Below, piece by piece: positions 1 to 64,000 of a DNA stretch of 64,000 nucleotides (within the stretch, counting starts at the first letter, position 1; each line of letters begins with the position of its first letter). The position numbers were made by a program, and so were the translations under genes. Location of the stretch: the NCBI RefSeq assembly GCF_001427785.1, contig NZ_LMHM01000001.1:326716-390715 (forward strand), given 5' to 3'. The notes beneath the pieces are model-generated. The model worked only from the letters and a program-made list of their open reading frames with translations, searched no databases and was not told the DNA's origin. The stretch comes from Lysobacter sp. Root690. Its GTDB lineage: Bacteria > Pseudomonadota > Gammaproteobacteria > Xanthomonadales > Xanthomonadaceae.

Positions 1-31
1 GCCGCTGATTACATCATCCAGACCCGTCGGG

Positions 32-232
32 TCAGTTCAAGGTCTTGCCGAACTCGCGCACTTCCTTCTCGGCGCGGTCTTTTTCCCAGCCATAGCGTTC
101 CTGCAGCTTGCCGGCGAGGTATTCGGAGTTGCCCTCGGCGACATCGAATACGTCGTCGGTCAGGTCGCCCCACTTCGCCTTGGCCTTGCCTTTGATCTGG
201 GTCCACTTGCCGGCAATGATGTCTTTGTTCAT
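32..232 (-). CDS. CsbD family stress-response protein
   Basis: A 66-residue hydrophilic, charged protein of the usual CsbD length. It opens [20 protein letters not shown] and contains the family's W-Q-I-K-G-K and GDLTDD segments. CsbD proteins are abundant small stress-induced proteins, controlled by sigma B in Bacillus, with no known enzymatic role. I start at the ATG at 232 because family members begin exactly there; the reading frame stays open further upstream but that extension does not look like protein. It is the leftmost gene and appears monocistronic. The family assignment is firm and the function is not known. Confidence 0.93.
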
Positions 233-481
233 CGATGTCCACTCCTTCAGTTGGGGGATTCGGATTCGGCGCCGCGCACTGCGTCGTGTCGATCGCGTCG
301 TGCGTGATCGGCCTGCCGAGATCACGAGGCCAGCTTCGCAGCCGCGACATTCGCATCCGATCACGATTGCGTTAGCCCGGACTTGATGTCGATGAACGAA
401 GTGAATCCTTCAGCCGCAAACTGAGCGCTGCGTGGCGTAACCACTGTCGTCGCGTGGTTTCGAACAAAACGCCAGGCAAAC

Positions 482-509
482 AAAAAGGCCGGATCGCTCC
501 GGCCTTTTT
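482..509. terminator. Bidirectional intrinsic terminator
   Basis: A GC-rich hairpin (GGCCGGA, short loop, TCCGGCC) is flanked by an A-run on the left and a T-run on the right. It can therefore end transcription on either strand. It lies just downstream of the entericidin-like gene on the minus strand. Confidence 0.85.
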
Positions 510-530
510 GCTTGTAGCGGTTCGCGCTGC

Positions 531-680
531 TTACTTGCCGTCGCGTACTTCTTCGGCCTTCTGCTCGACCTTCTCGCCGGCCTTCTTCACGTCCTTACCG
601 GCGCCGGCCACGGTGTTGCAAGCACTCAGGGTGCCCATCGAAAACAGGGCCAGCAGCAACAGGGCAGTCAAACGCTTCAT
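531..680 (-). CDS. Entericidin A/B-like small lipoprotein
   Basis: A 49-residue protein below the usual ORF cutoff. It begins MKRLTALLLLALFSMGTLSAC, a lipoprotein signal peptide with lipobox LSAC, so Cys21 is the likely lipidated residue. The mature part is about 29 residues rich in Lys and Glu (KDVKKAGEKVEQKAEE), as in the entericidin EcnA/EcnB family of small cell-envelope lipoproteins. An AGGAGATTCT-type ribosome site precedes the ATG at 680 and a strong terminator follows the stop. Entericidins have been described as a toxin-antidote pair in E. coli; single copies such as this are usually annotated only by family, so a toxic role is not implied. Confidence 0.88.
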   Translation of the reverse strand: MKRLTALLLLALFSMGTLSACNTVAGAGKDVKKAGEKVEQKAEEVRDGK

Positions 681-863
681 AGAATCTCCTTGGTCATAGC
701 GGCCGCGCCACTCGTCGCGTCCTGGAGCCGATCAGACGCGAATGAACGTGAAGCCCGCGTGGAGTGAGGCGCGAAAGCTACGCGAAACAATGCCTTACAT
801 GGGTTCGTCGCGTCCGGCGTCAGCCGCGATTCATCGCCGCGGCCGACATTGGCGCGATCTGCC

Positions 864-1787
864 TCACTCGCGCATCAAGGTGGATTTTCCGAACAGGCTT
901 TCGACCAGGTCCACCGACAACTTGGCGGTGCGGTTGCGCTTGTCGAGGATCGGATTGAGTTCGACGATGTCCAGCGACGCGAGCCGTCCGCTGTCGGCGA
1001 TCATCTCCATCACCAATTGCGCTTCGCGGTAGTTGGGGCCGCCCGGCACCGTGGTGCCCACGCCCGGCGCGATGCTCGGATCGAGGAAGTCGACGTCGAA
1101 GCTGACATGCAGATGGGTGTTGTCGTCCACGCCTTCCAGCGCTTCCTCCATCACCCGCTTCATGCCGATCTCGTCGATGTAGCGCATGTCGTACACATCC
1201 AGGCCGTGTTGCTGGATCAATTGCTTCTCGCCCGGATCGACCGAGCGGATGCCGATCTGGCGAATGTCTTCGGCGCGCATCGCCGGCGCCGGGCCGCCGA
1301 GCGTGGTCAGTTCCTGCGGGCCGATGCCGCACAGGCACGACACCGGCATGCCGTGGATGTTGCCCGACGGCGTGACCTGGCTGGTGTTGAAATCGGCGTG
1401 CGCATCGAGCCACAGCACGCGCAGCTGCTTGCCGGTTTCGCGGCAGTAGTTCGCCACCGCGGTGATCGAACCGAGCCCCAGGCAGTGATCGCCGCCGAGC
1501 AGGATCGGCATGCGCCCGGCGCGCAGTTCCGCGCCTACCGCGTCCATCACCAGACGGTTCCAGGTCACCACTTCGGGCAGATGGCGATAGCCTTCGACCG
1601 GTTTCTGCCAGGGATTGCGCGGGCCGTCGAGATTGCCGCGATCGACCACGTCAACGCCGCGCGCGACCAGGGCTTCGCCGAGGCCGGCGATGCGCAGGGC
1701 TTCGGGTCCCATACGCGCGCCGCGGTGGCCGGCGCCGACGTCGGTCGGCGCACCGATCAACGAAACCGGGGGATAGGTACGACTCAT
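864..1787 (-). CDS. rocF: Arginase (ureohydrolase family)
   Basis: A 307-residue enzyme hydrolysing L-arginine to ornithine and urea with a binuclear manganese centre. The three metal-binding signatures are visible in order: GGDHCLGLGS, WLDAHADFNT with HGMP just after, and SFDVDFLDPSIAPG. The length is typical for bacterial RocF-type arginases. I chose the ATG at 1787 (MSRTYPPVSLIGAPTDVGAG), preceded by AGAGGAC; the open frame extends about 100 codons further upstream but that part has no family-like sequence. It is transcribed alone, away from the tRNA gene. Agmatinase belongs to the same superfamily, but the overall sequence fits arginase better. Confidence 0.93.
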   Translation of the reverse strand: MSRTYPPVSLIGAPTDVGAGHRGARMGPEALRIAGLGEALVARGVDVVDRGNLDGPRNPWQKPVEGYRHLPEVVTWNRLVMDAVGAELRAGRMPILLGGDHCLGLGSITAVANYCRETGKQLRVLWLDAHADFNTSQVTPSGNIHGMPVSCLCGIGPQELTTLGGPAPAMRAEDIRQIGIRSVDPGEKQLIQQHGLDVYDMRYIDEIGMKRVMEEALEGVDDNTHLHVSFDVDFLDPSIAPGVGTTVPGGPNYREAQLVMEMIADSGRLASLDIVELNPILDKRNRTAKLSVDLVESLFGKSTLMRE

Positions 1788-2203
1788 AAGGATGTCCTCT
1801 GCCGCGCTGGCTGACGGATGAGCGCGCGGCATCGATAGGTGAACGCGGACGATGCCCGCGGCATCGCGCGATCGCCGCAACAGGGCCGTTGCGGCCGCCG
1901 ACGATGGGGGCATTCTAGTGCCTAAGCGCGAACTGGGCTTAACCGTGAAGGCGTGCGCAAAAACGCGGGGGGGTGAATGGCGAATGCGTTGATTCGTGGC
2001 GAGGCGATCGCGCCGTGAGGCCAGGCATGGGTGCTGGGGAGTTTGCTGTTGTTGGTTTCGTTGGCGCGGGGCGCGAGTTGGGCGCGGCATGCTGAGCTGA
2101 TGTGCTTGCTCGGATGCGGTTGGGGTGCGGCTGGGAGTGCGGCCGGAATTGGCGCGGCCTTCGGATGCGGTGGCCGGGCGGTTGTTTTCTTCTCGGCTTC
2201 ACG
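1788..2203. other. Intergenic region, no gene seen
   Basis: This stretch between the arginase start and the tRNA 3' end has open frames on both strands, but none has a ribosome site or recognisable protein. It presumably holds the arginase promoter. I saw no repeat or RNA structure that stands out. Confidence 0.5.
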
Positions 2204-2279
2204 TGGTGCCGCTTGTCCGAATCGAACGGACGACCGCTCGCTTACAAGGCGAGTGCTCTACCAACTGAGCTAAAGCGGC
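2204..2279 (-). tRNA. tRNA-Thr (anticodon TGT)
   Basis: A complete cloverleaf reads on the minus strand. The acceptor is GCCGCTT paired with AAGCGGC, the D-arm is AGCTCAGTTGGTAGAGC, and the anticodon loop CTTGTAA carries TGT. The T-arm is TCCGTTCGATTCGGA and the 3' CCA is encoded. Length is 76 nt. Confidence 0.95.
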
Positions 2280-2389
2280 AGCTTGACGTGACGGGCGACC
2301 AGCGAGCGGATCGATGGCGCTGGCGCATTCTATCGCGCCCGGGTCTCATCGCGACAGCGCGACGCGTGCGGGCTGCGAATGGGCCGCTA

Positions 2390-3235
2390 TCAACCCAGAC
2401 CGGCGCAGGAACGGCCGCGCCAGCGCGAGGCGCCGGCGGCGCGGCGCAACGCATCGCCGTTGGAGGTGGTGGTGGCGACGTCGATCCAGGTCGGGCCTTC
2501 GCCGCTGTCGCCGAGCGCTTCGACCCGCGCGGTGAAGCCGGCCGCGCTCAACTCGGCGCCGCGCTTGCGCGCCGATTCCTCGCTGCGGAAACGGCCAAGC
2601 GCGATGGCGTTGGCTTCGCTGCCGCTCATCACGAACAGATCGCTGAAACCGGCCGCGCGGATGCGCAGCGCGGTGGCCTGCGCGGCCTCGGCGCTGGCCT
2701 GCGGCATGTACACGCGCCAACCGCGTGCATTGCTGGTGCTCGCCTGGGTGCGCGTGGCCAGTTTCTGGGCCAGCGGCTGCAGCTTGGCGCGTGCCTCGGC
2801 GGCCGCGGCGGTATCGGCGAACGGCCCGATGCTGAAGCATTGCGGCTTGGCTTCGGGCGGTGGTGCGATCGGCGCGGGTGTGGCAGCGGGTGTCGTCGGC
2901 AACGGCGTGGCCGTCGCTACCGTGGCGGTCGCAGACGGCGTTGCGGCCGGCGGCGTCTGCGGTTTCTCCGTCGCCGGGGCCGGCGCCGAATTCGCGGGCG
3001 CGGCCGACGCGGGCTGCGACGACGGCGCCACCGACGCGGCGGCGACCGTCGTCTTCGGCGGCGTAACGGCTTGCGGCTTGGCCGCGCTGCGCGGTTCGTC
3101 GACCATCTGCAGCCGCGCCACGCCGAGCGGAAGTTGTTCGCGCGGCGGCGCGGGCGGCGCGGGCCGCGCGATCCACCACGCGGCGACGCCGAGGTTGAGC
3201 GCGATCAGCAGGACGATGAGGGCACGAACGAGCAT
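2390..3235 (-). CDS. SPOR domain-containing membrane protein
   Basis: 281 residues. An N-terminal transmembrane segment (MLVRALIVLLIALNLGVAAWW) is followed by a long Ala/Pro/Thr-rich linker. The C-terminal domain of about 75 residues has the SPOR pattern (CFSIGPFAD, then ARGWRVYMPQ and FVMSGSEANAIALGRF). SPOR domains bind peptidoglycan stripped of stem peptides at the division septum, so this is probably a single-pass inner-membrane protein acting at the cell wall. It follows coaX by 34 bp and probably shares the birA-coaX transcript, an order common in Xanthomonadaceae. Its particular role is unknown. Confidence 0.88.
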   Translation of the reverse strand: MLVRALIVLLIALNLGVAAWWIARPAPPAPPREQLPLGVARLQMVDEPRSAAKPQAVTPPKTTVAAASVAPSSQPASAAPANSAPAPATEKPQTPPAATPSATATVATATPLPTTPAATPAPIAPPPEAKPQCFSIGPFADTAAAAEARAKLQPLAQKLATRTQASTSNARGWRVYMPQASAEAAQATALRIRAAGFSDLFVMSGSEANAIALGRFRSEESARKRGAELSAAGFTARVEALGDSGEGPTWIDVATTTSNGDALRRAAGASRWRGRSCAGLG

Positions 3236-3269
3236 GCGCAGATTCTAGCCTGCCCGATCGCCGCCCCGC

Positions 3270-4028
3270 TCAGCGCGAAGTTTCGATTCCGGCCCAGATC
3301 GCGAGACCTTCCAGCACCAAGGTCGGCGCGGCGATCGGCGAAGGCAACGCGGCGGCGAGCGCGTCGCTGCCGCCGCCGTGCAGCAGCAACTGCGGCACGG
3401 TGCCCAACTTCAACTTGGCCACCGTGAGGCTGCGCTCGATCAGCGCCAATGCCGCGCCGTCGCAGCCCGACGCCAGCGCATCCTCGGTATCGGAGGCGAA
3501 CGACATGCGCTGGCCGCCGAGCTCGGGCAATTGCGGCGCGCGCCCATGCAGCGCTTCGCGCATCAGCGTCGGCGACGGCGCGATCAGGCCGCCGTGATGC
3601 AGGCCGTCGGCGTCGAGCAGGTCGATGGTCAACGCGGTGCCGACCCCGCAGATCAAGGCCGCGCCTTCGCCGCGCGCGTGCGCGCCCAGCAGGGCGAGAA
3701 AGCGGTCGACGCCGAGCTTGCGCGGGTCGGCATAGGCGATGCGCACGCGGCCGAAACCGTCGAGTTCGAAACTCGGCTGGGTGCGCGCGATCGAGATCCG
3801 TCCGCACCGTTCGGTCAGCGCCTGCAACACCGCCATGCGCAGCGCCGGATGGGCGACGCTGGCCAGATAGGCGACCTCGATGCGCTCGTCCGGCAACGCG
3901 TCGGCCAGGGCCGCGGCGACGTCTTCCTCGCGATGCGGCAGCGCCAGCGCCGGGCCGGGGCGGCCGTGCGCATCCAGCGGCGCACACTTGAGCCGGGTAT
4001 TGCCCAGATCGAACAGCCAGGCGCTCAT
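3270..4028 (-). CDS. coaX: Type III pantothenate kinase
   Basis: 252 residues. CoaX phosphorylates pantothenate, the first step of coenzyme A synthesis, and unlike type I CoaA is not feedback-inhibited by CoA. The ASKHA-fold signatures are present: FDLGNTRLKC near the N-terminus (phosphate binding), LGVDRFLALLGA in the middle, and GVGTALTIDLLD in the second nucleotide-binding region. The ATG at 4028 overlaps the stop of birA by four bases (ATGA), indicating translational coupling. The birA-coaX pair is a common arrangement, and BirA-CoaX fusions are known in some bacteria. Confidence 0.95.
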   Translation of the reverse strand: MSAWLFDLGNTRLKCAPLDAHGRPGPALALPHREEDVAAALADALPDERIEVAYLASVAHPALRMAVLQALTERCGRISIARTQPSFELDGFGRVRIAYADPRKLGVDRFLALLGAHARGEGAALICGVGTALTIDLLDADGLHHGGLIAPSPTLMREALHGRAPQLPELGGQRMSFASDTEDALASGCDGAALALIERSLTVAKLKLGTVPQLLLHGGGSDALAAALPSPIAAPTLVLEGLAIWAGIETSR

Positions 4029-5023
4029 CGCGCGTCTCCCGCGCCACGGCGCACGCTGACTTCGCCGGCATGGAAGCGGCGTTCGTCGCCGTCGGCCAGA
4101 CGCACCCGCAACGCGCCGTCGTCGGCCAGACCGATCGCGGTGCCGGCGTGATCGGCCTGCGCGCCGTGGACGGTCACCGCCTGCCCGGCCAAGGCGTCGA
4201 ACGCGGCATAGCGATCGATGAAAGGCGCCAGGCCGGACGCATCGAATTCGTCCAACGCCGGCAGCAGGCTGTCGAGCAACGCAGCAGCGACCGCATTGCG
4301 CGATAGCGGGCGCTGCGCCGCAAGCGTCGCCAGATCGCACCACGGCTGATCGATCTGCGCCGCGGCCGCGGCCGGCATGCGCACGTTGAGGCCCAGGCCG
4401 ATCACTGCCCGTGCCGGGCCGGCGTATTCGCCGCCGCCTTCGATCAACAGGCCGCCGAGCTTGCGCAGCCCGGCGCCGTCGAGCACGACCAGATCGTTCG
4501 GCCACTTCAATCGCACGTCGGCATAGCCCAAGCGCTGCAGGGCCTCGACCGCGGCGATGCCGGCGACCAGGCTCAACCCGCCCAGGCGTGCGAGGCCACC
4601 GCCGAAATTGCGCGACAGCGACAGATACAGATGCGCGGCCAGCGGCGAGGCCCAGACCCGGCCGCGCCGACCGCGCCCGCCAGTCTGGCGTTCGGCCAGC
4701 AGCACCGCGGCGCCCTGCGCGGGCGTGGGCCGGCGCAGCAATTCGCTGTTGGTCGAATCGATCGTCCAGGCCACGTCCAGCGCCGTCAGGCGCGCGCGCG
4801 CGTCGGCGTACATGGCGGCGGTGATCGCCTGCGCATCGAGCAAGTCCAGCGGCTGCGACAAGGCATAGCCGCGACCGGGCTTGGCCTCGATCGCGACCCC
4901 GGCTTCGCGCAGGGCTTCGATGCGTTTCCACACCGCGGCGCGGGTCTGCCCGGCCGCGCTGGCCAGCGCGTCGCCGGTGGCGGGACCTTCGATCAGGCGT
5001 TGCAGCAGCGCGCGATCGTCCAT
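4025..5023 (-). CDS. birA: Biotin-protein ligase / biotin operon repressor
   Basis: 332 residues with the bifunctional layout. An N-terminal helix-turn-helix occupies about residues 1-65 (LASAAGQTRAAVWKRIEALREAG). The central ligase domain carries the adenylate-binding motif GRGRRGRVWASP and KWPNDLVV, and a small C-terminal beta domain follows. It activates biotin to biotinyl-AMP and attaches it to the biotin carrier of acetyl-CoA carboxylase. The winged helix suggests it also represses biotin genes. The start ATG at 5023 overlaps the plsY stop (TGATG), and its own stop overlaps coaX, so plsY-birA-coaX form a tightly coupled operon. Confidence 0.95.
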   Translation of the reverse strand: MDDRALLQRLIEGPATGDALASAAGQTRAAVWKRIEALREAGVAIEAKPGRGYALSQPLDLLDAQAITAAMYADARARLTALDVAWTIDSTNSELLRRPTPAQGAAVLLAERQTGGRGRRGRVWASPLAAHLYLSLSRNFGGGLARLGGLSLVAGIAAVEALQRLGYADVRLKWPNDLVVLDGAGLRKLGGLLIEGGGEYAGPARAVIGLGLNVRMPAAAAAQIDQPWCDLATLAAQRPLSRNAVAAALLDSLLPALDEFDASGLAPFIDRYAAFDALAGQAVTVHGAQADHAGTAIGLADDGALRVRLADGDERRFHAGEVSVRRGAGDAR

Positions 5024-5703
5024 CAGCTCCGGCGCCAACGGTGCAGCAGGCGCGCGCCGTTGAAGCGCGATTCGGTGCCGGCGCGCAGGCGCGCGATATT
5101 GCCGCGATGGGTGAACACGATCAGCACCGCCGTGGCCAGGGCGAAATACAGCCGCGGCAAACCGGCATCGCCGAGCCAGGCCAGCAGCGGCAGGCACAGC
5201 GCGGCGATCACCGTGGCCAGGCCGACATAGCCGCTGAGCACGATCACCATCGCCCACACCGCCAACAGAATCGGCAAGGCGAACGGCCACAACACCGCCA
5301 GCCCGCCGACCAGGGTCGCCGCGCCCTTGCCGCCGCGAAACCCGTGCCAGATCGGCCAGACATGGCCGAGCACCGCGGCAAACGCGGCCAGATAGCCATG
5401 CGAGGTCACCGACAAGGCATGCCCGACCGGCGCATAGCGCAGCGCCAGCCAGGTCGCCAATGCGCCCTTGCCGATATCGAACACCACCACCGCCGCGGCG
5501 AACCGCAGCCCCTGGGTGCGGAAGGCGTTGGTGCCGCCGGCATTGCCGCTGCCCTGGGTGCGGATGTCGACCCCGCGCAGCTTGCCCAGCAGCAGGCTGC
5601 CCGACAGCGAACCGATCGCGTAGGCGGCCACCAGCAACGCCACCGATACCGGCGCCAGTTGGGTGACCACGGACAATTGCGGAGACAGGAGGTCGAACGG
5701 CAT
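5023..5703 (-). CDS. plsY: Glycerol-3-phosphate acyltransferase PlsY
   Basis: 226 residues, an inner-membrane enzyme that moves an acyl group from acyl phosphate to glycerol-3-phosphate, the first committed step of phospholipid synthesis. About five hydrophobic segments are visible. Conserved cytoplasmic motifs are GSGNAGGTNAFRTQG (acyl-phosphate loop), GHVWPIWHGFRGGKGAAT and FTHRGNIARL. I start at the ATG at 5703 (MPFDLLSPQLS); the longer frame runs into the upstream REP-like repeats and is not protein. It is the first gene of the plsY-birA-coaX unit. Confidence 0.93.
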   Translation of the reverse strand: MPFDLLSPQLSVVTQLAPVSVALLVAAYAIGSLSGSLLLGKLRGVDIRTQGSGNAGGTNAFRTQGLRFAAAVVVFDIGKGALATWLALRYAPVGHALSVTSHGYLAAFAAVLGHVWPIWHGFRGGKGAATLVGGLAVLWPFALPILLAVWAMVIVLSGYVGLATVIAALCLPLLAWLGDAGLPRLYFALATAVLIVFTHRGNIARLRAGTESRFNGARLLHRWRRS

Positions 5704-5854
5704 GCGCGGATTATGCGCGAGCCGGCGCGGGTTCGAGCGCGGCGCGGATCGATTGGCGATCGGCGCAAACCGGTGGTGGCGTGCGGGTTGTGACCCGCGT
5801 GCTGATTGCGTGCACCGCCGCGCGGGTCGTCGCGACGGCAGCCCCGTATCCGAC

Positions 5855-5961
5855 TGTAGGAGCTGCGCAAGCTGCGACCGCGAAACCGCGGCAACGACGT
5901 TAGTTGCAGGGACCCGCGCCGCAGCCCCATTGGCGCGGTCGCGGCTCACGCCGCTCCTACA
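5855..5961. repeat. Inverted pair of REP-like elements
   Basis: A 28-base unit beginning TGTAGGAGCTGCGCAAGC at 5855 ends in GACCGCG. Its reverse complement appears at 5934-5961 (...CGGCTCACGCCGCTCCTACA). Each unit contains its own dyad (GGAGC, GCGCAAGC). A second pair of the same family lies at 50916-51009. The elements match the GTAGGAGCGGC... repeats scattered in Xanthomonadaceae genomes. Confidence 0.85.
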
Positions 5962-6006
5962 GGTAGGCCATACGGCGGCGGTCCCGCGCGCTGTCCGACG
6001 CCACCC

Positions 6007-7866
6007 TCAAACCGCCCCGGGCACCGGCTGCAACGACACCAGCAACGCGCCGCGCCCCGCATGCGCGCCCAGCGCCGGGCCGGTCTCGACCAGCCAGGCC
6101 TGTTCCAGGTCCAGTCGCCGCCGCAGCGCTTCGAGCAGGCGTTCGCCGTCGGTGCGCGCATCGCAATGGCCGACGATCGCGCGCCAGCGCTGGCCGCGCG
6201 GCGCGCGCCGGGCGATGTAGCGCGCGAACGCTTCCGGCGCGCCGGCCTTGGCGAACACCCCGCCGCTGACGCCCAACCGGCCTTCGGGCTTGATCTTCGC
6301 GATCGGGGTCAAGCCGGTGAACCGCACCAGCGGCACCGCCCACGGCGGAACCCGGCCGCCGCGCACCGCATGCGAGATGTCGCGCGCCATCGCCCAGGTC
6401 AGGGTCAACGGCCGCAGCCGTTCGAGTTCGGCCACGATCGCCGCCAGTTCGATGCCGTCGGCGGCCAGCTCGGCCGCGCGCCAGGCCAGCAAGGCCTGGC
6501 CACCGGCGGCGTTGAACGTGTCGAACACCTGGACCCGGCGAGCGCCGCTGTCGTCGGCGCGGCCGGCGGCCTGTTCGCCCGACTGCAAGGTGCCCGACAC
6601 CGCCCGCGACAGCCCCACGTACAGGACCTGGGCGCGATGGCCCAGCAGGAATTCGAAGGTCCGGCGGAAATCGCCCGCCGGCGGCTGGCTGGTGCGCGGA
6701 AGATCCGCGCTGACCGCCATGCGCCGGTAGAACTCCGCGGTCGCCAGTCCGATCTTGTCGAGGTAATCGCGGCCGTCGATCGACACCCGCACCGGCACCA
6801 CGTGCAGGCCGTAATGCTCGGCCAGTTCCTCGGGCAGGTCGGCGGCGCTGTCGGTGACCACGGCCACCCGTTGCACGCGTTCGATGCTGCGCTGCTGCGC
6901 GAGCATATCGTCGGCCTTCATGCCCTCGACCGCGCCGAACCGCGCGCACGCGTCGAACAGCGTCTGCGGGGCGCCGACGTGGGCATGCACGCGCATCCGC
7001 GTGGCGCCGCCGGCCAGCACCAGCGAATCGGCGCCGATCGCTTCCAGCGCGTCGCGCAGCCGGTCGCGTTGCAGGCCCTCGCCGACCAGCAGGCATTCGC
7101 TGCACCAACGGCGCAGCGGATCGACCGTTTCGTGCAAGGCGGGAATCGCCGGGTCGGCGTGATCGCCCGCGTGGGCATGCCCACCGCAGCCTTCGTTCGC
7201 GGCGATGCCGGCGCCATGCATGCGCAGCGCGCGCGGGCCGCCGTCGACGAATTCGGCGATGCCTTCGAGCAGGTCGACGAAACCCTGCGCGCCGGCATCG
7301 ACCACACCGGCCTTTTGCAGCAACGCCATCTGCTGCGGCGTGTACGCCAGTGCCGCGCGCGCCCGTGCCAGTGCGCTGACGAAGCCCGGGCGCGGGTCGC
7401 CGTCGGCGCTGGCCGCGGCGGCTTCCTCCAGCGCATCGGCAAAGGCGTTGATGACGCTCAGGATGGTGCCTTCAACTGGATGCGCCAGCGCGGCGCGGGC
7501 GTTGGCCGCGCCATGGCGCACCGACGCGGCCAGGGTGGTCGCGTCCAGCTCGGGTTGGGCGCGCGCGTGTTCGGCCACGCCGTGCAGGAACTGGGCCAGG
7601 ATCGCCCCGGAATTGCCGCGCGCGCCGTCGATGGCGTCGTCGCCGATGCGCTTGAGCAGTTCGCCGATGTGGCGGCTGCGGCGGCTCAGCGCCCCGTTCA
7701 GCAGGCTGCCCAGGGTATGCGCGAGGTTGTTGCCGGTATCGCCGTCGGCGACCGGGAACACGTTGATCCGATTGAGCAGGTCGCGCCCGGCGATGACCCG
7801 GCGCGCGCCGGAGATCAAGGCCCGGCGCAGGGCGGGCGCGGTCAGCGGCAGGCGGGCGTTGGGCAT
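6007..7866 (-). CDS. DAK2-DegV fusion protein (putative fatty acid kinase system)
   Basis: 619 residues with two recognisable modules. Residues about 10-200 form a DhaL/DAK2 kinase-like domain with the signature NVFPVADGDTGNNLAHTL and GARGNSGAILAQF. The C-terminal 280 or so residues form a DegV domain (VAVVTDSAADLPEELAEHYG, then TSQPPAGDFRRTFE). In Gram-positives the equivalents are separate: FakA (DAK2 kinase) phosphorylates fatty acids held by FakB (DegV). A single-chain fusion would couple lipid binding and phosphorylation. The neighbouring plsY uses acyl phosphate, which fits this role, but the substrate is inferred. Start ATG at 7866 (MPNARLPLT). Confidence 0.85.
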   Translation of the reverse strand: MPNARLPLTAPALRRALISGARRVIAGRDLLNRINVFPVADGDTGNNLAHTLGSLLNGALSRRSRHIGELLKRIGDDAIDGARGNSGAILAQFLHGVAEHARAQPELDATTLAASVRHGAANARAALAHPVEGTILSVINAFADALEEAAAASADGDPRPGFVSALARARAALAYTPQQMALLQKAGVVDAGAQGFVDLLEGIAEFVDGGPRALRMHGAGIAANEGCGGHAHAGDHADPAIPALHETVDPLRRWCSECLLVGEGLQRDRLRDALEAIGADSLVLAGGATRMRVHAHVGAPQTLFDACARFGAVEGMKADDMLAQQRSIERVQRVAVVTDSAADLPEELAEHYGLHVVPVRVSIDGRDYLDKIGLATAEFYRRMAVSADLPRTSQPPAGDFRRTFEFLLGHRAQVLYVGLSRAVSGTLQSGEQAAGRADDSGARRVQVFDTFNAAGGQALLAWRAAELAADGIELAAIVAELERLRPLTLTWAMARDISHAVRGGRVPPWAVPLVRFTGLTPIAKIKPEGRLGVSGGVFAKAGAPEAFARYIARRAPRGQRWRAIVGHCDARTDGERLLEALRRRLDLEQAWLVETGPALGAHAGRGALLVSLQPVPGAV

Positions 7867-7922
7867 GGAGCCAGTCTGGCGCAAACACGGATCGGCGCTT
7901 GCTGCGGCGCACAAGCGACGCT

Positions 7923-8004
7923 CCGGTCGAACGGCCGGGCGCGCTTGGCGACCATCCGGCCGAACGGCCGGGCGCACGTGACAACCATCCGGCCGAACGG
8001 CCGG
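7923..8004. repeat. Three 33-bp direct repeats with a dyad core
   Basis: The core CCGG(T/C)CGAACGGCCGG occurs at 7923-7938, 7956-7971 and 7989-8004, a constant 33-bp period. Each core has 6-bp arms (CCGGCC/GGCCGG) around GAAC. The array sits in the divergent promoter region between the DAK2-DegV gene and the small secreted gene at 8080. Its last copy ends 20 bp before a possible -10 box TATAGT (8025-8030). Phased dyads like these suggest operator sites. Confidence 0.75.
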
Positions 8005-8079
8005 ATTCGGTAACGGTTTCGCGCTATAGTCGGCAATGGTCCCGGGCGCATCGCCGGGCCGACCTCCAAGGATTCCGCC

Positions 8080-8355
8080 ATGTTACGGATCTGCACCTGC
8101 CTGCTGCTCGCTCTCGCCAGTGTCCTGGTCGTCGCGGAGGTGAGTGCGCGCGAGGTCAACAAGCTCAGCCCGGCCGACGCCTGCTCGGCCTCGCAGAAGA
8201 CCGCCGCCGCCGACCGTCCCGCCGCGCGCACCAGCGCGCCGCCGCCGACCGCGCGCGACACCAAGGCCAAGCCGAGCATGCACAGCGATTCGGACAGCAC
8301 CAACCGGCTGCAGTCGCCGCGCTGGCACAACTTCCTGCCGGGCATGTTCCGCTGA
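8080..8355 (+). CDS. Small secreted protein of unknown function
   Basis: 91 residues. An N-terminal signal peptide (MLRICTCLLLALASVLVVAE, likely cut after VSA) precedes a short, polar, Ala/Pro/Thr-rich mature part with no recognisable domain. The ATG at 8080 has an AAGGATT ribosome site 7 bases upstream. A TATAGT -10 element and a triple dyad repeat lie upstream, so expression may be regulated. The next gene (MtfA-type) starts 36 bp downstream, so the two may be co-transcribed. I do not recognise the family. Confidence 0.75.
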   Translation: MLRICTCLLLALASVLVVAEVSAREVNKLSPADACSASQKTAAADRPAARTSAPPPTARDTKAKPSMHSDSDSTNRLQSPRWHNFLPGMFR

Positions 8356-8391
8356 TCGGACCGTTCCGCTGATCGTCTAGGCCGCCGCACC

Positions 8392-9198
8392 TTGTTCGAG
8401 TTCCTGCGCCGTCTGCGGCGCCCCGCCCCATCCATCGACGACGAACTGTGGCGCATCACCGTCGCCGCCCTGCCGTGGGCGAACGATCTGGATGCGTCGC
8501 GACAACAGCGGCTGCGCGAACTGAGCGCGCGCTTCCTGCATGAGAAGACCATCACCCCGGTGCAGGGCCTGCATCTGGACGAAGTCCAGCACTGCATGCT
8601 CGCGGCGATGTGTTGCCTGTCCTTGCTCGAATTCGGTGCCGAAGGCCTGCACGGCTGGTCGCAGATGCTGGTCTATCCCGACGAGTTCCGGGTCAAGCTG
8701 GTCGACTTCGACGAAAACGACGTGCAGCACGAGTGGCACGAGGAAATCAGCGGCGAGTCGCACGACAACGGCGTGCTGATCGTGTCCTGGGCCGACGTCG
8801 CCGCCGAATGCGCGGCGCCGCACCGCGGCGACATGGTCGTGGTCCACGAAATGGCGCACAAGCTGGATCTTCTCGACGGTCTGGTCGACGGCACCCCGCC
8901 GTTGCCGCGCGAATGGCAGCTCGAATGGGCGCGCGATTTCCAGGCGGCCTACGAGGATTTCGGCGACGAGGTCGATGCCTTGCTCGATGCCGAGGACGAA
9001 GACCCGGATCGCTCAGCGAACGACGACGAAGACGCCGGCTACCTGCACGGCATCCGCATCACCGCGGCCGACGCGCCGGAGGAATTCTTCGCCGTCGTCA
9101 GCGAATGCCATTTCAGCAATCCCGACGCGTTGCTGGCGCGCCTGCCGCGGGTGGCCGCGCACCTGACCCGGTTCTACGGGCCTTCGCCGTTCGCCTGA
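8392..9198 (+). CDS. mtfA: MtfA-type zinc-dependent peptidase
   Basis: 268 residues. The gluzincin motif HEMAH is at about residues 152-156 (VVVHEMAHKLDLLDG), as in MtfA, a soluble zinc aminopeptidase that in E. coli binds the glucose regulator Mlc. A downstream Glu-rich segment (APEEFFAVVSECHF) contains the expected third zinc ligand region. The N-terminal part (ITPVQGLHLDEVQHCMLAA) also matches the family. The start codon is TTG at 8392, since no ATG or GTG in frame precedes the conserved region. Residues 205-225 are unusually acidic. No Mlc homologue is seen here, so its partner is unknown. Confidence 0.88.
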   Translation: MFEFLRRLRRPAPSIDDELWRITVAALPWANDLDASRQQRLRELSARFLHEKTITPVQGLHLDEVQHCMLAAMCCLSLLEFGAEGLHGWSQMLVYPDEFRVKLVDFDENDVQHEWHEEISGESHDNGVLIVSWADVAAECAAPHRGDMVVVHEMAHKLDLLDGLVDGTPPLPREWQLEWARDFQAAYEDFGDEVDALLDAEDEDPDRSANDDEDAGYLHGIRITAADAPEEFFAVVSECHFSNPDALLARLPRVAAHLTRFYGPSPFA

Positions 9199-9439
9199 AC
9201 GCACTCGCTTCGATTCGCGCGGATGCATCGGCCCGGACAATCGTCGCGAGCACGAAGTTTTTTTGAGAGAGGCTTCAGCCGCGGTGCTTTACCTTCGACT
9301 CACTCGAAGGTCCGCGGCGATCCGAGCGAAAAGCATCCGGTCCGAAGCGTCGTCCACGCAAAACTTTATGAGTCGCGGGTCTCGACGATCCTGCGCGCAC
9401 AGCAAACGCACGCCGCCGAAAACATCGCACAACCCGGGC

Positions 9440-10849
9440 CTACAACCCCGGCGGCAACTTCACTTCGAATCGCGTCCCGCCCAATTCCTCCGACGGCGTG
9501 ACATCCAGAGTGCCGCGGTAGCCGCGCACCAGATCCTGCACGATCGCCAAGCCGATGCCGTGGCCGTGCACACGTTCGTCGCCGCGCACGCCGCGCTGCA
9601 GGATCGAGGCGACCTTGTCGGGCGGAATGCCAGGGCCGTCGTCGTCGACCGCGAGCAACAGACCAGGCCTGCGATTGGCCGCGGTCTCGCCGGGCTGGAC
9701 CGTCAGCAGCACCCGCGAATTCGCCCACTTGAACGCGTTTTCCAACAGATTGCCGAGCAGTTCCTGCAAGTCGCCGGGTTCGCCGTGAAACTGCACGCCG
9801 TCGGCGAGATCGAACTCGCACAGCACGCCCTTCGAGGCATAAACCTTTTCCAGGCCGCGCACGATTTCCTCGGCATGCGATTCGATCGCGATCGGCGCGG
9901 CGAACAGCGCATGCCCGCCCGACGCGGCGCGCGCGAGCTGGTACGACACCAGATCGTTCATGCGCCGCAATTGCACGCTGACGTCTTCGCGCAATTCAGG
10001 ATCGATCGGCACCGGCCCGTTCTCGTCATCCAGGCGCGCGTGCAGCACCGCCAGCGGCGTTTTCAGACTGTGGGCAAGATCGGCCAGGGTGTTGCGCTGG
10101 CGATCGAGATTTTCGCGTTCGCTCTCGATGAAGGCGTTGATGCTTTCGGTCAGCGGTTCGAGCTCGCGCGGATGGCGTTCGCTCATGCGCGAGGCCAGGC
10201 CGCGCTGCACGCGCTTGAGTTCCTCGATCACGCGTTTGAGCGGACGCAGGCTCCACTGCATGATCAAGGCCTGCAACAGCAGCAGGATCACGCCGGCGCC
10301 GCCGAGATAGCGCCACAGCGCCTGACGGAACACCGCGACCTGATGGCGCAGCGCGCTGGTGTCTTCGAGGATATAGATCGTGTACTGGAATTCGGCCTTG
10401 GCGTCGCCGTCGACGCTCCAGATCAGGCCGCGCCCGTAACGGTAGGCCTCGCCGGTGCGGCCGCTGATCTCGGTGACCGGCAGCGGGCCTTCAAAGGTTT
10501 CCTCGGTGGGCTTGAGCATGCCGCCGTCGGGCAGCACCGGGCCTTGCGCTGACATCGAATCCCAGTGCCCGTCGGGCAGGATGACTTCGGCATACAGACC
10601 GCTGCCGGGCCGGTCGAAACGCGGGTCCGGCGGATCGTAGGGCGGGATGATTTCGCCGCCGCGACCGAAATCGGTGTCGGCCGCGTAGGCCAGCGCGTAA
10701 CTGGTCAGGCGCTGGCGCAGATTGCTTTCGGCGGTCTCAAGGAAAGCGCGGTCGAGCGCGTAACCGGCCAGGGCCAGGAACGCCAACAGGCCCAGGCTCG
10801 CGGCCAGCAACTGGCGCGCGCGCAGCGAACGCGGCTGCCCCCAGCTCAC
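9440..10849 (-). CDS. phoQ: Sensor histidine kinase, PhoQ-like
   Basis: 469 residues, inner-membrane sensor. TM1 is at about residues 14-32 and a periplasmic domain of about 145 residues follows, rich in Asp/Glu/Pro (IIPPYDPPDPRFDRPG). TM2 is at about 180-198, then HAMP, the H-box DLAHSLKTPLAVL (His260), N-box NLLENAFKWAN and G-boxes VDDDGPGIP and GHGIGLAIV. DLAHSLKTPL is the PhoQ-type H-box. In Xanthomonadaceae PhoPQ responds to low divalent cations and peptides and controls virulence or lytic traits. The start is GTG at 10849. It lies 72 bp downstream of phoP with an intervening stem-loop. Confidence 0.9.
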   Translation of the reverse strand: MSWGQPRSLRARQLLAASLGLLAFLALAGYALDRAFLETAESNLRQRLTSYALAYAADTDFGRGGEIIPPYDPPDPRFDRPGSGLYAEVILPDGHWDSMSAQGPVLPDGGMLKPTEETFEGPLPVTEISGRTGEAYRYGRGLIWSVDGDAKAEFQYTIYILEDTSALRHQVAVFRQALWRYLGGAGVILLLLQALIMQWSLRPLKRVIEELKRVQRGLASRMSERHPRELEPLTESINAFIESERENLDRQRNTLADLAHSLKTPLAVLHARLDDENGPVPIDPELREDVSVQLRRMNDLVSYQLARAASGGHALFAAPIAIESHAEEIVRGLEKVYASKGVLCEFDLADGVQFHGEPGDLQELLGNLLENAFKWANSRVLLTVQPGETAANRRPGLLLAVDDDGPGIPPDKVASILQRGVRGDERVHGHGIGLAIVQDLVRGYRGTLDVTPSEELGGTRFEVKLPPGL

Positions 10850-10866
10850 GGCATCGGGCGGGCAAC

Positions 10867-10897
10867 GCGGCCCGCATCAGGAAAAGACGCGGGCCGC
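10867..10897 (-). promoter_or_regulatory. Stem-loop between phoP and phoQ
   Basis: The 9-bp perfect arms GCGGCCCGC and GCGGGCCGC enclose a 13-base loop that, in the transcript, is pyrimidine-rich (GTCTTTTCC). It lacks a trailing U-run, so it looks like a partial terminator or processing or stability element rather than a full stop. It could set the ratio of PhoP to PhoQ. Confidence 0.55.
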
Positions 10898-10921
10898 ATA
10901 CGGTCCGTCAGGTACTCCGGA

Positions 10922-11605
10922 TCAGTCGCCGCTGCGCGGAATGGCGAAACGGTAACCGCGGCCGCGCACGGTCTCGATCGGCTTGAGCGCGCCGTCGGGA
11001 TCGAGCTTCTTGCGCAGGCGGCCGATGAACACTTCCAGCACGTTGGAGTCGCGGTCGAAGTCCTGTTGATAGATGTGCTCGGTCAGGTCGGCCTTCGAGA
11101 CCAACTCGCCCGCATGCATCATCAGGTACTCCAGCACCTTGTACTCGTAGCTGGTGAGGTCGACGTTGGTGCCGTTGACGCTGACCGTCTGCGCGGCCAG
11201 GTCCAGCATCACCGGGCCGCATTCCAGGGTCGGCTTGCTCCAGCCCGCGGCGCGGCGCACCAGCGCGTTGAGACGCGCCAGCAGTTCCTCGACGTGGAAC
11301 GGCTTGACCAGGTAATCGTCGGCGCCCTGCTTGAGGCCCTCGACCTTGTCCTGCCAGCTCGAACGCGCGGTCAGGATCAACACCGGGAATTTCTTGCCCT
11401 CATCGCGCAGGGCCTTGATCAGTTCCATGCCCGACATCTTGGGCAGGCCCAGATCGATGATGCCCAGGTCGAACGGCACCTCGCGGCCCATGTACAGGCC
11501 TTCCTCGCCGTCTTGCGCGGCATCGACCGCGAAGCCCTCGCGCTTCAAGCGCGCGGCCAGGGTCTCGCGCAGAGGCGCTTCGTCTTCGACCAGCAGAATT
11601 CGCAT
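10922..11605 (-). CDS. phoP: Response regulator, PhoP-like (OmpR family)
   Basis: 227 residues. The receiver domain starts MRILLVEDEAPLRETL, with acidic pocket E8/D9, phosphoacceptor Asp51 (GIIDLGLP) and the conserved Lys in YLVKPFH. A C-terminal winged helix follows (VDLTSYEYKVLEYLMMHAGELVS, then RDSNVLEVFIGRLRKKL and VRGRGYRF). It is phosphorylated by PhoQ and binds DNA as a dimer. I favour the ATG at 11605 because AAGGGAG lies at a good distance; a GTG two codons upstream (11611) is possible. The PepSY-like gene upstream is 57 bp away on the same strand and may be co-transcribed. Confidence 0.93.
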   Translation of the reverse strand: MRILLVEDEAPLRETLAARLKREGFAVDAAQDGEEGLYMGREVPFDLGIIDLGLPKMSGMELIKALRDEGKKFPVLILTARSSWQDKVEGLKQGADDYLVKPFHVEELLARLNALVRRAAGWSKPTLECGPVMLDLAAQTVSVNGTNVDLTSYEYKVLEYLMMHAGELVSKADLTEHIYQQDFDRDSNVLEVFIGRLRKKLDPDGALKPIETVRGRGYRFAIPRSGD

Positions 11606-11662
11606 GGGCACTCCCTTGATGAAGTCGGTCCGACCGGATCGTTTGGACCGTCGGAGCGAAGG

Positions 11663-12013
11663 TTAGTCGTTATCGTTGTCGTCGCGGCGTGTAGGGCGAT
11701 CGTCGTCGCGGCGCCCACGCTGCTGGGGATCGTCCATGTAAACACGGACCCGGCCACTGGAATCGACCACTTTGACCCGATTTACGTCACGGCCGTCAAA
11801 AGGGATGCGTTCGGCGCTGAGCACCTGGCCGCCGCCGCTTTCGCGCTCGACCCGGCGGATCGCGTCGGACAGGGAGCGGTGGTCCTCGCGACGGTCGTGG
11901 CCGCGCCAGGGCCGGCCGCCGTCGTCTTGCTGCTGCGCCACGGCCTGGCCGACCGCCGCCGACGAGGCGACGAGCAGCAGCAAGGACAGGACGCGGGCGG
12001 ACCGGATGCTCAT
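11663..12013 (-). CDS. Periplasmic PepSY-like protein
   Basis: 116 residues with a signal peptide (MSIRSARVLSLLLLVASSAA, cut near AVAQ). A charged linker leads to a PepSY-like segment of about 50 residues (SLSDAIRRVERESGGGQVLS, then VNRVKVVDSSGRVRVYMDDP). The C-terminal tail is highly charged, Arg/Asp-rich (RRDDDRPTRRDDNDND). PepSY domains are thought to modulate proteases or sensor kinases. Its position just upstream of phoP and phoQ suggests a role in that signalling pathway, a recurring arrangement in this family. That function is inference from context. Confidence 0.8.
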   Translation of the reverse strand: MSIRSARVLSLLLLVASSAAVGQAVAQQQDDGGRPWRGHDRREDHRSLSDAIRRVERESGGGQVLSAERIPFDGRDVNRVKVVDSSGRVRVYMDDPQQRGRRDDDRPTRRDDNDND

Positions 12014-12214
12014 GACTTCGAAGTTGACCCCAGCGGAACAATAAAGTGCGTAAATCGCAATGTGCAGGCATTTTCGAAACGTAGCGGTGAATCCGATCTG
12101 AACTTTTCCGAACGGTCCCAGCCGCCATTCAGGCCGGTACGACCGCCATCACACGTTGGCGCTGTTGAAACGGGCCCAAGCGTGGGCCGAAGCCCGGGCC
12201 AATCATCGGCACGA

Positions 12215-13141
12215 TCAGTAGATTTCGCCGACACAGCAACGCAGCGACCCGCCGCCAGCCTCGATCGCGTCCAGTTCGACCGTCGCCACCGCGAACCCGG
12301 CCTCGGCCAGTCCGGCCCGGGTCGCGGGCGTCAGCGAACGCCCGGCCGCGGCGCTCATCCAGACTTGGTCCGAAGACAGCGCGATCGAATTGGCCGCGAA
12401 CGCCGCGTGCTCGGCGGCCGACAGCAGCCAACCGTGCGGGGCATGGAAGCCGGCGATCGCCTCGGCCACGCCAGCATCGGCGAATCCGCCCGGACACACC
12501 AGCGCGGCGCGGCCGGCCAGCACCGCCAGCACCACATTGGTGTGGTATTCGCCCGGCGCCAGGTCGAACAGCAGGGTCGCGCGCAGCCCCAGCGCCTCGT
12601 GCATCAGCCGCGCGCCGGCCTCGTCGCAGCGTTCCGACAGACCCACGTAGCCCAGCCCGCGGGCGCGATCGATCACCAGCGCGCCGGTGAGTTCGCACGG
12701 ATGCGGCTGGGTCGACAGGTCCACTTCGGCGTAGCCCAGCATCTGGGTGAAGAAGGCGCGGATGTCGGCGCGGGTCGCCTCGCGCTGGCGCACCGGGTGG
12801 CGCATGCGCCCGATCACGCAGCGCGGGCCGGTGGCCGCGCCGGCGCTGGTGGCGAAGACGTTGTTCGGAAACAGCGCGTCCGGGGTGTCCGGGTCGCCGG
12901 CGAAACAGATCGTCGGCAGCACCGGCGACAAGGCACGCTGCAGCGCGCGGTGCTGGGCGCTGGCCCGGCCCGGGTCGAACTCGTCGGCCTGGGCCATGTA
13001 GCGGTTGTCGCCGGCCGATTGCTCGGCGCGGGCGAAGCCATCGGGCGCGACCAGGAACGCGGCGCGCGCGGTCGCCGCGCCGAAATCGGCCGACAGCGAG
13101 CGGGCGTGGGCGAAGAAGGCGGCGTGGTCGCGAGTGATCAT
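12215..13141 (-). CDS. ctlX: CtlX-like amidinohydrolase / amidinotransferase-fold protein
   Basis: 308 residues of the guanidino-group-modifying superfamily (arginine deiminase, dimethylarginine hydrolase, citrulline hydrolase). Visible landmarks are FPNNVFAT near residue 90 (substrate loop), GEYHTNVVLAVL with the catalytic His, and the nucleophilic Cys region GGGSLRCCVGEIY at the C-terminus. CtlX enzymes hydrolyse citrulline to ornithine; arginine deiminase-related proteins are commonly confused with them, so substrate is uncertain. The arginase gene 10 kb away is a possible metabolic partner but is not linked. Start ATG at 13141, 17 bp after the stop of dusA. Confidence 0.75.
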   Translation of the reverse strand: MITRDHAAFFAHARSLSADFGAATARAAFLVAPDGFARAEQSAGDNRYMAQADEFDPGRASAQHRALQRALSPVLPTICFAGDPDTPDALFPNNVFATSAGAATGPRCVIGRMRHPVRQREATRADIRAFFTQMLGYAEVDLSTQPHPCELTGALVIDRARGLGYVGLSERCDEAGARLMHEALGLRATLLFDLAPGEYHTNVVLAVLAGRAALVCPGGFADAGVAEAIAGFHAPHGWLLSAAEHAAFAANSIALSSDQVWMSAAAGRSLTPATRAGLAEAGFAVATVELDAIEAGGGSLRCCVGEIY

Positions 13142-13157
13142 GCGTGAGTGCAGCCGC

Positions 13158-14147
13158 TCAGGCGGCGTCGCGCGCGGCGAACGATTCGGTCACCGCCAGC
13201 GCCTGTTCGATCAGCGACCAGTCCGCGCCGGGCTTGTGCGCGCCTTCGCTGAGGACCTGCCGGAACGCGCGACCGCCGCGCTCGCCATGGAACAGGCCGA
13301 GCATGTGCCGGGTGATGTGCTTGAGGAACACGCCGCGTTCGAGCTGGCTTTCGACGTATGGGCGCAGCGACCGCAACAGTTCGGCGCGGCTGCGCAGTTC
13401 GCCGCCGAACCACTCCGTGTCGAGCCGATGCAGCACATAAGGCTCGTGGTACGCGGCGCGGCCCAGCATCGCGCCGTCGGTGTGCTGCAGATGCGCGGTC
13501 GCTTCTTCCGGCGTGGCGATGCCGCCGTTGACGACCACCTGCAGCGCCGGGCGTTCGAGCTTGAGCCGATACGCCCAGTCGTAGCGCAGCGGCGGCACCT
13601 CGCGGTTTTCCTTCGGCGACAGGCCCTTGAGCCAGGCGTTGCGGGCGTGCACCACGAACATCCGGCAGCCGGCCGCGGCGACCTCGTCGACGAAGGCCAG
13701 GAACACTTCGAAACGATGGTCGTCGTCGACCCCGAGCCGGCACTTGACCGTGACCGGCACATCGCAGGCCTCGACCATCGCCGCGACCGAGGCCGCCACC
13801 AGCGCCGGCTCGCGCATCAGGCAGGCGCCAAAGCGTCCGGCCTGGACCCGGTCGGACGGGCAGCCGCAATTGAGATTGATCTCGTCAAACCCCCACTCGG
13901 CGCCGGTCCGCGCCGCCTGCGCCAGAAAGGCCGGTTCGCTGCCGCCGAGCTGCAACGCGACCGGATGCTCGATCGGATCCATCGCCAGCAAGCGCGCGCG
14001 GTCACCGTGGATGACCGCGTTGGCGTGGACCATCTCGGTGTATAGCCGCGCATGCGGGGCCAGGGTGCGGTGGAAGACGCGGCAGTGCGAGTCGGTCCAA
14101 TCCATCATGGGCGCGACAGAAAGCATAATTTCTTTCTTATTCAACAT
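13158..14147 (-). CDS. dusA: tRNA-dihydrouridine(20/20a) synthase, 5' end remodelled by island
   Basis: FMN enzyme reducing U20/U20a of tRNAs. The family landmarks are SVAPMMDWTDSHCR (N-terminal FMN site), NLNCGCPSDRV with the catalytic Cys, KCRLGVDD, and NGGIATPEEA. The genomic island sits exactly in the VAPMMDW codons, so the first residues are island-encoded (MLNKKEIM in place of the native MIPTPAIPAAQLRL, whose DNA remains at 35536-35628). Possible starts are 14186, 14147 and 14126; I give 14147, and 14126 has a purine-rich AAGAAAG before it. Only the N-terminal tail is changed, so the enzyme is probably functional, with expression now from island DNA. Confidence 0.92.
   Translation of the reverse strand: MLNKKEIMLSVAPMMDWTDSHCRVFHRTLAPHARLYTEMVHANAVIHGDRARLLAMDPIEHPVALQLGGSEPAFLAQAARTGAEWGFDEINLNCGCPSDRVQAGRFGACLMREPALVAASVAAMVEACDVPVTVKCRLGVDDDHRFEVFLAFVDEVAAAGCRMFVVHARNAWLKGLSPKENREVPPLRYDWAYRLKLERPALQVVVNGGIATPEEATAHLQHTDGAMLGRAAYHEPYVLHRLDTEWFGGELRSRAELLRSLRPYVESQLERGVFLKHITRHMLGLFHGERGGRAFRQVLSEGAHKPGADWSLIEQALAVTESFAARDAA
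14096..14117 (-). other. Left attachment site (attL) inside dusA
   Basis: TCCAATCCATCATGGG followed by CGCGAC. It differs at one position from the copy at 35562-35583. On the coding strand it encodes VAPMMDW of DusA, the known target of dusA-specific tyrosine integrases. The left island boundary lies within or just after this repeat. Confidence 0.9.
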
Positions 14148-14160
14148 TTTAGGTGGCTTT

Positions 14161-14199
14161 TCACCCCATGAGGCGGTGCAGTTCATCCCGCTGAGTCAT
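14161..14199 (-). CDS. Possible 12-codon leader peptide upstream of dusA
   Basis: ATG at 14199 opens MTQRDELHRLMG and stops. It has the best ribosome site in this region (GGGAGGGAGTG, 6 bases upstream), much stronger than any start offered to dusA. Its stop lies 13 bases before the 14147 ATG of dusA. Translation of the leader could therefore feed re-initiation at dusA. It may equally be an island-derived start site that happens to be out of frame. Confidence 0.3.
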   Translation of the reverse strand: MTQRDELHRLMG

Positions 14200-14292
14200 T
14201 GGCACTCCCTCCCAATCGCATTCCAGCGTAACGTTGCTGCACCACGTGGAATCGGGTGTATCAACAAGAGGGGGTAGTCGAAAAACGCGGGA

Positions 14293-15516
14293 ATGAAGTG
14301 GCGCGCGATGGTGCGGTTGAAGGGCCATCCTACCAAGACCTCGACCTTCCACGGCCGGAAGACGGCAGAGGACTGGGCGCGCGACACGGAGGATGCGCTC
14401 CGCTCCGGCAAGACCTTGCCGGGTCCGAGCCCTACCCTTTCGGCCGTGATCGACCGCTATATCAAGGGGCTACAAACCTTCAAACCGGTGTCCGACACCA
14501 GACTCGGCAATCTCACACGCCGGAAAGAATCGCTCGGTGATCGTAAAGTTGCGAGCCTCACTGGGCAGGATGTCCTCGACCACGCCGCCAAGCGCTGCGA
14601 GGTCATTGGACCTGCAACGATGCAGATCGAGTTGGGGTACCTCGCCGAGACGCTGAAGGCCGCGCGAACTTTTTGGGTTATGACCATCCCAGACATCGTT
14701 GCCGCGGCGCGGCCGACTCCTGTACGCACCGGCATGATCGGAGACCCCTACGAGCGCGACCGGCGTCCGACCGCTGAGGAGTTGAAGAGCCTTGAGGCGT
14801 TCTATCGCTACAACCTCGCGCGGACGCCAATGCGAGATTTGATTCCCTTCGTGATCGACAGCGCAATGCGACTAAGCGAAATCACATCGATTCGCTGGGA
14901 GGACTACCGCCCAGGCAACAAGCCGCTGGTCCTAATCCGAAGCCGGAAAGACCCGAAGAAGAACATCAATCATCAGTGGGTCCGCTCTTGGGACCTTGCG
15001 CCGAGATTATCGATCGCCAGCCGAAGAAGGGTAAGTGCATCTTCCCCTCACAAGCCGGACACCATCGGCTCCAGTTTCCGCCGTGCGTGCCTGCGTCTGG
15101 AAATCGCTGACCTTCCCTTCCACGATTTGCGCCACGAAGGCACATCGCGACTGTTCGAAGCGAATTATGACATCCGGCGGGTCGCCATCGTGACCAGCCA
15201 TCGCGACTGGAAGTTACTGAAGCGCTATACGAATCTGAAGTCCGCTTCACTTCATCCCGAAAAGCCCGTTGCTCTGATCCAGTTCTACCCCTCAAAGAAG
15301 CGGCCTGACATATCGGTCGCGCAGTCGCCTCATGCATGCAGCCTTCATGAGCGGACGACGGGGCTGGCACGATCAGTGCGCGGCGGCCGATTGGAACGGA
15401 TGAAGGAAGTTCACGATGGCGGGATTAGCCTGCCACCGGCCCTTTTTTTGTTCCCGACAATCGTCCTGTGCCGCACACACCAGCTAAGAAGCTTTGGCCA
15501 GCGCCGTACAGTGTGA
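14293..15516 (+). CDS. int: dusA-type tyrosine integrase with an internal out-of-frame segment
   Basis: 407 residues, site-specific recombinase. An N-terminal AP2-like arm-binding region (MKWRAMVRLKGHPTKTSTF) and core-binding domain precede the catalytic domain with Arg193 (AMRLSEI), HDLRHEG (His277, Arg280), His303 (TSHRDW) and Tyr312 (KRYTNL). Residues 231-252 are out of frame. Reading the DNA one base shifted between about 14981 and 15046 restores family-like PLLGPCAEIIDRQPKKGKCI. A one-base loss near 14982 and a one-base gain near 15046 therefore cancel. The C-terminus after LKSASLHP (about 85 residues) is not family-like. Catalytic residues survive, but activity is doubtful. Confidence 0.88.
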   Translation: MKWRAMVRLKGHPTKTSTFHGRKTAEDWARDTEDALRSGKTLPGPSPTLSAVIDRYIKGLQTFKPVSDTRLGNLTRRKESLGDRKVASLTGQDVLDHAAKRCEVIGPATMQIELGYLAETLKAARTFWVMTIPDIVAAARPTPVRTGMIGDPYERDRRPTAEELKSLEAFYRYNLARTPMRDLIPFVIDSAMRLSEITSIRWEDYRPGNKPLVLIRSRKDPKKNINHQWVRSWDLAPRLSIASRRRVSASSPHKPDTIGSSFRRACLRLEIADLPFHDLRHEGTSRLFEANYDIRRVAIVTSHRDWKLLKRYTNLKSASLHPEKPVALIQFYPSKKRPDISVAQSPHACSLHERTTGLARSVRGGRLERMKEVHDGGISLPPALFLFPTIVLCRTHQLRSFGQRRTV

Positions 15517-15661
15517 AGCCGGTCAATGACGATGACGTTTTCTAGGCTAATGTGCCAGCGCGCGGTGCAGCCCAGGCCGCCGACAATCGTCACTATTCGG
15601 CCGTGTCCGACGCTTGCAGCATTGTTCGATGACGCAGAAGAGTCGCTACAACCGTCGACGT

Positions 15662-15925
15662 TCAGCCATTTAAATTCGCCTCAATAAGATCGGCTATGTC
15701 ATTGAGCGACGGGTTTTTAGGAAACTGCAACTCCCGAAATTCGATGCCAAACCGCTCTTCAACATCCATCATCAGATCGACCATTATTATCGAGTCGATG
15801 CCGAGTTCGCCTTGAGTCGTCGAAGCACTTACGCTTTCCGGTTTCAAGTCGAACTTGTCCACTATCATGCTCTTCAACTTATCTAGTATCTCGTCCCGCA
15901 GCATAAATAAGCCCCCGTCGTTCAT
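15662..15925 (-). CDS. Acyl carrier protein, island-borne
   Basis: 87 residues. Family layout is complete: helix I (RDEILDKLKSMIVDKFDLK), the phosphopantetheine site GELGIDSIIMVDLMMDVEE with Ser45, and helices III/IV to the end. Ser45 would carry the 4'-phosphopantetheine arm. It is not the housekeeping AcpP, whose motif is DSLDTVELVM; DSIIMVDLMMD is typical of dedicated ACPs in secondary pathways. An alternative start is the ATG at 15904 (MLRDEIL), which would give 80 residues. It lies divergent from and 23 bp away from the RpfC-like gene. With the KAS and RpfF-like genes it probably supplies acyl-ACP for signal synthesis. Confidence 0.9.
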   Translation of the reverse strand: MNDGGLFMLRDEILDKLKSMIVDKFDLKPESVSASTTQGELGIDSIIMVDLMMDVEERFGIEFRELQFPKNPSLNDIADLIEANLNG

Positions 15926-15948
15926 TCAGTGGCAGCAAGGTTAAAGGG

Positions 15949-18033
15949 ATGGATCAGGTAACGCCAGAGCAATTAAAACAGAGTGTACAGGCTCAGTCCT
16001 CGGTCAGGGTCAAACTCGGCGTGCCTGTGGCGCTTGCCACCATCGCTGTCAACTTATTTTCGCAATCTGCCAGCGAGGCTTCCACCTCTGGAATAGGCGT
16101 ACTTGCTGGTTACATATTTTACGCTCTAACCACGTACGTCGTGGCGCGCCATCCAGGCCACCTCTCGTGGCGCAATATAGCGATAGGCACGGCAGCACTC
16201 GATCCCATCATTCTATCCGCCTGGCTGTACTTCGAAGGCGAAGCAGCGATTCTGATAGTCGGTTTTTACCTCTTCACAATACTTGGATTTGGCTTCCGCA
16301 TCGGCCCAAAGATAATGCGGTTCTGCCAAACGGTCGCCATAGGCTGTTTTGGCCTGGTGCTCATGGGCTCTCCAATATGGAGAGATAACCTATTCTTCGG
16401 CCTATCCCACCTGATTCTCCTTCTTATCGTTCCGATGTATGCCGGATCGCTCATGCGCGACTTGCGTGCAGCGAAAGCTGATGCCGAGCGTGAAAGCAAG
16501 GCCAAAACACAGCTACTGGCCAATGTCAGCCACGAGCTGCGCACTCCGCTCACGGGCATCGTGTCTGCCGCGCAGCTATTGGACAGTCACAGCAATACGC
16601 CCGAAGCCAACCGGCTAGCAGCCACCATACTCAAGCTGTCTTCTTCTCTCGACGCTGAGATCAGCCAGCTCTTGGACTTGTCCAAACTTGGCATTCAACC
16701 TGCTGCCGGTCCACCGATCGCGTACGAGCTTCGCACCGTCATCAACACGATCGAAGTGGCGCTGAAAGAGATTGCAGCATCGAAAGGGGTTGAATTAAAG
16801 ACGGAAATTTCACCGGACATCGCTCGACCGGTGCTGGGTCATCCCCATGAATTGACGAGCATCCTCATGAACCTGGCTGGCAATGCCGTCAAGTTCACCC
16901 ACACCGGCTCGGTGACCATTCAAATCAACTTGAAGGCCGCCACGGAGCGCACTTACTCGCTCGCGTTCATCGTCTCCGACACCGGTATCGGCATACCGCT
17001 GGAGCACCAGGAAAAGCTGTTCGAACCGTTCTATAGGATCGAGACCGGCGATCGGCGCCAGTACCGCGGAACCGGATTAGGCACGACCATCGCACGCGAA
17101 CACGTTCGGCGGATGGGCGGTGAGCTTTTGGTTTCCAGTTCCCCTGGCGAAGGCTCCACGTTCTGGTTCGACATCGAACTGCCCATAGCCAGCTTGCCGG
17201 TCGTGCCCGTAGACGACCAGCCACCACCGATCCTTGCTCCGAAGCGCATCCTCGTGGCGGACGACAACGCCCTCAATCTGGAACTGCTACTGCAAATGCT
17301 GGCGCGAGACGGCCACATAGTGACCGCAGCCCACAACGGCAATGATGCGTTGAGCCAACTCGCGCTGGATGACTTCGATGTCGTCATGCTCGATTTCAAC
17401 ATGGATGACCTTGACGGCCTTTCCGTTTTTCAAACCTACGCGATGGGCCGCCTGCATCCCGCACCGACGTTCTTCGTCACTGCCGACACATCAAGTTCGA
17501 CCGCCGCGAAATTGAGCAAGGCGGGTGCGGCCGGCGTGGTGTATAAGCCACTGACGTTCGACAAGCTACGCGGCGCGATCGCTTCCGTCTTTCCGAACGA
17601 GGCCCCGGTCGCCCGGCCCGACGCCACCGATCACGGCGGGACTCGACTGAGCGCTGTTCCTGTCGAGCACATCGATCCGGCGATCTTGGATCTATTGCGC
17701 GAAATCAAAGATCAACCGGAGTTTCTGCATAAGATCATCGGCGATGGCATTGCCGACCTGCGCGATCTTTTCAGCCAACTGTCCGACGCCATCACCGATC
17801 GCGACCTCCATCTGGTCCATCACCGCGCTCACGCCATGCGCGGTGTCGCGCTAAACATCGGAGCAGTCAGATTAGGCGCTCAATGCGAGCGCCTAATGGA
17901 CATCCCCATGGATCAATTGAACGCATCCAGCGAGCGGCTTCATGATGAACTGGTATCAACCTGGAAGGAGGCGCTGCAGGCGCTTGAAGAACTTCGCGCC
18001 CCCTTCGCCGGCACCGCGCACCCGACGGCATGA
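15949..18033 (+). CDS. RpfC-like hybrid sensor histidine kinase
   Basis: 694 residues. The N-terminal input domain has about five transmembrane helices (residues 20-165). It is followed by a kinase with H-box NVSHELRTPLTG (His195), N-box LMNLAGNAVKF and G-boxes DTGIGIP and GTGLGTTI. A receiver domain follows (ILVADDNALNLELL, phosphoacceptor Asp482 in MLDFNM), then a C-terminal HPt domain with His628 (HHRAHAMRGVALNIGA). TM-kinase-receiver-HPt is the architecture of RpfC, the DSF sensor that also restrains RpfF. It is convergent with the RpfF-like gene with only 4 bp between stops. No HD-GYP RpfG partner is present on the island. Substrate sensing is inferred. Confidence 0.88.
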   Translation: MDQVTPEQLKQSVQAQSSVRVKLGVPVALATIAVNLFSQSASEASTSGIGVLAGYIFYALTTYVVARHPGHLSWRNIAIGTAALDPIILSAWLYFEGEAAILIVGFYLFTILGFGFRIGPKIMRFCQTVAIGCFGLVLMGSPIWRDNLFFGLSHLILLLIVPMYAGSLMRDLRAAKADAERESKAKTQLLANVSHELRTPLTGIVSAAQLLDSHSNTPEANRLAATILKLSSSLDAEISQLLDLSKLGIQPAAGPPIAYELRTVINTIEVALKEIAASKGVELKTEISPDIARPVLGHPHELTSILMNLAGNAVKFTHTGSVTIQINLKAATERTYSLAFIVSDTGIGIPLEHQEKLFEPFYRIETGDRRQYRGTGLGTTIAREHVRRMGGELLVSSSPGEGSTFWFDIELPIASLPVVPVDDQPPPILAPKRILVADDNALNLELLLQMLARDGHIVTAAHNGNDALSQLALDDFDVVMLDFNMDDLDGLSVFQTYAMGRLHPAPTFFVTADTSSSTAAKLSKAGAAGVVYKPLTFDKLRGAIASVFPNEAPVARPDATDHGGTRLSAVPVEHIDPAILDLLREIKDQPEFLHKIIGDGIADLRDLFSQLSDAITDRDLHLVHHRAHAMRGVALNIGAVRLGAQCERLMDIPMDQLNASSERLHDELVSTWKEALQALEELRAPFAGTAHPTA

Positions 18034-18037
18034 TCGC

Positions 18038-18934
18038 TTATTTGCCGCCAGCGGCATCTCGCGATTGCATCAGGATCAGCATTTCCATGGTGCGAATCTC
18101 TTCAGCGCTCAGATTCATGGCGGTTTCAACCCAGTCCTCGACGACCCTGACCCCTTCGTCATAGTTGAGCGGAGCCGTCCTGTATCTGCTTGCTTGCACC
18201 TTCAACAAGGCCTTCTGCCTGCGTGAGTGCTCGGCGACATACCTCTCCACGGCACGCTCACCTTCTCCATCGCGGCATAGCTCATCAATGATGCCCATTT
18301 CGTACAGCTCGGCGGCGGAATAAATCCGTTTGTTCGTCATCATCTTCTCGGCCTGCCTCGCACCAACCTTGCTGGCCAACAGCCCCATGGCTCCTGTGCA
18401 GGGAAACAAGCCGAACATGATTTCAGGAAAACCAAACGAGCTCCGCTGCTCGGCGATTACATAGTCGGTGCTCAGCACCATCTCGAATCCACCGCCCAAT
18501 GCCCGACCCTGCACCAGACTGATCGACGTGCTCTCGCCCTTGAGCCGCGTCGACCAACCGTGCATCAGATCGAGGCAGGCCATCGAGTACTGCCTGAGCC
18601 TCTCTTCGTCGCGGGCCGCGATGCAGGAGCGAAAGAACCGCAAGTCGCCGCCAACACTGAAGTAGTCGGGGTGCGTCGACTGGATCACGGTGTACCGGGT
18701 GGGCAACGCAGCCGTCACACCAACGGGCCTGCGGATCGAGTCCAGTACGCTCTGGAATTCACCTACCAACGCGGGAGTGAAGTTTTGAAGACCGGAATTT
18801 TGATCTGGGGAAAACCGCACCCAAAGCACGTTAGACGCCAGCCGCCTATTTTCCGTCACGATGCGACGGGAAAATTGAACGGGCTGGATCGACGATTTGG
18901 GCAGATAACTCTGCAAAACGGGCATGGCGCTCAT
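18038..18934 (-). CDS. RpfF-like DSF synthase (crotonase superfamily)
   Basis: 298 residues. The crotonase-fold core has VQGRALGGGFEMVLSTDYV and FGFPEIMFGLFPCTGAMG. Glu151 and Glu171 match in motif and 20-residue spacing the catalytic pair Glu141/Glu161 of Xanthomonas RpfF, which dehydrates 3-hydroxyacyl-ACP to the cis-2-enoyl chain and releases the DSF fatty acid. Ordinary enoyl-CoA hydratases share the fold, but the N-terminal extension, PEI.F.LFP block and pairing with an RpfC-like sensor point to RpfF. A GAGGAT site precedes the ATG at 18934; 18925 is an alternative. It follows the KAS gene by 27 bp, so the two form an operon. Confidence 0.9.
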   Translation of the reverse strand: MSAMPVLQSYLPKSSIQPVQFSRRIVTENRRLASNVLWVRFSPDQNSGLQNFTPALVGEFQSVLDSIRRPVGVTAALPTRYTVIQSTHPDYFSVGGDLRFFRSCIAARDEERLRQYSMACLDLMHGWSTRLKGESTSISLVQGRALGGGFEMVLSTDYVIAEQRSSFGFPEIMFGLFPCTGAMGLLASKVGARQAEKMMTNKRIYSAAELYEMGIIDELCRDGEGERAVERYVAEHSRRQKALLKVQASRYRTAPLNYDEGVRVVEDWVETAMNLSAEEIRTMEMLILMQSRDAAGGK

Positions 18935-18961
18935 AATTAAATCCTCGGGAGGTTGGCGTGG

Positions 18962-20206
18962 TTACATCGAAAGGCTGCGCTCGGTGCCTAGCACCAGAGC
19001 AGCATTTGTTCCACCAAACCCGCAAGAGAAGCTAACTGCCAAGTCAATTCTGCAATCTGTGCGCGGAAGCTCTCCTACGTGATTTAGGCTACAACGTTCA
19101 TCAACGACTCCAATGTTGCCGCTCGCCGGCAACAACGACTCGTTCATTGCAACTACGGTGATAAGACATTCCATTGCGCTGGCCGCGCCGAGCAAATGTC
19201 CATGGACAGATTTGGTCGAACTGACAGCCGCTGAGGCCGGACCATCACCGAAGACCCCCCTTATCGCCGCCGCTTCTATTACATCGCCGCCTTCCGTAGC
19301 CGTGGCATGTGCATTTATATATCCCACCTCTTCCGCTTCGACTCCGGCGTCCTCTAACGCCGATTGCAAACATTCGATCTGGCCGGCACTATGCGGCATT
19401 CCGATGTGATACGCGTCGCATGAGACTCCGTAGCCGCGTACATATCCGTGAATTTTCGCTCCGCGTCGTTCGGCCAAATCGGCGGCTTCCAGCACGAGAA
19501 AAGCGGCGCCTTCGCCAAGCACCAATCCGCTGCGGTCCTTTGAGAACGGTCTGCAGGAATGACCGGGATCGTCGATACGCGGTTTCGACAGAGCGCGCGT
19601 GCCATCAAACACAGCAATCAGGGCCGCGCTCAGTGGCGCTTCCGCTCCCCCCGTCACGGCCACATCAAGATACCCATCGGCAATGGCTCTCATCGCCTCA
19701 CCGATGGCCACTCCCGATGAGGCGCACGCGCTTGAGTGGGTGATAACCGGCCCGCGAATCTTGTGGCGGATCGCAATTTGAGCGGCGCCGCTATTGGCCA
19801 TGATGGACATCGCGGTGAACGGCCTGGATTTATGCTTCCCGTTTAACAGCGATTCCTCAAACCAATTTTGAAGGGACGCCATCCCGCCATTGACGTTTCC
19901 ATAGTAAACGCCTGCCTTAGAGCCAAAGCTTTCAAAAGTACCCAGCCCAGCGTCAGTGATCGCGTCACCGGCGGCGATGACCGCCATTTCATGGCATCTA
20001 TCCAGAAACGGCCGCTCGATATAACTGAATCGTTCCGAGAACGTCCCTTTCACGGTGCCCGCTACGTGTTGGCTCGGCAATCTAGGAACCGTGATCAGCT
20101 CGATCCCAGTCGTGCCGACACGTAACGCGCCTGCCACTTCGGAGACCGACAGACCGAGCGGACTGAGCACGCCCATACCTGTAATAGCAACTTGCCGCCT
20201 TTTCAT
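18962..20206 (-). CDS. Beta-ketoacyl-ACP synthase, KAS II type
   Basis: 414 residues. The thiolase-fold condensing enzyme has the Cys-His-His set: Cys161 (HSSACASSG), His300 (INAHATATEGGD) and His335 (STKSVHGHLLGA, with Lys332). It opens MKRRQVAITGMGVLSPLGL. It condenses malonyl-ACP with acyl-ACP, lengthening the chain by two carbons. I start at the ATG at 20206, which has a strong AGGGGGG site; an upstream ATG gives a tail with no similarity. Being directly upstream of and transcribed with the RpfF-like gene, and near a dedicated ACP, it probably tailors the acyl chain of the signal. This is inference; a role in an unrelated lipid is possible. Confidence 0.92.
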   Translation of the reverse strand: MKRRQVAITGMGVLSPLGLSVSEVAGALRVGTTGIELITVPRLPSQHVAGTVKGTFSERFSYIERPFLDRCHEMAVIAAGDAITDAGLGTFESFGSKAGVYYGNVNGGMASLQNWFEESLLNGKHKSRPFTAMSIMANSGAAQIAIRHKIRGPVITHSSACASSGVAIGEAMRAIADGYLDVAVTGGAEAPLSAALIAVFDGTRALSKPRIDDPGHSCRPFSKDRSGLVLGEGAAFLVLEAADLAERRGAKIHGYVRGYGVSCDAYHIGMPHSAGQIECLQSALEDAGVEAEEVGYINAHATATEGGDVIEAAAIRGVFGDGPASAAVSSTKSVHGHLLGAASAMECLITVVAMNESLLPASGNIGVVDERCSLNHVGELPRTDCRIDLAVSFSCGFGGTNAALVLGTERSLSM

Positions 20207-20393
20207 CGTGGCCCCCCTGTGAGCCGACCGTTGCGACGGCCAGGGCGCATGAAGCACCATCCTCAGGCCGCCGCCGTGCCAATTACGTCACAGTAGGCGC
20301 CCTTTTCGCCGTTTTGCAACCGTGAATCGGCCCAAACCGACCGCCGATAAAACCGGGTAGCCTTTCTCGTCTGCCTCTTCCGCGAGACCATCC

Positions 20394-21236
20394 TTGTCTG
20401 GCCCCACCCGCCCCGCGCCTAACGGCATTACGACCCTTCAGACATCAATCGCCAGGCATCGGCGCGATGTTCAGCCGATTGCCGGCGTCGTTCTGTCACC
20501 AGGCTCCGCAGAGCGGCACCGTATTCAGGAAATTCTGCGGCGCGCTGGGCACACGATCTTCTCCACGGGCGACTCCGAGGACGCACTCGACCTCTATGCC
20601 GATGAGCAGCCCACGCTATTCATGATTGTGGCTGACGAGGGCCAGGACGCAGACGTGCAGGACGCAGTCGATGCGTTGAAGCAGCTGAGAGTGCTCCGTG
20701 CGGGTTGGCGAAAAGAAGTAAAAATCATGGTGATCGGAGACGGCGTACCAGGAGAGTTCGTTGACCTAAGGCTCGGACCCGGAGTCACCGCGGAAGCTTT
20801 ACTGACCTCAGTGGAGACGTTGTTCCGCCGATCACGAGAATCGGCAACGATGCACACTGAAACGCAGGGCTCTGACGTCCAGGCCTCTCATGAGCACCTC
20901 GCCGATATTGCGGCAAGTTTGGGAGTGGACTTTGCCGCTGAATACGTTCGATGCAGCCTCAGCGACATACAACGACAAGCACGGATGCTGGAAGTCGAGT
21001 TGTTCCGCAAAAACCCCTCAGCCATCAGATCGTCGCTGCATGCCATCCAAGGCCTAGCGCTCAATGTTGATGCCACAGAGCTAAACACCTCATGCCGCGA
21101 GTGGCGCGCAAAAACGGACGATGAACTTTTGCACTCGACCGTTCTGATTGCCCAGTCGATTTGGAACATGCTTCCATCGGCCCGTGAACGAGCTAAGCAG
21201 GCACTTTCCAAGCTCGGCCACGGCGTAGACGTTTAG
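20394..21236 (+). CDS. Degenerate receiver-HPt phosphotransfer protein
   Basis: 280 residues. Residues about 30-145 align with a receiver fold (GVVLSPGSAERHRIQEILRR), but the usual double Asp after the first strand is Ser-Pro, so it is unlikely to be phosphorylated normally. The C-terminal 110 residues resemble the HPt domain of the adjacent RpfC-like kinase. HAIQGLALNVDATEL here corresponds to HAMRGVALNIGAVRL there, and the phosphorylatable His is kept. It may relay phosphate in the DSF pathway, or be a duplicated tail of RpfC. The start is TTG at 20394 (no better start upstream); it diverges from the KAS gene across 187 bp. Confidence 0.7.
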   Translation: MSGPTRPAPNGITTLQTSIARHRRDVQPIAGVVLSPGSAERHRIQEILRRAGHTIFSTGDSEDALDLYADEQPTLFMIVADEGQDADVQDAVDALKQLRVLRAGWRKEVKIMVIGDGVPGEFVDLRLGPGVTAEALLTSVETLFRRSRESATMHTETQGSDVQASHEHLADIAASLGVDFAAEYVRCSLSDIQRQARMLEVELFRKNPSAIRSSLHAIQGLALNVDATELNTSCREWRAKTDDELLHSTVLIAQSIWNMLPSARERAKQALSKLGHGVDV

Positions 21237-21253
21237 CTGAAGGCAAACAACAC

Positions 21254-21651
21254 ATGCGCTCTAGAATTGACATACGACCGCGCAAGAAGATCCTTATAGT
21301 GGACGACGTTCCATCCGGGAGAATGCTTCTTGCGGCAGTCCTGAGCAAGCACGGCTAACCACCTCAGAAGCGTCCTTTGGTGACGCAACCACTGAGCTGC
21401 TGGCTACTCAAAAGCACAATGCCGTAATTCTGAATGTGTCGATGTTGGCTACCAGCATCGAGTATGTGCATAAGGTGCGGTCACTGATGAAGCCCGAAGC
21501 ACATCTGTTCGTCGCCAGTGCAAATGACCAAGGCGACTTGGAGCAGACGGTTGTCCGAGCTGGAGCTCACCATTTCCTGAGAGCACCTATCGGATTTGAA
21601 GATCTCCTCGCGAGGCTTGAGGCTATCGACCCGCCCGGGGCAGCTACGTAA
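21254..21651 (+). pseudogene. Frameshifted response regulator
   Basis: The ATG at 21254 opens MRSRIDIRPRKKILIVDDVP, a receiver start with the double Asp, and continues to LLAAVLSKHG. There a TAA stop arises at 21356. One frame over, the rest of the domain continues (TTSEASFGDATTELLAT to APIGFEDLLARLEA). Adding one base back to make a Tyr codon (GGCTA.ACC) joins both halves into GYTTSEASFGDA. The phosphoacceptor position is also altered (AVILNVSM, Asn where Asp is expected). It is 17 bp downstream of the receiver-HPt gene and was probably its co-transcribed partner. Confidence 0.8.
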
Positions 21652-22328
21652 GCCTGCAGACATGGATCAGGGGCTTCGATTCCTCTCGCCGATACCGCGA
21701 TGAAAATCGCAATTCTCGGCGATGTCTCTTACGGCAGTCAGCCGCCACCAGCGAGGCGCTTTCGCACGGTGCTTAATTTCGGGATTCGGCATGACGCGAA
21801 ACTGTTCGCGGCAGGTCCCGGACAGCACCGCTTCGGGCGACTGATCTCGCACGCCCAGGTCAAGCGCTGACAGTGTAGACGTCGAAGGCTGAGATGCCCC
21901 TACCGTAAATAGCGAGGTGAATGGCAAGACCATGAGTTGCAGCGCGCGACGCAAGACCAATTCAATGTCCAAAAGGACTTCCCTATCCCAGCCATGCAGA
22001 ATATCTATCGGCCGCCCCTGGCGAGTGGAATTTGTCACATTTTCTAGCGTACCTTTCAATCTGCAGTTTTATTATGCCTAGATATAAATGGCTCAAACGG
22101 CAGCCCATGGATGTATCAAGCTCGCCCGAACCGGGATAGCATCTAGATCCAATCACGAAAAGGACGTTCTCATGACCGACATCAGGGATGCAATTAATGC
22201 AAGAACCACAGCGATGTATTCAGTTCTCATCCTCAATACCTTTTGATCCTGCGCGCCTGTTTGAATGGCGCGAGTGCAGCCGCAAGTGAGCGATACCATC
22301 GGATGGCGGCACGCCGATGCGCTCGACG
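21652..22328. other. Intergenic region with only weak ORFs
   Basis: A 130-codon frame on the minus strand (21667-22059) has no recognisable domain, and its ATG has no ribosome site. I do not call it a gene, though it may be a decayed fragment. A 24-codon frame at 22172-22246 is listed separately. AT-richer patches near 22060-22100 could hold a promoter. Confidence 0.4.
22172..22246 (+). CDS. Possible 24-residue peptide or truncated gene start
   Basis: ATG at 22172 is preceded by AAAAGGACGTTCTC, a good ribosome site. It reads MTDIRDAINARTTAMYSVLI and stops after LNTF. It could be a short peptide or the 5' stub of a lost gene at an island junction. No family is recognised. Confidence 0.3.
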   Translation: MTDIRDAINARTTAMYSVLILNTF

Positions 22329-22613
22329 TCATAGCGATCGCCTATCCAACAGAGAGACAGCGAGTTGGCTGTTGATTCGCCGCCACTCGTCCGCGGCCTT
22401 GGCCTTCTGCTTGTCTAGGTAGTCGGCAAGCTGCGTCGCATCCACAATCCATGGAGACTTCTGGCTGCCGACGCGGTACACAGGCACAGGTAGTGCATGT
22501 CGGCAGGCGCGCTTCGCCGCCTCCGCCGGCGTCATCCCGAACAAGTGAGAGCACCGATCCAAAGGAATCTGTGCGGTTTCGTACTCGGCCATCAACAAGA
22601 GCAGAGTATTCAC
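22329..22613 (-). CDS. PrtN-family activator
   Basis: 94 residues. It matches the pyocin activator PrtN family: MNTLLLLMAEYETAQIPLDR at the start, then LFGMTPAEAAKRACRHALPVPVYRVGSQKSPWIVDATQLADYLDKQ. In Pseudomonas PrtN switches on pyocin genes. On integrative islands, PrtN-like small proteins sit near integrases and probably regulate island functions or excision. Its ATG overlaps the stop of the upstream winged-helix gene (ATGA), making it the last gene of a three-gene coupled operon. No pyocin structural genes are nearby, apart from one phage tail gene. Confidence 0.85.
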   Translation of the reverse strand: MNTLLLLMAEYETAQIPLDRCSHLFGMTPAEAAKRACRHALPVPVYRVGSQKSPWIVDATQLADYLDKQKAKAADEWRRINSQLAVSLLDRRSL

Positions 22614-23455
22614 GCCCCCGTCCTCCCTCGAAGCACACGCTGAATCTCAGCGATATGGGCTTGGGCCGCTGAAGGGTCGATATGGGTCCGTTGCTTTATG
22701 TCGACTCGGTTGGCTGCTTGCTCCGCTTCTCGCTTCCGACGCTCTCTAACCTGAGCACCAAGATCTAGAACGAATGCACCAGCAACTGCAGATCGAGCCA
22801 AGCCTCGCAGTAAGCGCAATGGCGAGGACCTAACTTCACCACGTTCGATAGCCCCCTGCAGTTCATCCAGCACGTCTTGCTGAAGGTGGCTAGGGCACCC
22901 CTCCTTGGCGAGGATCTGCGTAGCAGATAGGGCCTGCGCAGCGGCTAACTGCGGGGGCACGCTTAGATCCTTAAGCACTTCAACAACCACGGCATTCGAC
23001 GCCTCACCTAGCAAATGGGCTTCCGGCTGTAGTTGTTGTGCTTTGCTTATAGTCTGGTGCTTGGTACTACTGCTCTTAGCGCCTAGACGCCCGGCTTTCG
23101 GCAGTCCAGCCGTCGGTTTTCCAGTCATCGGGCGACCGACGCCTGAAAACCCGTCGTCGGTAGATGGGGTATCGGAGATCGTGACCTCGGTGGTCCAGCG
23201 ACCGCGATCGTTCTGCCGCTTACGCCGACGCAGATATCCGGCAATCTCAAGTTCGCGTAGTGCTGCCCGAATAGCATCACGTCCCTCCGCGCGCTCGCTG
23301 GCGAGATCATCTGAAGTCATGGTGTAACCGTCGGCGTTCGAAAGCAGCCGGATCGCAACCCCTAGGGCGCGATGGGTGATTCGGAAGTCGCGAATCAACG
23401 TATGAGGAACGATCTCAAACTGGCCACTTCTCGGTGCTCGGACGATTGCCGTCAT
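22610..23455 (-). CDS. Winged-helix DNA-binding protein of an island operon
   Basis: 281 residues. Residues about 10-85 form a winged helix (FRITHRALGVAIRLLSNADG, then SERAEGRDAIRAALRELEIA and GYLRRRKRQNDRGRW). This arrangement is seen in replication-initiation-like or regulatory HTH proteins of phages and integrative elements. A low-complexity linker (residues 95-140) and a helical C-terminal half rich in Gln and Glu follow. Both ends overlap neighbours by four bases, so translation is coupled through the operon. Function could be initiation of element replication or regulation; I cannot decide between them. Confidence 0.75.
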   Translation of the reverse strand: MTAIVRAPRSGQFEIVPHTLIRDFRITHRALGVAIRLLSNADGYTMTSDDLASERAEGRDAIRAALRELEIAGYLRRRKRQNDRGRWTTEVTISDTPSTDDGFSGVGRPMTGKPTAGLPKAGRLGAKSSSTKHQTISKAQQLQPEAHLLGEASNAVVVEVLKDLSVPPQLAAAQALSATQILAKEGCPSHLQQDVLDELQGAIERGEVRSSPLRLLRGLARSAVAGAFVLDLGAQVRERRKREAEQAANRVDIKQRTHIDPSAAQAHIAEIQRVLRGRTGA

Positions 23456-23751
23456 GGCTTCGCCCTCTCGGAACCCGCACCCGGCGCGCTTTCATGAAGG
23501 ATGTCTGCGACGATCGAGACGTCGAACAGAACGCGCCGACCCGCACGACGCTTTGCCGTATTCAGTCGGCGCGCGAAATCGGTGTCCAGGCGACTGAGGG
23601 ATACTCGCAGGCCATCCTGACTCCAAGTGCCGCCAAGAATCTTTGCAAGTCCTGCATATCCGGTATATGCACCGAACGCGGTTAACAAGTAGTCCTTAGC
23701 CGATGGTCGAGCTGGACTCGCTGTCTCTGTAGTACCACTGCCAGAGCTCAC
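23452..23751 (-). CDS. Hypothetical protein, first gene of the PrtN operon
   Basis: 99 residues, unrecognised. It has a disordered first 15 residues and a compact middle (DYLLTAFGAYTGYAGLAKIL, then SLSRLDTDFARRLNTAKRRAGRRVLFD) that could be a small helical DNA-binding domain. The basic patch KRRAGRR supports that weakly. The stop overlaps the next start by four bases. A perfect 16-bp palindrome lies 122 bp upstream of its start and may be the operator of this operon. Confidence 0.65.
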   Translation of the reverse strand: MSSGSGTTETASPARPSAKDYLLTAFGAYTGYAGLAKILGGTWSQDGLRVSLSRLDTDFARRLNTAKRRAGRRVLFDVSIVADILHESAPGAGSERAKP

Positions 23752-23872
23752 CTAGAAATCTCCGTTAGCTACAAGTAACGGAGAGAATCAGAGCGAAGCC
23801 TCGGCGGTTACAAGACACCTCAGCAAGTTTAGGTTTGACAATGGATTTCCGTTGCCTTGCTCTCACTCAGAC

Positions 23873-23888
23873 TTCCTATATATAGGAA
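23873..23888. promoter_or_regulatory. Perfect 16-bp palindrome, candidate operator
   Basis: TTCCTATATATAGGAA equals its own reverse complement. It lies in AT-rich DNA upstream of the three-gene PrtN operon and overlaps TATA-like sequence. It is a plausible binding site for a dimeric regulator, perhaps one encoded in the operon. Confidence 0.5.
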
Positions 23889-24052
23889 ATCCGAACGAAA
23901 ATCAGTGAGAATTAGCCAACTCTCACATGAAGAACAGTTTATAAGACATTCAGCGAATTTCATCCGAGCATCGCCGTAAGTCTCAACAGTGCGCGAAGCA
24001 ACGCACTTCGCCCTGCTCTGCAAGCATCTATCCTTGGATCAGGAACTCGTTC

Positions 24053-24335
24053 TCACTGGCCACGATCTTCATTAACAAAAAGTCGCTCCAAAGTCGCAGG
24101 CAGCAGGGTCGCATTGGCCTCGCGGAACGCGGCATGTCGGAACTTGAGTGCCGAGACAGTGGCTTGCAGATCGACGAAGACCTGCTGAACGGCAAGCGGA
24201 GGAATAGCGACTTGGATCTTGGCCAGTTTTCCACGCCCAGTGTGCGGTTGCGTCCAGCCCCTCCTGGTGAGCCTCGCCGACCTTTTCCAAGCCAGCAGGG
24301 CTGAGTAAGTAGTACAGCAGAAAGTCCACCAGCAC
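24053..24335 (-). pseudogene. hsdS remnant (type I restriction specificity subunit)
   Basis: Two frames together give the end of an HsdS protein. One contains LVDFLLYYLLSPAGLEKVGEA. The other contains KIQVAIPPLAVQQVFVDLQA and continues LKFRHAAFREANATLLPATLERLFVNE to a stop at 24053. PPLA.QQ.FVD is the hallmark of the conserved region after a target-recognition domain. A frameshift or deletion lies between them, and everything upstream of about 24335 is missing. It directly abuts the hsdM fragment. Confidence 0.8.
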
Positions 24336-24344
24336 ACTTGTTGT

Positions 24345-24530
24345 TCATTGACGACGCAGGTCATGGTTGATCTTGTTGATCACGTCACGCAGCGGGTAGC
24401 CGCTGAGCATGCGGTTCTGCACGCCCTTGAACACGCTGGAGATGACGCGGCGCTCTCCGCCATTGGTCTCGCGGTCGGCTAGGGAGCGCAAGCAGGCGAA
24501 CACGCCCTGACGGAGCTTGCGGTCCAGACC
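24345..24530 (-). pseudogene. hsdM fragment (type I restriction methyltransferase)
   Basis: About 58 codons on the minus strand read KLRQGVFACLRSLADRETNG, then RVISSVFKGVQNRMLSGYPLRDVINKIN, then a stop. This is the N-terminal helical region typical of HsdM, well before the SAM-binding and NPPF motifs, which are absent. The sequence breaks off and meets the hsdS remnant. A deletion therefore removed the rest of hsdM and most of hsdS. Confidence 0.7.
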
Positions 24531-24661
24531 TGACGCTGACCTGACCGACCACGAATGCGCCGAAGTGAAAATCCGTTTCCGCCGAGCGGAGAAGAACGCA
24601 TTACACCGTGGCCCGAGCCGAGATTCGATCGCGATTCGTGGGACAACGTCGGCCCGCAGCC

Positions 24662-25123
24662 GTGAGCGATCTTGAGCAATGGGAAACGTGGGCGCCGCCG
24701 CTGATTGTGGCGCTGGCCCCGTCTGCGCGGCGCGTGTTGCTACAAGCGATAGCCGTCGATCTGCGACGGTCACAACAGCGGTGTGTCGTGCAGCAACGCA
24801 ACCCGGACCGCAACGCGTATGCGCCGCGTAAGCCGCAGCGTGAAGACCGCGCCGGCCGCATCCGTCGCGGTGCCATGTTCCGCCGCATCCGCGTGGCCCG
24901 GCATCTGCGAGCGACAAGCGACGCGGACGGCTTGCGCGTCGGTTACGCCGGGCGCGTCGCGCGCATCGCCCGCGCCCACCAAGACGGCGGGACCGACCAC
25001 GTGTCATGCAGCGGCGCTCTTGTCCGCTATGCCCGCCGCCAACTACTGGGATTCAGCGACACTGATTGGGAACGGATTCGCGTCTGCCTTCTCAATTATC
25101 TGACGCGTCAGGGCAAGACATAG
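24662..25123 (+). CDS. Phage virion morphogenesis (tail completion, gpS-like) protein
   Basis: 153 residues from the GTG at 24662. It resembles the P2 gpS / phage virion morphogenesis family. It has an N-terminal helix (SDLEQWETWAPPLIVAL), an ARRVLLQAIAVDLRRSQQRC segment, QRNPDRNAYAPRKPQ, VARIARAHQ and a C-terminal LLGFSDTDWERIRVCLLNYL. These proteins help complete contractile tails. The open frame extends upstream to 24608 with no similarity. No other tail or head gene is nearby, so this is an isolated leftover of a prophage or tailocin, probably not functional on its own. GC-rich codons set it apart from the AT-richer gene that follows. Confidence 0.72.
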   Translation: MSDLEQWETWAPPLIVALAPSARRVLLQAIAVDLRRSQQRCVVQQRNPDRNAYAPRKPQREDRAGRIRRGAMFRRIRVARHLRATSDADGLRVGYAGRVARIARAHQDGGTDHVSCSGALVRYARRQLLGFSDTDWERIRVCLLNYLTRQGKT

Positions 25124-25257
25124 GCTATCCACCGAAATTCGCTAGCTTCGACTTTTGAAAGTTGGCTGTATCAGGGCACAACCACAACCAATCCTGCCGA
25201 TTGTTGCTAGATTTAGGTGCCGGCGCATACTCAGCCGAACCGAGAACCTTACGGAAG

Positions 25258-27543
25258 ATGCACGACTTCAAAGCACTTTCACCCCCAGACTTCGAGCACC
25301 TTACCCGGGACCTAATTGGCAAGGATCTAGCCCTGAGCTTTGAAGGTTTCTGTGCAGGTCCTGATGACGGGATAGATGGTCGCCATGCTGCAGCGGGGAA
25401 AACCACTATCTTGCAAGCCAAGCACTATGCAGGATCTTCATTCTCTAAGCTGAAGTCGGCCATGAAGCAGGAGCGGCCAGCAATCGATCGCCTAGCGCCC
25501 GATCGCTACCTGTTGGCAACGTCTTGTCCGCTTACTCCAGCCAACAAGGCGGAGCTCGCGAAGATCATTGGCGGAAAGCTGCAACAACTCGCCGACATCC
25601 TGGGGCCAGAAGATCTCAACGCGCTACTCAGAAAATACCCGAACATTGAGAGAAGCCACGTCAAACTTTGGCTATCCAGCGCCATGGTTCTGGACCGAAT
25701 TGTTCGCTCCGCACATTACGATTTCGCCGCATTCACGCGAGAAGAGATGCTAGAGAAGGTGAAGATTTATGCGCCAAACTCCAGCTTTGAAAGATCTTTC
25801 GAGAAGCTGGAGAAACACCACATCCTAATCATTTCTGGCCCGCCCGGCGTGGGCAAAACCACCCTGGCTGAGATGCTTGCTTATAGCTATATCGGTGACA
25901 ACTGGGAATTAATACCGATTCGTAACCTGGACGACGGCTTCGGCGCATTGAATGATACAAAGAACCGCGTTTACTACTTCGACGATTTCCTCGGGCAGAT
26001 CTCGCTAGACCCAAAAACACTTGCAACAAAAGACGCTGAGCTAGCCAAGTTCATTCGAAAAGTTCGAGCCACGAGAAACGCACGATTCATCTTAACCACA
26101 CGCGCTTACATTTTTGAAGAGGCCAGGACTTTATCGGAATACTTGGGAGACCCAAGCTTAAACGTCAGCAAGTACGTGCTGGACGTTGGCGTCTACACTC
26201 GCAAGATTAAGGCACTCATTCTTTACAATCACCTACTCGCCCGGAACACGCCCCAACAGTTCGTAGACGCGTTAATTCTTAGCGGGAAGTTAAAAAGCAT
26301 TATTGACCACAAAAACTACAATCCACGCGTAATCGAATGGATGACTGATGTTCAGCGCATCCAGGATATCGTGCCAACTCAGTACGCAGAATCCTTCCTT
26401 CACTCATTGGCCAACCCCAAGAAGCTCTGGGAAAAAGCCTTTGACAAGCACATCAAGCCACACTGCCAACATCTGTTGATGGCGTTGTTCTTCATGCCCG
26501 AACACGGCGCAGACATAGATGAACTGCGGTTGGCATTTGACGCACTTCACTCCGTACTATGCGAGAGACACTTTCTGTCCTCTACGCCAAAAGACTTCAA
26601 CGAATCGATCAGAATTTTGGAAGGTGGTTTTATTGCCCTAACCAACCACAAAGTCTCGCTCATAAACCCCTCACTTCGCGACTACTTATCTACTTACTTG
26701 AACGACCTTAGCTTGCTCCTTGCCATAGCGTCAACTGCAAAATTGGCCGTTTGGGCAAAAAATTTATGGAAGCACGCAAAATATATAAAGTCAAATGAAG
26801 AAGAACAAAAGCAACTCGCATTTGCTTTAGTTTCGGTAGCCAAGAAATTCCGAAGCTTCCCTGTCTGGAAACGCAGCCGCCAAAGTCACAATGGGCTCGA
26901 GTCACACGATATCTCAAGTGGCGAAAGACTTGGCTTGCTCCTTGAGTGGTGGCGTGTTACCGAATCGAAGACGCTTGCAGGCGTGGCGCTGGCATTTGCC
27001 AAAAGCCCAGTGGAATCTTTCGAAGCTTGGAACGATGTGGAAGAGATTGTAAAAATCTTTGATGATCTAGCGGAAGGTGACTTCGATAGATTCGATGGAT
27101 ACAGCAAGCTAGTGACTGAACTTGAGGGTATTCTGACGAGTTTGCTCTTAGAAGATTTAAACGGTGACCAGTTAGGCCAATTGACCAGAGCAGTAAAGTC
27201 ATCTCATCACCATATAAGCGCGCAAGCCAAGATCGACCTAGTCAAAGCGATCCGACATCAAGTTAAGCAGGCCGGAAAAATAAGCTTCGACTCTGAATCC
27301 GTGTCAGATCTGTCTGATTTCGAGGATGCGTTGAGAGACCTCGCCCCACGCGCAAGCATTCCCAAAGCAGACCTCGACTACGCGATTGACATACTCCGCG
27401 AACGGCAGCAGGACATCGAGGAGAGGATGACGAAGACTCCCGCGCCGTCCATTTCACGAGTGCGCCGGAAAGAGCCGGACGATTTCAGCGACAACGAGTT
27501 GAGCAATCTTTTCAACGCTCTACTGTCTCGACCAGAGGAGTAG
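25258..27543 (+). CDS. Mrr-like nuclease fused to an nSTAND3-type NTPase
   Basis: 761 residues from the ATG at 25258 (MHDFKALSPPDFEHLTRDLI). The N-terminal restriction-endonuclease-like domain has Asp40 (GPDDGID) and Gln53-Ala-Lys55 (ILQAKHY), the Mrr-type catalytic pattern. The STAND NTPase follows, with Walker A GPPGVGKTT (from residue 194) and Walker B YYFDDF (Asp242-Asp243). A long helical C-terminal half would be the sensor. Proteins of this build are anti-phage sensors that unleash a nuclease on recognition. The frame opens 32 codons earlier, but the Mrr domain starts here. Codon use is markedly AT-richer than the chromosome, indicating recent acquisition. Confidence 0.85.
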   Translation: MHDFKALSPPDFEHLTRDLIGKDLALSFEGFCAGPDDGIDGRHAAAGKTTILQAKHYAGSSFSKLKSAMKQERPAIDRLAPDRYLLATSCPLTPANKAELAKIIGGKLQQLADILGPEDLNALLRKYPNIERSHVKLWLSSAMVLDRIVRSAHYDFAAFTREEMLEKVKIYAPNSSFERSFEKLEKHHILIISGPPGVGKTTLAEMLAYSYIGDNWELIPIRNLDDGFGALNDTKNRVYYFDDFLGQISLDPKTLATKDAELAKFIRKVRATRNARFILTTRAYIFEEARTLSEYLGDPSLNVSKYVLDVGVYTRKIKALILYNHLLARNTPQQFVDALILSGKLKSIIDHKNYNPRVIEWMTDVQRIQDIVPTQYAESFLHSLANPKKLWEKAFDKHIKPHCQHLLMALFFMPEHGADIDELRLAFDALHSVLCERHFLSSTPKDFNESIRILEGGFIALTNHKVSLINPSLRDYLSTYLNDLSLLLAIASTAKLAVWAKNLWKHAKYIKSNEEEQKQLAFALVSVAKKFRSFPVWKRSRQSHNGLESHDISSGERLGLLLEWWRVTESKTLAGVALAFAKSPVESFEAWNDVEEIVKIFDDLAEGDFDRFDGYSKLVTELEGILTSLLLEDLNGDQLGQLTRAVKSSHHHISAQAKIDLVKAIRHQVKQAGKISFDSESVSDLSDFEDALRDLAPRASIPKADLDYAIDILRERQQDIEERMTKTPAPSISRVRRKEPDDFSDNELSNLFNALLSRPEE

Positions 27544-27808
27544 ATATCGCTACAGCTTCTTTTACCGGCTGCACGCCTGATGCACGTTCGACGCATCTTG
27601 ATGAAGTTACCAGAATTTAGTGGATGTGGAACATCACGCCATCTAGCCCCTAGCACTGTCGATGATGCCCCTTAAACCAATCGCCGCCACCTCTCTGCGC
27701 TCGGAATAAAAACTGATTACAATTGGGACTAGCGCAGCTCCTCAGGCGCGATATCATGGCTCAATTTCTCGACTTCCAGCCCGGAAGATCGACAGCATGA
27801 CCTGAGCC

Positions 27809-28747
27809 ATGGACATATTTCACGTCATCATCGACACCAGCATTTTGACCCGCACTCCTTTTAGAAGCGGAGGCTTTGATCGGCTCTTGCTTCGCGTGCA
27901 GCAGGGTCTAATTAAGCTCTATATTCCGCATATTGTTGTAGAAGAGCGGCGCTCGCAACTACTGTCCGAATACAGCAAACACGCAGAGGCAGTAAAAGCG
28001 GCACTACAACAGATGCAGCGCGGCCATATGGCGATGCTCCTAGAAGGCTTACCGGCGGTTGAATGCGTAGTTCCAACCCGTGAAGAAGTAGATAGAAATT
28101 CGCGTTCGGTTTTCCAACGGTACTTGGCGGACAACCGCGTTAACGTACTACCTTTCACCTTCGACCATGCATCAAAGGCGCTAGAACGGTACATGCTTGG
28201 AGCCCCGCCGTTCAACCCCAATGAAAGCCGCACTGGCGAGCGCAAGCACATTCCTGACTCTTGGATTTTGGAAGCCGCCCTCGAAATAAAAATGAAACCC
28301 GGTCGGCACTGCGTTCTGGTCGACGATGCGCGATTTGAATCGGCATTGAAGAATGCGGAGTTTGAGGTCTTCAAAGATCTCGACACACTTGACTCTGAAA
28401 TCGAAACAGCAACCGCTGTAGTGCCGATCCTCGGAATTAACCCAGCCCCGCCGAGCAGTAGCCAGCCTGCACCACTCAACAAACTTCGAGGCGTAGCATT
28501 TAAAGATGTAGATGTTATTGTCTTGGGCATAAACGAAGCATTGAGCAACCCGAGTAAAGAGAAGCTTTTCGGGACCCTGGCGGACATGGGTATCGAGCGA
28601 ACGATTGCAGAGCATGAAGCGAGAACATTAGTTCTATCAGGCGTCTTGACAGATACAGGCAGCCATCTCGTGCCGACGAACACAGAATTGGCCCGCAGCG
28701 CGGCAAGCGAACAAGTGGTAATAGACCTGCTACTGAGAGTAATCTGA
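27809..28747 (+). CDS. PIN-domain protein, coupled to the gene downstream
   Basis: 312 residues. The N-terminal half resembles a PIN RNase-like domain. MDIFHVIIDTSILTRTPF begins with a beta strand ending in Asp9. ERKHIPDSWILEAALEI supplies a further acidic position, and HCVLVDDARFESAL resembles the last acidic motif of PIN nucleases. The C-terminal third (from residue 235) is a separate helical region. The stop overlaps the ATG of the next gene (TGATG), so the two proteins are made together and probably act together. PIN domains cut RNA; as an effector in a defence pair this would degrade RNA after triggering. That role is inference. Confidence 0.7.
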   Translation: MDIFHVIIDTSILTRTPFRSGGFDRLLLRVQQGLIKLYIPHIVVEERRSQLLSEYSKHAEAVKAALQQMQRGHMAMLLEGLPAVECVVPTREEVDRNSRSVFQRYLADNRVNVLPFTFDHASKALERYMLGAPPFNPNESRTGERKHIPDSWILEAALEIKMKPGRHCVLVDDARFESALKNAEFEVFKDLDTLDSEIETATAVVPILGINPAPPSSSQPAPLNKLRGVAFKDVDVIVLGINEALSNPSKEKLFGTLADMGIERTIAEHEARTLVLSGVLTDTGSHLVPTNTELARSAASEQVVIDLLLRVI

Positions 28748-31164
28748 TGATGGACCTTGAACTCCGCTTGTCTGCGCTGAGGAATTTGGTACCCGTCAAG
28801 ACTGACGAAGTAGAACAGCGGCTACTAGCAGAACTAACGCGCGTAGAGGGCGTGCTGCAGAATGGCGTGGACTACGATGAACTGTCAGCCGCCTTGAAGG
28901 CTCTAGCCGTACTAGCGCCTAGATTTCACGCACGCGTGATACCGATGCTATCTGACTTCGTGCGGTCTGTTCTGAATCGTACTTTAGAGCAGGGTGGGGA
29001 ATCTATTCCAACATCGTGGATCAAGTATCGATCCGCCAGCCATTTGGTTCGCGAGGCAATCGACGTTCCTCACGCCGTGCGCTTCGTGCACACAGCGCCT
29101 CTATTGGACTTTCTGCTGGATCTGTGGAAGCTGGACGATGAAGAGGTTCAGAATAAAGCAGCGCGGATGCTGGAAGCTATAGCCGAGTTCGATCTGAATC
29201 TCTTTTATGGTCAACAAGGCCTCGGCGCAAGACCACAAGCCGAGATCGTGGCGTATTTCGGTGCATTTGACGATCAATCCCTCGTCATGCACGCTGATAT
29301 TATTTTAAAGATGTTGCGTAAAGTGTTATCTCCATCGATCGAGGGCCACACCTGGAACTACAACAGCATGACCATCAGCCGCAGCGGCGTTAGGGCTTCT
29401 AGCGGTATAGCAGACATGCGCAGGTCTGCCATCTTCTTACTGAAACGCATGTATGCTCTCGACGATAACGTTAGCTACCGAAAGCGGCTTCTGAGCACCC
29501 TAGGCGAAGCGACACGCCGAGAACAGCCGAGCAATGATGCCGAAACGGCTGCAATGTTCGACCGAGACGCGGTGGATATCCTGGACTTCCTACGCTGTCA
29601 AATTCCTTCTGAGCAACTACCGCTTGTTCAAGCCATAGAGCACGACGCCTACTGGAACTACTACCACGCTGCTTCGAATGTGATTTCTGAAGCCGCAATC
29701 CACGTACGAGATTCCATTGAGGCGCGCGGCGATTATCAGATCTACAAGCAATTGATCGGCTTTGAAGGGATACATGGCTCCTGGGAGGAGCTGAAACGCT
29801 CTGAGGCAGCTTGGGAGTACGGAGACGATAAGCGCCTGCGCGCCGCCGAGCAATATGTTGACGGCATTAATGACGATAACCACATCGTCTGGCGCGACCG
29901 TATTCTAGAGTTCTCAAAAACCCGATCAGACGACTTGGCAACCTTCCCTGTCTACTACGAGTTTCTGAAATCTGTCGGCCAGAAGCGACCAGATCTTGCG
30001 TTGGAGCTAGTGCAAGACCATCAGGAGGTCATGGAACCATTTTTGATTGCGTTATTGCGCGGTCTTTGGTCTAGCGAGCGCAATGCGGAAGTTGAGGCGA
30101 TCGCACAGCAATGGCTCACTAACCAGACCCACTTGGCTGATTTAGCAAAATCTCTAAATGTAGATTATCGCCCGAGATTTGATCTTCTAATCAAAGTGAT
30201 CTCGGAGGCTGACCGTGTTGGGGATACGATCGCCATTATTCATGCGATGGGCGTGGCAGCTCGCCAGTACGCGCTAGGGCATACAGAGGCAAAGTCAGTA
30301 TTCATGCAGGGCCTGCGCGAAGTAGCCAAGCGTGAGGATGCCCGCTGGGCAAATGTCATTTGGTTTAACCGAGACTTCGCGAAGCTCATTGAATCGATGC
30401 AGCCTGCCGAGCGGGCTGAGATAATGGCCAGCATGACACCTCTAACAAAAATCGACTATCAAGCCGAAGAAATTCTGTATGCCATTGGCCGAAGCGACCC
30501 GCCAGCGCTCGTTAGCTTTCTGATGACGCGAATACGCGAAGAGCATATCCGTGATGAACAGAGGCGCGAAGCCGCGACAGATGAAGAAAAGGGTTTCGAA
30601 GCAATACCCGATAGCCTACACAAGTTGAACAAGGTGCTGGTGGAGATGCCGGGGCCTCTACTGTCTGAAATACGTGCCAATTTTGATGCGGGCAGCTCAA
30701 GCATGTTCCCATACAGTAGCAGTGCGCGCTTGGTTATGGCTGTATTCCCAGCCTTTGAGAAGCCACTGCAAGACCAACTGTTGACCTATATCCGAACTGG
30801 GGGAACTGAGGACATCGAATTCGCAATCGCGATTCTTCGCGCATATGGAGGTACCGCACCTATCCTTCCGCTTTGCAAGGAGATCATCAAAGCCGTCCCA
30901 GAAAAGTCTAACGCCTGGAAAGGAATAGCAGCTTCTTTTCAGTCGACTGGCGTCGTGTCTGGCGAATACGGCATGGTCAACGCATTTGAAGCTAAACGCG
31001 TCGAGATTTCGTCTTGGCTGGAGGATGACAACGCGAAGGTGCGAGCGTTCGCGGAGTGGCTCACGGAGAACCTGAGTCATTTAATTGTGCAAGAGCGCCA
31101 GCGCGCGGACGAAGATTTAGCCCTGCGCAAGCACAGATACGGAATCGGCACGAACGACACTTGA
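28747..31164 (+). CDS. Large helical-repeat protein of unknown function
   Basis: 805 residues, no recognised catalytic motif. Sequence is almost entirely alpha-helical with repeated Leu/Ala-rich helices (LRNLVPVKTDEVEQRLLAEL, then AAALKALAVLAPRF-like units), suggesting a HEAT- or ARM-type solenoid. No signal peptide or membrane segment is evident. It starts within the stop of the PIN gene, so stoichiometric production is likely. Large solenoid partners often act as sensors or scaffolds for nuclease effectors, which is the most economical guess here. Low GC matches the neighbouring PIN and nSTAND genes. Confidence 0.65.
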   Translation: MMDLELRLSALRNLVPVKTDEVEQRLLAELTRVEGVLQNGVDYDELSAALKALAVLAPRFHARVIPMLSDFVRSVLNRTLEQGGESIPTSWIKYRSASHLVREAIDVPHAVRFVHTAPLLDFLLDLWKLDDEEVQNKAARMLEAIAEFDLNLFYGQQGLGARPQAEIVAYFGAFDDQSLVMHADIILKMLRKVLSPSIEGHTWNYNSMTISRSGVRASSGIADMRRSAIFLLKRMYALDDNVSYRKRLLSTLGEATRREQPSNDAETAAMFDRDAVDILDFLRCQIPSEQLPLVQAIEHDAYWNYYHAASNVISEAAIHVRDSIEARGDYQIYKQLIGFEGIHGSWEELKRSEAAWEYGDDKRLRAAEQYVDGINDDNHIVWRDRILEFSKTRSDDLATFPVYYEFLKSVGQKRPDLALELVQDHQEVMEPFLIALLRGLWSSERNAEVEAIAQQWLTNQTHLADLAKSLNVDYRPRFDLLIKVISEADRVGDTIAIIHAMGVAARQYALGHTEAKSVFMQGLREVAKREDARWANVIWFNRDFAKLIESMQPAERAEIMASMTPLTKIDYQAEEILYAIGRSDPPALVSFLMTRIREEHIRDEQRREAATDEEKGFEAIPDSLHKLNKVLVEMPGPLLSEIRANFDAGSSSMFPYSSSARLVMAVFPAFEKPLQDQLLTYIRTGGTEDIEFAIAILRAYGGTAPILPLCKEIIKAVPEKSNAWKGIAASFQSTGVVSGEYGMVNAFEAKRVEISSWLEDDNAKVRAFAEWLTENLSHLIVQERQRADEDLALRKHRYGIGTNDT

Positions 31165-31199
31165 TGCACGTTATCAACTGAAGACAAATTCTCGCAGCC

Positions 31200-31420
31200 C
31201 GTGCGCCAAGATCGTCCACCGCGAGCACGCGCCGTCGCGCGAGTTCCATGTCGATGCGACCGACATCAAGCGCATCCGCAGGCCACCGGTTTGTCGCTGG
31301 CTAAGCTCATTAACATCCTAGTGAGCACGCTGCAGAACTGGGAGCAGGTGCGCTGCGAAACCAGCGGCGCCGCACGTGCTCGAAAAGGATCCTGAGCACA
31401 TAATGCAAGCGCTGATCTGA
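31200..31420 (+). pseudogene. Remnant of an XRE-family (HigA/MqsA-like) antitoxin
   Basis: Fragments in different frames read ATGLSLAKLINILVSTLQNWEQ and VLEKDPEHIMQALI followed by a stop at 31418-31420. Intact relatives read IKRIRQATGLSQ..FA..LGVSVSTLQNWEQGRR and end in VLEKDPEH. Small deletions break the frame at least twice. No toxin gene remains beside it. Confidence 0.7.
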
Positions 31421-31426
31421 TTGTTT

Positions 31427-32929
31427 TTAGCCTGGCTCGACGTCTTTCTCATCGGGCCGACCGAACTCCTGGCGTAGGATCAGGTCCACACGCTTGGGCA
31501 CCTTGCCCGCATCGTCGACCGTTGACTCGAAGACCAAGGCCAGCATCTTGACGATGACTCCCTCGTCCATCAGGTAGTCCTGGATGGCCCGGATATAGAA
31601 GCTCGTTCCTTCGGACTGGAACAGTGCATCCCCTTGGCGGCGGGAGATCTTCGCGTTGCGCGGGTCCGTGCTGTCCACATTAAACCCGGCTCCTTCCAGC
31701 GCCTGGAACAACCAAGCCGGGTTGTAGGCGGTGCCAACGATCATTTGCCGGAATACCACCGGCTTAAGAGCGTCGGGACTCAGCGGCCACCAGAACGGGT
31801 GCGTCATCCCGGGCAGATAGTGGAAGTGGCCGTCCTGTCGATAGAAGAACCAGCTCAACAAGACGGCGTTGTCCAGTCGGCCCGGCACGAGGATCTCCTG
31901 AACCTTGTTCGGCAGATCCTCCAGCCCGCGCATCATCTTCCTCGCTGGCTTGCCCATATTGCGAAGCCTCTTCGACAACGGCTGCGAGGCCAGGCGGTAC
32001 GCGAACAACGCCAAGCTGCGGCCGGAAACCGCATAGGCAACACGACCGGCAGGCGCTCGCCGGAGTAACCGCTGCATCGCAACGACGCGGTTCTCTGATT
32101 CGATCGATGCCAGCGAGTCCGGCTTCTTCCGCGCCTCGACGTGGGATTTCTGGATCCGGTCCATCTGCCGCTTTAGCCGGTCCTTGGCAGCTTTGGTCAA
32201 TTGGTCCACGACGTTGAACAAGGGTGCTTCGGGCACAGGCTCGGGCATTCCCTGATGCAGATCGATACCCGATCCTTCGCCGAGAATGGACATCGAGACA
32301 ACGACGTGCCCGGCTTGGTCGGAATGCGATTTGAGCTCGCCGATCCCTACCACCTTGAATCCGTGCAAGTCGATCAGCGTCACATCGCCCAGCCGAAGCA
32401 TGCTGGTGACGCAGTGATGCACTAGGAAATAGCCGCCGAGTAAGCGCATGTTCTTGGCAGCCTGGAGTTCGCCGATGCCGCCGATTCCCGTCGACATCAC
32501 CCCCGGCTTGGGCTCTCGCACCTGCTGCGCAAGGAACTGCACCTCCTTCTGATAAAAGAAGAACGCATAGGCATCGCCGATACTACGTCCGATCTGCAAC
32601 GCTTCTACCAGCCGCTCTTGTTGGCGGCTCAGGAATGACATGCGCGCCTTGAACCATGACGGCGCGTAACGGCGCTTGTCCGAGATCCTGGCTTTGCGCT
32701 CCTTGGCAATCTGAGCATGGACCTTGGACAGATCGAACAAGGCCGAGGCCAGGATCGGCTGGAACTCGACAAGCGGATCGAGCTTGTCCTTGCTGAACTT
32801 CCCAGCTTTGATGGCCGTCAGGTAACACCAGCATTTGTTGAACCTGCGCTCAGCGCGGTCCAGGGCGGTATCGACGTCCTGCTGGCGAATTCCGGCCAAA
32901 CCGATTGACCTGTATAAGACGATCGGCAC
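31427..32929 (-). CDS. Uncharacterised protein with a PD-(D/E)XK-like motif
   Basis: 500 residues starting at GTG 32929. I do not recognise the family. One stretch looks like a PD-(D/E)XK nuclease core: GDVTLIDLHGFKVVGIGELK, with Asp182/Asp187, a strand, then Glu198-x-Lys200, preceded by helix residues around Glu154. The N-terminal 130 residues are helical and basic. The C-terminal half (WFFYRQDGHFHYLPGMTHPF) has aromatic-rich strands. It is alone on its strand in the island between defence-like genes. A nuclease role in defence is a reasonable guess; the motif alone does not prove it. Confidence 0.6.
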   Translation of the reverse strand: MPIVLYRSIGLAGIRQQDVDTALDRAERRFNKCWCYLTAIKAGKFSKDKLDPLVEFQPILASALFDLSKVHAQIAKERKARISDKRRYAPSWFKARMSFLSRQQERLVEALQIGRSIGDAYAFFFYQKEVQFLAQQVREPKPGVMSTGIGGIGELQAAKNMRLLGGYFLVHHCVTSMLRLGDVTLIDLHGFKVVGIGELKSHSDQAGHVVVSMSILGEGSGIDLHQGMPEPVPEAPLFNVVDQLTKAAKDRLKRQMDRIQKSHVEARKKPDSLASIESENRVVAMQRLLRRAPAGRVAYAVSGRSLALFAYRLASQPLSKRLRNMGKPARKMMRGLEDLPNKVQEILVPGRLDNAVLLSWFFYRQDGHFHYLPGMTHPFWWPLSPDALKPVVFRQMIVGTAYNPAWLFQALEGAGFNVDSTDPRNAKISRRQGDALFQSEGTSFYIRAIQDYLMDEGVIVKMLALVFESTVDDAGKVPKRVDLILRQEFGRPDEKDVEPG

Positions 32930-33061
32930 CGAGTCTAGTTGAAAATCCCGGGGAGCCCGGCCTAGTCGGTGCCCGCGTACGCCAGGACTACATCGCGATC
33001 GACCAGCAGTCGCACGGGAGACGCCGCCCGTACGGTCAACGTCGGCGGTAGGTCGAGGTTA

Positions 33062-33130
33062 CGATGATTAGGTCACTCCGGTATAAATCTATATAAATTA
33101 AAAACTTAACAATTAAATTGCACAATAACA
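33062..33130 (+). promoter_or_regulatory. AT-rich promoter-like region before the HTH/nucleotidyltransferase pair
   Basis: A sharply AT-rich run (TATAAATCTATATAAATT and following) in otherwise GC-rich DNA sits 45-110 bp upstream of the HTH gene at 33174. It contains several TATAAT-like elements and direct repeats of AACAAT. It probably drives the toxin-antitoxin-like operon. The exact start is not identifiable by eye. Confidence 0.5.
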
Positions 33131-33173
33131 ATAACAATGTTAGCGTGCTGAAACTTTGTTACTGTGGCCTTGC

Positions 33174-34157
33174 ATGGAATACCACGGCATCCAGCGCTAC
33201 CTGCAGGAAGTCCTCGCAACCAGCGTCCGCATCCGGCCGTGGGACGACGCACAGCAACTGCCGTTCTATCTCCGCAACGCCTACGACTTCGCCGAAGTCG
33301 CCCTGTTCGACACTCCTTGCTTACTGGTCATCGCGGACCGCCCTCTCGACATCGAAGCCGACATCCGCCGCCACCTCGACGTGGTGGCGAAGCACGCGCC
33401 CCAGGATGTGCTCCCGGTTTACGTCACCACGGCACTGGCGTCCTATGAGCGCAAGCGGCTAATCGCCCAAGGCGTTCCCTTCATCGTGCCCGGCAACCAG
33501 TTGTTCCTACCGCCGCTGGGGATGGACCTGCGCGAGTATTTCCGCGAGCGCCCGGACAACACCAGCAATGCGTTGAGCCCAGCCACACAGGCACTGCTGT
33601 TCACTGCCCTACTGCGCCCATGGAAGGACGAAATCCACCCGGAACGATTAAACGAGCGATTCGGCTACACGCCGATGACCGTGTCGCGTGCCACCCGGGA
33701 ACTGCAGGCCGCCGGGCTGGCCAGGACATTCGCGGTCGGACGCGAGAAATGGCTGCGGTTCGACCAGCGACCGGAAGCCGTCTGGCAGCGCGCGCAATCT
33801 TGGTTGCGCAGCCCGGTACGCAGGAGCGTCTGGGCCGTGCATGCCGTCGACCCAATCAATGACGCTCCGCTCGCCGGGTTGAGCGCACTGGCCGCACAGT
33901 CCGCGTTGGCGGACTCGGCCTATCCGGAGCGCGCTATGTCTAGTGAGCGCTGGAAGCATGCGCAGCACAAGGGTCTGCTGCTCCTGCACGCACCGGAGCC
34001 AGGCGCGACCCGCTGGCAGATCTGGCGCTACGATCCCAGCCACCTCGCCGACCACGGCTTGGTTGATCCATTGTCGCTGATCGTCAGTCTTCGCGAGGAC
34101 ACCGACGACCGCGTACAGCAAGCCGCCGAGCAACTGGAGGCTAAGCTGCCATGGTGA
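33174..34157 (+). CDS. HTH protein, probable antitoxin partner of the nucleotidyltransferase
   Basis: 327 residues from the ATG at 33174 (MEYHGIQRYLQEVL). The first 110 residues are an alpha/beta region. Residues about 145-190 form a winged helix (HPERLNERFGYTPMTVSRAT, RELQAAGLARTFAVGREKWL). The C-terminal part resembles the tail of AbiEi/COG5340-like proteins. It overlaps the nucleotidyltransferase gene by 7 bp. This order, DNA-binding protein then nucleotidyltransferase, is that of type IV toxin-antitoxin modules of the AbiE type, in which the HTH protein represses the operon and counteracts the toxin. Family assignment is by context and HTH pattern. Confidence 0.65.
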   Translation: MEYHGIQRYLQEVLATSVRIRPWDDAQQLPFYLRNAYDFAEVALFDTPCLLVIADRPLDIEADIRRHLDVVAKHAPQDVLPVYVTTALASYERKRLIAQGVPFIVPGNQLFLPPLGMDLREYFRERPDNTSNALSPATQALLFTALLRPWKDEIHPERLNERFGYTPMTVSRATRELQAAGLARTFAVGREKWLRFDQRPEAVWQRAQSWLRSPVRRSVWAVHAVDPINDAPLAGLSALAAQSALADSAYPERAMSSERWKHAQHKGLLLLHAPEPGATRWQIWRYDPSHLADHGLVDPLSLIVSLREDTDDRVQQAAEQLEAKLPW

Positions 34158-34909
34158 GGGGCCTCGATCGCTTCCGCGAGCACTTCGTGGGATTCAGCGA
34201 CCGCTATGTATTGATCGGCGGCACGGCCGCGACCGTGACGATGGAAGAGGCCGGCCTCGAATTCCGAGGCACGAAGGATCTGGATATCCTCCTGGTCGTG
34301 GAAGCGCTGGACTCCGCCTTCGGCGACCGGATGTGGCAGTTCGTAGAACGGGCCGGCTACGAGATCCGGCAGACAAGCACCGGACACCCCCGGTTTTACC
34401 GGTTCGAGAGGCCCGCCGATGTCGCTTATCCGCACATGATCGAGTTGTTCTCGCGGCGGCTCGACGACCTGGTGCTGGGCGACGATGCCTACCTCACCCC
34501 GTTGCCGATGGATGGAACGGTGTCCAGCCTGTCGGCGATCCTGCTGGACGACGACTACTACGCGTTCGTCATGGAGGGACGCCGGCAGACCGACGAACTT
34601 GCGTGGATTGAAGCCGATCGGCTCATCCCGCTGAAGGCCAGTGCGTGGCTGGATCTGAGCGCGCGGGAGGCGGCAGGGGAACCGGTCGACGGGCGCGACA
34701 TCCGCAAGCATCTCAACGACGTGTTCCGGCTTGCGCAACTGCTTTCCGGCGACCAACAGATCGTGCTGCCGGGAAAGGTCACGCAACAGTTCACGGAATT
34801 TCTGGCACGTGCGGACCAGGAGAAGATCGACCTCAAGCAGCTCAAGATCGTTGGCACCACTCAAGCCGAGACCATTGCCCGGCTTCGCGACATCTACCGC
34901 GGACCATGA
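34151..34909 (+). CDS. Nucleotidyltransferase, AbiEii/MenT-like toxin candidate
   Basis: 252 residues. It carries the polymerase-beta-type signature: GGTAATV at residues 23-29, then TKDLDILLVV with Asp43 and Asp45 spaced as metal ligands. A helical C-terminal domain follows. Such proteins transfer nucleotides to targets such as tRNA 3' ends and act as growth-inhibiting toxins in type IV systems. Start overlaps the upstream HTH gene, and its stop overlaps the start of a decayed third gene (ATGA). A house-keeping role is unlikely given the setting. Toxicity is inferred. Confidence 0.72.
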   Translation: MVRGLDRFREHFVGFSDRYVLIGGTAATVTMEEAGLEFRGTKDLDILLVVEALDSAFGDRMWQFVERAGYEIRQTSTGHPRFYRFERPADVAYPHMIELFSRRLDDLVLGDDAYLTPLPMDGTVSSLSAILLDDDYYAFVMEGRRQTDELAWIEADRLIPLKASAWLDLSAREAAGEPVDGRDIRKHLNDVFRLAQLLSGDQQIVLPGKVTQQFTEFLARADQEKIDLKQLKIVGTTQAETIARLRDIYRGP

Positions 34910-35468
34910 TCAACGCGCCGCCACGGACACAATCGTCCGAACTGACGGGCGGCGCCGGGTTCACTACGAGGCTAATGTCGCCGCGCGCTATCTGGTCGCG
35001 CTGCTGACCGAAGTATTGGCGCCGGGATTGAACCATCGGATCGTCGAACGAGTCGCGTTGCAGCAGGGCGCAGGCGAACCGCTGGATGACATCATCGTCG
35101 ATGCGGCCGCCAGCAGAGACGAGCTGGCAATACAGCGCACTGAAGACCTTCGGCGACTAGAGGCTGAAGAACGACATCGGAAAAAAGAGGAGCGCGACGA
35201 GCTCCTGCGCCAGAAGGCGGAAGAGAAAGGAGCTCGCGCGACGCATTGTTACCAGCCCGATGGGTTGACCAAGGCCTGCCTAATCGCGTCTCAGGTCACA
35301 CTATCGGAAGGGGACAGCTGTGTCTGCACCGGGCTCTGGCGTGGCGTGCAATTGACCATCACTAGAGATTCGGCCGGCATGAGGCGAAGCGCGAGGGTCG
35401 TTTTCAAGAGGCTCGGCGCAGGAGCTGGCCAGGCTCGTCGACGGGCGGCCACGGCTGGCGCGAGATGA
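34906..35468 (+). pseudogene. Decayed third gene of the nucleotidyltransferase operon
   Basis: The ATG at 34906, inside the stop of the previous gene, opens MINAPPRTQSSELTGGAGFT. A one-base loss near 34963 then shifts the frame. The other frame continues YEANVAARYLVALLTEVLAP, then IVERVALQQGAGEPLDDIIVDAAAS. ELTGGAGF.YE..VAA.YL..LL is the N-terminus of large defence-associated proteins that normally exceed 1,000 residues. Here it runs after about 60 residues into an unrelated Glu/Lys-rich segment and ends. The gene is both frameshifted and truncated by a deletion at the right end of the island. Confidence 0.7.
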
Positions 35469-35535
35469 CCGGGCTAGCGTGCGGGGTGCTGCGTGAGTGT
35501 TACACCGACTTCAGCGGCCGGCCTAACTAGCTGAA

Positions 35536-35628
35536 CTAGTTCACGTATTTCCCGGCATCGATCCAATCCATCATGGGGGCGACGGACAAGCGCAACTGCG
35601 CGGCGGGAATGGCGGGGGTTGGAATCAT
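35536..35628 (-). pseudogene. dusA: Displaced native 5' end of dusA
   Basis: ATG at 35628 reads MIPTPAIPAAQLRLSVAPMM, then DW, then island sequence IDAGKYVN and a stop. The first 22 residues are the original N-terminus of DusA, cut off when the island entered at the VAPMMDW codons. The upstream promoter of dusA probably remains to the right of 35628. Confidence 0.9.
35562..35583 (-). other. Right attachment site (attR)
   Basis: TCCAATCCATCATGGG followed by GGCGAC, a direct repeat of 14096-14117 with one mismatch. It lies inside the displaced dusA 5' fragment and marks the right end of the island. Confidence 0.9.
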
Positions 35629-35872
35629 CGCGGCCCATTGTAATGGCGGGACCGTAATCGCAAGAGCCGTGGCGATACGCCGACAGCCGGTGGCTACCGA
35701 GGCATGGCCGCCTGCCGGGGCGCGACTCGCGATTTGCGACTAAGCGCCCGAAACCCGGAAAAAGGCCGCATTTTATGCATCATTTTTGATCTTAATTTCA
35801 TCGTAACAAGCGGATTTTGAGTGCGTGCCGGACGCGTCCATGGGGGATGCCGGATCGCGCCGGGGGAGCCGC

Positions 35873-37930
35873 ATGTTCAGATCGGAGCGAAACCGCCGGA
35901 CCGGCCTGTCGGCCGCGGCCCTCCTGGCCGCGATGCTGTCGTGCATGTCCGCCGCGCAGGCCCAGTTCAAGGTTTCCTCGACCTTCCGCAACAACACCGA
36001 GCCCGGCTGGACCATCACCGGCACCAACAATGCCGGCATCAACGACAGCGGCATCCTGACCGGCGGCTACGGCGCCATTCCCAACAACGTCAACGACGCC
36101 AACGGCAGCGGCTGGCTGCGCCTGTCGACCAACAGCAACAACCAGCAGGGCCTGGCGTTGTATACCGGCGGCTCGTTTCCGTCCTCGCAGGGCGTCATCG
36201 TCGAATTCGACTACGTCAACTGGGGCGGCAATGGCGCCGACGGCACCACGTTCTTCCTGTACGACGCGCTGGGCACCATGGTCGGCGCGCAACCCGGCGG
36301 CAGTCTGGGCTATTGCGGCGGCAACGGCGGTTACCTGGGCATCGGCCTGGACGAATTCGGCAATTTCTCCGGTTCGCTGCCCGGCGTGCTCGGCGGTTGT
36401 CCCGCCAACAGCAGCAGCCCCGGCAGTCAGGCCCAACGCGTGGTGCTGCGCGGACCGGTGACCGATAACAACCGCTGGCTCGCCAACGCGGCCGTCAGCG
36501 GCGGCATCGACACGCCCAACGTGACCACCCGCCCGGCCGCCGAGCACATGTTGGTGGCATTGCTGCCGAACACGCCGCAGCCGGGCTATACGGTGACCGT
36601 GTCGATCGGCGTCAACGGCGGCACCCCGACCACGGTGCTCAACAACGTCAATTTCAACTACCTCGCCCCGGCCAATCTGCGCATGGGCTACGCCGGTTCG
36701 ACCGGCGGCCTCAACAACGTCCACGAAGTGCGCAACATGACCGCCTCGGTGCCGGCCGACATCGGCATCACCAAGACTGTCTCGGCCGCGCGCGTGCGCC
36801 GCGGCCAGCCGGTGACGTACACGGTCGTGGTCAGCAATCTCGACATCAACCCGGTCGTCGCCGGCAACCAGGCGCCGTCGATCCCCGGCACCGACGCACC
36901 CGACATCACCGACACCTTTCCCAGCCAGCTCACCGGAACCACCTGGACCTGTGCTGCCAGCGCCGGCTCCACCTGCCCGGCGCCGACCGGCACCGGCAAC
37001 ATCGCCGTCACCGGCGGCTACAGCCTGTTGCCGGGCGGCACCCTGACCTACACCGTGACCGGCACGGTCGCCAACAACGCCGCCTGCAACGCGACCGTGA
37101 CCAATACCGCGAGCGCGGTGTTCTCCGACACCGATCGTTTCGGCGACATCAATGCGGCCAACAACACCGCCAGCGCGAACTTCGCGGTCGACTGCATCAA
37201 CTTGGCGGTCGACAAGACCGCCGCGCAGACCCAGTTCACCGCCGGCGGCACCGGCACCTACAACATCGCGGTCAGCAACAGCGGCACGATCGCCACGACC
37301 GGCGCGCTCACCGTCACCGATACGTTGCCCGCCGGCCTGAGCGTGCCCGATGGCGCGGTCGCGCTGAGCGGCGCCAATGCCGTCAACTGGACCTGCGTCG
37401 CCGCGTCCAACACCTTGACCTGCACCAGCACCACCGCGATCGCCGCCGCGGCCAGTTCGACCTTCGGTTTCAACGTCGCCGTCGCCTTCGCCGCGACCGG
37501 GCCGGCGGTCAACACCGCGCGCGTGGCCGGCGGCGGCGACGCCAACTGCCCGCTCGCCACGCCCTGCGCCGACCCCACGCCCACGAGCACGCCGATCGTG
37601 CGTCCGTCGGTGAGCCTGCGCATCAGCAAGACCGATGGCGTCGGCAGCTTCACCCCCGGCGGCAGCGCGACCTATGTCATCACCGCCTGCAACCAGAGCG
37701 GCCCGGATCCGGCCAACGGCGCGACCATCACCGACCCGCTGCCCGCGGGCGTGACCCTGAGCGGCCCGTGGACCTGCGCCGGCAGCGGCGCGGTGCTGGG
37801 CACCTGCCCGGCAAGCGGCGGCGCGATCGGAGGCAACGCAGTCTCGGTGACCGGCGTGGTGCTGCCGGTCGGCGGCTGCGTGAGCGTGAATGTGCCGGTG
37901 AGTTTCAGTTCGAATCCGGCGGATTATTGA
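35873..37930 (+). CDS. Secreted lectin-like protein with DUF11 repeats
   Basis: 685 residues from the ATG at 35873, which follows a GGGGGAG site. A signal peptide (cut near AQAQ, residue 30) precedes a domain of about 230 residues with the look of an L-type lectin (STFRNNTEPGWTITG, FEFDYVNWGGNGADGTTFFL-like core). Three DUF11-type Ig-like repeats follow, each beginning like DIGITKTVSA, NLAVDKTAA or SLRISKTDG and ending in a TITDPLPAGV-like turn. DUF11 proteins are cell-surface or secreted adhesin-like proteins. There is no C-terminal anchor, so it is probably exported free. It lies alone between intergenic regions. Ligand unknown. Confidence 0.8.
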   Translation: MFRSERNRRTGLSAAALLAAMLSCMSAAQAQFKVSSTFRNNTEPGWTITGTNNAGINDSGILTGGYGAIPNNVNDANGSGWLRLSTNSNNQQGLALYTGGSFPSSQGVIVEFDYVNWGGNGADGTTFFLYDALGTMVGAQPGGSLGYCGGNGGYLGIGLDEFGNFSGSLPGVLGGCPANSSSPGSQAQRVVLRGPVTDNNRWLANAAVSGGIDTPNVTTRPAAEHMLVALLPNTPQPGYTVTVSIGVNGGTPTTVLNNVNFNYLAPANLRMGYAGSTGGLNNVHEVRNMTASVPADIGITKTVSAARVRRGQPVTYTVVVSNLDINPVVAGNQAPSIPGTDAPDITDTFPSQLTGTTWTCAASAGSTCPAPTGTGNIAVTGGYSLLPGGTLTYTVTGTVANNAACNATVTNTASAVFSDTDRFGDINAANNTASANFAVDCINLAVDKTAAQTQFTAGGTGTYNIAVSNSGTIATTGALTVTDTLPAGLSVPDGAVALSGANAVNWTCVAASNTLTCTSTTAIAAAASSTFGFNVAVAFAATGPAVNTARVAGGGDANCPLATPCADPTPTSTPIVRPSVSLRISKTDGVGSFTPGGSATYVITACNQSGPDPANGATITDPLPAGVTLSGPWTCAGSGAVLGTCPASGGAIGGNAVSVTGVVLPVGGCVSVNVPVSFSSNPADY

Positions 37931-38398
37931 ACCTGGCGGTGGCGTGACCGCGCCGCCGCCGACGCGCCTGCCGTCATCGGCAATGAGCGCGTTCGACGAC
38001 GCGGTGCAAGCTCGCACTCGACCGAGCCGACGCAGTGGAACTAATGCGCTTACGTGTCAATTGCATGCTCGCCGTATCGGCGGGTCTTTTCGGCTCGCCC
38101 GACAGGCGCGCACCGCATGAGCGAGTAATAAGCCGCGCGATCGCAGCCGGTTTACGCTGCATGTCTCGACATAGCAACGTCCATTGCGCAATGCGTGCGC
38201 AGTGCAGGCGATGTGCATCGTTTGAGTCGAATGCGCGCATTCCAAACATGCTTGATCCATGCCCGACGCATACGACCGTTCCAGCCGCCTCGCATCGCCC
38301 CGAAAACGCCGATAGGATCGGCCGACTGATGCGTCACTGTCGCTGCACGCCGCGACAAAGCGCCTAACACCCCGATCGTGTACCTGTCGAAGATCATC
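37931..38398. other. Intergenic region, no gene seen
   Basis: Open frames here overlap on both strands, and none has a ribosome site with a recognisable product. The region is poorer in GC than its neighbours between 38040 and 38300. It probably contains the acyltransferase promoter. Confidence 0.45.
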
Positions 38399-39184
38399 AT
38401 GCCGTTCAATCTCACCGTAACCCAGGCCCTGCTCGACGACTTATTTTCCAGGCGCATCCTGCTGCGGTTCAATTCTCCGGCGCCCGCCGCCGGCCAATAC
38501 GGATGGCTGCGCGAAGATCAGACCATCACGCTGTCGAGGCAGCTGACGATCGAACAGAACGTCGGGCTGTACGGTGGCGCCTACGCGCCGATGGTCGGCG
38601 GCATGCCGTCGAGCGGCCTGTGCAGTATCGGCGCCTTCAGTTATTCCTATTCGCCGCTGCCGGACTATCTGAGGGTAGGCCGCTATTGCTCCATTTCCAC
38701 CGGCCTTCGCTTCATCGACTCCCATCATCCCACCCATGCCATCACCACCTCGGCGATGACGTTTCGGCCGCACAATCATCTGTTCGCCGATCACGTCACC
38801 GATGCGGTGCGGAAGTTCGCGGAAAAATTCCAGGTAGGCGGCGAAAAACCGGGCCCGGTCATCGAACACGATGTGTGGATCGGCGCCAACGTGACCCTGG
38901 CCATGGGCATCACGCTCGGCACCGGCAGTATCGTCGCGGCCAACAGCACGGTCACCAAGAGCACGCCGCCCTACGCGATCGTGGGCGGCAACCCGGCCGT
39001 CATCATCGGCTTCCGCATCGCCCATGAGCTGATTCCCGCGCTGCTGTCGACCCGTTGGTGGGACCATCGGCCCGATCAGGTCTTCGCGCTCGGCTTCGAG
39101 GACCCAGCAACGTTCATCGATGCTTTTTCCGCGCAGCGGCCCGAGCCCATGGCGTTCGATTCGATTCTGCTGGCTCCACCCTGA
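38399..39184 (+). CDS. CatB-like hexapeptide acyltransferase
   Basis: 261 residues from the ATG at 38399 (MPFNLTVTQALLDDLFSRRI); a GTG seven codons upstream is an alternative. The protein has left-handed beta-helix hexapeptide character (SIGAFSYSYSPLPDYLRVGRYCSIS, then VIEHDVWIGANVTLAMGITLGTGSIVAANSTVT). The loop HHPTH contains the likely catalytic His of xenobiotic/CatB-type acetyltransferases, which form trimers and use acetyl-CoA. Targets range from chloramphenicol to sugars; resistance should not be assumed. It is monocistronic, convergent with rtcA 43 bp downstream. Confidence 0.85.
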   Translation: MPFNLTVTQALLDDLFSRRILLRFNSPAPAAGQYGWLREDQTITLSRQLTIEQNVGLYGGAYAPMVGGMPSSGLCSIGAFSYSYSPLPDYLRVGRYCSISTGLRFIDSHHPTHAITTSAMTFRPHNHLFADHVTDAVRKFAEKFQVGGEKPGPVIEHDVWIGANVTLAMGITLGTGSIVAANSTVTKSTPPYAIVGGNPAVIIGFRIAHELIPALLSTRWWDHRPDQVFALGFEDPATFIDAFSAQRPEPMAFDSILLAPP

Positions 39185-39227
39185 GCGCGGAAGACGACAG
39201 ATCGGCCGCCCCGCGGCGACCGATCCG

Positions 39228-40262
39228 TCAAGAGCGCACGGTGACGCGCCAGCACTTGTGCTCGACCTGCACCCAATCGATCTCCACCGGCAGGAACTTC
39301 TCGATCAGGCGCGCGTTGCTCGACAGGTGATCGCTGATGAACGCGGTGGTGAACTCGCCGCCGCCGGCCAGCGCCATCGGCAACAGCAACTGATCGGACA
39401 AGTGCTCGCCGACCGCGGCGCTCGACGCCAGGTAGTCCGATACCTGCTTGACCACGCCGATCGCGACCTGCTCGGCGCTGAGACCGCGCTCGCCCAAGGC
39501 CGTGAACAATTCGGTGTGCTGCTGCTCACCCTGCACACGCAGCATCAGCACATTGCCCGGGCTCTGCGCGAGCGCGGCGCGACGCAGGTGCTGATGCTCG
39601 GGCGCCAGACCCAAACGTTCGGCGACGACCTGCAACTCGCGCTGGCCGATCTGGTCGTGCAAGGCCGACAGCAATGCGGTCGCGTCCAGTTGCGGCGCCG
39701 GGTCGCGCTGATCGAACACATGCGTGCGCAGTTGCGCGTTCGGCGCGACCCGCAGCTGCAAGGCGCCGCCACCGGCCGGGAAGAAGCCGTGACGCAGCAA
39801 GGCGAATTCGGTGTCCACGCCCATGCGCCGCAAGGCCGGCAGGTAGGCCTCGGCGATGAAGTCCGCGCACGGCGCGAGCGGGTTGTGGGTGCCGCCCTCG
39901 ATGGTCACCTCGGACGGCCCGTCGCACGACCACAGCGCCGGCAATACCGTCTGCATCACCAACGTCGCCGAACCGGCGGTGCCGATCGAGAAACGGTAAC
40001 GCCCCGGATTGACCGCGCCCGGGATGAAACGCAGCGTGGTCGCGCCCAATTGCGCGCCATCGACATGCGCGCAGCCGATCTGCGCGGCCGCACCGACCGC
40101 GGTCAGATGCTGGCGCATCAAGCCCGGGCGCGAACGCTTGGCGCGGATGTGCTGCATCTCGAACGCGGTGCCGGTGCACAGGCTCAGACTCAATGCGGTA
40201 CGCAGCAGCTGTCCGCCGCCCTCGATCCCGCTGATTTCGATCAATTCCATCTTGCGATCCAT
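39228..40262 (-). CDS. rtcA: RNA 3'-terminal phosphate cyclase
   Basis: 344 residues. RtcA converts RNA 3'-phosphates to 2',3'-cyclic phosphates with ATP through an adenylylated His. Visible family motifs are EGGGQLLRTALSLSL, RPGLMRQHLTAV, GSATLVMQTVLPAL, RHGFFPAGGG, and GEHLSDQLLLPMALAGGGEFT, where the His is the nucleophile. Start ATG at 40262; an internal ATG at 40250 is possible. It is the last gene of the rsr-Y RNA-rtcBA transcription unit, controlled by the divergent RtcR. It works with RtcB in RNA repair, especially of cleaved tRNAs. Confidence 0.93.
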   Translation of the reverse strand: MDRKMELIEISGIEGGGQLLRTALSLSLCTGTAFEMQHIRAKRSRPGLMRQHLTAVGAAAQIGCAHVDGAQLGATTLRFIPGAVNPGRYRFSIGTAGSATLVMQTVLPALWSCDGPSEVTIEGGTHNPLAPCADFIAEAYLPALRRMGVDTEFALLRHGFFPAGGGALQLRVAPNAQLRTHVFDQRDPAPQLDATALLSALHDQIGQRELQVVAERLGLAPEHQHLRRAALAQSPGNVLMLRVQGEQQHTELFTALGERGLSAEQVAIGVVKQVSDYLASSAAVGEHLSDQLLLPMALAGGGEFTTAFISDHLSSNARLIEKFLPVEIDWVQVEHKCWRVTVRS

Positions 40263-40382
40263 GACTCGGGGCGGCCTTGCGGACGCCCGCACTCCTTTGT
40301 CTATCCAATTTCGTCGAACGGCCAACACCGTCCATGTGTATCGCCGACCCGCGCGCGGACCAACTTCATCCGCGCCACGGCA

Positions 40383-41624
40383 TCAGCCCTTGACGCACAC
40401 CACCTGCCGCAGCGTATGCACGATTTCGACCAGGTCGCTCTGCGCGGCCATGACCGCGTCGATCGACTTGTAGGCGGCCGGCGACTCGTCGACCACCTCG
40501 GCATCCTTGCGGCATTCCACGTGCGCGGTCGCCTTGGCGTGATCCTCCAGGCTGATGCGCTTCTTCGCCTCGGTGCGGCTCATCACCCGGCCCGCGCCGT
40601 GACTGCAGCTGTGGAAGCTGTCGGCGTTGCCGAGGCCGCGCACGATGAAGCTCTTGGCGCCCATGCTGCCCGGGATGATGCCCAACTCGCCCTTGCGCGC
40701 GCTCACCGCGCCCTTGCGGGTCACCAGCACGTCCTTGCCGAAATGGTGCTCGCGGTTGACGTAGTTGTGGTGACAGTTCACCGCCTCGGCCTGGGCCTCG
40801 AACGGCTTGGCGATCACCGTGCGCACCGCGTCGACCACATGCTTCATCATGATCTCGCGGTTGCTGCGCGCGAACTGCTGCGCCCACTCGACCGCGTGCA
40901 CGTAATCGTTGTAGTGATCGCTACCCTCGGGCAGATAGGCCAGGTCCTGATCCGGCAGATTGATCATCCAGCGGCGCATGTCCTGCTTGGCCAGTTCGAT
41001 GAAGTGGCTGCCGATCGCATTGCCGACCCCACGCGAACCCGAGTGCAGCATGAACCACACGCGGTTCTCCTCGTCCAGGCAGACCTCGACGAAGTGGTTG
41101 CCGGTGCCAAGCGTACCCAGGTGATTCAAGTGATTGCTGCGCTCGAGCTTCGGATGCTTGGCGATGATGCGATCGAAGCCCGCGTGCAGGCCCGACCAGC
41201 GCTGCAACGAAGCCTCGGGCGGGTTCGCCCAGGCGCCCTTGTCGCGCAGACCGCGGCCGACGGTGCGGCCATGCGGCACCGCTTTCTCGATCGCCGCGCG
41301 CACTTCGCCCAACTGATCCGGCAGATCCTCGGCCATCAACGTGGTACGCACCGCGATCATGCCGCAGCCGATATCGACACCGACCGCCGCCGGCACGATC
41401 GCGCCCACGGTCGGCACCACCGAGCCCACGGTCGCGCCCTTGCCGAGATGCACGTCGGGCATCACCGCGATCCAGCGGTGGATGAAGGGCAGCTTGGCGA
41501 TGTTCTGCAACTGGCGGCGCGCTTCGTCTTCCAGCGGCACGCCGCGGGTCCAGTGCTTGATCGGCACCGAGCCCGGGTCGTTGATGACGTCGTAGTGGAC
41601 GGCGGCGTTGGTATTGGCGTTCAT
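40383..41624 (-). CDS. rtcB: RNA-splicing ligase RtcB
   Basis: 413 residues. RtcB joins RNA 3'-phosphate or cyclic phosphate ends to 5'-OH ends using GTP and Mn2+. Signatures are MPDVHLGKGATVGSV, the metal ligand Cys in AVGVDIGCGMIAV, LGTGNHFVEV, HSGSRGVGN, NCHHNYV and the guanylylation region SCSHGAGRVMSR. The length is typical of the short bacterial form. It begins at the ATG at 41624, 156 bp after the last Y RNA-like element, and is followed 120 bp later by rtcA. With RtcA, Rsr and Y RNAs it forms an RNA repair and surveillance locus. Confidence 0.95.
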   Translation of the reverse strand: MNANTNAAVHYDVINDPGSVPIKHWTRGVPLEDEARRQLQNIAKLPFIHRWIAVMPDVHLGKGATVGSVVPTVGAIVPAAVGVDIGCGMIAVRTTLMAEDLPDQLGEVRAAIEKAVPHGRTVGRGLRDKGAWANPPEASLQRWSGLHAGFDRIIAKHPKLERSNHLNHLGTLGTGNHFVEVCLDEENRVWFMLHSGSRGVGNAIGSHFIELAKQDMRRWMINLPDQDLAYLPEGSDHYNDYVHAVEWAQQFARSNREIMMKHVVDAVRTVIAKPFEAQAEAVNCHHNYVNREHHFGKDVLVTRKGAVSARKGELGIIPGSMGAKSFIVRGLGNADSFHSCSHGAGRVMSRTEAKKRISLEDHAKATAHVECRKDAEVVDESPAAYKSIDAVMAAQSDLVEIVHTLRQVVCVKG

Positions 41625-41780
41625 GCTCTTGCTCTCTGTGTTGCGGGCCTTGCGGCCCTCGCTCCCGCCGTCGATCCTCGCCGGCGGGAAGGTGAAGGAT
41701 GCAGCGTCGCGGCGCATGCGGCCAGCGCTGGTCAGCGCCCGGGGCACGGCGACCGCTCGCGGCGGTAAAGGGCGCGGCAC

Positions 41781-41843
41781 GATGCGACCAGTAAAAACGG
41801 AACCTTGAACTTGGAAGGTTGTAGTTCCGCCCGCATTCGCGTC
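41781..41843 (-). ncRNA. Minimal Y RNA-like element lacking the tRNA-like module
   Basis: On the minus strand it opens GACGCGAATGCGGGCGGAAC and ends GGTTCCG, then GGTCGCATC. These are the same 5' and 3' stem halves as the three full copies upstream (GCGAATGC..GGAAC and GTTCC..GGTCGCGAT). The loop is only about 20 bases instead of the roughly 70-base tRNA-mimic insert. It is either a degraded copy or a short Y RNA that can still bind Rsr. Confidence 0.55.
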
Positions 41844-41869
41844 GTGACGCGTTTGAAACAAAAGCCGAT

Positions 41870-41990
41870 GTATCGCGACCAGGTTTACGTGGAACGTTCT
41901 GTGCTCTACCGACTGAGCTACCGTCTCGCAACGGGCGGGGATCGAACCCGCGACAACAGGTCAATGTAGTTCCACAGGCATTCGCGATAC
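41870..41990 (-). ncRNA. yrlA: YrlA-type Y RNA, copy 3
   Basis: About 121 nt. The outer stem pairs GTATCGCGA with TCGCGATAC, and the inner stem pairs GTGGAAC with GTTCCAC. Between them lies a tRNA-like module: T-arm GCGGGTTCGATCCCCGC, a short junction, then D-arm GTAGCTCAGTCGGTAGAGC. The order T-arm before D-arm, with no anticodon arm, excludes a tRNA and fits bacterial YrlA RNAs, which bind Ro (Rsr) and tether or gate PNPase. Confidence 0.82.
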
Positions 41991-42038
41991 AGCGGTAAAA
42001 CGGTTGAAGCGTTGCAAGGATCGCCCCTCGCAATCCTC

Positions 42039-42159
42039 CAGTTCGTCATTCCCGCGGACGCGGGCTGCGCTTCACTTCGGCGGAGCCGAACATCCAGCGA
42101 CTTTCGTGCAGGTAGCGGCAAAGGCACTGGATTCCCGCGTTCGCGGGAATGACGAACTG
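42039..42159. repeat. Inverted-repeat element, MITE-like, between two Y RNAs
   Basis: The ends are exact 18-bp inverted repeats: CAGTTCGTCATTCCCGCG at 42039-42056 and CGCGGGAATGACGAACTG at 42142-42159. The 121-bp element can fold on itself. Its ends match the GTCATTCCCGCG repeats common between genes of Xanthomonadaceae. It probably inserted between Y RNA copies 2 and 3. Confidence 0.75.
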
Positions 42160-42189
42160 ATGGATTCGTTGATTCTTGAAAAAATCGAT

Positions 42190-42315
42190 GCATCGCGACA
42201 AGAAACGACGAAACGTTTACCTGCTCTACCAACTGAGCTACCGCTTCGCGGCGGACGGGACTCGAACCCGCGACCTGGACATTCAGAGTGTAGTTTCGCC
42301 AAGCATTCGCGATGC
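42190..42315 (-). ncRNA. yrlA: YrlA-type Y RNA, copy 2
   Basis: About 126 nt. The outer stem is CATCGCGAATGC with TCGCGATGC, and the inner stem is GGCGAAAC with GTTTCGTC. The tRNA-like module holds T-arm TCGCGGGTTCGAGTCCCGTC and D-arm GGTAGCTCAGTTGGTAGAGC, in that order. Same layout as copies 1 and 3, with different inner stem sequence from copy 3. Confidence 0.85.
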
Positions 42316-42373
42316 ACCGACAAGTTAAAGCACACGCTGGAACAATGGACGACTTGAAACCTTGCATACCGAC

Positions 42374-42500
42374 ATATCGCGACTAGAAACGACGAAACGT
42401 TTTCCCGCTCTATCCGCTGAGCTACCGTCCTGCGACGGGTGGGATTCGAACCCACGACCTGGCACGTGATAGGTGTAGTTTCGCCAAGCATTCGCGATAC
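42374..42500 (-). ncRNA. yrlA: YrlA-type Y RNA, copy 1 (nearest rsr)
   Basis: About 127 nt. It starts GTATCGCGAATGCTTGGCGA on the minus strand and closes with GTTTCGTCGTTTCTAGTCGC. The T-arm GTGGGTTCGAATCCCAC precedes the D-arm GTAGCTCAGCGGATAGAGC. It lies about 200 bp downstream of rsr and is probably processed from the rsr-rtcBA transcript. Confidence 0.85.
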
Positions 42501-42697
42501 ATCGCCAAACCAGAATCCTGGGCCGGCCGGCGGACCCTATTGTCCGCCGGCCCTTCCTGTACCGCATCGCACCTCCATGGCGCGTGCGGCCGACGGACCG
42601 TCCTGGTCCGTCCGCGCGAACGTATCCCTCGTTCGCGTCGCGGCGCGTCCCTGCGCCGCGCGGCACCGTCCTGTTGCCGCTTGCAATCGATCAGCGC

Positions 42698-44248
42698 TTA
42701 CAGCGCGATCGAATCAATCCGCTCCACCCATCGCGCCGCCGTTCCGCCCTGCGCCGCGTACACCGCCAACAGGTCGAACACCGCGTCGCTGAAGCCACCG
42801 ATATGCAACACGTCCGGCGACTCGACCGTCTGGCTGGTCGCGGTCGGCTGCAAGTCGATGCAGACCAGCCGCGCATCCGGGCAACGCGCCTTGATCTGCG
42901 CCCACTCGCGCATGGTCGCGGTCGCGCCGCCGTTGCGGGTGTCGCGCCAGCTTTCGTTGTCCGACACCAGCACCAGCAAATCGACCTTGGACTTATCGCG
43001 ATTCAACTGCGCCAACGGCGCGCTGACCGCGGTACCGCCACCGCACAAGCCCGCCAACTGCATCGCCAGCGTCATCACGCTGTCGCGCGGATTCAAACGC
43101 AGCTTGCGCACCTCGGTATCGAACGGCATCACCCGCGCACCCTTGTGGTTGCGCTGGATGCAGGCCGCGACCAGCGCCGCCACGTCGACGCAACGCATCT
43201 TGGTGGTCGCGCCCTTGCGGTAGCCGGTGACCGGCGAAGCCATCGAACCCGACACGTCCACCGCGACCACGACCTCGCCTTCCAGCGCCGGCACCTGACG
43301 GGTCGCGATCTCCATCGCGTCCTGCAGAGCCTCCACGATCGGCGTCGGCATATCGGCGGCGGCGTGGTACGCGCTCAACAACTGGTACGGAAACACGCGG
43401 GCGTTGCGGATTTCGTCGGCATCGGTCAAACGCGCGACGATTTCGTACACCACCGCCTTGTCATCGAACACACCATGGCGCTGGAACGTGTTGAGGTTCA
43501 TGCGCAGCGTCTGCCACGACACCGTCCGCGCCAGATGGATCCAATGCGACTTGGTCAGCGGCAACGAGCTGAAGTACTGCATCGGCAGCTTCGGCATCGG
43601 CGTGGACTGCGAGCGCTTGAACGCCTCATACGCCCGCACCTTGGCCGGCAACACCGCCTCGTCGACCGGCTTGCCGATCAACCACGCATACAGCGCGGCG
43701 CGCTCGGCATCGGCCGGCTTCGGGTGGACCATCTTGATCACGTCGGCGAGCGAAGGCTGGTTGCCGATCGCCGCGTTCAACAACTGATCCACCGAAGCGC
43801 GATCGAGCCACTGTCGCACCAGCCGCTTGGGACGCGAGCCCAACGACTTGCGACCGACCTGCCCGCTGCGCACGATCTGGACGAAGTTGCGCAGCATGCG
43901 GCCGTTGTCGATCACCCGGCCGAACGCGCGCTCGAACGCCTCGCCGTCGCGGCCGGTCAGGCTGGCCAGGAACAGCGCCGGCATGTCCTTCATATGGCCG
44001 CGCTGGCGGGTATAGATCGCGGTCTTGGCGACGAACGCCGGCTCGACCTGCGCGCACAGCTTCAATACGTGATCGAGTTGCTGCTCGGCGCTGGCGTAGA
44101 AGGTGTTGTTCAAGCAGCCGGTGGCCGCGTACAGCGCCAGCGCCGACTCCGGGCGGCGCGCATGCGCCAGGCCACCGGCCTCATTGCGCGAGGTGGCCGC
44201 CGGCAGCGCCGGGCCGCGGGTCGAAGCGAAGAGGTTGAGGTTGGCCAT
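42698..44248 (-). CDS. rsr: Ro60-like RNA-binding protein Rsr (TROVE domain)
   Basis: 516 residues. The N-terminal two thirds form the TROVE HEAT-repeat ring that binds Y RNA and misfolded RNA ends (YAATGCLNNTFYASAEQQLD, YTRQRGHMKDMPALFLASL). The C-terminal third is a von Willebrand A domain with MIDAS motif VVAVDVSGSMASP and a later conserved Asp (LLVLVSDNESW). In bacteria Rsr joins PNPase via YrlA to degrade structured RNA. The gene follows a sigma-54 promoter by about 36 bp and precedes three full Y RNA copies, rtcB and rtcA, as in Salmonella. It is not the housekeeping decay machinery and should be induced through RtcR. Confidence 0.93.
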   Translation of the reverse strand: MANLNLFASTRGPALPAATSRNEAGGLAHARRPESALALYAATGCLNNTFYASAEQQLDHVLKLCAQVEPAFVAKTAIYTRQRGHMKDMPALFLASLTGRDGEAFERAFGRVIDNGRMLRNFVQIVRSGQVGRKSLGSRPKRLVRQWLDRASVDQLLNAAIGNQPSLADVIKMVHPKPADAERAALYAWLIGKPVDEAVLPAKVRAYEAFKRSQSTPMPKLPMQYFSSLPLTKSHWIHLARTVSWQTLRMNLNTFQRHGVFDDKAVVYEIVARLTDADEIRNARVFPYQLLSAYHAAADMPTPIVEALQDAMEIATRQVPALEGEVVVAVDVSGSMASPVTGYRKGATTKMRCVDVAALVAACIQRNHKGARVMPFDTEVRKLRLNPRDSVMTLAMQLAGLCGGGTAVSAPLAQLNRDKSKVDLLVLVSDNESWRDTRNGGATATMREWAQIKARCPDARLVCIDLQPTATSQTVESPDVLHIGGFSDAVFDLLAVYAAQGGTAARWVERIDSIAL

Positions 44249-44283
44249 CGGGGTATTCCGGGTTGGGACTTGCCTGTACTAGA

Positions 44284-44298
44284 GCAAGCGCCGTGCCA
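44284..44298 (-). promoter_or_regulatory. Sigma-54 promoter of the rsr-rtcBA unit
   Basis: TGGCACGGCGCTTGC on the minus strand matches the -24/-12 consensus TGGCAC-N5-TTGC exactly. Predicted transcription starts about 12 bases downstream, before the rsr ATG at 44248. The divergent rtcR encodes the matching enhancer-binding protein. Confidence 0.92.
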
Positions 44299-44333
44299 AC
44301 TTCTCGCCGCGATAGCTAACCAGTTGAATAAAT

Positions 44334-44422
44334 AGATATTTCCATCGTTATCGGGTCGGCAGCTCGGAAACCCGACAGAGATATATCTATACTGTCAGAT
44401 ATAAATTTATCCATACAGATAT
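44334..44422. promoter_or_regulatory. Four AGATAT boxes, candidate RtcR enhancer sites
   Basis: AGATAT occurs at 44334, 44379, 44397 and 44417, and TATATCT (44382-44388) forms an inverted pair with AGATATA (44397-44403). The stretch is AT-rich in otherwise GC-rich DNA. It lies 35-140 bp upstream of the sigma-54 promoter, a usual place for an enhancer. Confidence 0.6.
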
Positions 44423-44426
44423 CCCA

Positions 44427-46019
44427 ATGAAGCGCCAAGTCATCATCGGCATGCTCGGCACCCAACTCGACGCCGCCTCCGGCCCGGGCCGCTGGGAAAA
44501 ATGGCGCCCCACCGTCTCGCTGGGCATGCACGAGGACTTCCTGCTCCACCGCCTGGAACTGATCGTCGACGAGCGCCGCTTCGGCAAGCTCGCCCATCTG
44601 GTCGCGCAGGACCTGGCCCAGGTCTCGCCGGAAACCCAGGTGCGGCGTCACGACACCTTCCTCGCCGATCCCTGGGATTTCGAGTCCGTCTACGGCGTGC
44701 TGCACGACTTCGTGCGCGCTTACGACTTCCAGCCCGAGGAAGAGGACTACTACGTCCACATCACCACCGGCACTCACGTCAGCCAGATCTGCTGGTTCCT
44801 GTTGACCGAAAGCCGATTGTTTCCGGGACGCCTGCTGCAGACCGCGCCGCCGCGCAAACAGACCGGCGAGGCGCCGGGCACGTATGCGGTGATCGACCTG
44901 GACCTGTCGCGGTACGACCGCATCGCCCAGCGTTTCGCGCAGGAACGGCTGCACGATCGCGACCTGCTCAAGAGCGGCATCGCCACACGCAATCCCGCCT
45001 TCAACCGCATGATCGAGCAGATCGAGACCGTGGCCACGCGCTCGAAGTCGCCGATGCTGTTGATGGGCCCGACCGGCGCCGGCAAGAGCCAGCTCGCGCG
45101 GCGTGTGTTCGAACTGAAGAAGCAGAAGCACCAGTTGCCCGGCCGTTTCGTCGAAGTGAATTGCGCGACCCTGCGCGGCGACGGCGCGATGAGCACCTTG
45201 TTCGGCCATATCAAGGGCGCCTACACCGGTGCTTCGACCGATCGCGCCGGCTTGCTGCGTTCGGCGCATCAGGGCCTGTTGTTTCTCGACGAGATCGGCG
45301 AACTCGGCCAGGACGAGCAGGCGATGCTGCTGCGCGCGCTGGAGGAAAAACGCTTCCTGCCGGTCGGCGGCGACAAGGAAGTCGAAAGCGATTTCCAGTT
45401 GATCGCCGGCACCAACCGCGACCTGCAGGCCGCGGTGCACGAAGGCCGCTTCCGCGACGACCTGCTCGCGCGCCTGAACTTGTGGACCTATCGCCTGCCC
45501 GGCCTGGCCGAACGCGCCGAGGACATCGAGCCGAACCTGGATTTCGAACTCGAACGTCACTCACGCGAAAATCGCCAACGGGTGACCTTCAACCGCGAAG
45601 CGCGCGAACGTTATCTGAGCTTCGCGCGCAGCGGCGAAGCGACCTGGGGCGGTAATTTCCGCGACCTGGGCGCGTCGGTGATGCGGCTGGCGACCTTGGC
45701 CGACGGCGGCCGTATTCGCCTGGATCTGGTCGACGAGGAAATCGAACGCCTGCGTCGGCAGTGGCATGGCGCGGGCGCGCAGCGATCGCTGCTCGACGAG
45801 ATGCTCGGCGAAGGCGCGGCGCAACTCGATCGCTTCGACCGGGTGCAGCTGGACGACGTGCTGCGCGTATGCCGGCAGGCGAAGAACCTGTCGCAGGCCG
45901 GGCGCGAGCTGTTCGCGGTGTCGCGTTCGCTCAAGGCCAGCAGCAACGACGCCGACCGGCTGCGCAAGTATCTGGCGCGGTTCGGGCTGGATTGGGAACA
46001 ACTGCGCGCCGGGATGTGA
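44427..46019 (+). CDS. rtcR: Sigma-54-dependent activator RtcR
   Basis: 530 residues. The N-terminal RtcR domain (about 185 residues, a CARF-type fold: MKRQVIIGMLGTQLDAASGP, then YYVHITTGTHVSQICWF) senses RNA-derived ligands such as tRNA fragments with cyclic phosphates. The AAA+ domain has Walker A GPTGAGKS, the sigma-54 contact loop GAYTGA and Walker B LLFLDEIGEL. The C-terminus holds a Fis-type helix-turn-helix (RVQLDDVLRVCRQAKNLSQA). It is divergent from rsr and activates the sigma-54 promoter at 44284-44298. There is no clear ribosome site before the ATG at 44427. Confidence 0.95.
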   Translation: MKRQVIIGMLGTQLDAASGPGRWEKWRPTVSLGMHEDFLLHRLELIVDERRFGKLAHLVAQDLAQVSPETQVRRHDTFLADPWDFESVYGVLHDFVRAYDFQPEEEDYYVHITTGTHVSQICWFLLTESRLFPGRLLQTAPPRKQTGEAPGTYAVIDLDLSRYDRIAQRFAQERLHDRDLLKSGIATRNPAFNRMIEQIETVATRSKSPMLLMGPTGAGKSQLARRVFELKKQKHQLPGRFVEVNCATLRGDGAMSTLFGHIKGAYTGASTDRAGLLRSAHQGLLFLDEIGELGQDEQAMLLRALEEKRFLPVGGDKEVESDFQLIAGTNRDLQAAVHEGRFRDDLLARLNLWTYRLPGLAERAEDIEPNLDFELERHSRENRQRVTFNREARERYLSFARSGEATWGGNFRDLGASVMRLATLADGGRIRLDLVDEEIERLRRQWHGAGAQRSLLDEMLGEGAAQLDRFDRVQLDDVLRVCRQAKNLSQAGRELFAVSRSLKASSNDADRLRKYLARFGLDWEQLRAGM

Positions 46020-46053
46020 TCCAGGCGCGCCGCGCGGCGATCAGGCTTGGGGA

Positions 46054-47325
46054 TCAAGCCTCCTGGGGCTGCGGCTCGCGCTGCGTCTGCGCCGCCAATG
46101 CTTGACGCGCCAGACACTCGCGCCCACGCCGGCCCGGCGCCATCAACAGGCCGGTGCTGGCGAGGAAGAAACGCTCCAGCTCCATCGACACACTGCTGAC
46201 CACGCAGAACTCGTCGCCTTCCTGGTGATTGATCGCGTGGTACAGGCCGATGCCACGCGCTTCCAGATCGGCCACGACCTGCGGCAGCAATTGCTTCGGC
46301 GGCTGCCACGGCAACTGCGGATAGTCCCAGTCGGCGTGATGCAGGCGTCGCGGATCGATCTCGCCCATCACGCAGGCGCGCAGCTTGGGGTAGTCCAGCA
46401 GCAGATCCAGGGCGAGCTGATCGAGTTCGACCAGATGCGGCGCGTTTTCCTTGATGTCCACGCACTGGGTCAGCTCGGTCAATGCGCGCGTCGCCGCGTG
46501 CGCGGCATACGGCGATGCGCCGCAGCCGTGCGGGAACACGATTTCCTCGGCCAATCGTTCCTGGGTCGTGGCGATGAAGGCCGGATAGGCCAGATCGCTG
46601 GTCACGTCGATCAGCAGCACCCGACGCTCGAGACGACGCTGCGCCAACTCGTGGATGCGCGCAAGCTCGGCCGGCAGCGAGGCAGGCTCGATCAAGCGGC
46701 CGTAACGCGCCGGTGCGCCAAGATAGTGCGCGAGCATGAACAACGCCCACGCATCGCGTTCGACGATCTCGCCGATGCCGTGCAACGCGGCTTCCTCGAA
46801 GCTGGCGCCGATCGCGGTGCCGCTGTTGGAGCTGTAGCGGGTCGCGCTGTGGTAATCGAAATCATCGCGCGGATCGCGCAGTTCGGGCGCGGGCGGATAA
46901 TCGGGGAATACCATGAACAACGGCACGTCCAGATCGGCTCGGCCCGAATACGACGCGTACTGGCGGCAGGCCAGATGGCGTTGCGATTGATCGGCGAACT
47001 CGGATACGAACGGCAAGCCGGCGCAGCGCGGGTCGTCGGCGAGTTCGCGCGCCGACACGAACCGCGGCGCGGTGGCCAGCGCGGACGCGCGGCAGTAGTA
47101 GTGTTCGACCGCTTCGTACAAGGCACCGGTCAACGAAGCGGCGGGCTCGCCCTTGCCGGAACCGCGACTGAGCAATCGTCCCTGCGCATCGTGCAAGGCG
47201 CACTTGATCGTGACCAGGCCACGGCCGAACTCGCCGGTATCCGCGCTCCAGCCGCGCCGCGCGATGCAGGCGTGGATGATGCGGTTGGCCTCGTCCAGGC
47301 TGCGCTCTCGTTCGTACGGAATCAT
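46054..47325 (-). CDS. YcaO-family protein, putative RiPP backbone-modifying enzyme
   Basis: 423 residues from the ATG at 47325, chosen because GAGGAACAAGGA precedes it; starts at 47349 and 47358 are alternatives. YcaO proteins use ATP to activate peptide backbone amides, making azolines, thioamides or amidines. Family landmarks are AVEHYYCRAS (about residue 75), the ATP/Mg motif EEAALHGIGEIVERDAWALF and ALTELTQCVD. The C-terminus ends EPQPQEA, close to the Pro-rich tail (PxPxP) important in cyclodehydratases. A small peptide gene lies 84 bp upstream. No E1-like, TfuA, dehydrogenase or transporter gene is next to it, so this would be a minimal system. Confidence 0.88.
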   Translation of the reverse strand: MIPYERERSLDEANRIIHACIARRGWSADTGEFGRGLVTIKCALHDAQGRLLSRGSGKGEPAASLTGALYEAVEHYYCRASALATAPRFVSARELADDPRCAGLPFVSEFADQSQRHLACRQYASYSGRADLDVPLFMVFPDYPPAPELRDPRDDFDYHSATRYSSNSGTAIGASFEEAALHGIGEIVERDAWALFMLAHYLGAPARYGRLIEPASLPAELARIHELAQRRLERRVLLIDVTSDLAYPAFIATTQERLAEEIVFPHGCGASPYAAHAATRALTELTQCVDIKENAPHLVELDQLALDLLLDYPKLRACVMGEIDPRRLHHADWDYPQLPWQPPKQLLPQVVADLEARGIGLYHAINHQEGDEFCVVSSVSMELERFFLASTGLLMAPGRRGRECLARQALAAQTQREPQPQEA

Positions 47326-47409
47326 TCCTTGTTCCTCGCCGAAGTGCATGCGGTGCATGAGCGCGAACGCATGGCGCGCGACGCTGCGCGCGCCATGCGG
47401 GTTCAGCGC

Positions 47410-47589
47410 TTACTTTGCGAACTCGTCCAGGAACGCCTGCTCCTGCGCGGTCGGCGCATTGAGCTCGTTCATCGCGACCTTGAAGTCCACGCCGGACGCG
47501 GCACTGCTGATGCGCAGCGCTTCGGTGGCGGGGATGTACTTCGGCTTTTCGAGCACGGTCTTTTCGAAATCGAGGCGGGTAGCACCCAT
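47410..47589 (-). CDS. Candidate RiPP precursor peptide
   Basis: 59 residues from the ATG at 47589, which has an excellent CAGGAGGTTT ribosome site. The peptide reads MGATRLDFEKTVLEKPKYIP, then ATEALRISSAASGVDFKVAM, then NELNAPTAQEQAFLDEFAK. It has no Cys, so azole formation would have to use Ser/Thr (Thr22, Ser28, Ser29, Ser32), or the modification may be thioamide or amidine. Small size, strong translation and position just upstream of a YcaO gene on the same strand suggest it is the substrate. An upstream start at 47649 would add 20 residues with no ribosome site. No family is recognised, and it may instead be a small accessory protein. Confidence 0.7.
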   Translation of the reverse strand: MGATRLDFEKTVLEKPKYIPATEALRISSAASGVDFKVAMNELNAPTAQEQAFLDEFAK

Positions 47590-47932
47590 GACTAAACCTC
47601 CTGTTAGGTCGAATGAGACACGGACGCGAACCGACGAGGTGTCGTCCACCAGGCTGCGGGCCGTCCTGTGCCGCAGCCTGCGGCTGCGCGATCAGGGTTA
47701 ACCGCTGCCACCGCCACAGGTCCATGAAACGCGTCACCAAACCGCACAACCGCGCCGGTTCGGGCTGGAATGCTGTGTTGCCGCCGGCGGATACGATTCA
47801 TGCCTGAAACATCGCGGCCACCGCCACGCGCGCGATAGGCGCGCGATACGCAGGCGCACGCCGCGCGCGGCGCGGCGAGACGGATATGCGATCGAGTGCA
47901 TGCGACAGCGGCGACGGCCGCTGCCGCCGCGG

Positions 47933-48754
47933 TCACAGCACGCTGGCGGCGCGCAGCTCGTTCGCGGCGAAGGTCGCCGCGGCACCCTCGGGCAGGTTCA
48001 ACGGCCCGGTCACGCAGCTGACGAACACGAGCGAACGCGTGCCGCGGGTGATCTGGCCGACCTGCCAGCGCACCGCTTCGCTGCCGGCCATCACCGCCGA
48101 CCCGCTCTTGGCGACCACCGAGACATCGCTGCGCGCGGGATAACGCCCGATCCCGATCGCGCCGTAATTGCCGATCAGGGCGCCCGGCGGTTGCCGCAGG
48201 CCGGCGCGCACGTCGGCCATGGCCTGTTTGTTGACAGGCAATTGCTCGCTGAAGAAGCGGCGCAGGAACAGCATCTGTTCGTCCGGCGAAATCTGCAGCG
48301 AACCTCCCATCCAGAAGTTGGCGCCGCTGCTGGTGTCGGCGTTGCCGTAGTTGAAGCGGTTCATGTACTCGCGTTCGCGGGTCTCGCCCAGGCGCTGGGC
48401 GATGAACTGGAAGTACTCGGTCGACGAATACATCAGCGCGGTGTCGAGCGAATGGGTGCCGCTGCCGGCCAGCGGCTGGCCGGCGCGCACGATGCTGCCG
48501 TCGAGCCCGGCCAGGGCGTGCGGAATATCGAAGGTCGCCGCCGGCGTGACCCGGCGCTTGCAGGCCGGCGACGGGGTGCGGCGGATCTCGCCCGCGCTCA
48601 TGTCGTACAGCAGGAAACAGGCCTGGACCTTGAGCGGCTCGGCGTCCGTGTCGGGCTCGATGAACGGATAGGGCAGCTTGCTGGCCCGGTTCTGGGCGCT
48701 GGCGTTGAAGCTCAGCAACAGCATGCTCAGAACGGCGACGATTGAGGCTTTCAT
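47933..48754 (-). CDS. Class D beta-lactamase homologue lacking the catalytic Ser-x-x-Lys
   Basis: 273 residues with a signal peptide (MKASIVAVLSMLLLSFNASA). The OXA fold is evident: FNYGNADTSSGANFWMGGSL (YGN motif), QISPDEQMLFLRRFF and KSGSAVMAG (KTG-box equivalent). The active-site motif, normally STFK (PASTFKIPHAL), reads PAATFDIPHAL here. The nucleophilic Ser is Ala and the carbamylated Lys is Asp. The second Ser motif is YSSTEYFQ. It therefore cannot hydrolyse beta-lactams by the known mechanism, and may bind penicillin-like ligands or peptidoglycan, or have another role. Start ATG at 48754 with AAGGAG 10 bases upstream. It is transcribed in the same direction as the peptide and YcaO genes. 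Confidence 0.85.
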   Translation of the reverse strand: MKASIVAVLSMLLLSFNASAQNRASKLPYPFIEPDTDAEPLKVQACFLLYDMSAGEIRRTPSPACKRRVTPAATFDIPHALAGLDGSIVRAGQPLAGSGTHSLDTALMYSSTEYFQFIAQRLGETREREYMNRFNYGNADTSSGANFWMGGSLQISPDEQMLFLRRFFSEQLPVNKQAMADVRAGLRQPPGALIGNYGAIGIGRYPARSDVSVVAKSGSAVMAGSEAVRWQVGQITRGTRSLVFVSCVTGPLNLPEGAAATFAANELRAASVL

Positions 48755-48987
48755 GCCTGAAGGACTCCTTGCAGGAAGGGCGCGGACGGCCGCAGCGCCG
48801 TGGCGCACCCGCGCCGGCCTGCGTCCTTACCGCGCGGACCGGAGCAGAATGCCATGCCCGGCAGGCACATTCGACCGCGGCCGGCCGCACTTTCCGCATC
48901 GGCACGCGCGTGGCTTGACCTGAAGCGGGCTTGAGGTCCTATGCTCGCCTGCCCCGATACCGCGCGAACCGCTTCGCGAAGGACCGC

Positions 48988-50871
48988 ATGTCCGCCACGC
49001 CACCGCGGGTTCCACCCGCCGCCGAGCCAGCCGCCGTCGACCCGCACGCGGCCGAGCCAGGCGCTGCCGTCGACTCCGCCGCCGAGGTCACACCGCTCGC
49101 GCGCGCCGCCGGCCATCGCGGCGATTGGTCGGTGCTGACCTCGCTCGCGCCGTACCTGCGCCCCTACCTGGGCCGGATCGCGATCGCCCTGGCGATGGTG
49201 TTCGCGGCCAAGCTGCTGAATCTGTACGTGCCGATGGCGCTCAAGCAGCTCATCGACCGGCTCAACGTGCCGCTGACCCCGCTGCTGCTGCCGGTCGGCC
49301 TGTTGCTGTCCTACGGCGCCGCGCGCATCGGCGTGACCTTGTTCACCGAGCTGCGCCAAGTCGTGTTCGCGCGGGTGATGGCGCGCACCTCGCGCCAGGT
49401 GACGCTGCAGGTGTTCCAGCATCTGCACGGGCTGAGCCTGAAGTTCCACCTCGCCCGCCGCACCGGCGGCGTCGCCCGCGATGTCGAGCGCGGCGGCAGC
49501 GCGATCGCCGACCTGCTGGACTGGACCATCTACACGATCATTCCGGTACTGCTCGAAGTGGCCATGGTCACCACCGTGCTGGTGTGGATCTACGACTGGC
49601 GTTTCGCCGCGATCGCGATCGCGACTCTGCTGCTGTACGGGCTGTGGACGTTCTCGGTGACCGAGTGGCGCACGCGTTACTACCGCGCCCAGGTCGAGGC
49701 CGACACCCACGCCAACGAACGCGCGGTCGACTCGCTGCTCAATTACGAAACGGTCAAATACTTCAACAACGAAGACCACGAGGCGCGGCGCTACGACGAC
49801 AACCTACGCCAGTTGGAGAACGCCCAGGTCATCTCGATCAAGACCCTGGCCGTGCTCAACCTAGGCCAGAGCCTGGTGGTCGCGCTCGGCGTCACCGCGA
49901 TGATGTGGCTGGCCGCGCGCGGCGTGGCCCGCGGCGAGATGACGGTCGGCGACCTGGTCCTGGTCAACGCCTATCTGCTACAGCTGTCGGCGCCATTGTT
50001 CATGCTCGGCATGATGTATCGCGAAGTGAAGCAGGCGCTGACCAATATGGAGCGGCTGTTCGGCCTGCTCGACGAGCGCCAGGACGTGCGCGACGCGCCG
50101 GATGCGCAGACGCTGGCGTCGGCGCGGCCGCGGGTCGCGTTCCGCAACGTGCGCTTCGGCTACGACCCGCGCCGCGAAATCCTGCAGGGCATCGACTTCG
50201 ACATCCCGGCCGGTGCCACCGTGGCCGTGGTCGGCCATTCGGGCTCGGGCAAATCAACTCTGGCGCGGCTGCTGTACCGCTTCTACGACGTCGACTCCGG
50301 CGCGATCGAAATCGAAGGCCACGACCTGCGCGCGTTGACACAATCCTCGCTGCGCGGCGCGATCGGCATCGTTCCGCAGGACACCGTGCTGTTCAACGAC
50401 AGCATCGGCTACAACATCCGCTACGGCCGGCCCGAGGCCGACGACGCCCAAGTCGAAGCCGCCGCGCGCGCCGCGCATATCCACGACTTCATCGTCGGCC
50501 TGCCCGACGGCTACGACACGCCGGTCGGCGAACGCGGGCTCAAGCTGTCGGGCGGCGAAAAACAGCGCGTGGCGATCGCGCGCGCGCTGCTCAAGAACCC
50601 GTCGATCCTGATCTTCGACGAAGCCACCTCGGCCCTGGATTCAAAATCCGAACGCGCGATCCAGTCCGAACTCGACCGGCTCGCGGTCGGCCGCACCACG
50701 TTGGTGATCGCGCATCGGCTGTCGACGGTGATGGACGCCGACCAGATCCTGGTGATGGACGCCGGCCGCATCCTCGAACGCGGCACCCATTCGCAGTTGC
50801 TGGCGAAAAATGGCGTGTACGCGCAGATGTGGGATTTGCAGCAGCGGCAAGCCGACGAAGTCGTTGTGTAG
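48988..50871 (+). CDS. Atm1-type ABC exporter (half transporter)
   Basis: 627 residues. A disordered Ala/Pro-rich N-terminus leads to six transmembrane helices (residues about 65-350) with the signature [17 protein letters not shown] of Atm1/HMT transporters. The nucleotide-binding domain follows: Walker [11 protein letters not shown]-loop [12 protein letters not shown], signature [15 protein letters not shown], Walker [14 protein letters not shown] and H-loop VIAHRLST. It exports glutathione-linked metals or persulfides. I start at the ATG at 48988 (MSATPPRV), preceded by AAGGA; the frame continues upstream without support. Probably monocistronic, and the REP-like pair follows its stop. Confidence 0.92.
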
Positions 50872-50915
50872 TCACACGCCATCGCGATCTCTCGGCAACG
50901 TCGCAAGCGATGTGT

Positions 50916-51009
50916 CGCGGTCGCGGCTCGCGCCGCTCCTACAGTCGGATACCGTCCGCCGCGGAGTCCCATGCAACCCCCTGTAGGAGCGGCGCAAGCC
51001 GCGACCGCG
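50916..51009. repeat. Inverted pair of REP-like elements
   Basis: CGCGGTCGCGGCTCGCGCCG with CTCCTACA at 50916-50943 is the reverse complement of the copy at 50982-51009 (TGTAGGAGCGGCGCAAGC, then CGCGACCGCG). The two arms face the opposite way to those at 5855-5961. It sits after the ABC exporter gene and may form a long hairpin in the transcript. Confidence 0.85.
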
Positions 51010-51110
51010 ACATCCCGGCAACGACGCAACCCGTGCGCAGCAATCGCAATTAGCAACCGACGAAAATCCCGCGCAACGTCACCGCCACGATCGACCAGCG
51101 ATCACGCGCA

Positions 51111-51638
51111 TCAGCTTGCCGCTGGCGCTTCCCAGATCATGTACACATCCGCCCGCTGGTAATGCGAGCCCGGACGCGGCGCCGGATGATGGCGAAAGCC
51201 GACGCTTTCGTACAACTTCAGCGCAGGCCCCAGCCGATGGCTCGACTCCAGAAACAACTCGCGCCCACCCATGTCCTGGAACGCGGCGATCGCCCCGGCC
51301 ATCAGCTTGCGGCCGATGCCGCCGCCGCGTAGACCGGGCTCGACCGCCATCTTGGTCAGTTCGACCAGGCCGTCGTCGTAACGCAGCAAGGCCACCGTGC
51401 CGAGCGCGCGGTCGGCCTCGTCGACCGCGAACAGCACGCGACCGCCGCCGGCGAGCAGATGGGTTTCCGGATCGTTGAGCACTTCGCGATCGATCGGCTC
51501 GACCACGAACCAGCGCTCCAGCCATTCGATGTTGAGACGGGCGAAATCGCCGCGCCAGCGCGGCTGGAAATCGACGATGCGGACGTTACCGACGATTTCG
51601 ATCGGCGGCGTGTCGGAGGGGGAGGCGGAATCGTTCAT
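51111..51638 (-). CDS. GNAT-family N-acetyltransferase
   Basis: 175 residues from the ATG at 51638. The GNAT fold shows motif A (ELTKMAVEPGLRGGGIGRKL), which binds the acetyl-CoA pyrophosphate, with RGGGIG at its core. Motif B follows (FLESSHRLGPALKLYESVGF). The substrate, a protein, small molecule or antibiotic, cannot be predicted. The longer open frame upstream has no similarity. It is convergent with the ABC exporter gene across the REP pair. Confidence 0.88.
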   Translation of the reverse strand: MNDSASPSDTPPIEIVGNVRIVDFQPRWRGDFARLNIEWLERWFVVEPIDREVLNDPETHLLAGGGRVLFAVDEADRALGTVALLRYDDGLVELTKMAVEPGLRGGGIGRKLMAGAIAAFQDMGGRELFLESSHRLGPALKLYESVGFRHHPAPRPGSHYQRADVYMIWEAPAAS

Positions 51639-51816
51639 GGCCCGATGATAGCCGCGCCGAGCGCGGCTGGCCGCAGTACCAAAGTCGCAGGCGAAAAAGG
51701 CCGGTCGCGGCCTCGGCCCGCGGCACTGCTTCGGCGGACGAAAGCGCATCGCCCGATTCGTGCCGACCTGTCCGGAAGCACCCCAAGCACGTCGGCAGGA
51801 AGCCGAGGCCGAAACA

Positions 51817-51841
51817 CAAACGGCGGCCTCGCGGCCGCCGT
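51817..51841 (-). terminator. Terminator after the gene at 51869-52561
   Basis: Stem ACGGCGGCC/GGCCGCCGT with a four-base loop, followed on the minus strand by TTTGTGTTT. It lies 28 bp beyond the stop of the secreted protein gene. Confidence 0.6.
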
Positions 51842-51868
51842 ATTCATCGCGAAATTCGCCCGTGCGAC

Positions 51869-52561
51869 TCAGTCGCGCCTGGCCTCGCCGGTGGTCGGCT
51901 TGCCTTGGCGTTTGGCCGTGCCCTCGCCCGCTGCGCGGCTTTTCGCAGCCGCGCCTTTGGCCTTGGCCGAATCGGCCTTACCCTTCTCCGACTTCGCCTT
52001 CTCGTCTTTGCCCTTGTCGGCCTTGGCCGCGGCCGGCGGCTTCGGCGGCGGATAATCGCGGTACGGCCGGTTGGGGAAATCGCGGTGCAACTCGGTATCG
52101 ATAGTGATCGGCCGGCCCCAGCGATCGTAGGTCGGCACGAAACCGCGCTTGAGCCGATGGAATTCGGCCGAGCCCGGCTTCACGCCCAGGCGCTGCGCGA
52201 CCTCGCCCCAGCCCTGGCCATGCTCGCGATCCCATTCGTCGACCACGTAACGGCACGGCCGGCCCAGCACCTGCGCGATCGCGCAGGCGTAATACACGTC
52301 GCCCGGCGTCCAACCACGTCGATCGAGCAGATCGCCGATCAGTTCGCGCGGCGCGCCGTAGTAACGCACCATCTCGTCGACGAAGGGTTCGCGATAACGC
52401 GTGGCGTAGCGGCTGATGTCGCCGAGCCACGCGTCCACCCAGACATCGCCGCTGCGCGGGTCCCAGCCCGCCGGCAGGTCCTGCGCCTGCGCCGGCGTGC
52501 CGAGCAGCGCGGCGACCGACGCGGCCAAGGCGAAGAAACGGGTCTTGAGCTTGTCGGTCAT
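51869..52561 (-). CDS. Secreted protein with Lys/Ala-rich tail, unknown function
   Basis: 230 residues. A signal peptide (cut near AQAQ, residue 27) leads to a domain of about 140 residues (GDVWVDAWLGDISRYATRYR, FVDEMVRYYGAPRELIGDLL, YYACAIAQVLGRPC) with two Cys that could be linked. The C-terminal 60 residues are rich in Lys, Ala, Gly and Glu. The family resembles uncharacterised periplasmic proteins of Xanthomonadaceae; no function is known. Start ATG at 52561, and the reading frame is closed by a terminator just downstream. Confidence 0.75.
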   Translation of the reverse strand: MTDKLKTRFFALAASVAALLGTPAQAQDLPAGWDPRSGDVWVDAWLGDISRYATRYREPFVDEMVRYYGAPRELIGDLLDRRGWTPGDVYYACAIAQVLGRPCRYVVDEWDREHGQGWGEVAQRLGVKPGSAEFHRLKRGFVPTYDRWGRPITIDTELHRDFPNRPYRDYPPPKPPAAAKADKGKDEKAKSEKGKADSAKAKGAAAKSRAAGEGTAKRQGKPTTGEARRD

Positions 52562-52747
52562 GGCGGGCTCCTGGGACGGTCCGGCGCGAGTCGCGCTCCG
52601 GGTCGTCTAGAACGTTGGGACCGGCCGGTCCGGATCAAAGCGCGGCGCGCATCGCTATTCATTCGGCAGCCACGTCGATACCGCGCGTGGCCGTTACCAC
52701 GAGGGCGGCGGTCGCGGCGATCAGGTCGCGACCGCGCCGGCGTTGCC

Positions 52748-53221
52748 TCATCGCGAAATGGTGAACTTGCCGAACGCCACGCCGAGGTCCCAGCCCTGAC
52801 CAGTACCGGCCAGCGCCAGCGACACATCGCCCTTGGTCATGACCTGCGCCTTGCTCGACTTCGACGCGCCGGCGTGGGCTTCGGCGGTGGCGTAACTGCC
52901 CAGGGTGTCGTTGAGGTTGTGGACGCCGGCGAATTCGCCGGTGCCGTGATCGATGCGCGACTTGCCCACGGTCAGGCCGCCGCCCTTGGCGCTGATCTTC
53001 ACCGACGCACTCTGGCCATTGCTGCAACTGATGGTGCCGCGGCCGGACGAGGTCTTGTAGAACACCGACCAGCCCGACATGGAGAATTTGAGTTTGCAGG
53101 TGATGGTGTCACGCGCCGATGCGGCGCCCGGCAAGGCGATCGCGGCCAGCAACACCGCGGCCAGGATCATGCGGCGCGGACGACGGGCGGATGGGACGGC
53201 GGATGCGGTGACGGAACGCAT
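52748..53221 (-). CDS. Secreted protein of unknown function
   Basis: 157 residues from the ATG at 53221, which has a GAGG site; an ATG at 53170 is possible. The N-terminal signal sequence (MILAAVLLAAIALPGAASAR region) precedes a small beta-rich domain with two Cys (ITCKLKF and TISCSNGQ) that could form a disulfide. Repeated Ala/Gly/Ser patches dominate the second half. I do not recognise the family, though the pattern resembles uncharacterised periplasmic proteins of this bacterial group. Confidence 0.7.
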   Translation of the reverse strand: MRSVTASAVPSARRPRRMILAAVLLAAIALPGAASARDTITCKLKFSMSGWSVFYKTSSGRGTISCSNGQSASVKISAKGGGLTVGKSRIDHGTGEFAGVHNLNDTLGSYATAEAHAGASKSSKAQVMTKGDVSLALAGTGQGWDLGVAFGKFTISR

Positions 53222-53404
53222 GGCGGACCTCGGGGCGAAATCGTTCGAGTGGAATCGTTCGGGTGGAATCGGGGGACGCGCCACCACGGCGACGGGAAGC
53301 GGCAGGCTACCATCCGGCGCCGCGCAAGGGACCCGGCGATCACGAGATCCGGCGATACCGACGCAGCCATCCGGGCATTCCAGGCGCTGCCGGCCGCAAG
53401 CGCA

Positions 53405-53426
53405 GACGGCGCCCTCGGGCGCCGTC
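53405..53426. terminator. Perfect GC-rich hairpin between two secreted-protein genes
   Basis: GACGGCGCC-CTCG-GGCGCCGTC lies 28 bp after the stop of the gene at 53454. It has no U-run, so termination is uncertain; it may instead stabilise the 3' end. Confidence 0.45.
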
Positions 53427-53453
53427 GTACACATACCCCTAAGGGGTCAGCAA

Positions 53454-53936
53454 TCAGTCGTCGTGACGATCGCGCCAGCGGCCGTTGTCGTGGCGACCAC
53501 GATGGTCGTCGCGATCGTGACGGTCGTAGCGGTCGTAGCGACGGTAATCGTCGCGACGGTCGCGGCGCGCATCGTAATAAGTCACGCGGCACTTGCCGTG
53601 GCGGTTGCAATCGCGATCGTAATAGCGATTGTTGTTGTAACCGTTGTTGTAGCCGTAATAGCGCGGCGGCGGGGCCGGGCGATAGCCGACGTAACGCGGG
53701 ACGTTGCGGTAATAGGTCGGGCGGCCCCAGCGGTCGTTGACCACCACCAGCCGGTCGGCGTAGCCGTAATTGCCGTAACGGTAGTACGGGGTGTTGTTGC
53801 GCACGATGACGTCGGCGATGTCGACGATCACGCGAGCCAGCTGATCATCGGCGCGGGCCGGCGCCGGCACCATCGCCACCGCGCCCAAACCCAGGGCGAG
53901 TACGACGGGGGCAAGCCAGCGGGACAGGGCAATCAT
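53454..53936 (-). CDS. Secreted Tyr/Arg/Asp-rich protein
   Basis: 160 residues from the ATG at 53936 (CAGGAG site). A signal peptide is cut near ARAD (residue 30). The short N-terminal region includes VIVDIADVIVRNNTPYYRYG. The rest is strikingly low-complexity: Tyr, Asn, Arg, Asp and His dominate, with runs such as RRDDYRRYDRYDRHDRDDHR. This resembles uncharacterised YXWGXW/RcnB-like periplasmic proteins by composition only, and may bind metals or nucleic acids through its His/Asp clusters. Function unknown. Confidence 0.7.
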   Translation of the reverse strand: MIALSRWLAPVVLALGLGAVAMVPAPARADDQLARVIVDIADVIVRNNTPYYRYGNYGYADRLVVVNDRWGRPTYYRNVPRYVGYRPAPPPRYYGYNNGYNNNRYYDRDCNRHGKCRVTYYDARRDRRDDYRRYDRYDRHDRDDHRGRHDNGRWRDRHDD

Positions 53937-54120
53937 GTCGGTCTCCTGAGAAGCCTGCATCGTCGGCAGGCACGCTGCGACTGTGAGCCCGCGACAGTGA
54001 ACCGGTTTTTAATGATTCGGGCCCGCGCCGAAGCCGCTCAGCCGGCGTTGCCATGGCCAACGCCGGCATAGGGCCGGCGCACGGCCTACACGCGACCGGC
54101 GTCGACCCGAGCGCGCGGCC

Positions 54121-54867
54121 TCAGGCCGCAGCGACCCGCGCCAGCTCGCGCACCGCCTGAGGCAGTTCGGCGGCCTGGTCGACCCGGCGCAGCCGCGGCG
54201 CGTCGGCGGCGATCTCGGCCTCGTTCTCGTGCGCCCAGGTGGTGTGGTACGGGATGTGGATGCCCCAACCGCCGAGCGCGAGCACCGGCGCGATGTCCGA
54301 GCGCAGCGAATTGCCGATCATCACGAAGCGCTGGGCCGGCAGATCGAATACGCGCAGCAGCCGCGCATAGGTCTGGGTGTCTTTCTCGCTGACGATCTCG
54401 ATGCGCTGGAACAGGTCGGCCAGGCCGCACTGCCGGACCTTGGCTTCCTGATGGAACAGATCGCCCTTGGTGATCAGCACCACCTCGAACTCGGCGGCGA
54501 TCTGCGCCACCGCCTCGGGGATGCCCGGCAGCATTTCGACCGGATGCCGCAGCAGGTCCTTGCCCAGCTCGACGATGCGGTGCAGATCGGCGGCGCTGAT
54601 GCGTTCGCCGGTGATCTCGACCGCGGCCTCGATCATCGACAGGACCATGCCCTTGACGCCATAGCCGAAGATGCCGATGTTGCGTTTCTCGATCTCGTAC
54701 AGGCGCTCGTGCAAGCGCGCATCGCGCAGGTCGACATAGCCGCCGACGATGCGTTCGAAATCGAGCTGGGCCTGATCGAAGTAGTCCTGACTGCGCCAGA
54801 GGGTGTCGTCGGCATCGAAACCGATCATGCGGATACGCGAATCCGCCACGGGGGTACGGGAGTTCAT
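54121..54867 (-). CDS. HAD-superfamily hydrolase
   Basis: 248 residues from the ATG at 54867. The HAD motifs are in order: I, MIGFDADDTLW (nucleophile Asp with the second Asp two residues later); II, VVLITKGD; III, KV.QCGLADLF region; IV, FVMIGNSLRSDIAPV. A helical cap lies between motifs I and II (residues 25-100). Such enzymes are phosphatases of sugars, nucleotides or other small molecules; this one resembles the YjjG/Gph-like branch but the substrate is unknown. The gene stands alone, with an upstream REP-like palindrome. Confidence 0.88.
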   Translation of the reverse strand: MNSRTPVADSRIRMIGFDADDTLWRSQDYFDQAQLDFERIVGGYVDLRDARLHERLYEIEKRNIGIFGYGVKGMVLSMIEAAVEITGERISAADLHRIVELGKDLLRHPVEMLPGIPEAVAQIAAEFEVVLITKGDLFHQEAKVRQCGLADLFQRIEIVSEKDTQTYARLLRVFDLPAQRFVMIGNSLRSDIAPVLALGGWGIHIPYHTTWAHENEAEIAADAPRLRRVDQAAELPQAVRELARVAAA

Positions 54868-54973
54868 GGGCGGCATTATGCGCCCGCGCGCATTGCAGTG
54901 GTTGCCGGGTTGGCGCTGGAACCACCCGCCGATCAACGACACCGCACCTCCTGGCGTCACTCCGAGCCGGGTT

Positions 54974-54995
54974 CCCCCCTTTGCAAAAGGGGGGC
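54974..54995. repeat. Short palindromic repeat (CCCCCT...AGGGGG)
   Basis: CCCCCCTTTGCAAAAGGGGGG forms a strong hairpin in the intergenic region between the HAD and EF-hand genes. It is followed by GCCAGGGGGATT, a repeat of the kind seen dispersed in Lysobacter and Xanthomonas. Only one copy is in the window, so mobility is inferred. Confidence 0.6.
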
Positions 54996-55107
54996 CAGGG
55001 GGATTCGCTTTTGCCTTTGCTGTTGCCCTTACCGCAAAAGGCAACCACCCAAACGAATCGTCCGCACACATCGTCAGCCCCTACCGACAAGCCCCCTGAC
55101 GGCGCAA

Positions 55108-55140
55108 ACAAAAAAAGAGGGCGGCCTAAGCCGCCCTCCC
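55108..55140 (-). terminator. Intrinsic terminator of the EF-hand gene
   Basis: The hairpin GAGGGCGGC/GCCGCCCTC with a four-base loop is followed on the minus strand by a run of seven T. It is a textbook rho-independent signal 42 bp beyond the stop. Confidence 0.9.
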
Positions 55141-55182
55141 CACAACGCAGGTACAACCTACACCCCAAGGGCGCGGCCGGAA

Positions 55183-55557
55183 TCAGCCGCCCTTCTTGCT
55201 GCCGCCGCTGGACTGGACCTTGGCGACGTAATTCTTGTATTCGTCCGGTGTCAGCGAACCATTGGCGTCGGAATCGGCCTGATCGAACACCTGACCCAGC
55301 GCCGGCACGGCGGAGGCTTCGGTCTTGCTCAGATTGCCGTCCTTGTCGCCGTCGACGTCGGACCAGCTCTTCTTCTGCGGCGCGGCCGCGGTGGCCTGCG
55401 CGTCGGTCGCCGCGCCAGCATCCTGGGCGCCAGTGGCCGGAGTCGCCGCTTCGGTCGGCGGCGCCTGTTCGGCGGTTTGCGCGAACGCCATCGGGGCGGA
55501 CAGCGAAGCAACCAGAGCCAACGTACCGATCAGCGACTTGCGGTTGGTGAAGTTCAT
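55183..55557 (-). CDS. Secreted EF-hand protein
   Basis: 124 residues. A signal peptide (MNFTNRKSLIGTLALVASLS, cut near AFAQ) and an Ala/Thr/Pro-rich linker precede two EF-hand loops: DVDGDKDGNLSKTE and DQADSDANGSLTPDE. Each has Asp at positions 1, 3 and 5 (second loop DSDANGS) and a final acidic residue, so both should bind Ca2+. Small periplasmic EF-hand proteins of this kind are common in Xanthomonadaceae and may buffer calcium or signal through it. Start ATG at 55557, and an efficient terminator follows. Confidence 0.88.
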   Translation of the reverse strand: MNFTNRKSLIGTLALVASLSAPMAFAQTAEQAPPTEAATPATGAQDAGAATDAQATAAAPQKKSWSDVDGDKDGNLSKTEASAVPALGQVFDQADSDANGSLTPDEYKNYVAKVQSSGGSKKGG

Positions 55558-56119
55558 GAGTCGTGTCTCCTGGAATGAGTGTGCTGTGCTGCGCGGTGCG
55601 AGCCGTCGATCGGCGTCGCTTGTTGCGCAGGGCGCTTACCGCACGGCCCCAACCTTGCCGCCGCGCGTCTGAACAAAACCGCGGACGCGGGTGTTAAAGC
55701 TACGTTCGCTTAACCACACGGCGCGGCACAGGCGCTAGGACGACGGCGCGGCGCGGGCCGAAAACGCGGTAAAACGTGACATGCGGCGAGATTCCGCGAT
55801 TGCCTCGCGCGGGAGATTTGCCTGAACGGAACACAACCTTTACGAATCGAGCTGTCAACGAGGTGATCGGCTTGAGTCCGGCGGACGGCCGGATGATTCG
55901 ATGTGAGCAATCGCGGCTATCCGCAACCAGACCGCCAAACGCGAGGCGCTTCGCGCAACGTGCCCGTCGTGCGCCAGCATTGCGGGCCGGCGCTTGCCGT
56001 TGTTATCGCGAGCGATGGCTCCGCCCCCGAAGCTGTAGACCGACGCGACACGGCCGGCCGCCGGCTCCAGCGCATGCATTCAGACGATGCGTCGCACGCC
56101 CAAGGCCGCGGCTCGATCG
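55558..56119. other. Intergenic region, no gene seen
   Basis: Frames on both strands are Arg-rich shadows. One copy (55823-55850) of a motif shared with 62526-62553 (TGAACGGAACACAACC... ) lies here. The EF-hand promoter must be at its left end. Confidence 0.45.
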
Positions 56120-57388
56120 CTAGGCACCGAGCACGGACAAACGCACCTCATGTCGCGAATACCCGGGCGCCGCGACTCGCAGACAGCATTCGGCCTCGTG
56201 TTGCAGAGCGGTGCGATCCGCGGCCCGCGGCCGCTTGAAGGTTTCGACCATCAGCGTCGCGGTATCGCCTTCGCGCTGCAGCTTCCACACCCCGGCGACG
56301 AAGCCGTCGATCAACACCGTCGCGGCGACCAGACCGTTACGGCTGAAGATCGCCGCGCGCAAGTTCTCGTCGAAGATGCGGGAGCGATCGCGATGCGCCA
56401 GCAACACGTTGTCGAACTCCGGCAACAAACGCACCGGCGCCACCGTGTCGGGCGCGGGCCTGGGCGCATCGGGCAGATCGAACAACTCGATGCCGGTCTC
56501 GTCGAGAAACACACGCAGGCGCGGACGCAGGCGTTGCAGGCGCTCGCGCGTGCCGGTCAGGCCCGACCATGCGCTCGCATCGCGCGCGCTGGCCGGACCG
56601 AACGCGGCCAGATAGCGCAGCAGCATCGCATCAGCGGCGTCTTCGTCGGCGGCCTGCGCGATCGGCGTGCCCAGCCAAGCGTGCGCGACGGCGAAGGTCG
56701 CGGCCTGATGCGAATCCCACACCCCGGCCGGCGGCACATGCACCAGCAGTTCGACGCTGCGCACCAGCTTCGCCAACTCGGCGGTGTCGTGCGACGGCCA
56801 GCGCGCCCGCAAGGCCTCGCCGAGCGCGGTCGCACTGAGCGGACCCGCGCGCAGCGCGTCGATGCCGGCTTCGCGCAATTCGTCCAGCTCCAGGCCGCGC
56901 AAGGCCTTGGCATGCGCGGTTTGCAAGGACAAACGCTGCAGCACCGGCTGCAATACCGGACGCAGCGCGCGGTAGTCGTCGGCGCTGACCAGATGCAAGG
57001 TGCCGCGCATCATGGTCGCGCGCACGACCCGGCGCGCGCGCATGGCCTGGGTCAGATCGTCGAGCGCGAATTCGCGCAGCCGCGTCCACAGGCCGAGGTA
57101 CGGCGGATTCGGCGCCTGCGCCTGCAAGCCGACCAATTGTTCGATCATCGCCAGCGGCGAGGCCGCGCTGCGTTCCAGCAGCGATTGCCGCGCCAGCAAT
57201 GCGCGATTGAGCGTGCGCGTGTCGAGCCGTTCGGGACGGATGCTGATTGATCCACGCGCTGCGGGCGGCGTCACGGTCAATGCAGTCTCGTTCGGCGCGT
57301 GGCTATCGCCGCGACGGACGCGGTGGAGCGTCGCGCAGTGTTGATGCTGACAACTGCGTGGATCACGCTTCGTCCTCGGCGTAGACAT
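56120..57388 (-). CDS. AlkZ-like DNA glycosylase (HTH_42 superfamily)
   Basis: 422 residues. This winged-helix superfamily includes AlkZ and YcaQ, which excise bulky or cross-linked bases. The family's Q-x-Q signature is visible as LVGLQAQAPNPPYLGLWTRL near residue 90, followed by RATMMRGTLHLVSADDYRAL and later FDNVLLAHRDRSRIF. Tandem winged helices lie between. The first 45 residues look unlike the family; a GTG at 57274 could be the real start. The annotated ATG overlaps the upstream CPXCG gene by 26 bp, so co-transcription is likely. The substrate is not known. Confidence 0.75.
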   Translation of the reverse strand: MSTPRTKRDPRSCQHQHCATLHRVRRGDSHAPNETALTVTPPAARGSISIRPERLDTRTLNRALLARQSLLERSAASPLAMIEQLVGLQAQAPNPPYLGLWTRLREFALDDLTQAMRARRVVRATMMRGTLHLVSADDYRALRPVLQPVLQRLSLQTAHAKALRGLELDELREAGIDALRAGPLSATALGEALRARWPSHDTAELAKLVRSVELLVHVPPAGVWDSHQAATFAVAHAWLGTPIAQAADEDAADAMLLRYLAAFGPASARDASAWSGLTGTRERLQRLRPRLRVFLDETGIELFDLPDAPRPAPDTVAPVRLLPEFDNVLLAHRDRSRIFDENLRAAIFSRNGLVAATVLIDGFVAGVWKLQREGDTATLMVETFKRPRAADRTALQHEAECCLRVAAPGYSRHEVRLSVLGA

Positions 57389-57551
57389 CGACCCGCGGCT
57401 CGCCGTCGTCGTCGACGCTGACCGCGACCACGATCGGCCGGCAGCACACCTGGCAGTCTTCGATATAACGCTGATCGCCGGCGGAATCGTCGACGATCAA
57501 CTCGATCGGCTCGCCGCAATAGGGACAGTCAACTTCGACACTGGGCAACAT
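57363..57551 (-). CDS. CPXCG-motif Cys-rich protein
   Basis: 62 residues. Two Cys pairs, CPYCGEP near the N-terminus and CQVCCRP in the middle, form a likely zinc ribbon. The C-terminus is acidic (DDDGEPRVDVYAEDEA). This is the family usually annotated as CPXCG motif-containing cysteine-rich protein, of unknown function, common in gammaproteobacteria. ATG at 57551. Its stop lies inside the start region of the AlkZ-like gene. Confidence 0.9.
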   Translation of the reverse strand: MLPSVEVDCPYCGEPIELIVDDSAGDQRYIEDCQVCCRPIVVAVSVDDDGEPRVDVYAEDEA

Positions 57552-57960
57552 CGCGCGCCTCGCGGGGCCGGCAGGAATGGGCTACAGCTTAGCGCTCCGC
57601 CAATGGCCGCGATGTTCTTCCAGGGTCTGCTCGGTACGCCTGGCGCCTGCAACGCCATGGGCTCGCGGGCGGCCCAGCCGGGCGCGGGCATGCCTGCGGA
57701 TTATGCCGGCAGCACGGGCTGCCGTCCGACCACGCCGAACACCGGCCCATCGCAGGCACAGAACGCGCCGAATCCGAGCACGGTCGAATCACAAGGCGCA
57801 CGGGTCTCCATTGGAAGACGACGCTGCCGTTCAAGGGCGCAGACTCGGAAACGTCGATGGCGCGGACGGTTTTGTTCCCAGGCCGATGCGAATCCCACCC
57901 ACGTTCATTGCTATTGAATTGCGATAGGCTCGCGCCCTATCTCACCTCGAAGGATCGACC
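57552..57960. other. Intergenic region, no gene seen
   Basis: Several open frames overlap here on both strands, without ribosome sites or recognisable products. The last 40 bases contain the AAGGA site of the DUF4189 gene. Confidence 0.45.
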
Positions 57961-58488
57961 GTGATTACGCGCAATCTCATTGCATGTGGCCTGTTGCTGG
58001 CAAGCGCGTCGTGGGCCGCAGTGGCGCAGGCCGAGCAGGGTTGTCCCGACGGCCAGGCGCCGATCGGCCGGCAACCCGGTCCGATCTGCGTGCCGCAGCC
58101 CGGTTACGGTGTCGGCGGGCCGAGTCCGATCCAGCAGCAGCCCAACGTGAGGCAGCCGCGTTGGCTCGATCGCTGGGGCGCTATCGCCATCGATGGCGTC
58201 GCCCAGAAGATGGGGACGGCGGCGGACAAGAGCAGCAGTCGCGACGCGAAGAACGCAGCTCTCAAGGATTGTCAGACTCGCGGCGGATCCGCGCAGGAAT
58301 GCAAAAAGACGCTGTTGGTTTACCGCAACGGTTGCGCCGCCGTCGCGTTGGGCGCCGATTTCGTGGCGACCAGCAGCGCCGGCAGTATCGAAGAGGCTTC
58401 GGAACGCGCGCAGAAGGACTGCAACGCGAACTCGACCAACTGCGAGGTGTTGTACACCCCTTGCAGTTTCGCGGTGCTGGTCGACTGA
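57961..58488 (+). CDS. DUF4189 domain-containing secreted protein
   Basis: 175 residues from a GTG at 57961 with AAGGATC upstream. A signal peptide is cut near AQAE (residue 25). The mature protein has a Pro/Gly/Gln-rich stretch (GYGVGGPSPIQQQPNVRQPR) and then a DUF4189 domain: WGAIAIDGVAQKMGTAADKS, AALKDCQTRGGSAQECKKTLL, NGCAAVALG and DCNANSTNCEVLYTPCSFAV. Six or so Cys would form disulfides. DUF4189 proteins are periplasmic or secreted, of unknown role; some occur beside type IV or VI secretion genes, but none is present here. Confidence 0.88.
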   Translation: MITRNLIACGLLLASASWAAVAQAEQGCPDGQAPIGRQPGPICVPQPGYGVGGPSPIQQQPNVRQPRWLDRWGAIAIDGVAQKMGTAADKSSSRDAKNAALKDCQTRGGSAQECKKTLLVYRNGCAAVALGADFVATSSAGSIEEASERAQKDCNANSTNCEVLYTPCSFAVLVD

Positions 58489-58758
58489 AGAGTGGCGCGA
58501 TGCGGGGACGTCCATTGATGTTTCTCACGCCTTACCGAGGCTGGCCGAGTGTCCGCGTCCGAGGATCTGCGGCAGCGCAGCAATGACTGTGCGGGCCACT
58601 CAAGCAACGCGCCCCATCACCGCCGACTAACCCGATCCGGCACATGCTCGGCGCAGGGCCCGGACTGGCCGTTGGACCCGGTCCGGTGCGATCCGCGTCG
58701 TCCGCCGACGCGGTCAAGCGGCGCTCGCTGTCCGCTCGCGAGCGCCCGGGAGACCGTC

Positions 58759-59262
58759 ATGAAAACTCGCCACGTATTCAGCACACCCGATCTCGTCACC
58801 GCCCAGGCCACGATGGACGCGGCGCGCGAAGCCGGCGTGGACGACCGCGATATTCTGCTGATCGCGCGTTCGGATATCGAACTGACTTCGATCCCCAACG
58901 AGCGCAAGGAAGCCGACACCGACCTGATGCCGGCGGCCGTGCGCGGCGCGGGCTACGGCAGCGCGGCCGGGTTGCTCGCCGGATTGGCCGCGGTGGTGAT
59001 CGCACCGATCGGCCTGACCCTCGCCGGCGCCGCGGCCGCGACGGTGGCCGGCGGCCTGGTCGGATGCTGGGCCTCGGCGTTGATGGGTTCGGCCCTGCCC
59101 GATCCGATCCGGCGCAAGTTCGATGGCTTGATCCAGCAAGGCCGCATCCTGGTGATCATCGACGGCGATCGCGATCTGCTCGCACAGGCCGAGGCGCGGG
59201 TGCTCGCCAACACCACCGACGTGGACGTGCTGCCGTTCGATGCGCTCAGCGCGATGGCTTGA
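58759..59262 (+). CDS. Membrane-associated protein with a glycine-zipper-like core
   Basis: 167 residues from the ATG at 58759 (GGGAG site). The N-terminal part has a small alpha/beta pattern (HVFSTPDLVTAQATMDAARE, then DDRDILLIARSDIEL). A hydrophobic Ala/Gly-rich core of about 50 residues (AGYGSAAGLLAGLAAVVIAP to ALMGSALP) would form two membrane helices. The C-terminal part (ILVIIDGDRDLLAQAEARVL) matches the last strand-helix of stress-protein-like domains. It resembles DUF1269/general stress protein families. Role unknown. Confidence 0.75.
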   Translation: MKTRHVFSTPDLVTAQATMDAAREAGVDDRDILLIARSDIELTSIPNERKEADTDLMPAAVRGAGYGSAAGLLAGLAAVVIAPIGLTLAGAAAATVAGGLVGCWASALMGSALPDPIRRKFDGLIQQGRILVIIDGDRDLLAQAEARVLANTTDVDVLPFDALSAMA

Positions 59263-59633
59263 AGCACGATGATTTAAAGCCGCGATGGTTTAAAGCCGCG
59301 ACGACCGGAAGCCGCCGGGCCCACGCGGCGCGATATGCAGATCGTGTGCCGCTCATGCGACTGTGCATACGCAACCGGCACAAACGCATCCATGCTGCAT
59401 CGCGCCGTGCGAAACGCATGCGCGCGATCGTGAGAACTGCGTCGTGTTCCGCGCACGGCGCGCTTACGATTTCCTAGCGCGAACACCCCATTGCCCGCGT
59501 GATCGCGGTTGCGAATCGCGGCAGCGTCGACGCCTGCGCCGCGAACTGCCGAACCGGTCGCAAGACCGCTGCGGCTTCGATGGCACTCTCGGCCGGCCTC
59601 AACCCCACGCCATCGATTTCCGGAGAAACGCAG
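59263..59633. other. Intergenic region, no gene seen
   Basis: A tandem duplication (GATGATTTAAAGCCGCGAT then GATGGTTTAAAGCCGCGA, 59267-59300) follows the previous stop. The rest shows no gene. The promoter of the sugar dehydrogenase presumably lies in the last 150 bases. Confidence 0.45.
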
Positions 59634-60797
59634 ATGACACGTTCGACGCTCTCCATCGTGTGCTCCACCGCGCTGCTGGCCGCGTTCGCCGCGCCGGCGG
59701 CGGCCAGGCCCGACACCGCCGCGCAGGACAACGACACCGCCGACGCCAGCGCCCAGGCGGTCAAGGCCAATCCGTTCACCGCGACCGAAGTCGCGCGCTT
59801 CAACGAACCCTGGGCGATGACGTTTCTGCCCAACGGCCGGTTGCTGGTGACCGAAAAGCGCGGTGTGCTGAAGGTACTGACCATCGGCGGCACCGCGCAG
59901 ACCATCACCGGCGTACCGGCGGTGGCCTACGGCGGTCAGGGCGGCTTCGGCGATGTGGTCTTGCATCCGCAGTACGCGACCAACGGCTTGGTCTACATCA
60001 GCTACGCCGAGAAAGGCAGCGTCAGCGGCACCGCCGGCGCGACGGTCGCGCGCGCCAAGCTCACCCTCACCAGCAGCGGCGGCTCGCTGAGCAACCTGCA
60101 GGTGCTGTGGCGCCAGCCGAAACTCAGCGGCAGCAATCACTACGGTCATCGCCTCGCGTTCGGACCGGACCGCAAGCTGTGGATCACCTCCAGCGAACGG
60201 CAGAAGTTCGATCCGGCACAGGATCTGAATTCGCCGCTGGGCAAGGTGATCCGGCTCAACGACGACGGCACCGTGCCGACCGACAATCCGTTCTACAGCC
60301 GCGGCGGCGTCGCCGCGACGGTGTGGTCGTACGGCCACCGCAACCTGCTCGGCATCGCCTTCGACGCGCAGAGCAAGCTGTGGATCCACGAGATGGGCCC
60401 GAAGGGCGGCGACGAACTCAACCTGATCGAGCGCGGCTCCAACTACGGTTGGCCGCTGGTGTCGCAGGGCGATCACTACGACGGCACGCCGATCCCGCGC
60501 CACAGCACGCGCCCGGACCTCAACGCGCCCGAAGCGTGGTGGAACCCGGTGATCGCGCCGGCTGGTTTCGTGATCTATTCGGGAACGCGTTTCCCGGCCT
60601 GGAACGGCAGCGGCCTGATCGGCGGTTTGGCCTCGCAGGCCTTGGTGCGGGTGCGCTTCAACGGCAACACCGCGGCCGAGGCCGAGCGTTATCCGATGGG
60701 CAAGCGCATTCGCGAAGTCGAGCAAGGCCCCAACGGCGATGTGTGGCTGTTGGAGGATGGGGCTAATGCGCGGTTGTTGCGGCTCACGCCTATTTGA
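59634..60797 (+). CDS. PQQ-dependent aldose sugar dehydrogenase (YliI/Asd-like)
   Basis: 387 residues. The signal peptide (cut near AARP, residue 25) precedes a six-bladed beta-propeller of the soluble glucose dehydrogenase/sorbosone dehydrogenase family. Landmarks are [54 protein letters not shown] (catalytic His region), [11 protein letters not shown] and [22 protein letters not shown]. It oxidises aldoses in the periplasm, passing electrons to a quinone via PQQ; PQQ synthesis genes are not in the window. Start ATG at 59634, with GGAGAAACG upstream. A bidirectional terminator follows. Confidence 0.92.
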
Positions 60798-60856
60798 GGA
60801 ATGAGTGAAGAGGAGTGAGTAGAGGCGGTAACGCGCATCTGCCAGTCTCATCGAGC

Positions 60857-60883
60857 AAAAAGCGGGCTTCGGCCCGCTTTTTT
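60857..60883. terminator. Bidirectional intrinsic terminator
   Basis: AAAAAGCGGGC-TTCG-GCCCGCTTTTTT: 6-bp GC stem, UUCG tetraloop, A-run before and T-run after. It serves the sugar dehydrogenase gene on the + strand and could also stop the convergent lytic transglycosylase transcript. Confidence 0.92.
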
Positions 60884-60988
60884 CATGCCTCGCCTTTTCA
60901 TCTACTAGTTACTCACTCCTTTCAACTCGTTCCCGCTTTCCCGCCCTTACTCGTTCCTCACTCCTCTCAACTCACTCCTCTGAACGCT

Positions 60989-61783
60989 TCACTGCGCAGC
61001 CTTCAACACCGGCTTCCGCGTCCCCATCGCCAACTGATAACGCTGATGCAGCGCCTGCACCTTGGCGATGTATTCCTGGGTTTCGCGATAAGGCGGTACG
61101 CCGCCATAGCGGGTGACCGTGCCGATGCCCGCGTTGTAGGCCGCCGCGACCAGCATCAGGTCGTTGTTGTAGCGGCGCATCAGCGACTTGAGATGACGCG
61201 CGCCGGCATTGATCGATTCGGCCGAAGAAAACGGATCCACCACGCCGTATTCCTTGGCGGTGTCCGGCATCAGCTGCATCACGCCCTGCGCGCCCTTGCT
61301 CGATACCGCTTTTTCGTTGAAGCCGCTTTCGGCGTGCGCGATCGCGCGCAGCCATGCATCGTCGATGCCGTTGGCCTTGGCGGCGCTGCTGAACTGCTTG
61401 GGGAATTTGTCCAGCTGCGGCTTGCCGACCGTGCCCAGGCCCGGATGCGCCGGCTCGCCCGGCGGGGTCTCGACGGTGAAGCCCATCACCCGCACCGAAC
61501 CGGGCAGCTTGCGCGTGCTGTAGACGGTCTTGCCGTCCTGCTGGCGCTCGTAGAGATTGCCGTTGATCACGCCCATCTCGCCCCACAGGTTGGGCAGCTT
61601 GACCGCGTTGTCGTCGATCTCGCGCGCGGTGCAGCGCGAACCGGGCTCCGGCGCGGTCGCCAGGCTGACCGTGCCGTCGCGCACGCAGCGGTACACGGTG
61701 CGCGCCTGCGCGCCGGCCGTCAGCGCCAACAGCAGCGTGGCGACGACGAGGCGCGGGACATAGCGGGACGGACGCGCGTTCAT
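60989..61783 (-). CDS. Lytic transglycosylase (SLT family)
   Basis: 264 residues from the ATG at 61783. A signal peptide (cut near AQAR) and a DUF4124-like strand region (TVYRCVRDGTVSLATAPEPG) precede the SLT domain. AIAHAESGFNEKAVSSKGAQ holds the catalytic Glu, and GVMQLMPDTAKEYGV, NAGARHLKSLM and VAAAYNAGIGTVTRYGGVPP follow. It cleaves the MurNAc-GlcNAc bond of peptidoglycan, forming anhydro-MurNAc. The gene is probably periplasmic and monocistronic. The lack of a lipobox suggests a soluble enzyme. Confidence 0.93.
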   Translation of the reverse strand: MNARPSRYVPRLVVATLLLALTAGAQARTVYRCVRDGTVSLATAPEPGSRCTAREIDDNAVKLPNLWGEMGVINGNLYERQQDGKTVYSTRKLPGSVRVMGFTVETPPGEPAHPGLGTVGKPQLDKFPKQFSSAAKANGIDDAWLRAIAHAESGFNEKAVSSKGAQGVMQLMPDTAKEYGVVDPFSSAESINAGARHLKSLMRRYNNDLMLVAAAYNAGIGTVTRYGGVPPYRETQEYIAKVQALHQRYQLAMGTRKPVLKAAQ

Positions 61784-61952
61784 GGGGCGCGATTCTAGGG
61801 CCATGCACGCCCCACGCCAGCGCCACAGGTCAGGGGCCCGGCGCGGCGTTCACGAATGCAGCGGCGGCGTTCAGCCAGAACACGCAGGCGCTGGCTTGGC
61901 CGGATTGTTCAGCGCCCGGCTCGAAAAGGCGACCCGCCAAGACTGTCCCATG

Positions 61953-61977
61953 AAAACGGGCGGCCCGTGGCCGCCCG
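61953..61977 (-). terminator. Terminator after the lipoprotein gene
   Basis: CGGGCGGCC/GGCCGCCCG with a three-base loop, followed on the minus strand by TTTT, 41 bp beyond the stop at 62018. Confidence 0.7.
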
Positions 61978-62017
61978 CGGTGAACATTACGCAGCCCGCG
62001 GGGCTACGCGCCTGGGC

Positions 62018-62203
62018 TCAAGTCCCCGAACCGTCGCCGGTCGCGGGCGGCGCGCCGCCGGTATCGGCCGGTGCCGCTTCGGCGGGCGTCGCGCTGGACG
62101 CGGCCGGCGCGTCGGTGGTCTCGCCCTTGCTCGCGCAGGCGGCGAGCGACAGCGTGCCAGCGGCGGCCAGTACGTACAGGGCGTTGCGGATCGTGGTGTT
62201 CAT
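62018..62203 (-). CDS. Small lipoprotein
   Basis: 61 residues from the ATG at 62203 (GGAGGTAACC site). The N-terminus is MNTTIRNALYVLAAAGTLSLAAC, a lipoprotein signal with lipobox LAAC (Cys23). The mature 39 residues are low-complexity, Ala/Thr/Pro/Gly-rich (ASSATPAEAAPADTGGAPPA). No domain is recognised. Such small lipoproteins often accompany envelope stress. A hairpin terminator follows. Confidence 0.78.
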   Translation of the reverse strand: MNTTIRNALYVLAAAGTLSLAACASKGETTDAPAASSATPAEAAPADTGGAPPATGDGSGT

Positions 62204-62977
62204 GGATGCGGTTACCTCCGTTCGTGGCCGGGACGCGTGCGGGTCCCGGCGTCGGTTGCTTCGGTGAAAGGCGTGCAATGCATTCGACCGCACTCGTCGC
62301 GATCGAATCGGCTGCCGTCGCACTGGTTTTTCGAAAGGTTTTATCGGCAGCGGCGGCAGCGCATGCACACTGGCGTCACCGCGATGAACCACAGCGCGAC
62401 AGCGGTTCGCGCAAGTACGTTTTCTTAACCCGCTGCGCGCGGATCTTCGCTAAGCCCGCGCATCCAGGCGCGGGAAAATGTGCGCTGTGCCGCGTTGATG
62501 GGCGATATGCAGTGGCGTTCACGGCTGAATGGAACAAAACGTTTACGACTCGCGTGTGTATGCGGAAACCTGTTGCAGGCGCGAATCCCGCATCGAGGTT
62601 GGAAAAGATCAGCTGATCTTCGTTGATTTGTTTGCGATGGGCGCCCGCCCCTGCGCAACCGACAACAGGATCTGCTGCGATCGCTTGTTCGCAGGCCCGA
62701 TCGCGCATCCGCTCGCAAAGGCCGCGCCCCTCGACAGATGCAAAGCAGCGCGATTTTCCTTTCGCGCGCGGACAAACCGACCCGGCCGCATTCGCCCCAT
62801 CTTCCTGATCGCGCCGCTGCGCGCTCCCTATCGCACAAAGACGGCCGGGGTCGCGCGCGCCGCTCTTGCATAGCCACATGCCGCAACGCACATTGAAACC
62901 CGCCGCCCACACCCTCTAAGGTGCAGGCAGACCGGCGCAGCCAACGCCGCACGCCACCGAGCGAGGGGAATCACCTT
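62204..62977. other. Long intergenic region, no gene seen
   Basis: 774 bp without a supportable gene; open frames overlap and are Arg/Ala-rich shadows. A motif resembling those at 9358 and 55823 lies at 62526-62553. The permease ribosome site (GAGGGG) is at its right end. The region may hold long regulatory leaders that I cannot define. Confidence 0.45.
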
Positions 62978-64000
62978 TTGAGCCAGCCGCCGAGCCAGCC
63001 GACGCCGCGCGCGTCCGTCCCGTCCCCGTCCACCCTCAGCGAAACGCCCGGGACCGTGCGCGCGGTCAGCCGCTGGCAGATCGTCGGCCTGTCGATCAAC
63101 GACGTGATCGGCAGCGGCATCTACCTGCTGCCGGCCGCCGCCGCGCTGCTACTCGGGCCAGCCAGTCTGTGGGCGGTGCTGCTGGCGGGCTTCGCGGTCG
63201 CGCTGCTGGTGCTGTGCTATGCCCAGGCCGCCAGCTACTTCGATCAGCCCGGCGGCGGCTATCTGTATGCGCGCGAAGCGTTCGGGCCGTTCGCCGGATT
63301 CGAGGTCGGCTGGATGCTGCTGCTGACCCGCATCTCCACCGCCGCCTCGCTGAGCAACGGCCTGGCCGAGGCGGTGGCGCTGTTCTGGCCCGCGGCCAAG
63401 GCCGGACCGGCGCGGGTGTTCGTGGTCGCCGGCTCGCTGGCGCTGCTGGTGCTGATCAACGTGGTCGGCGTGCGCACCGCCGCGCGCGCCGGCGTCGCCC
63501 TGGCGATCGGCAAGCTGGTGCCGCTGGTGCTGTTCGTGGCGATCGGCGCGTTCTACTTCGACCCGAGCCTGCTGCATAGCGATGCGCCGTTCCCGGTGCA
63601 CAACCTTGGCGAAGCCGCGCTGCTGTTGTTGTTCGCCTACGCCGGCTTCGAGAACCTGCCCGCCGCCGCCGGCGAATACCGCAACCCGCGCCGCGACGTA
63701 CCGTTCGCGCTGCTGACCATGATCGTGCTGGTCACGATCATCTACTTCACCGTGCAGCTCGTCGCGCTCGGAACGCTGCCCGGCATCGCGACATCGTCCA
63801 GTCCCTTGGCCGAAGCCGCCGCGCGTTTCAGCGGCACCGGGCTGGCGCTGGTGCTGACCATCGGCGCGGCGATCTCGATCCTGGGCACCAACAGCAACAC
63901 GGTGATGATGGGGCCGCGCTATCTGCTGGCGTTGTCGAAGGACGGCTACGGCCCGCGGGCGCTCGGCGCGATCCATCCGCGCTTCCACACCCCGGCGCGC
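62978..64000 (+). CDS. APC-family amino acid permease, 3' end outside window
   Basis: 341 residues visible, open to the window end. Start is TTG at 62978, 8 bases after GAGGGG; no better start fits. After a 35-residue polar N-terminus come at least eight hydrophobic helices. The first is the family's IVGLSINDVIGSGIYLLPAA, in which GSGI marks the unwound TM1 that binds the amino acid. Later ones include FAYAGFENLPAAAGEYRNPR (TM6 region) and TIGAAISILGTNSNTVMMGP. APC permeases import or exchange amino acids; the substrate cannot be told. It is the last gene and its downstream context is unseen. Confidence 0.88.
   Translation, partial: MSQPPSQPTPRASVPSPSTLSETPGTVRAVSRWQIVGLSINDVIGSGIYLLPAAAALLLGPASLWAVLLAGFAVALLVLCYAQAASYFDQPGGGYLYAREAFGPFAGFEVGWMLLLTRISTAASLSNGLAEAVALFWPAAKAGPARVFVVAGSLALLVLINVVGVRTAARAGVALAIGKLVPLVLFVAIGAFYFDPSLLHSDAPFPVHNLGEAALLLLFAYAGFENLPAAAGEYRNPRRDVPFALLTMIVLVTIIYFTVQLVALGTLPGIATSSSPLAEAAARFSGTGLALVLTIGAAISILGTNSNTVMMGPRYLLALSKDGYGPRALGAIHPRFHTPAR

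Follow-up and report, generated by a model that had tools for sequence, protein, structure and literature searches.

The 64,000-nucleotide stretch of Lysobacter sp. Root690 DNA analysed here (the window) carries a gene cassette which is probably an alternative DSF-type quorum-sensing module, replacing the canonical RpfF/RpfC pair and feeding the RpfG of the host. The cassette resides on an island integrated at dusA, and it combines an RpfF-family protein and a hybrid kinase with a condensing enzyme and an acyl carrier protein.

Cassette genes in the window

All five ORFs that the first-pass annotation had singled out were found. These encode a predicted dedicated acyl carrier protein (ACP; 15662–15925, minus strand; Pfam PP-binding, 43.1 bits); HK2, a hybrid sensor kinase that has the architecture of RpfC but another type of N-terminal sensor (15949–18033, plus strand; assigned by Pfam, motif comparison, hydropathy, domain identities and tree); RpfF2, an RpfF-family crotonase and putative signal synthase (18038–18934, minus strand; profiles, solved relative, residues and tree); a FabF-like ketoacyl-ACP synthase (KAS; 18962–20260, minus strand; profiles and Cys-His-His); and an accessory degenerate receiver plus HPt-like protein (20394–21236, plus strand). 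KAS precedes RpfF2 on the minus strand with a gap of 27 bp, and its start is more likely at 20206, which matches the start of the listed ORF in the cassette copy of the sister genome G022.

Duplicates from one genome were dropped from all residue and motif counts. The attachment Ser is kept in all 24 cassette ACPs extracted, and the KAS Cys-His-His in 25/25 cassette KAS sequences, a count that leaves out L034 (a fragment) and L038. In profile searches both ACP and KAS score below the housekeeping equivalog cut-offs (the FabF-like KAS, 371 bits against a cut-off of 494), and the nearest other KAS of the host genome is 38% identical to that of the cassette. The receiver–HPt protein, initially counted as a member of the group, was rejected as a part of the module: its HPt score (15.7 bits) is below the Pfam cut-off, the Pfam search gave no REC match, its fold was predicted with low confidence (mean pLDDT 46), and among the cassette loci scanned a relative occurs only in G022, where it is truncated.

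RpfF2 as a member of the RpfF family

The best solved relative of RpfF2 is RpfF (3m6m; E 9e-45), and RpfF2 scores 269.8 bits on the PRK08788 profile (cut-off 177). Glu151 and Glu171 correspond in the alignment to the RpfF Glu pair, and all 27 RpfF2s, that of the window included, retain them. In a tree, RpfF2 and RpfF are split with 100/100 support from three ordinary enoyl-CoA hydratases encoded in the host genome; the assignment as RpfF-like therefore holds, clustering with these hydratases not being seen. On the NCBIfam RpfF equivalog (cut-off 550), RpfF2 of the window scores 178 bits and three other RpfF2s score 176–198 bits. As the one canonical Lysobacter RpfF tested (346 bits) also misses the cut-off, this profile is non-discriminating, and the miss was rejected as proof of a separate family. 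Within the RpfF tree, a branch with a support of only 81/81 separates RpfF2 from the canonical and remaining RpfFs, and the root is unsure; RpfF2 is 33–43% identical to RpfF-like proteins among the matches listed. Overall, we infer that RpfF2 would act as a fatty-acid signal synthase.

RpfF2 and HK2 might instead be diverged forms of RpfF and RpfC that produce and sense ordinary DSF-family signals, KAS and ACP just raising supply or setting chain length. The retained Glu pair is consistent with this unlikely alternative, as are the convergent synthase–kinase layout and domains, which are those of rpfF/rpfC, and the fast divergence of the canonical pair, RpfF and RpfC being 55 and 69% identical between two congeners compared with 96% for RpfG. 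Canonical RpfF also accepts several acyl-ACPs of 8–14 carbons, according to passages of PMC4542539. The active-site signature points the other way: it reads GR(A)..FPCTG in RpfF2s compared with mostly G(D/N)..FPGMG in canonical RpfF (canonical rows leaving out L040, L042, L071 and L072), and FPCTG in place of FPGMG is fixed in 27/27 RpfF2s. The sensor of HK2 and the gene linkage described below also argue against it.

The sensor of HK2

The HisKA, HATPase, REC and HPt domains of HK2 all score over the Pfam cut-offs and its input region is hydrophobic in a simple hydropathy scan, so that the architecture of RpfC (membrane input, HisKA, HATPase, REC, HPt) is reproduced. RpfC residues R15, D17, S18, E19 and Q22 are essential for sensing DSF, as described in part of PMC5391125. 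This residue motif occurs in none of 22 HK2s compared with 11/11 full-length RpfCs, partial kinases (HK2 below 600 aa, RpfC below 691 aa) being left out, and the absence of residues needed for DSF sensing disfavors a merely diverged RpfC. In 2.7 million translated residues of the loci, all 20 matches to R[PAE]DSEH, some of them from overlapping loci, lie at RpfC N-termini or in a relic in G022. The differing sensor motif and active-site signature suggest that the signal may be a distinct one. In G063, rpfC appears as two separate matches.

Conservation and linkage of the cassette

The cassette is present in 18 further Lysobacteraceae and at 8 mostly betaproteobacterial loci. KAS adjoins RpfF2 at 19/19 Lysobacteraceae loci, the window included, and ACP is present at 18 of these, the contig ending first at the remaining one; the proposed coupling of KAS and ACP to RpfF is thus that of a conserved unit. 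At two loci KAS–RpfF2–ACP occurs without the kinase, as if these three genes were one synthesis unit. KAS and ACP stay with RpfF2, whereas no match to either was found at the 6/6 canonical rpfF loci scanned (L071, L072, L131–L134) at E 1e-5, a threshold that could overlook a strongly diverged ACP; this also speaks against a simply diverged RpfF/RpfC pair.

Of 395 family genomes, 19 have RpfF2, and these belong to 11 genera. Within the genus (20 genomes), 18 genomes have canonical-type RpfF only (one each), two have RpfF2 only, and none has both or neither. Across the family, a second, canonical-like RpfF is present in 6 of the 19 RpfF2 genomes, and of the 376 genomes without RpfF2, 292 have an RpfF-like match that was counted as canonical (Fisher test, p 4e-5, relatedness ignored). 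Neither type was found at threshold in 84/395 genomes, and absence of RpfF is therefore not rare. On the RpfF2 tree the fewest changes are five for retention of canonical RpfF and two for cassette position; G000 and G022 may represent one event.

In 8 of the 19 cassette-bearing family genomes, the cassette adjoins rpfG in place of rpfC–rpfF; in seven it lies between rpfG and rpfB, and in the eighth the contig ends first. RpfG is present in 19/19 of these genomes, and an RpfG-like gene (41–46% identity) is in the same locus at four of the eight mostly betaproteobacterial loci.

The core rpf locus of the host

The core rpf locus of the host has rpfB and rpfG, with rpfF and rpfC missing. The rpfB and rpfG matches are about 370 bp apart, whereas congeners G028 and G038 have rpfB–rpfF–rpfC–rpfG there. 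RpfF2 is the only RpfF-like gene of the host genome, and it lies with the cassette on contig C1 while contig C16 carries RpfG and RpfB, an arrangement unlike the canonical rpf locus. In G022, a relic of the RpfC DSF-sensor motif persists beside rpfG, and the RpfG protein is identical in G000 and G022.

These results change the initial picture in several ways. The earlier proposal of a signal added beside the host DSF is not supported, given the absence of another RpfF and of core rpfF and rpfC; the cassette is probably a substitute for the host DSF. The reported lack of RpfG holds for the island and not for the genome, which encodes RpfG elsewhere. The cassette genes are only in part the sole core rpf locus of the host: there is no other RpfF and core rpfF/rpfC are missing, but the core locus still has rpfG and rpfB. 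RpfG could also be retained for other kinases by analogy with L. enzymogenes, in which it interacts with three hybrid kinases, HtsH1–3, according to part of PMC8463545; in the host genome, three hybrid kinases are encoded within 9 kb of contig C18.

The dusA island and mobility

Integration at dusA, likewise proposed from the window, is well borne out. A tyrosine integrase gene (14293–15516, plus strand; Pfam Phage_integrase, 48.8 bits) lies next to an attachment repeat at the dusA 5' end (14092–14120), which matches the repeat at the far island end (35558–35586) as a 29-bp direct repeat at 26/29 positions. The GC content of the island is 56.4% compared with 68.9 and 66.6% for its flanks. In 7/7 congeners examined, dusA-side homology ends at 14120–14123, i.e., at the repeat. 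The site is empty in five of the seven, since the right flank of the window directly follows there; G028 and G033 have different DNA (within 1.5 kb).

As the island has an integrase and also a candidate defence gene, the cassette might serve the island itself, with carrier density governing excision, transfer or defence, rather than replacing host signalling. This is very improbable: the other 18 family copies scanned have no flanking match to the integrase or DusA of the window, nine of them being in the core rpf locus, and the G022 copy is chromosomal and away from dusA. A candidate integrase remnant beside the G022 cassette is given no weight, because the homology begins only in the final 62 nt of the integrase ORF, past the Pfam domain. 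An empty site for that cassette in the window genome was rejected, consisting of one 325-bp match alone, without synteny.

Mobility of the cassette is supported by the island, the presence in 19/395 genomes over 11 genera, and a contrast in dS. Between two near genomes, cassette dS is 0.45–0.67 compared with 0.08–0.21 for their rpf-locus genes, a difference that cassette GC3 (0.60–0.72 versus 0.87–0.93) may raise; dN/dS between G000 and G022 is 0.05–0.12. Cassette relatives were matched among 72,556 plasmid and 50,697 phage records, none at 60% identity or above, and none of five pattern-matched viral contigs encodes one. The original notion of a tailored, mobile signal cassette is thus upheld as regards conserved KAS/ACP and mobility, and not as regards a role beside the host DSF.

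A possible signalling pathway

The precursors of DSF-family signals are intermediates of the normal cycle of fatty-acid elongation, as stated in part of PMC4542539. In the cassette, KAS and the private ACP would build a particular acyl-ACP, whose keto group would probably be reduced by host enzymes. Like RpfF, RpfF2 would then carry out dehydration and thioester cleavage, releasing a fatty-acid signal, which HK2 would sense through a sensor unlike that of RpfC. Phosphate would pass via the REC and HPt domains of HK2 to RpfG of the host core rpf locus, which in relatives is a c-di-GMP phosphodiesterase. The mean identities of HK2 to RpfC are only 30% for REC and 24.5% for HPt, and RpfG therefore may not be the partner of HK2. 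As for the order of gain and loss, the host would have lost canonical rpfF–rpfC and has the module on the dusA island; other lineages have it in the core locus, where it takes the place of rpfC–rpfF.

KAS–ACP–RpfF2 might instead make another acyl product, such as a keto or hydroxy acid or an acyl-modified metabolite, with an HK2 input unrelated to quorum. Crotonase-fold enzymes have many activities, no ketoreductase or dehydratase is found among the five cassette genes (ORFs, Pfam), and ACP and KAS fall under the housekeeping cut-offs, all of which would fit; occupation by the cassette of the rpfC–rpfF slot next to rpfG in eight genomes and the grouping of RpfF2 with RpfFs apart from the three hydratases make this quite improbable. 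Returning to replacement of RpfF/RpfC, we tentatively extend it to an exchangeable pherotype cartridge: a mobile synthase, KAS/ACP and sensor might displace rpfF–rpfC and plug into unchanged RpfG, so that a strain would switch in a single step to a fatty-acid signal of new chemistry and keep its regulon.

The diversification of fatty-acid signals, and the ways in which bacteria change signalling groups, would be illustrated by a conserved unit that brings a condensing enzyme and carrier protein of its own, has a different sensor and has a record of replacing the canonical pair. Hosts with RpfG but without canonical RpfF/RpfC, and hosts with both, offer a natural comparison.

Comparison with known systems

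Judged from sequence, what is new here is a host core locus lacking rpfF/rpfC, the cassette as an apparent replacement in the family, and the lack of the sensor motif in HK2. Among the papers listed in literature searches, titles and abstract openings include no description of the cassette, or of RpfF on islands or beside KAS/ACP. The dusA-integrated genomic islands described in PMC4482086 likewise have an integrase at the 5' end of dusA and imperfect direct repeats, and relatives show the unoccupied site; the parts of that paper examined mention no quorum-sensing cargo, whereas the island in the window carries one. For the rpf cluster of X. axonopodis pv. citri, lateral substitution has been proposed, and highly distinct RpfF and RpfC within a conserved cluster are comparable to the cassette; KAS, ACP and relocation are unmentioned in the parts examined (PMC2585010).

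The Burkholderia BDSF synthase (Bcam0581 type) belongs, like RpfF2, to the RpfF family, and dehydratase and thioesterase activities on acyl-ACP are reported for it in passages of PMC4542539. Grouping of RpfF2 with the B. cenocepacia homologue is not seen in the tree, a comparison that involves a long branch of unsure place. The partner of the Bcam0581-type synthase is RpfR, a PAS-GGDEF-EAL protein, whereas that of RpfF2 is a hybrid histidine kinase. With the canonical Rpf/DSF system of Xanthomonadales (RpfF, RpfC, RpfG, RpfB), the cassette shares a Glu-pair synthase, a convergent membrane-input hybrid kinase with REC and HPt, the same chromosomal slot in eight genomes and the presence of RpfG; it differs in that HK2 lacks the R-x-D-S-E-x-x-Q sensor of RpfC and in that KAS and ACP are added.

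Composition and Conservation of the Cassette

The five-ORF set at 15662-21236 comprises genes for an ACP, a hybrid kinase with RpfC architecture (HK2), a crotonase of the RpfF family (RpfF2), a FabF-like ketoacyl-ACP synthase (KAS) and a weak receiver-HPt protein; the first four are termed the cassette. RpfF2 and KAS are both on the minus strand with 27 bp between them, RpfF2 and HK2 are convergent with ends 4 bp apart, and HK2 and ACP are divergent with 23 bp from start to start. The crotonase had been read in the first-pass annotation as an RpfF-like synthase, and phylogeny bears this out: RpfF2 and RpfF split from three hydratases of the same genome with support of 100/100. The closest solved structure to RpfF2 is RpfF 3m6m (E 9e-45). 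The closest other KAS within the genome has 38% identity to that of the cassette, which is thus not the sole FabF-like enzyme of this strain.

KAS adjoins RpfF2 in all 19 Lysobacteraceae loci (window included), and ACP is present in 18, the remaining contig stopping before it. HK2 is found in 16/19 (a partial match in L101); the three loci that lack it are L023, where the contig ends, and L105 and L106, in which KAS-RpfF2-ACP is retained. The L105 and L106 genomes retain canonical RpfC elsewhere (L135, L134). Among eight mostly betaproteobacterial loci, KAS occurs in 8/8 (partial in L034; about 3.5 kb off, past HK2, in L036), ACP in 6/8, the other two being short contigs, and an RpfG-like gene (41-46% identity) in four, with weaker partial matches in two more. 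No KAS or ACP match was found at the six canonical rpfF loci scanned (L071, L072, L131-L134).

All 27 RpfF2s have GR ahead of the ALGGG motif and FPCTG past the second Glu, whereas 42 canonical and other RpfFs have mostly G(D/N) at the first of these positions and FPGMG at the second; the Glu pair is kept in every member of both sets. The KAS Cys-His-His residues are intact in 25/25 and the ACP serine in 24/24 (window included in each). RpfF-like genes also occur on plasmids: on large Methylobacterium and Sphingomonas plasmids (L136, L140), such a gene is convergent with one for an EAL-domain protein, and on E. coli plasmid NZ_CP060058.1 (L137), genes for an ABC transporter, an FtsX-like permease and lipoprotein sorting lie upstream of an RpfF-like crotonase gene (31% identity to RpfF2).

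Probable Replacement of the Canonical rpfF-rpfC Pair

In the window genome, RpfF2 is the sole RpfF-like protein, the next match (54.8 bits) being enoyl-CoA hydratase-like. On contig C16, the gene order in the core rpf locus is acnA, a small gene, rpfB, rpfG, lysS and prfB, with a spacing of about 370 bp from the rpfB match to the rpfG match; rpfF and rpfC were not found at this locus. The same slot in the congeners G028 and G038 holds rpfB-rpfF-rpfC-rpfG. Each of the 20 genomes of the genus has exactly one RpfF-like match (E 1e-20): 18 are canonical-type, with 33-36% identity to RpfF2, and two are RpfF2, in the window genome and its sister G022 (93% identity). Divergence or exchange is rapid in the canonical pair, too: between G038 and G028 (L071, L072), RpfF has 55% and RpfC 69% identity, compared with 96% for RpfG.

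The rpfG-rpfB gap of G022 holds RLFKQRLSNRPDSEHGRASMR in a single frame, which is a relic of the RpfC N-terminus including the DSF-sensor motif. R[PAE]DSEH has 20 matches in 2.7 million translated residues (examined loci and window), which are not independent as several loci overlap, and all lie in an RpfC N-terminus or the G022 relic. This specificity indicates that the G022 lineage formerly had canonical rpfC at that slot. The window genome has a weaker trace of the RpfC N-terminus in its gap and, as the gap is alignable, probably shares this history.

At E 1e-20, RpfF-like matches occur in 311 of the 395 family genomes. RpfF2 occurs in 19/395, in 11 genera, at 306-658 bits versus 175 for the next match. 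Six of these 19 have a canonical-like match as well and 13 have none, the first six candidates per genome having been scored, and all candidates in 10 of the 13 (genomes of separate surveys paired via contig and coordinates). The 376 genomes without RpfF2 comprise 292 with an RpfF-like match, taken as canonical without individual inspection, and 84 without any. The lower share of canonical RpfF among RpfF2 genomes (6/19 versus 292/376) gives a Fisher p of 4e-5 when relatedness is ignored.

RpfG is present in all 19 RpfF2 genomes. The cassette adjoins rpfG, replacing rpfC-rpfF, in 8/19; rpfB lies on its far side in seven of these (L021, L022, L026, L027, L028, L101, L103), and in L023 the contig stops after RpfF2. 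In L025 the cassette lies within the core locus alongside canonical rpfC-rpfF. The cassette is elsewhere in the others: core rpfF and rpfC are both missing in three (window genome, G022, G280), rpfF is missing yet rpfC is present in two (G266, G063; one rpfC is two separate matches), and canonical genes are at the core locus in five (G205, G350, G192, G376, G364). In G364, the core-locus contig stops after rpfC and the canonical RpfF match is on a different contig. On the RpfF2 tree, cassette position requires a minimum of two changes and canonical RpfF retention five.

HK2 and a Possible Signaling Route

RpfC residues R15, D17, S18, E19 and Q22 are described as essential to DSF sensing (PMC5391125). 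The DSF-sensor motif is present in 11/11 full-length RpfCs versus 0/22 HK2s, a count that includes the late-starting L035 at a contig end; HK2s mostly share AQ-x3-R close to the first membrane segment (n = 22). HK2s and RpfCs have a mean identity of 41% for the ATPase domain, falling to 30% for REC, 24.5% for HPt and 22% for the sensor. HK2s lie together on one side of a branch of the kinase tree (SH-aLRT 100); the tree gives poor resolution of how exactly they join RpfC.

RpfF is described as a dehydratase and thioesterase acting on 3-hydroxyacyl-ACP (PMC4542539). By analogy, KAS and ACP would build the precursor, RpfF2 would release the signal and HK2 might relay it to core RpfG. The relay is the weakest step, because L. 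enzymogenes RpfG is reported to work also with three other hybrid kinases (PMC8463545) and the window genome has three within 9 kb (C18:468481-477318; 31-32% identity to HK2), which are possibly counterparts of the L. enzymogenes kinases HtsH1-3.

Selection, Mobility and the dusA Island

Between the window genome and G022, dN/dS is 0.05-0.12 for all four cassette genes, which speaks for selection on each. dS is 0.45-0.67 for the cassette versus 0.08-0.21 for five rpf-locus genes, a difference to which lower GC3 in the cassette may contribute. The G022 cassette is chromosomal, not at dusA, and its homology to that of the window stops within the receiver-HPt gene.

The island has a GC content of 56.4%, compared with 68.9% and 66.6% in its flanks. 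To the right of the cassette, it carries a PrtN-like pyocin activator gene at 22329-22613(-) (PF11112, 58.6 bits) and an ORF at 24345-25007(-), perhaps a remnant, whose C-terminal part weakly matches type I methyltransferase profiles (33 bits). An nSTAND3 NTPase gene at 25162-27543(+) (163.6 bits; weak restriction-endonuclease match at the N-terminus) has candidate system PDC-S73 as its top PADLOC match (460 bits), and is followed at 27809-31164(+) by genes for a PIN_12-domain protein and an 805-aa protein without a Pfam match; with these genes, the right half may be a defence stretch. Two neighbouring ORFs at 33156-34909(+), neither with a Pfam match, presumably resemble an AbiE-type toxin-antitoxin pair.

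Direct repeats of 29 bp, identical at 26 positions, lie at 14092-14120 (5' end of dusA) and 35558-35586. Seven of the other 19 congeners were searched, and homology on the dusA side ends at window position 14123 in six and at 14120 in the seventh. The right flank of the window directly adjoins this endpoint in five (G022, G023, G024, G036, G038), in which the dusA site is therefore empty. In G028 (L156) and G033 (L155), other DNA, unlike the window flank, follows the dusA repeat within the 1.5 kb examined, and perhaps represents other islands at the same site. Imperfect direct repeats at dusA are described for published dusA islands (PMC4482086), which the window island matches in this feature.
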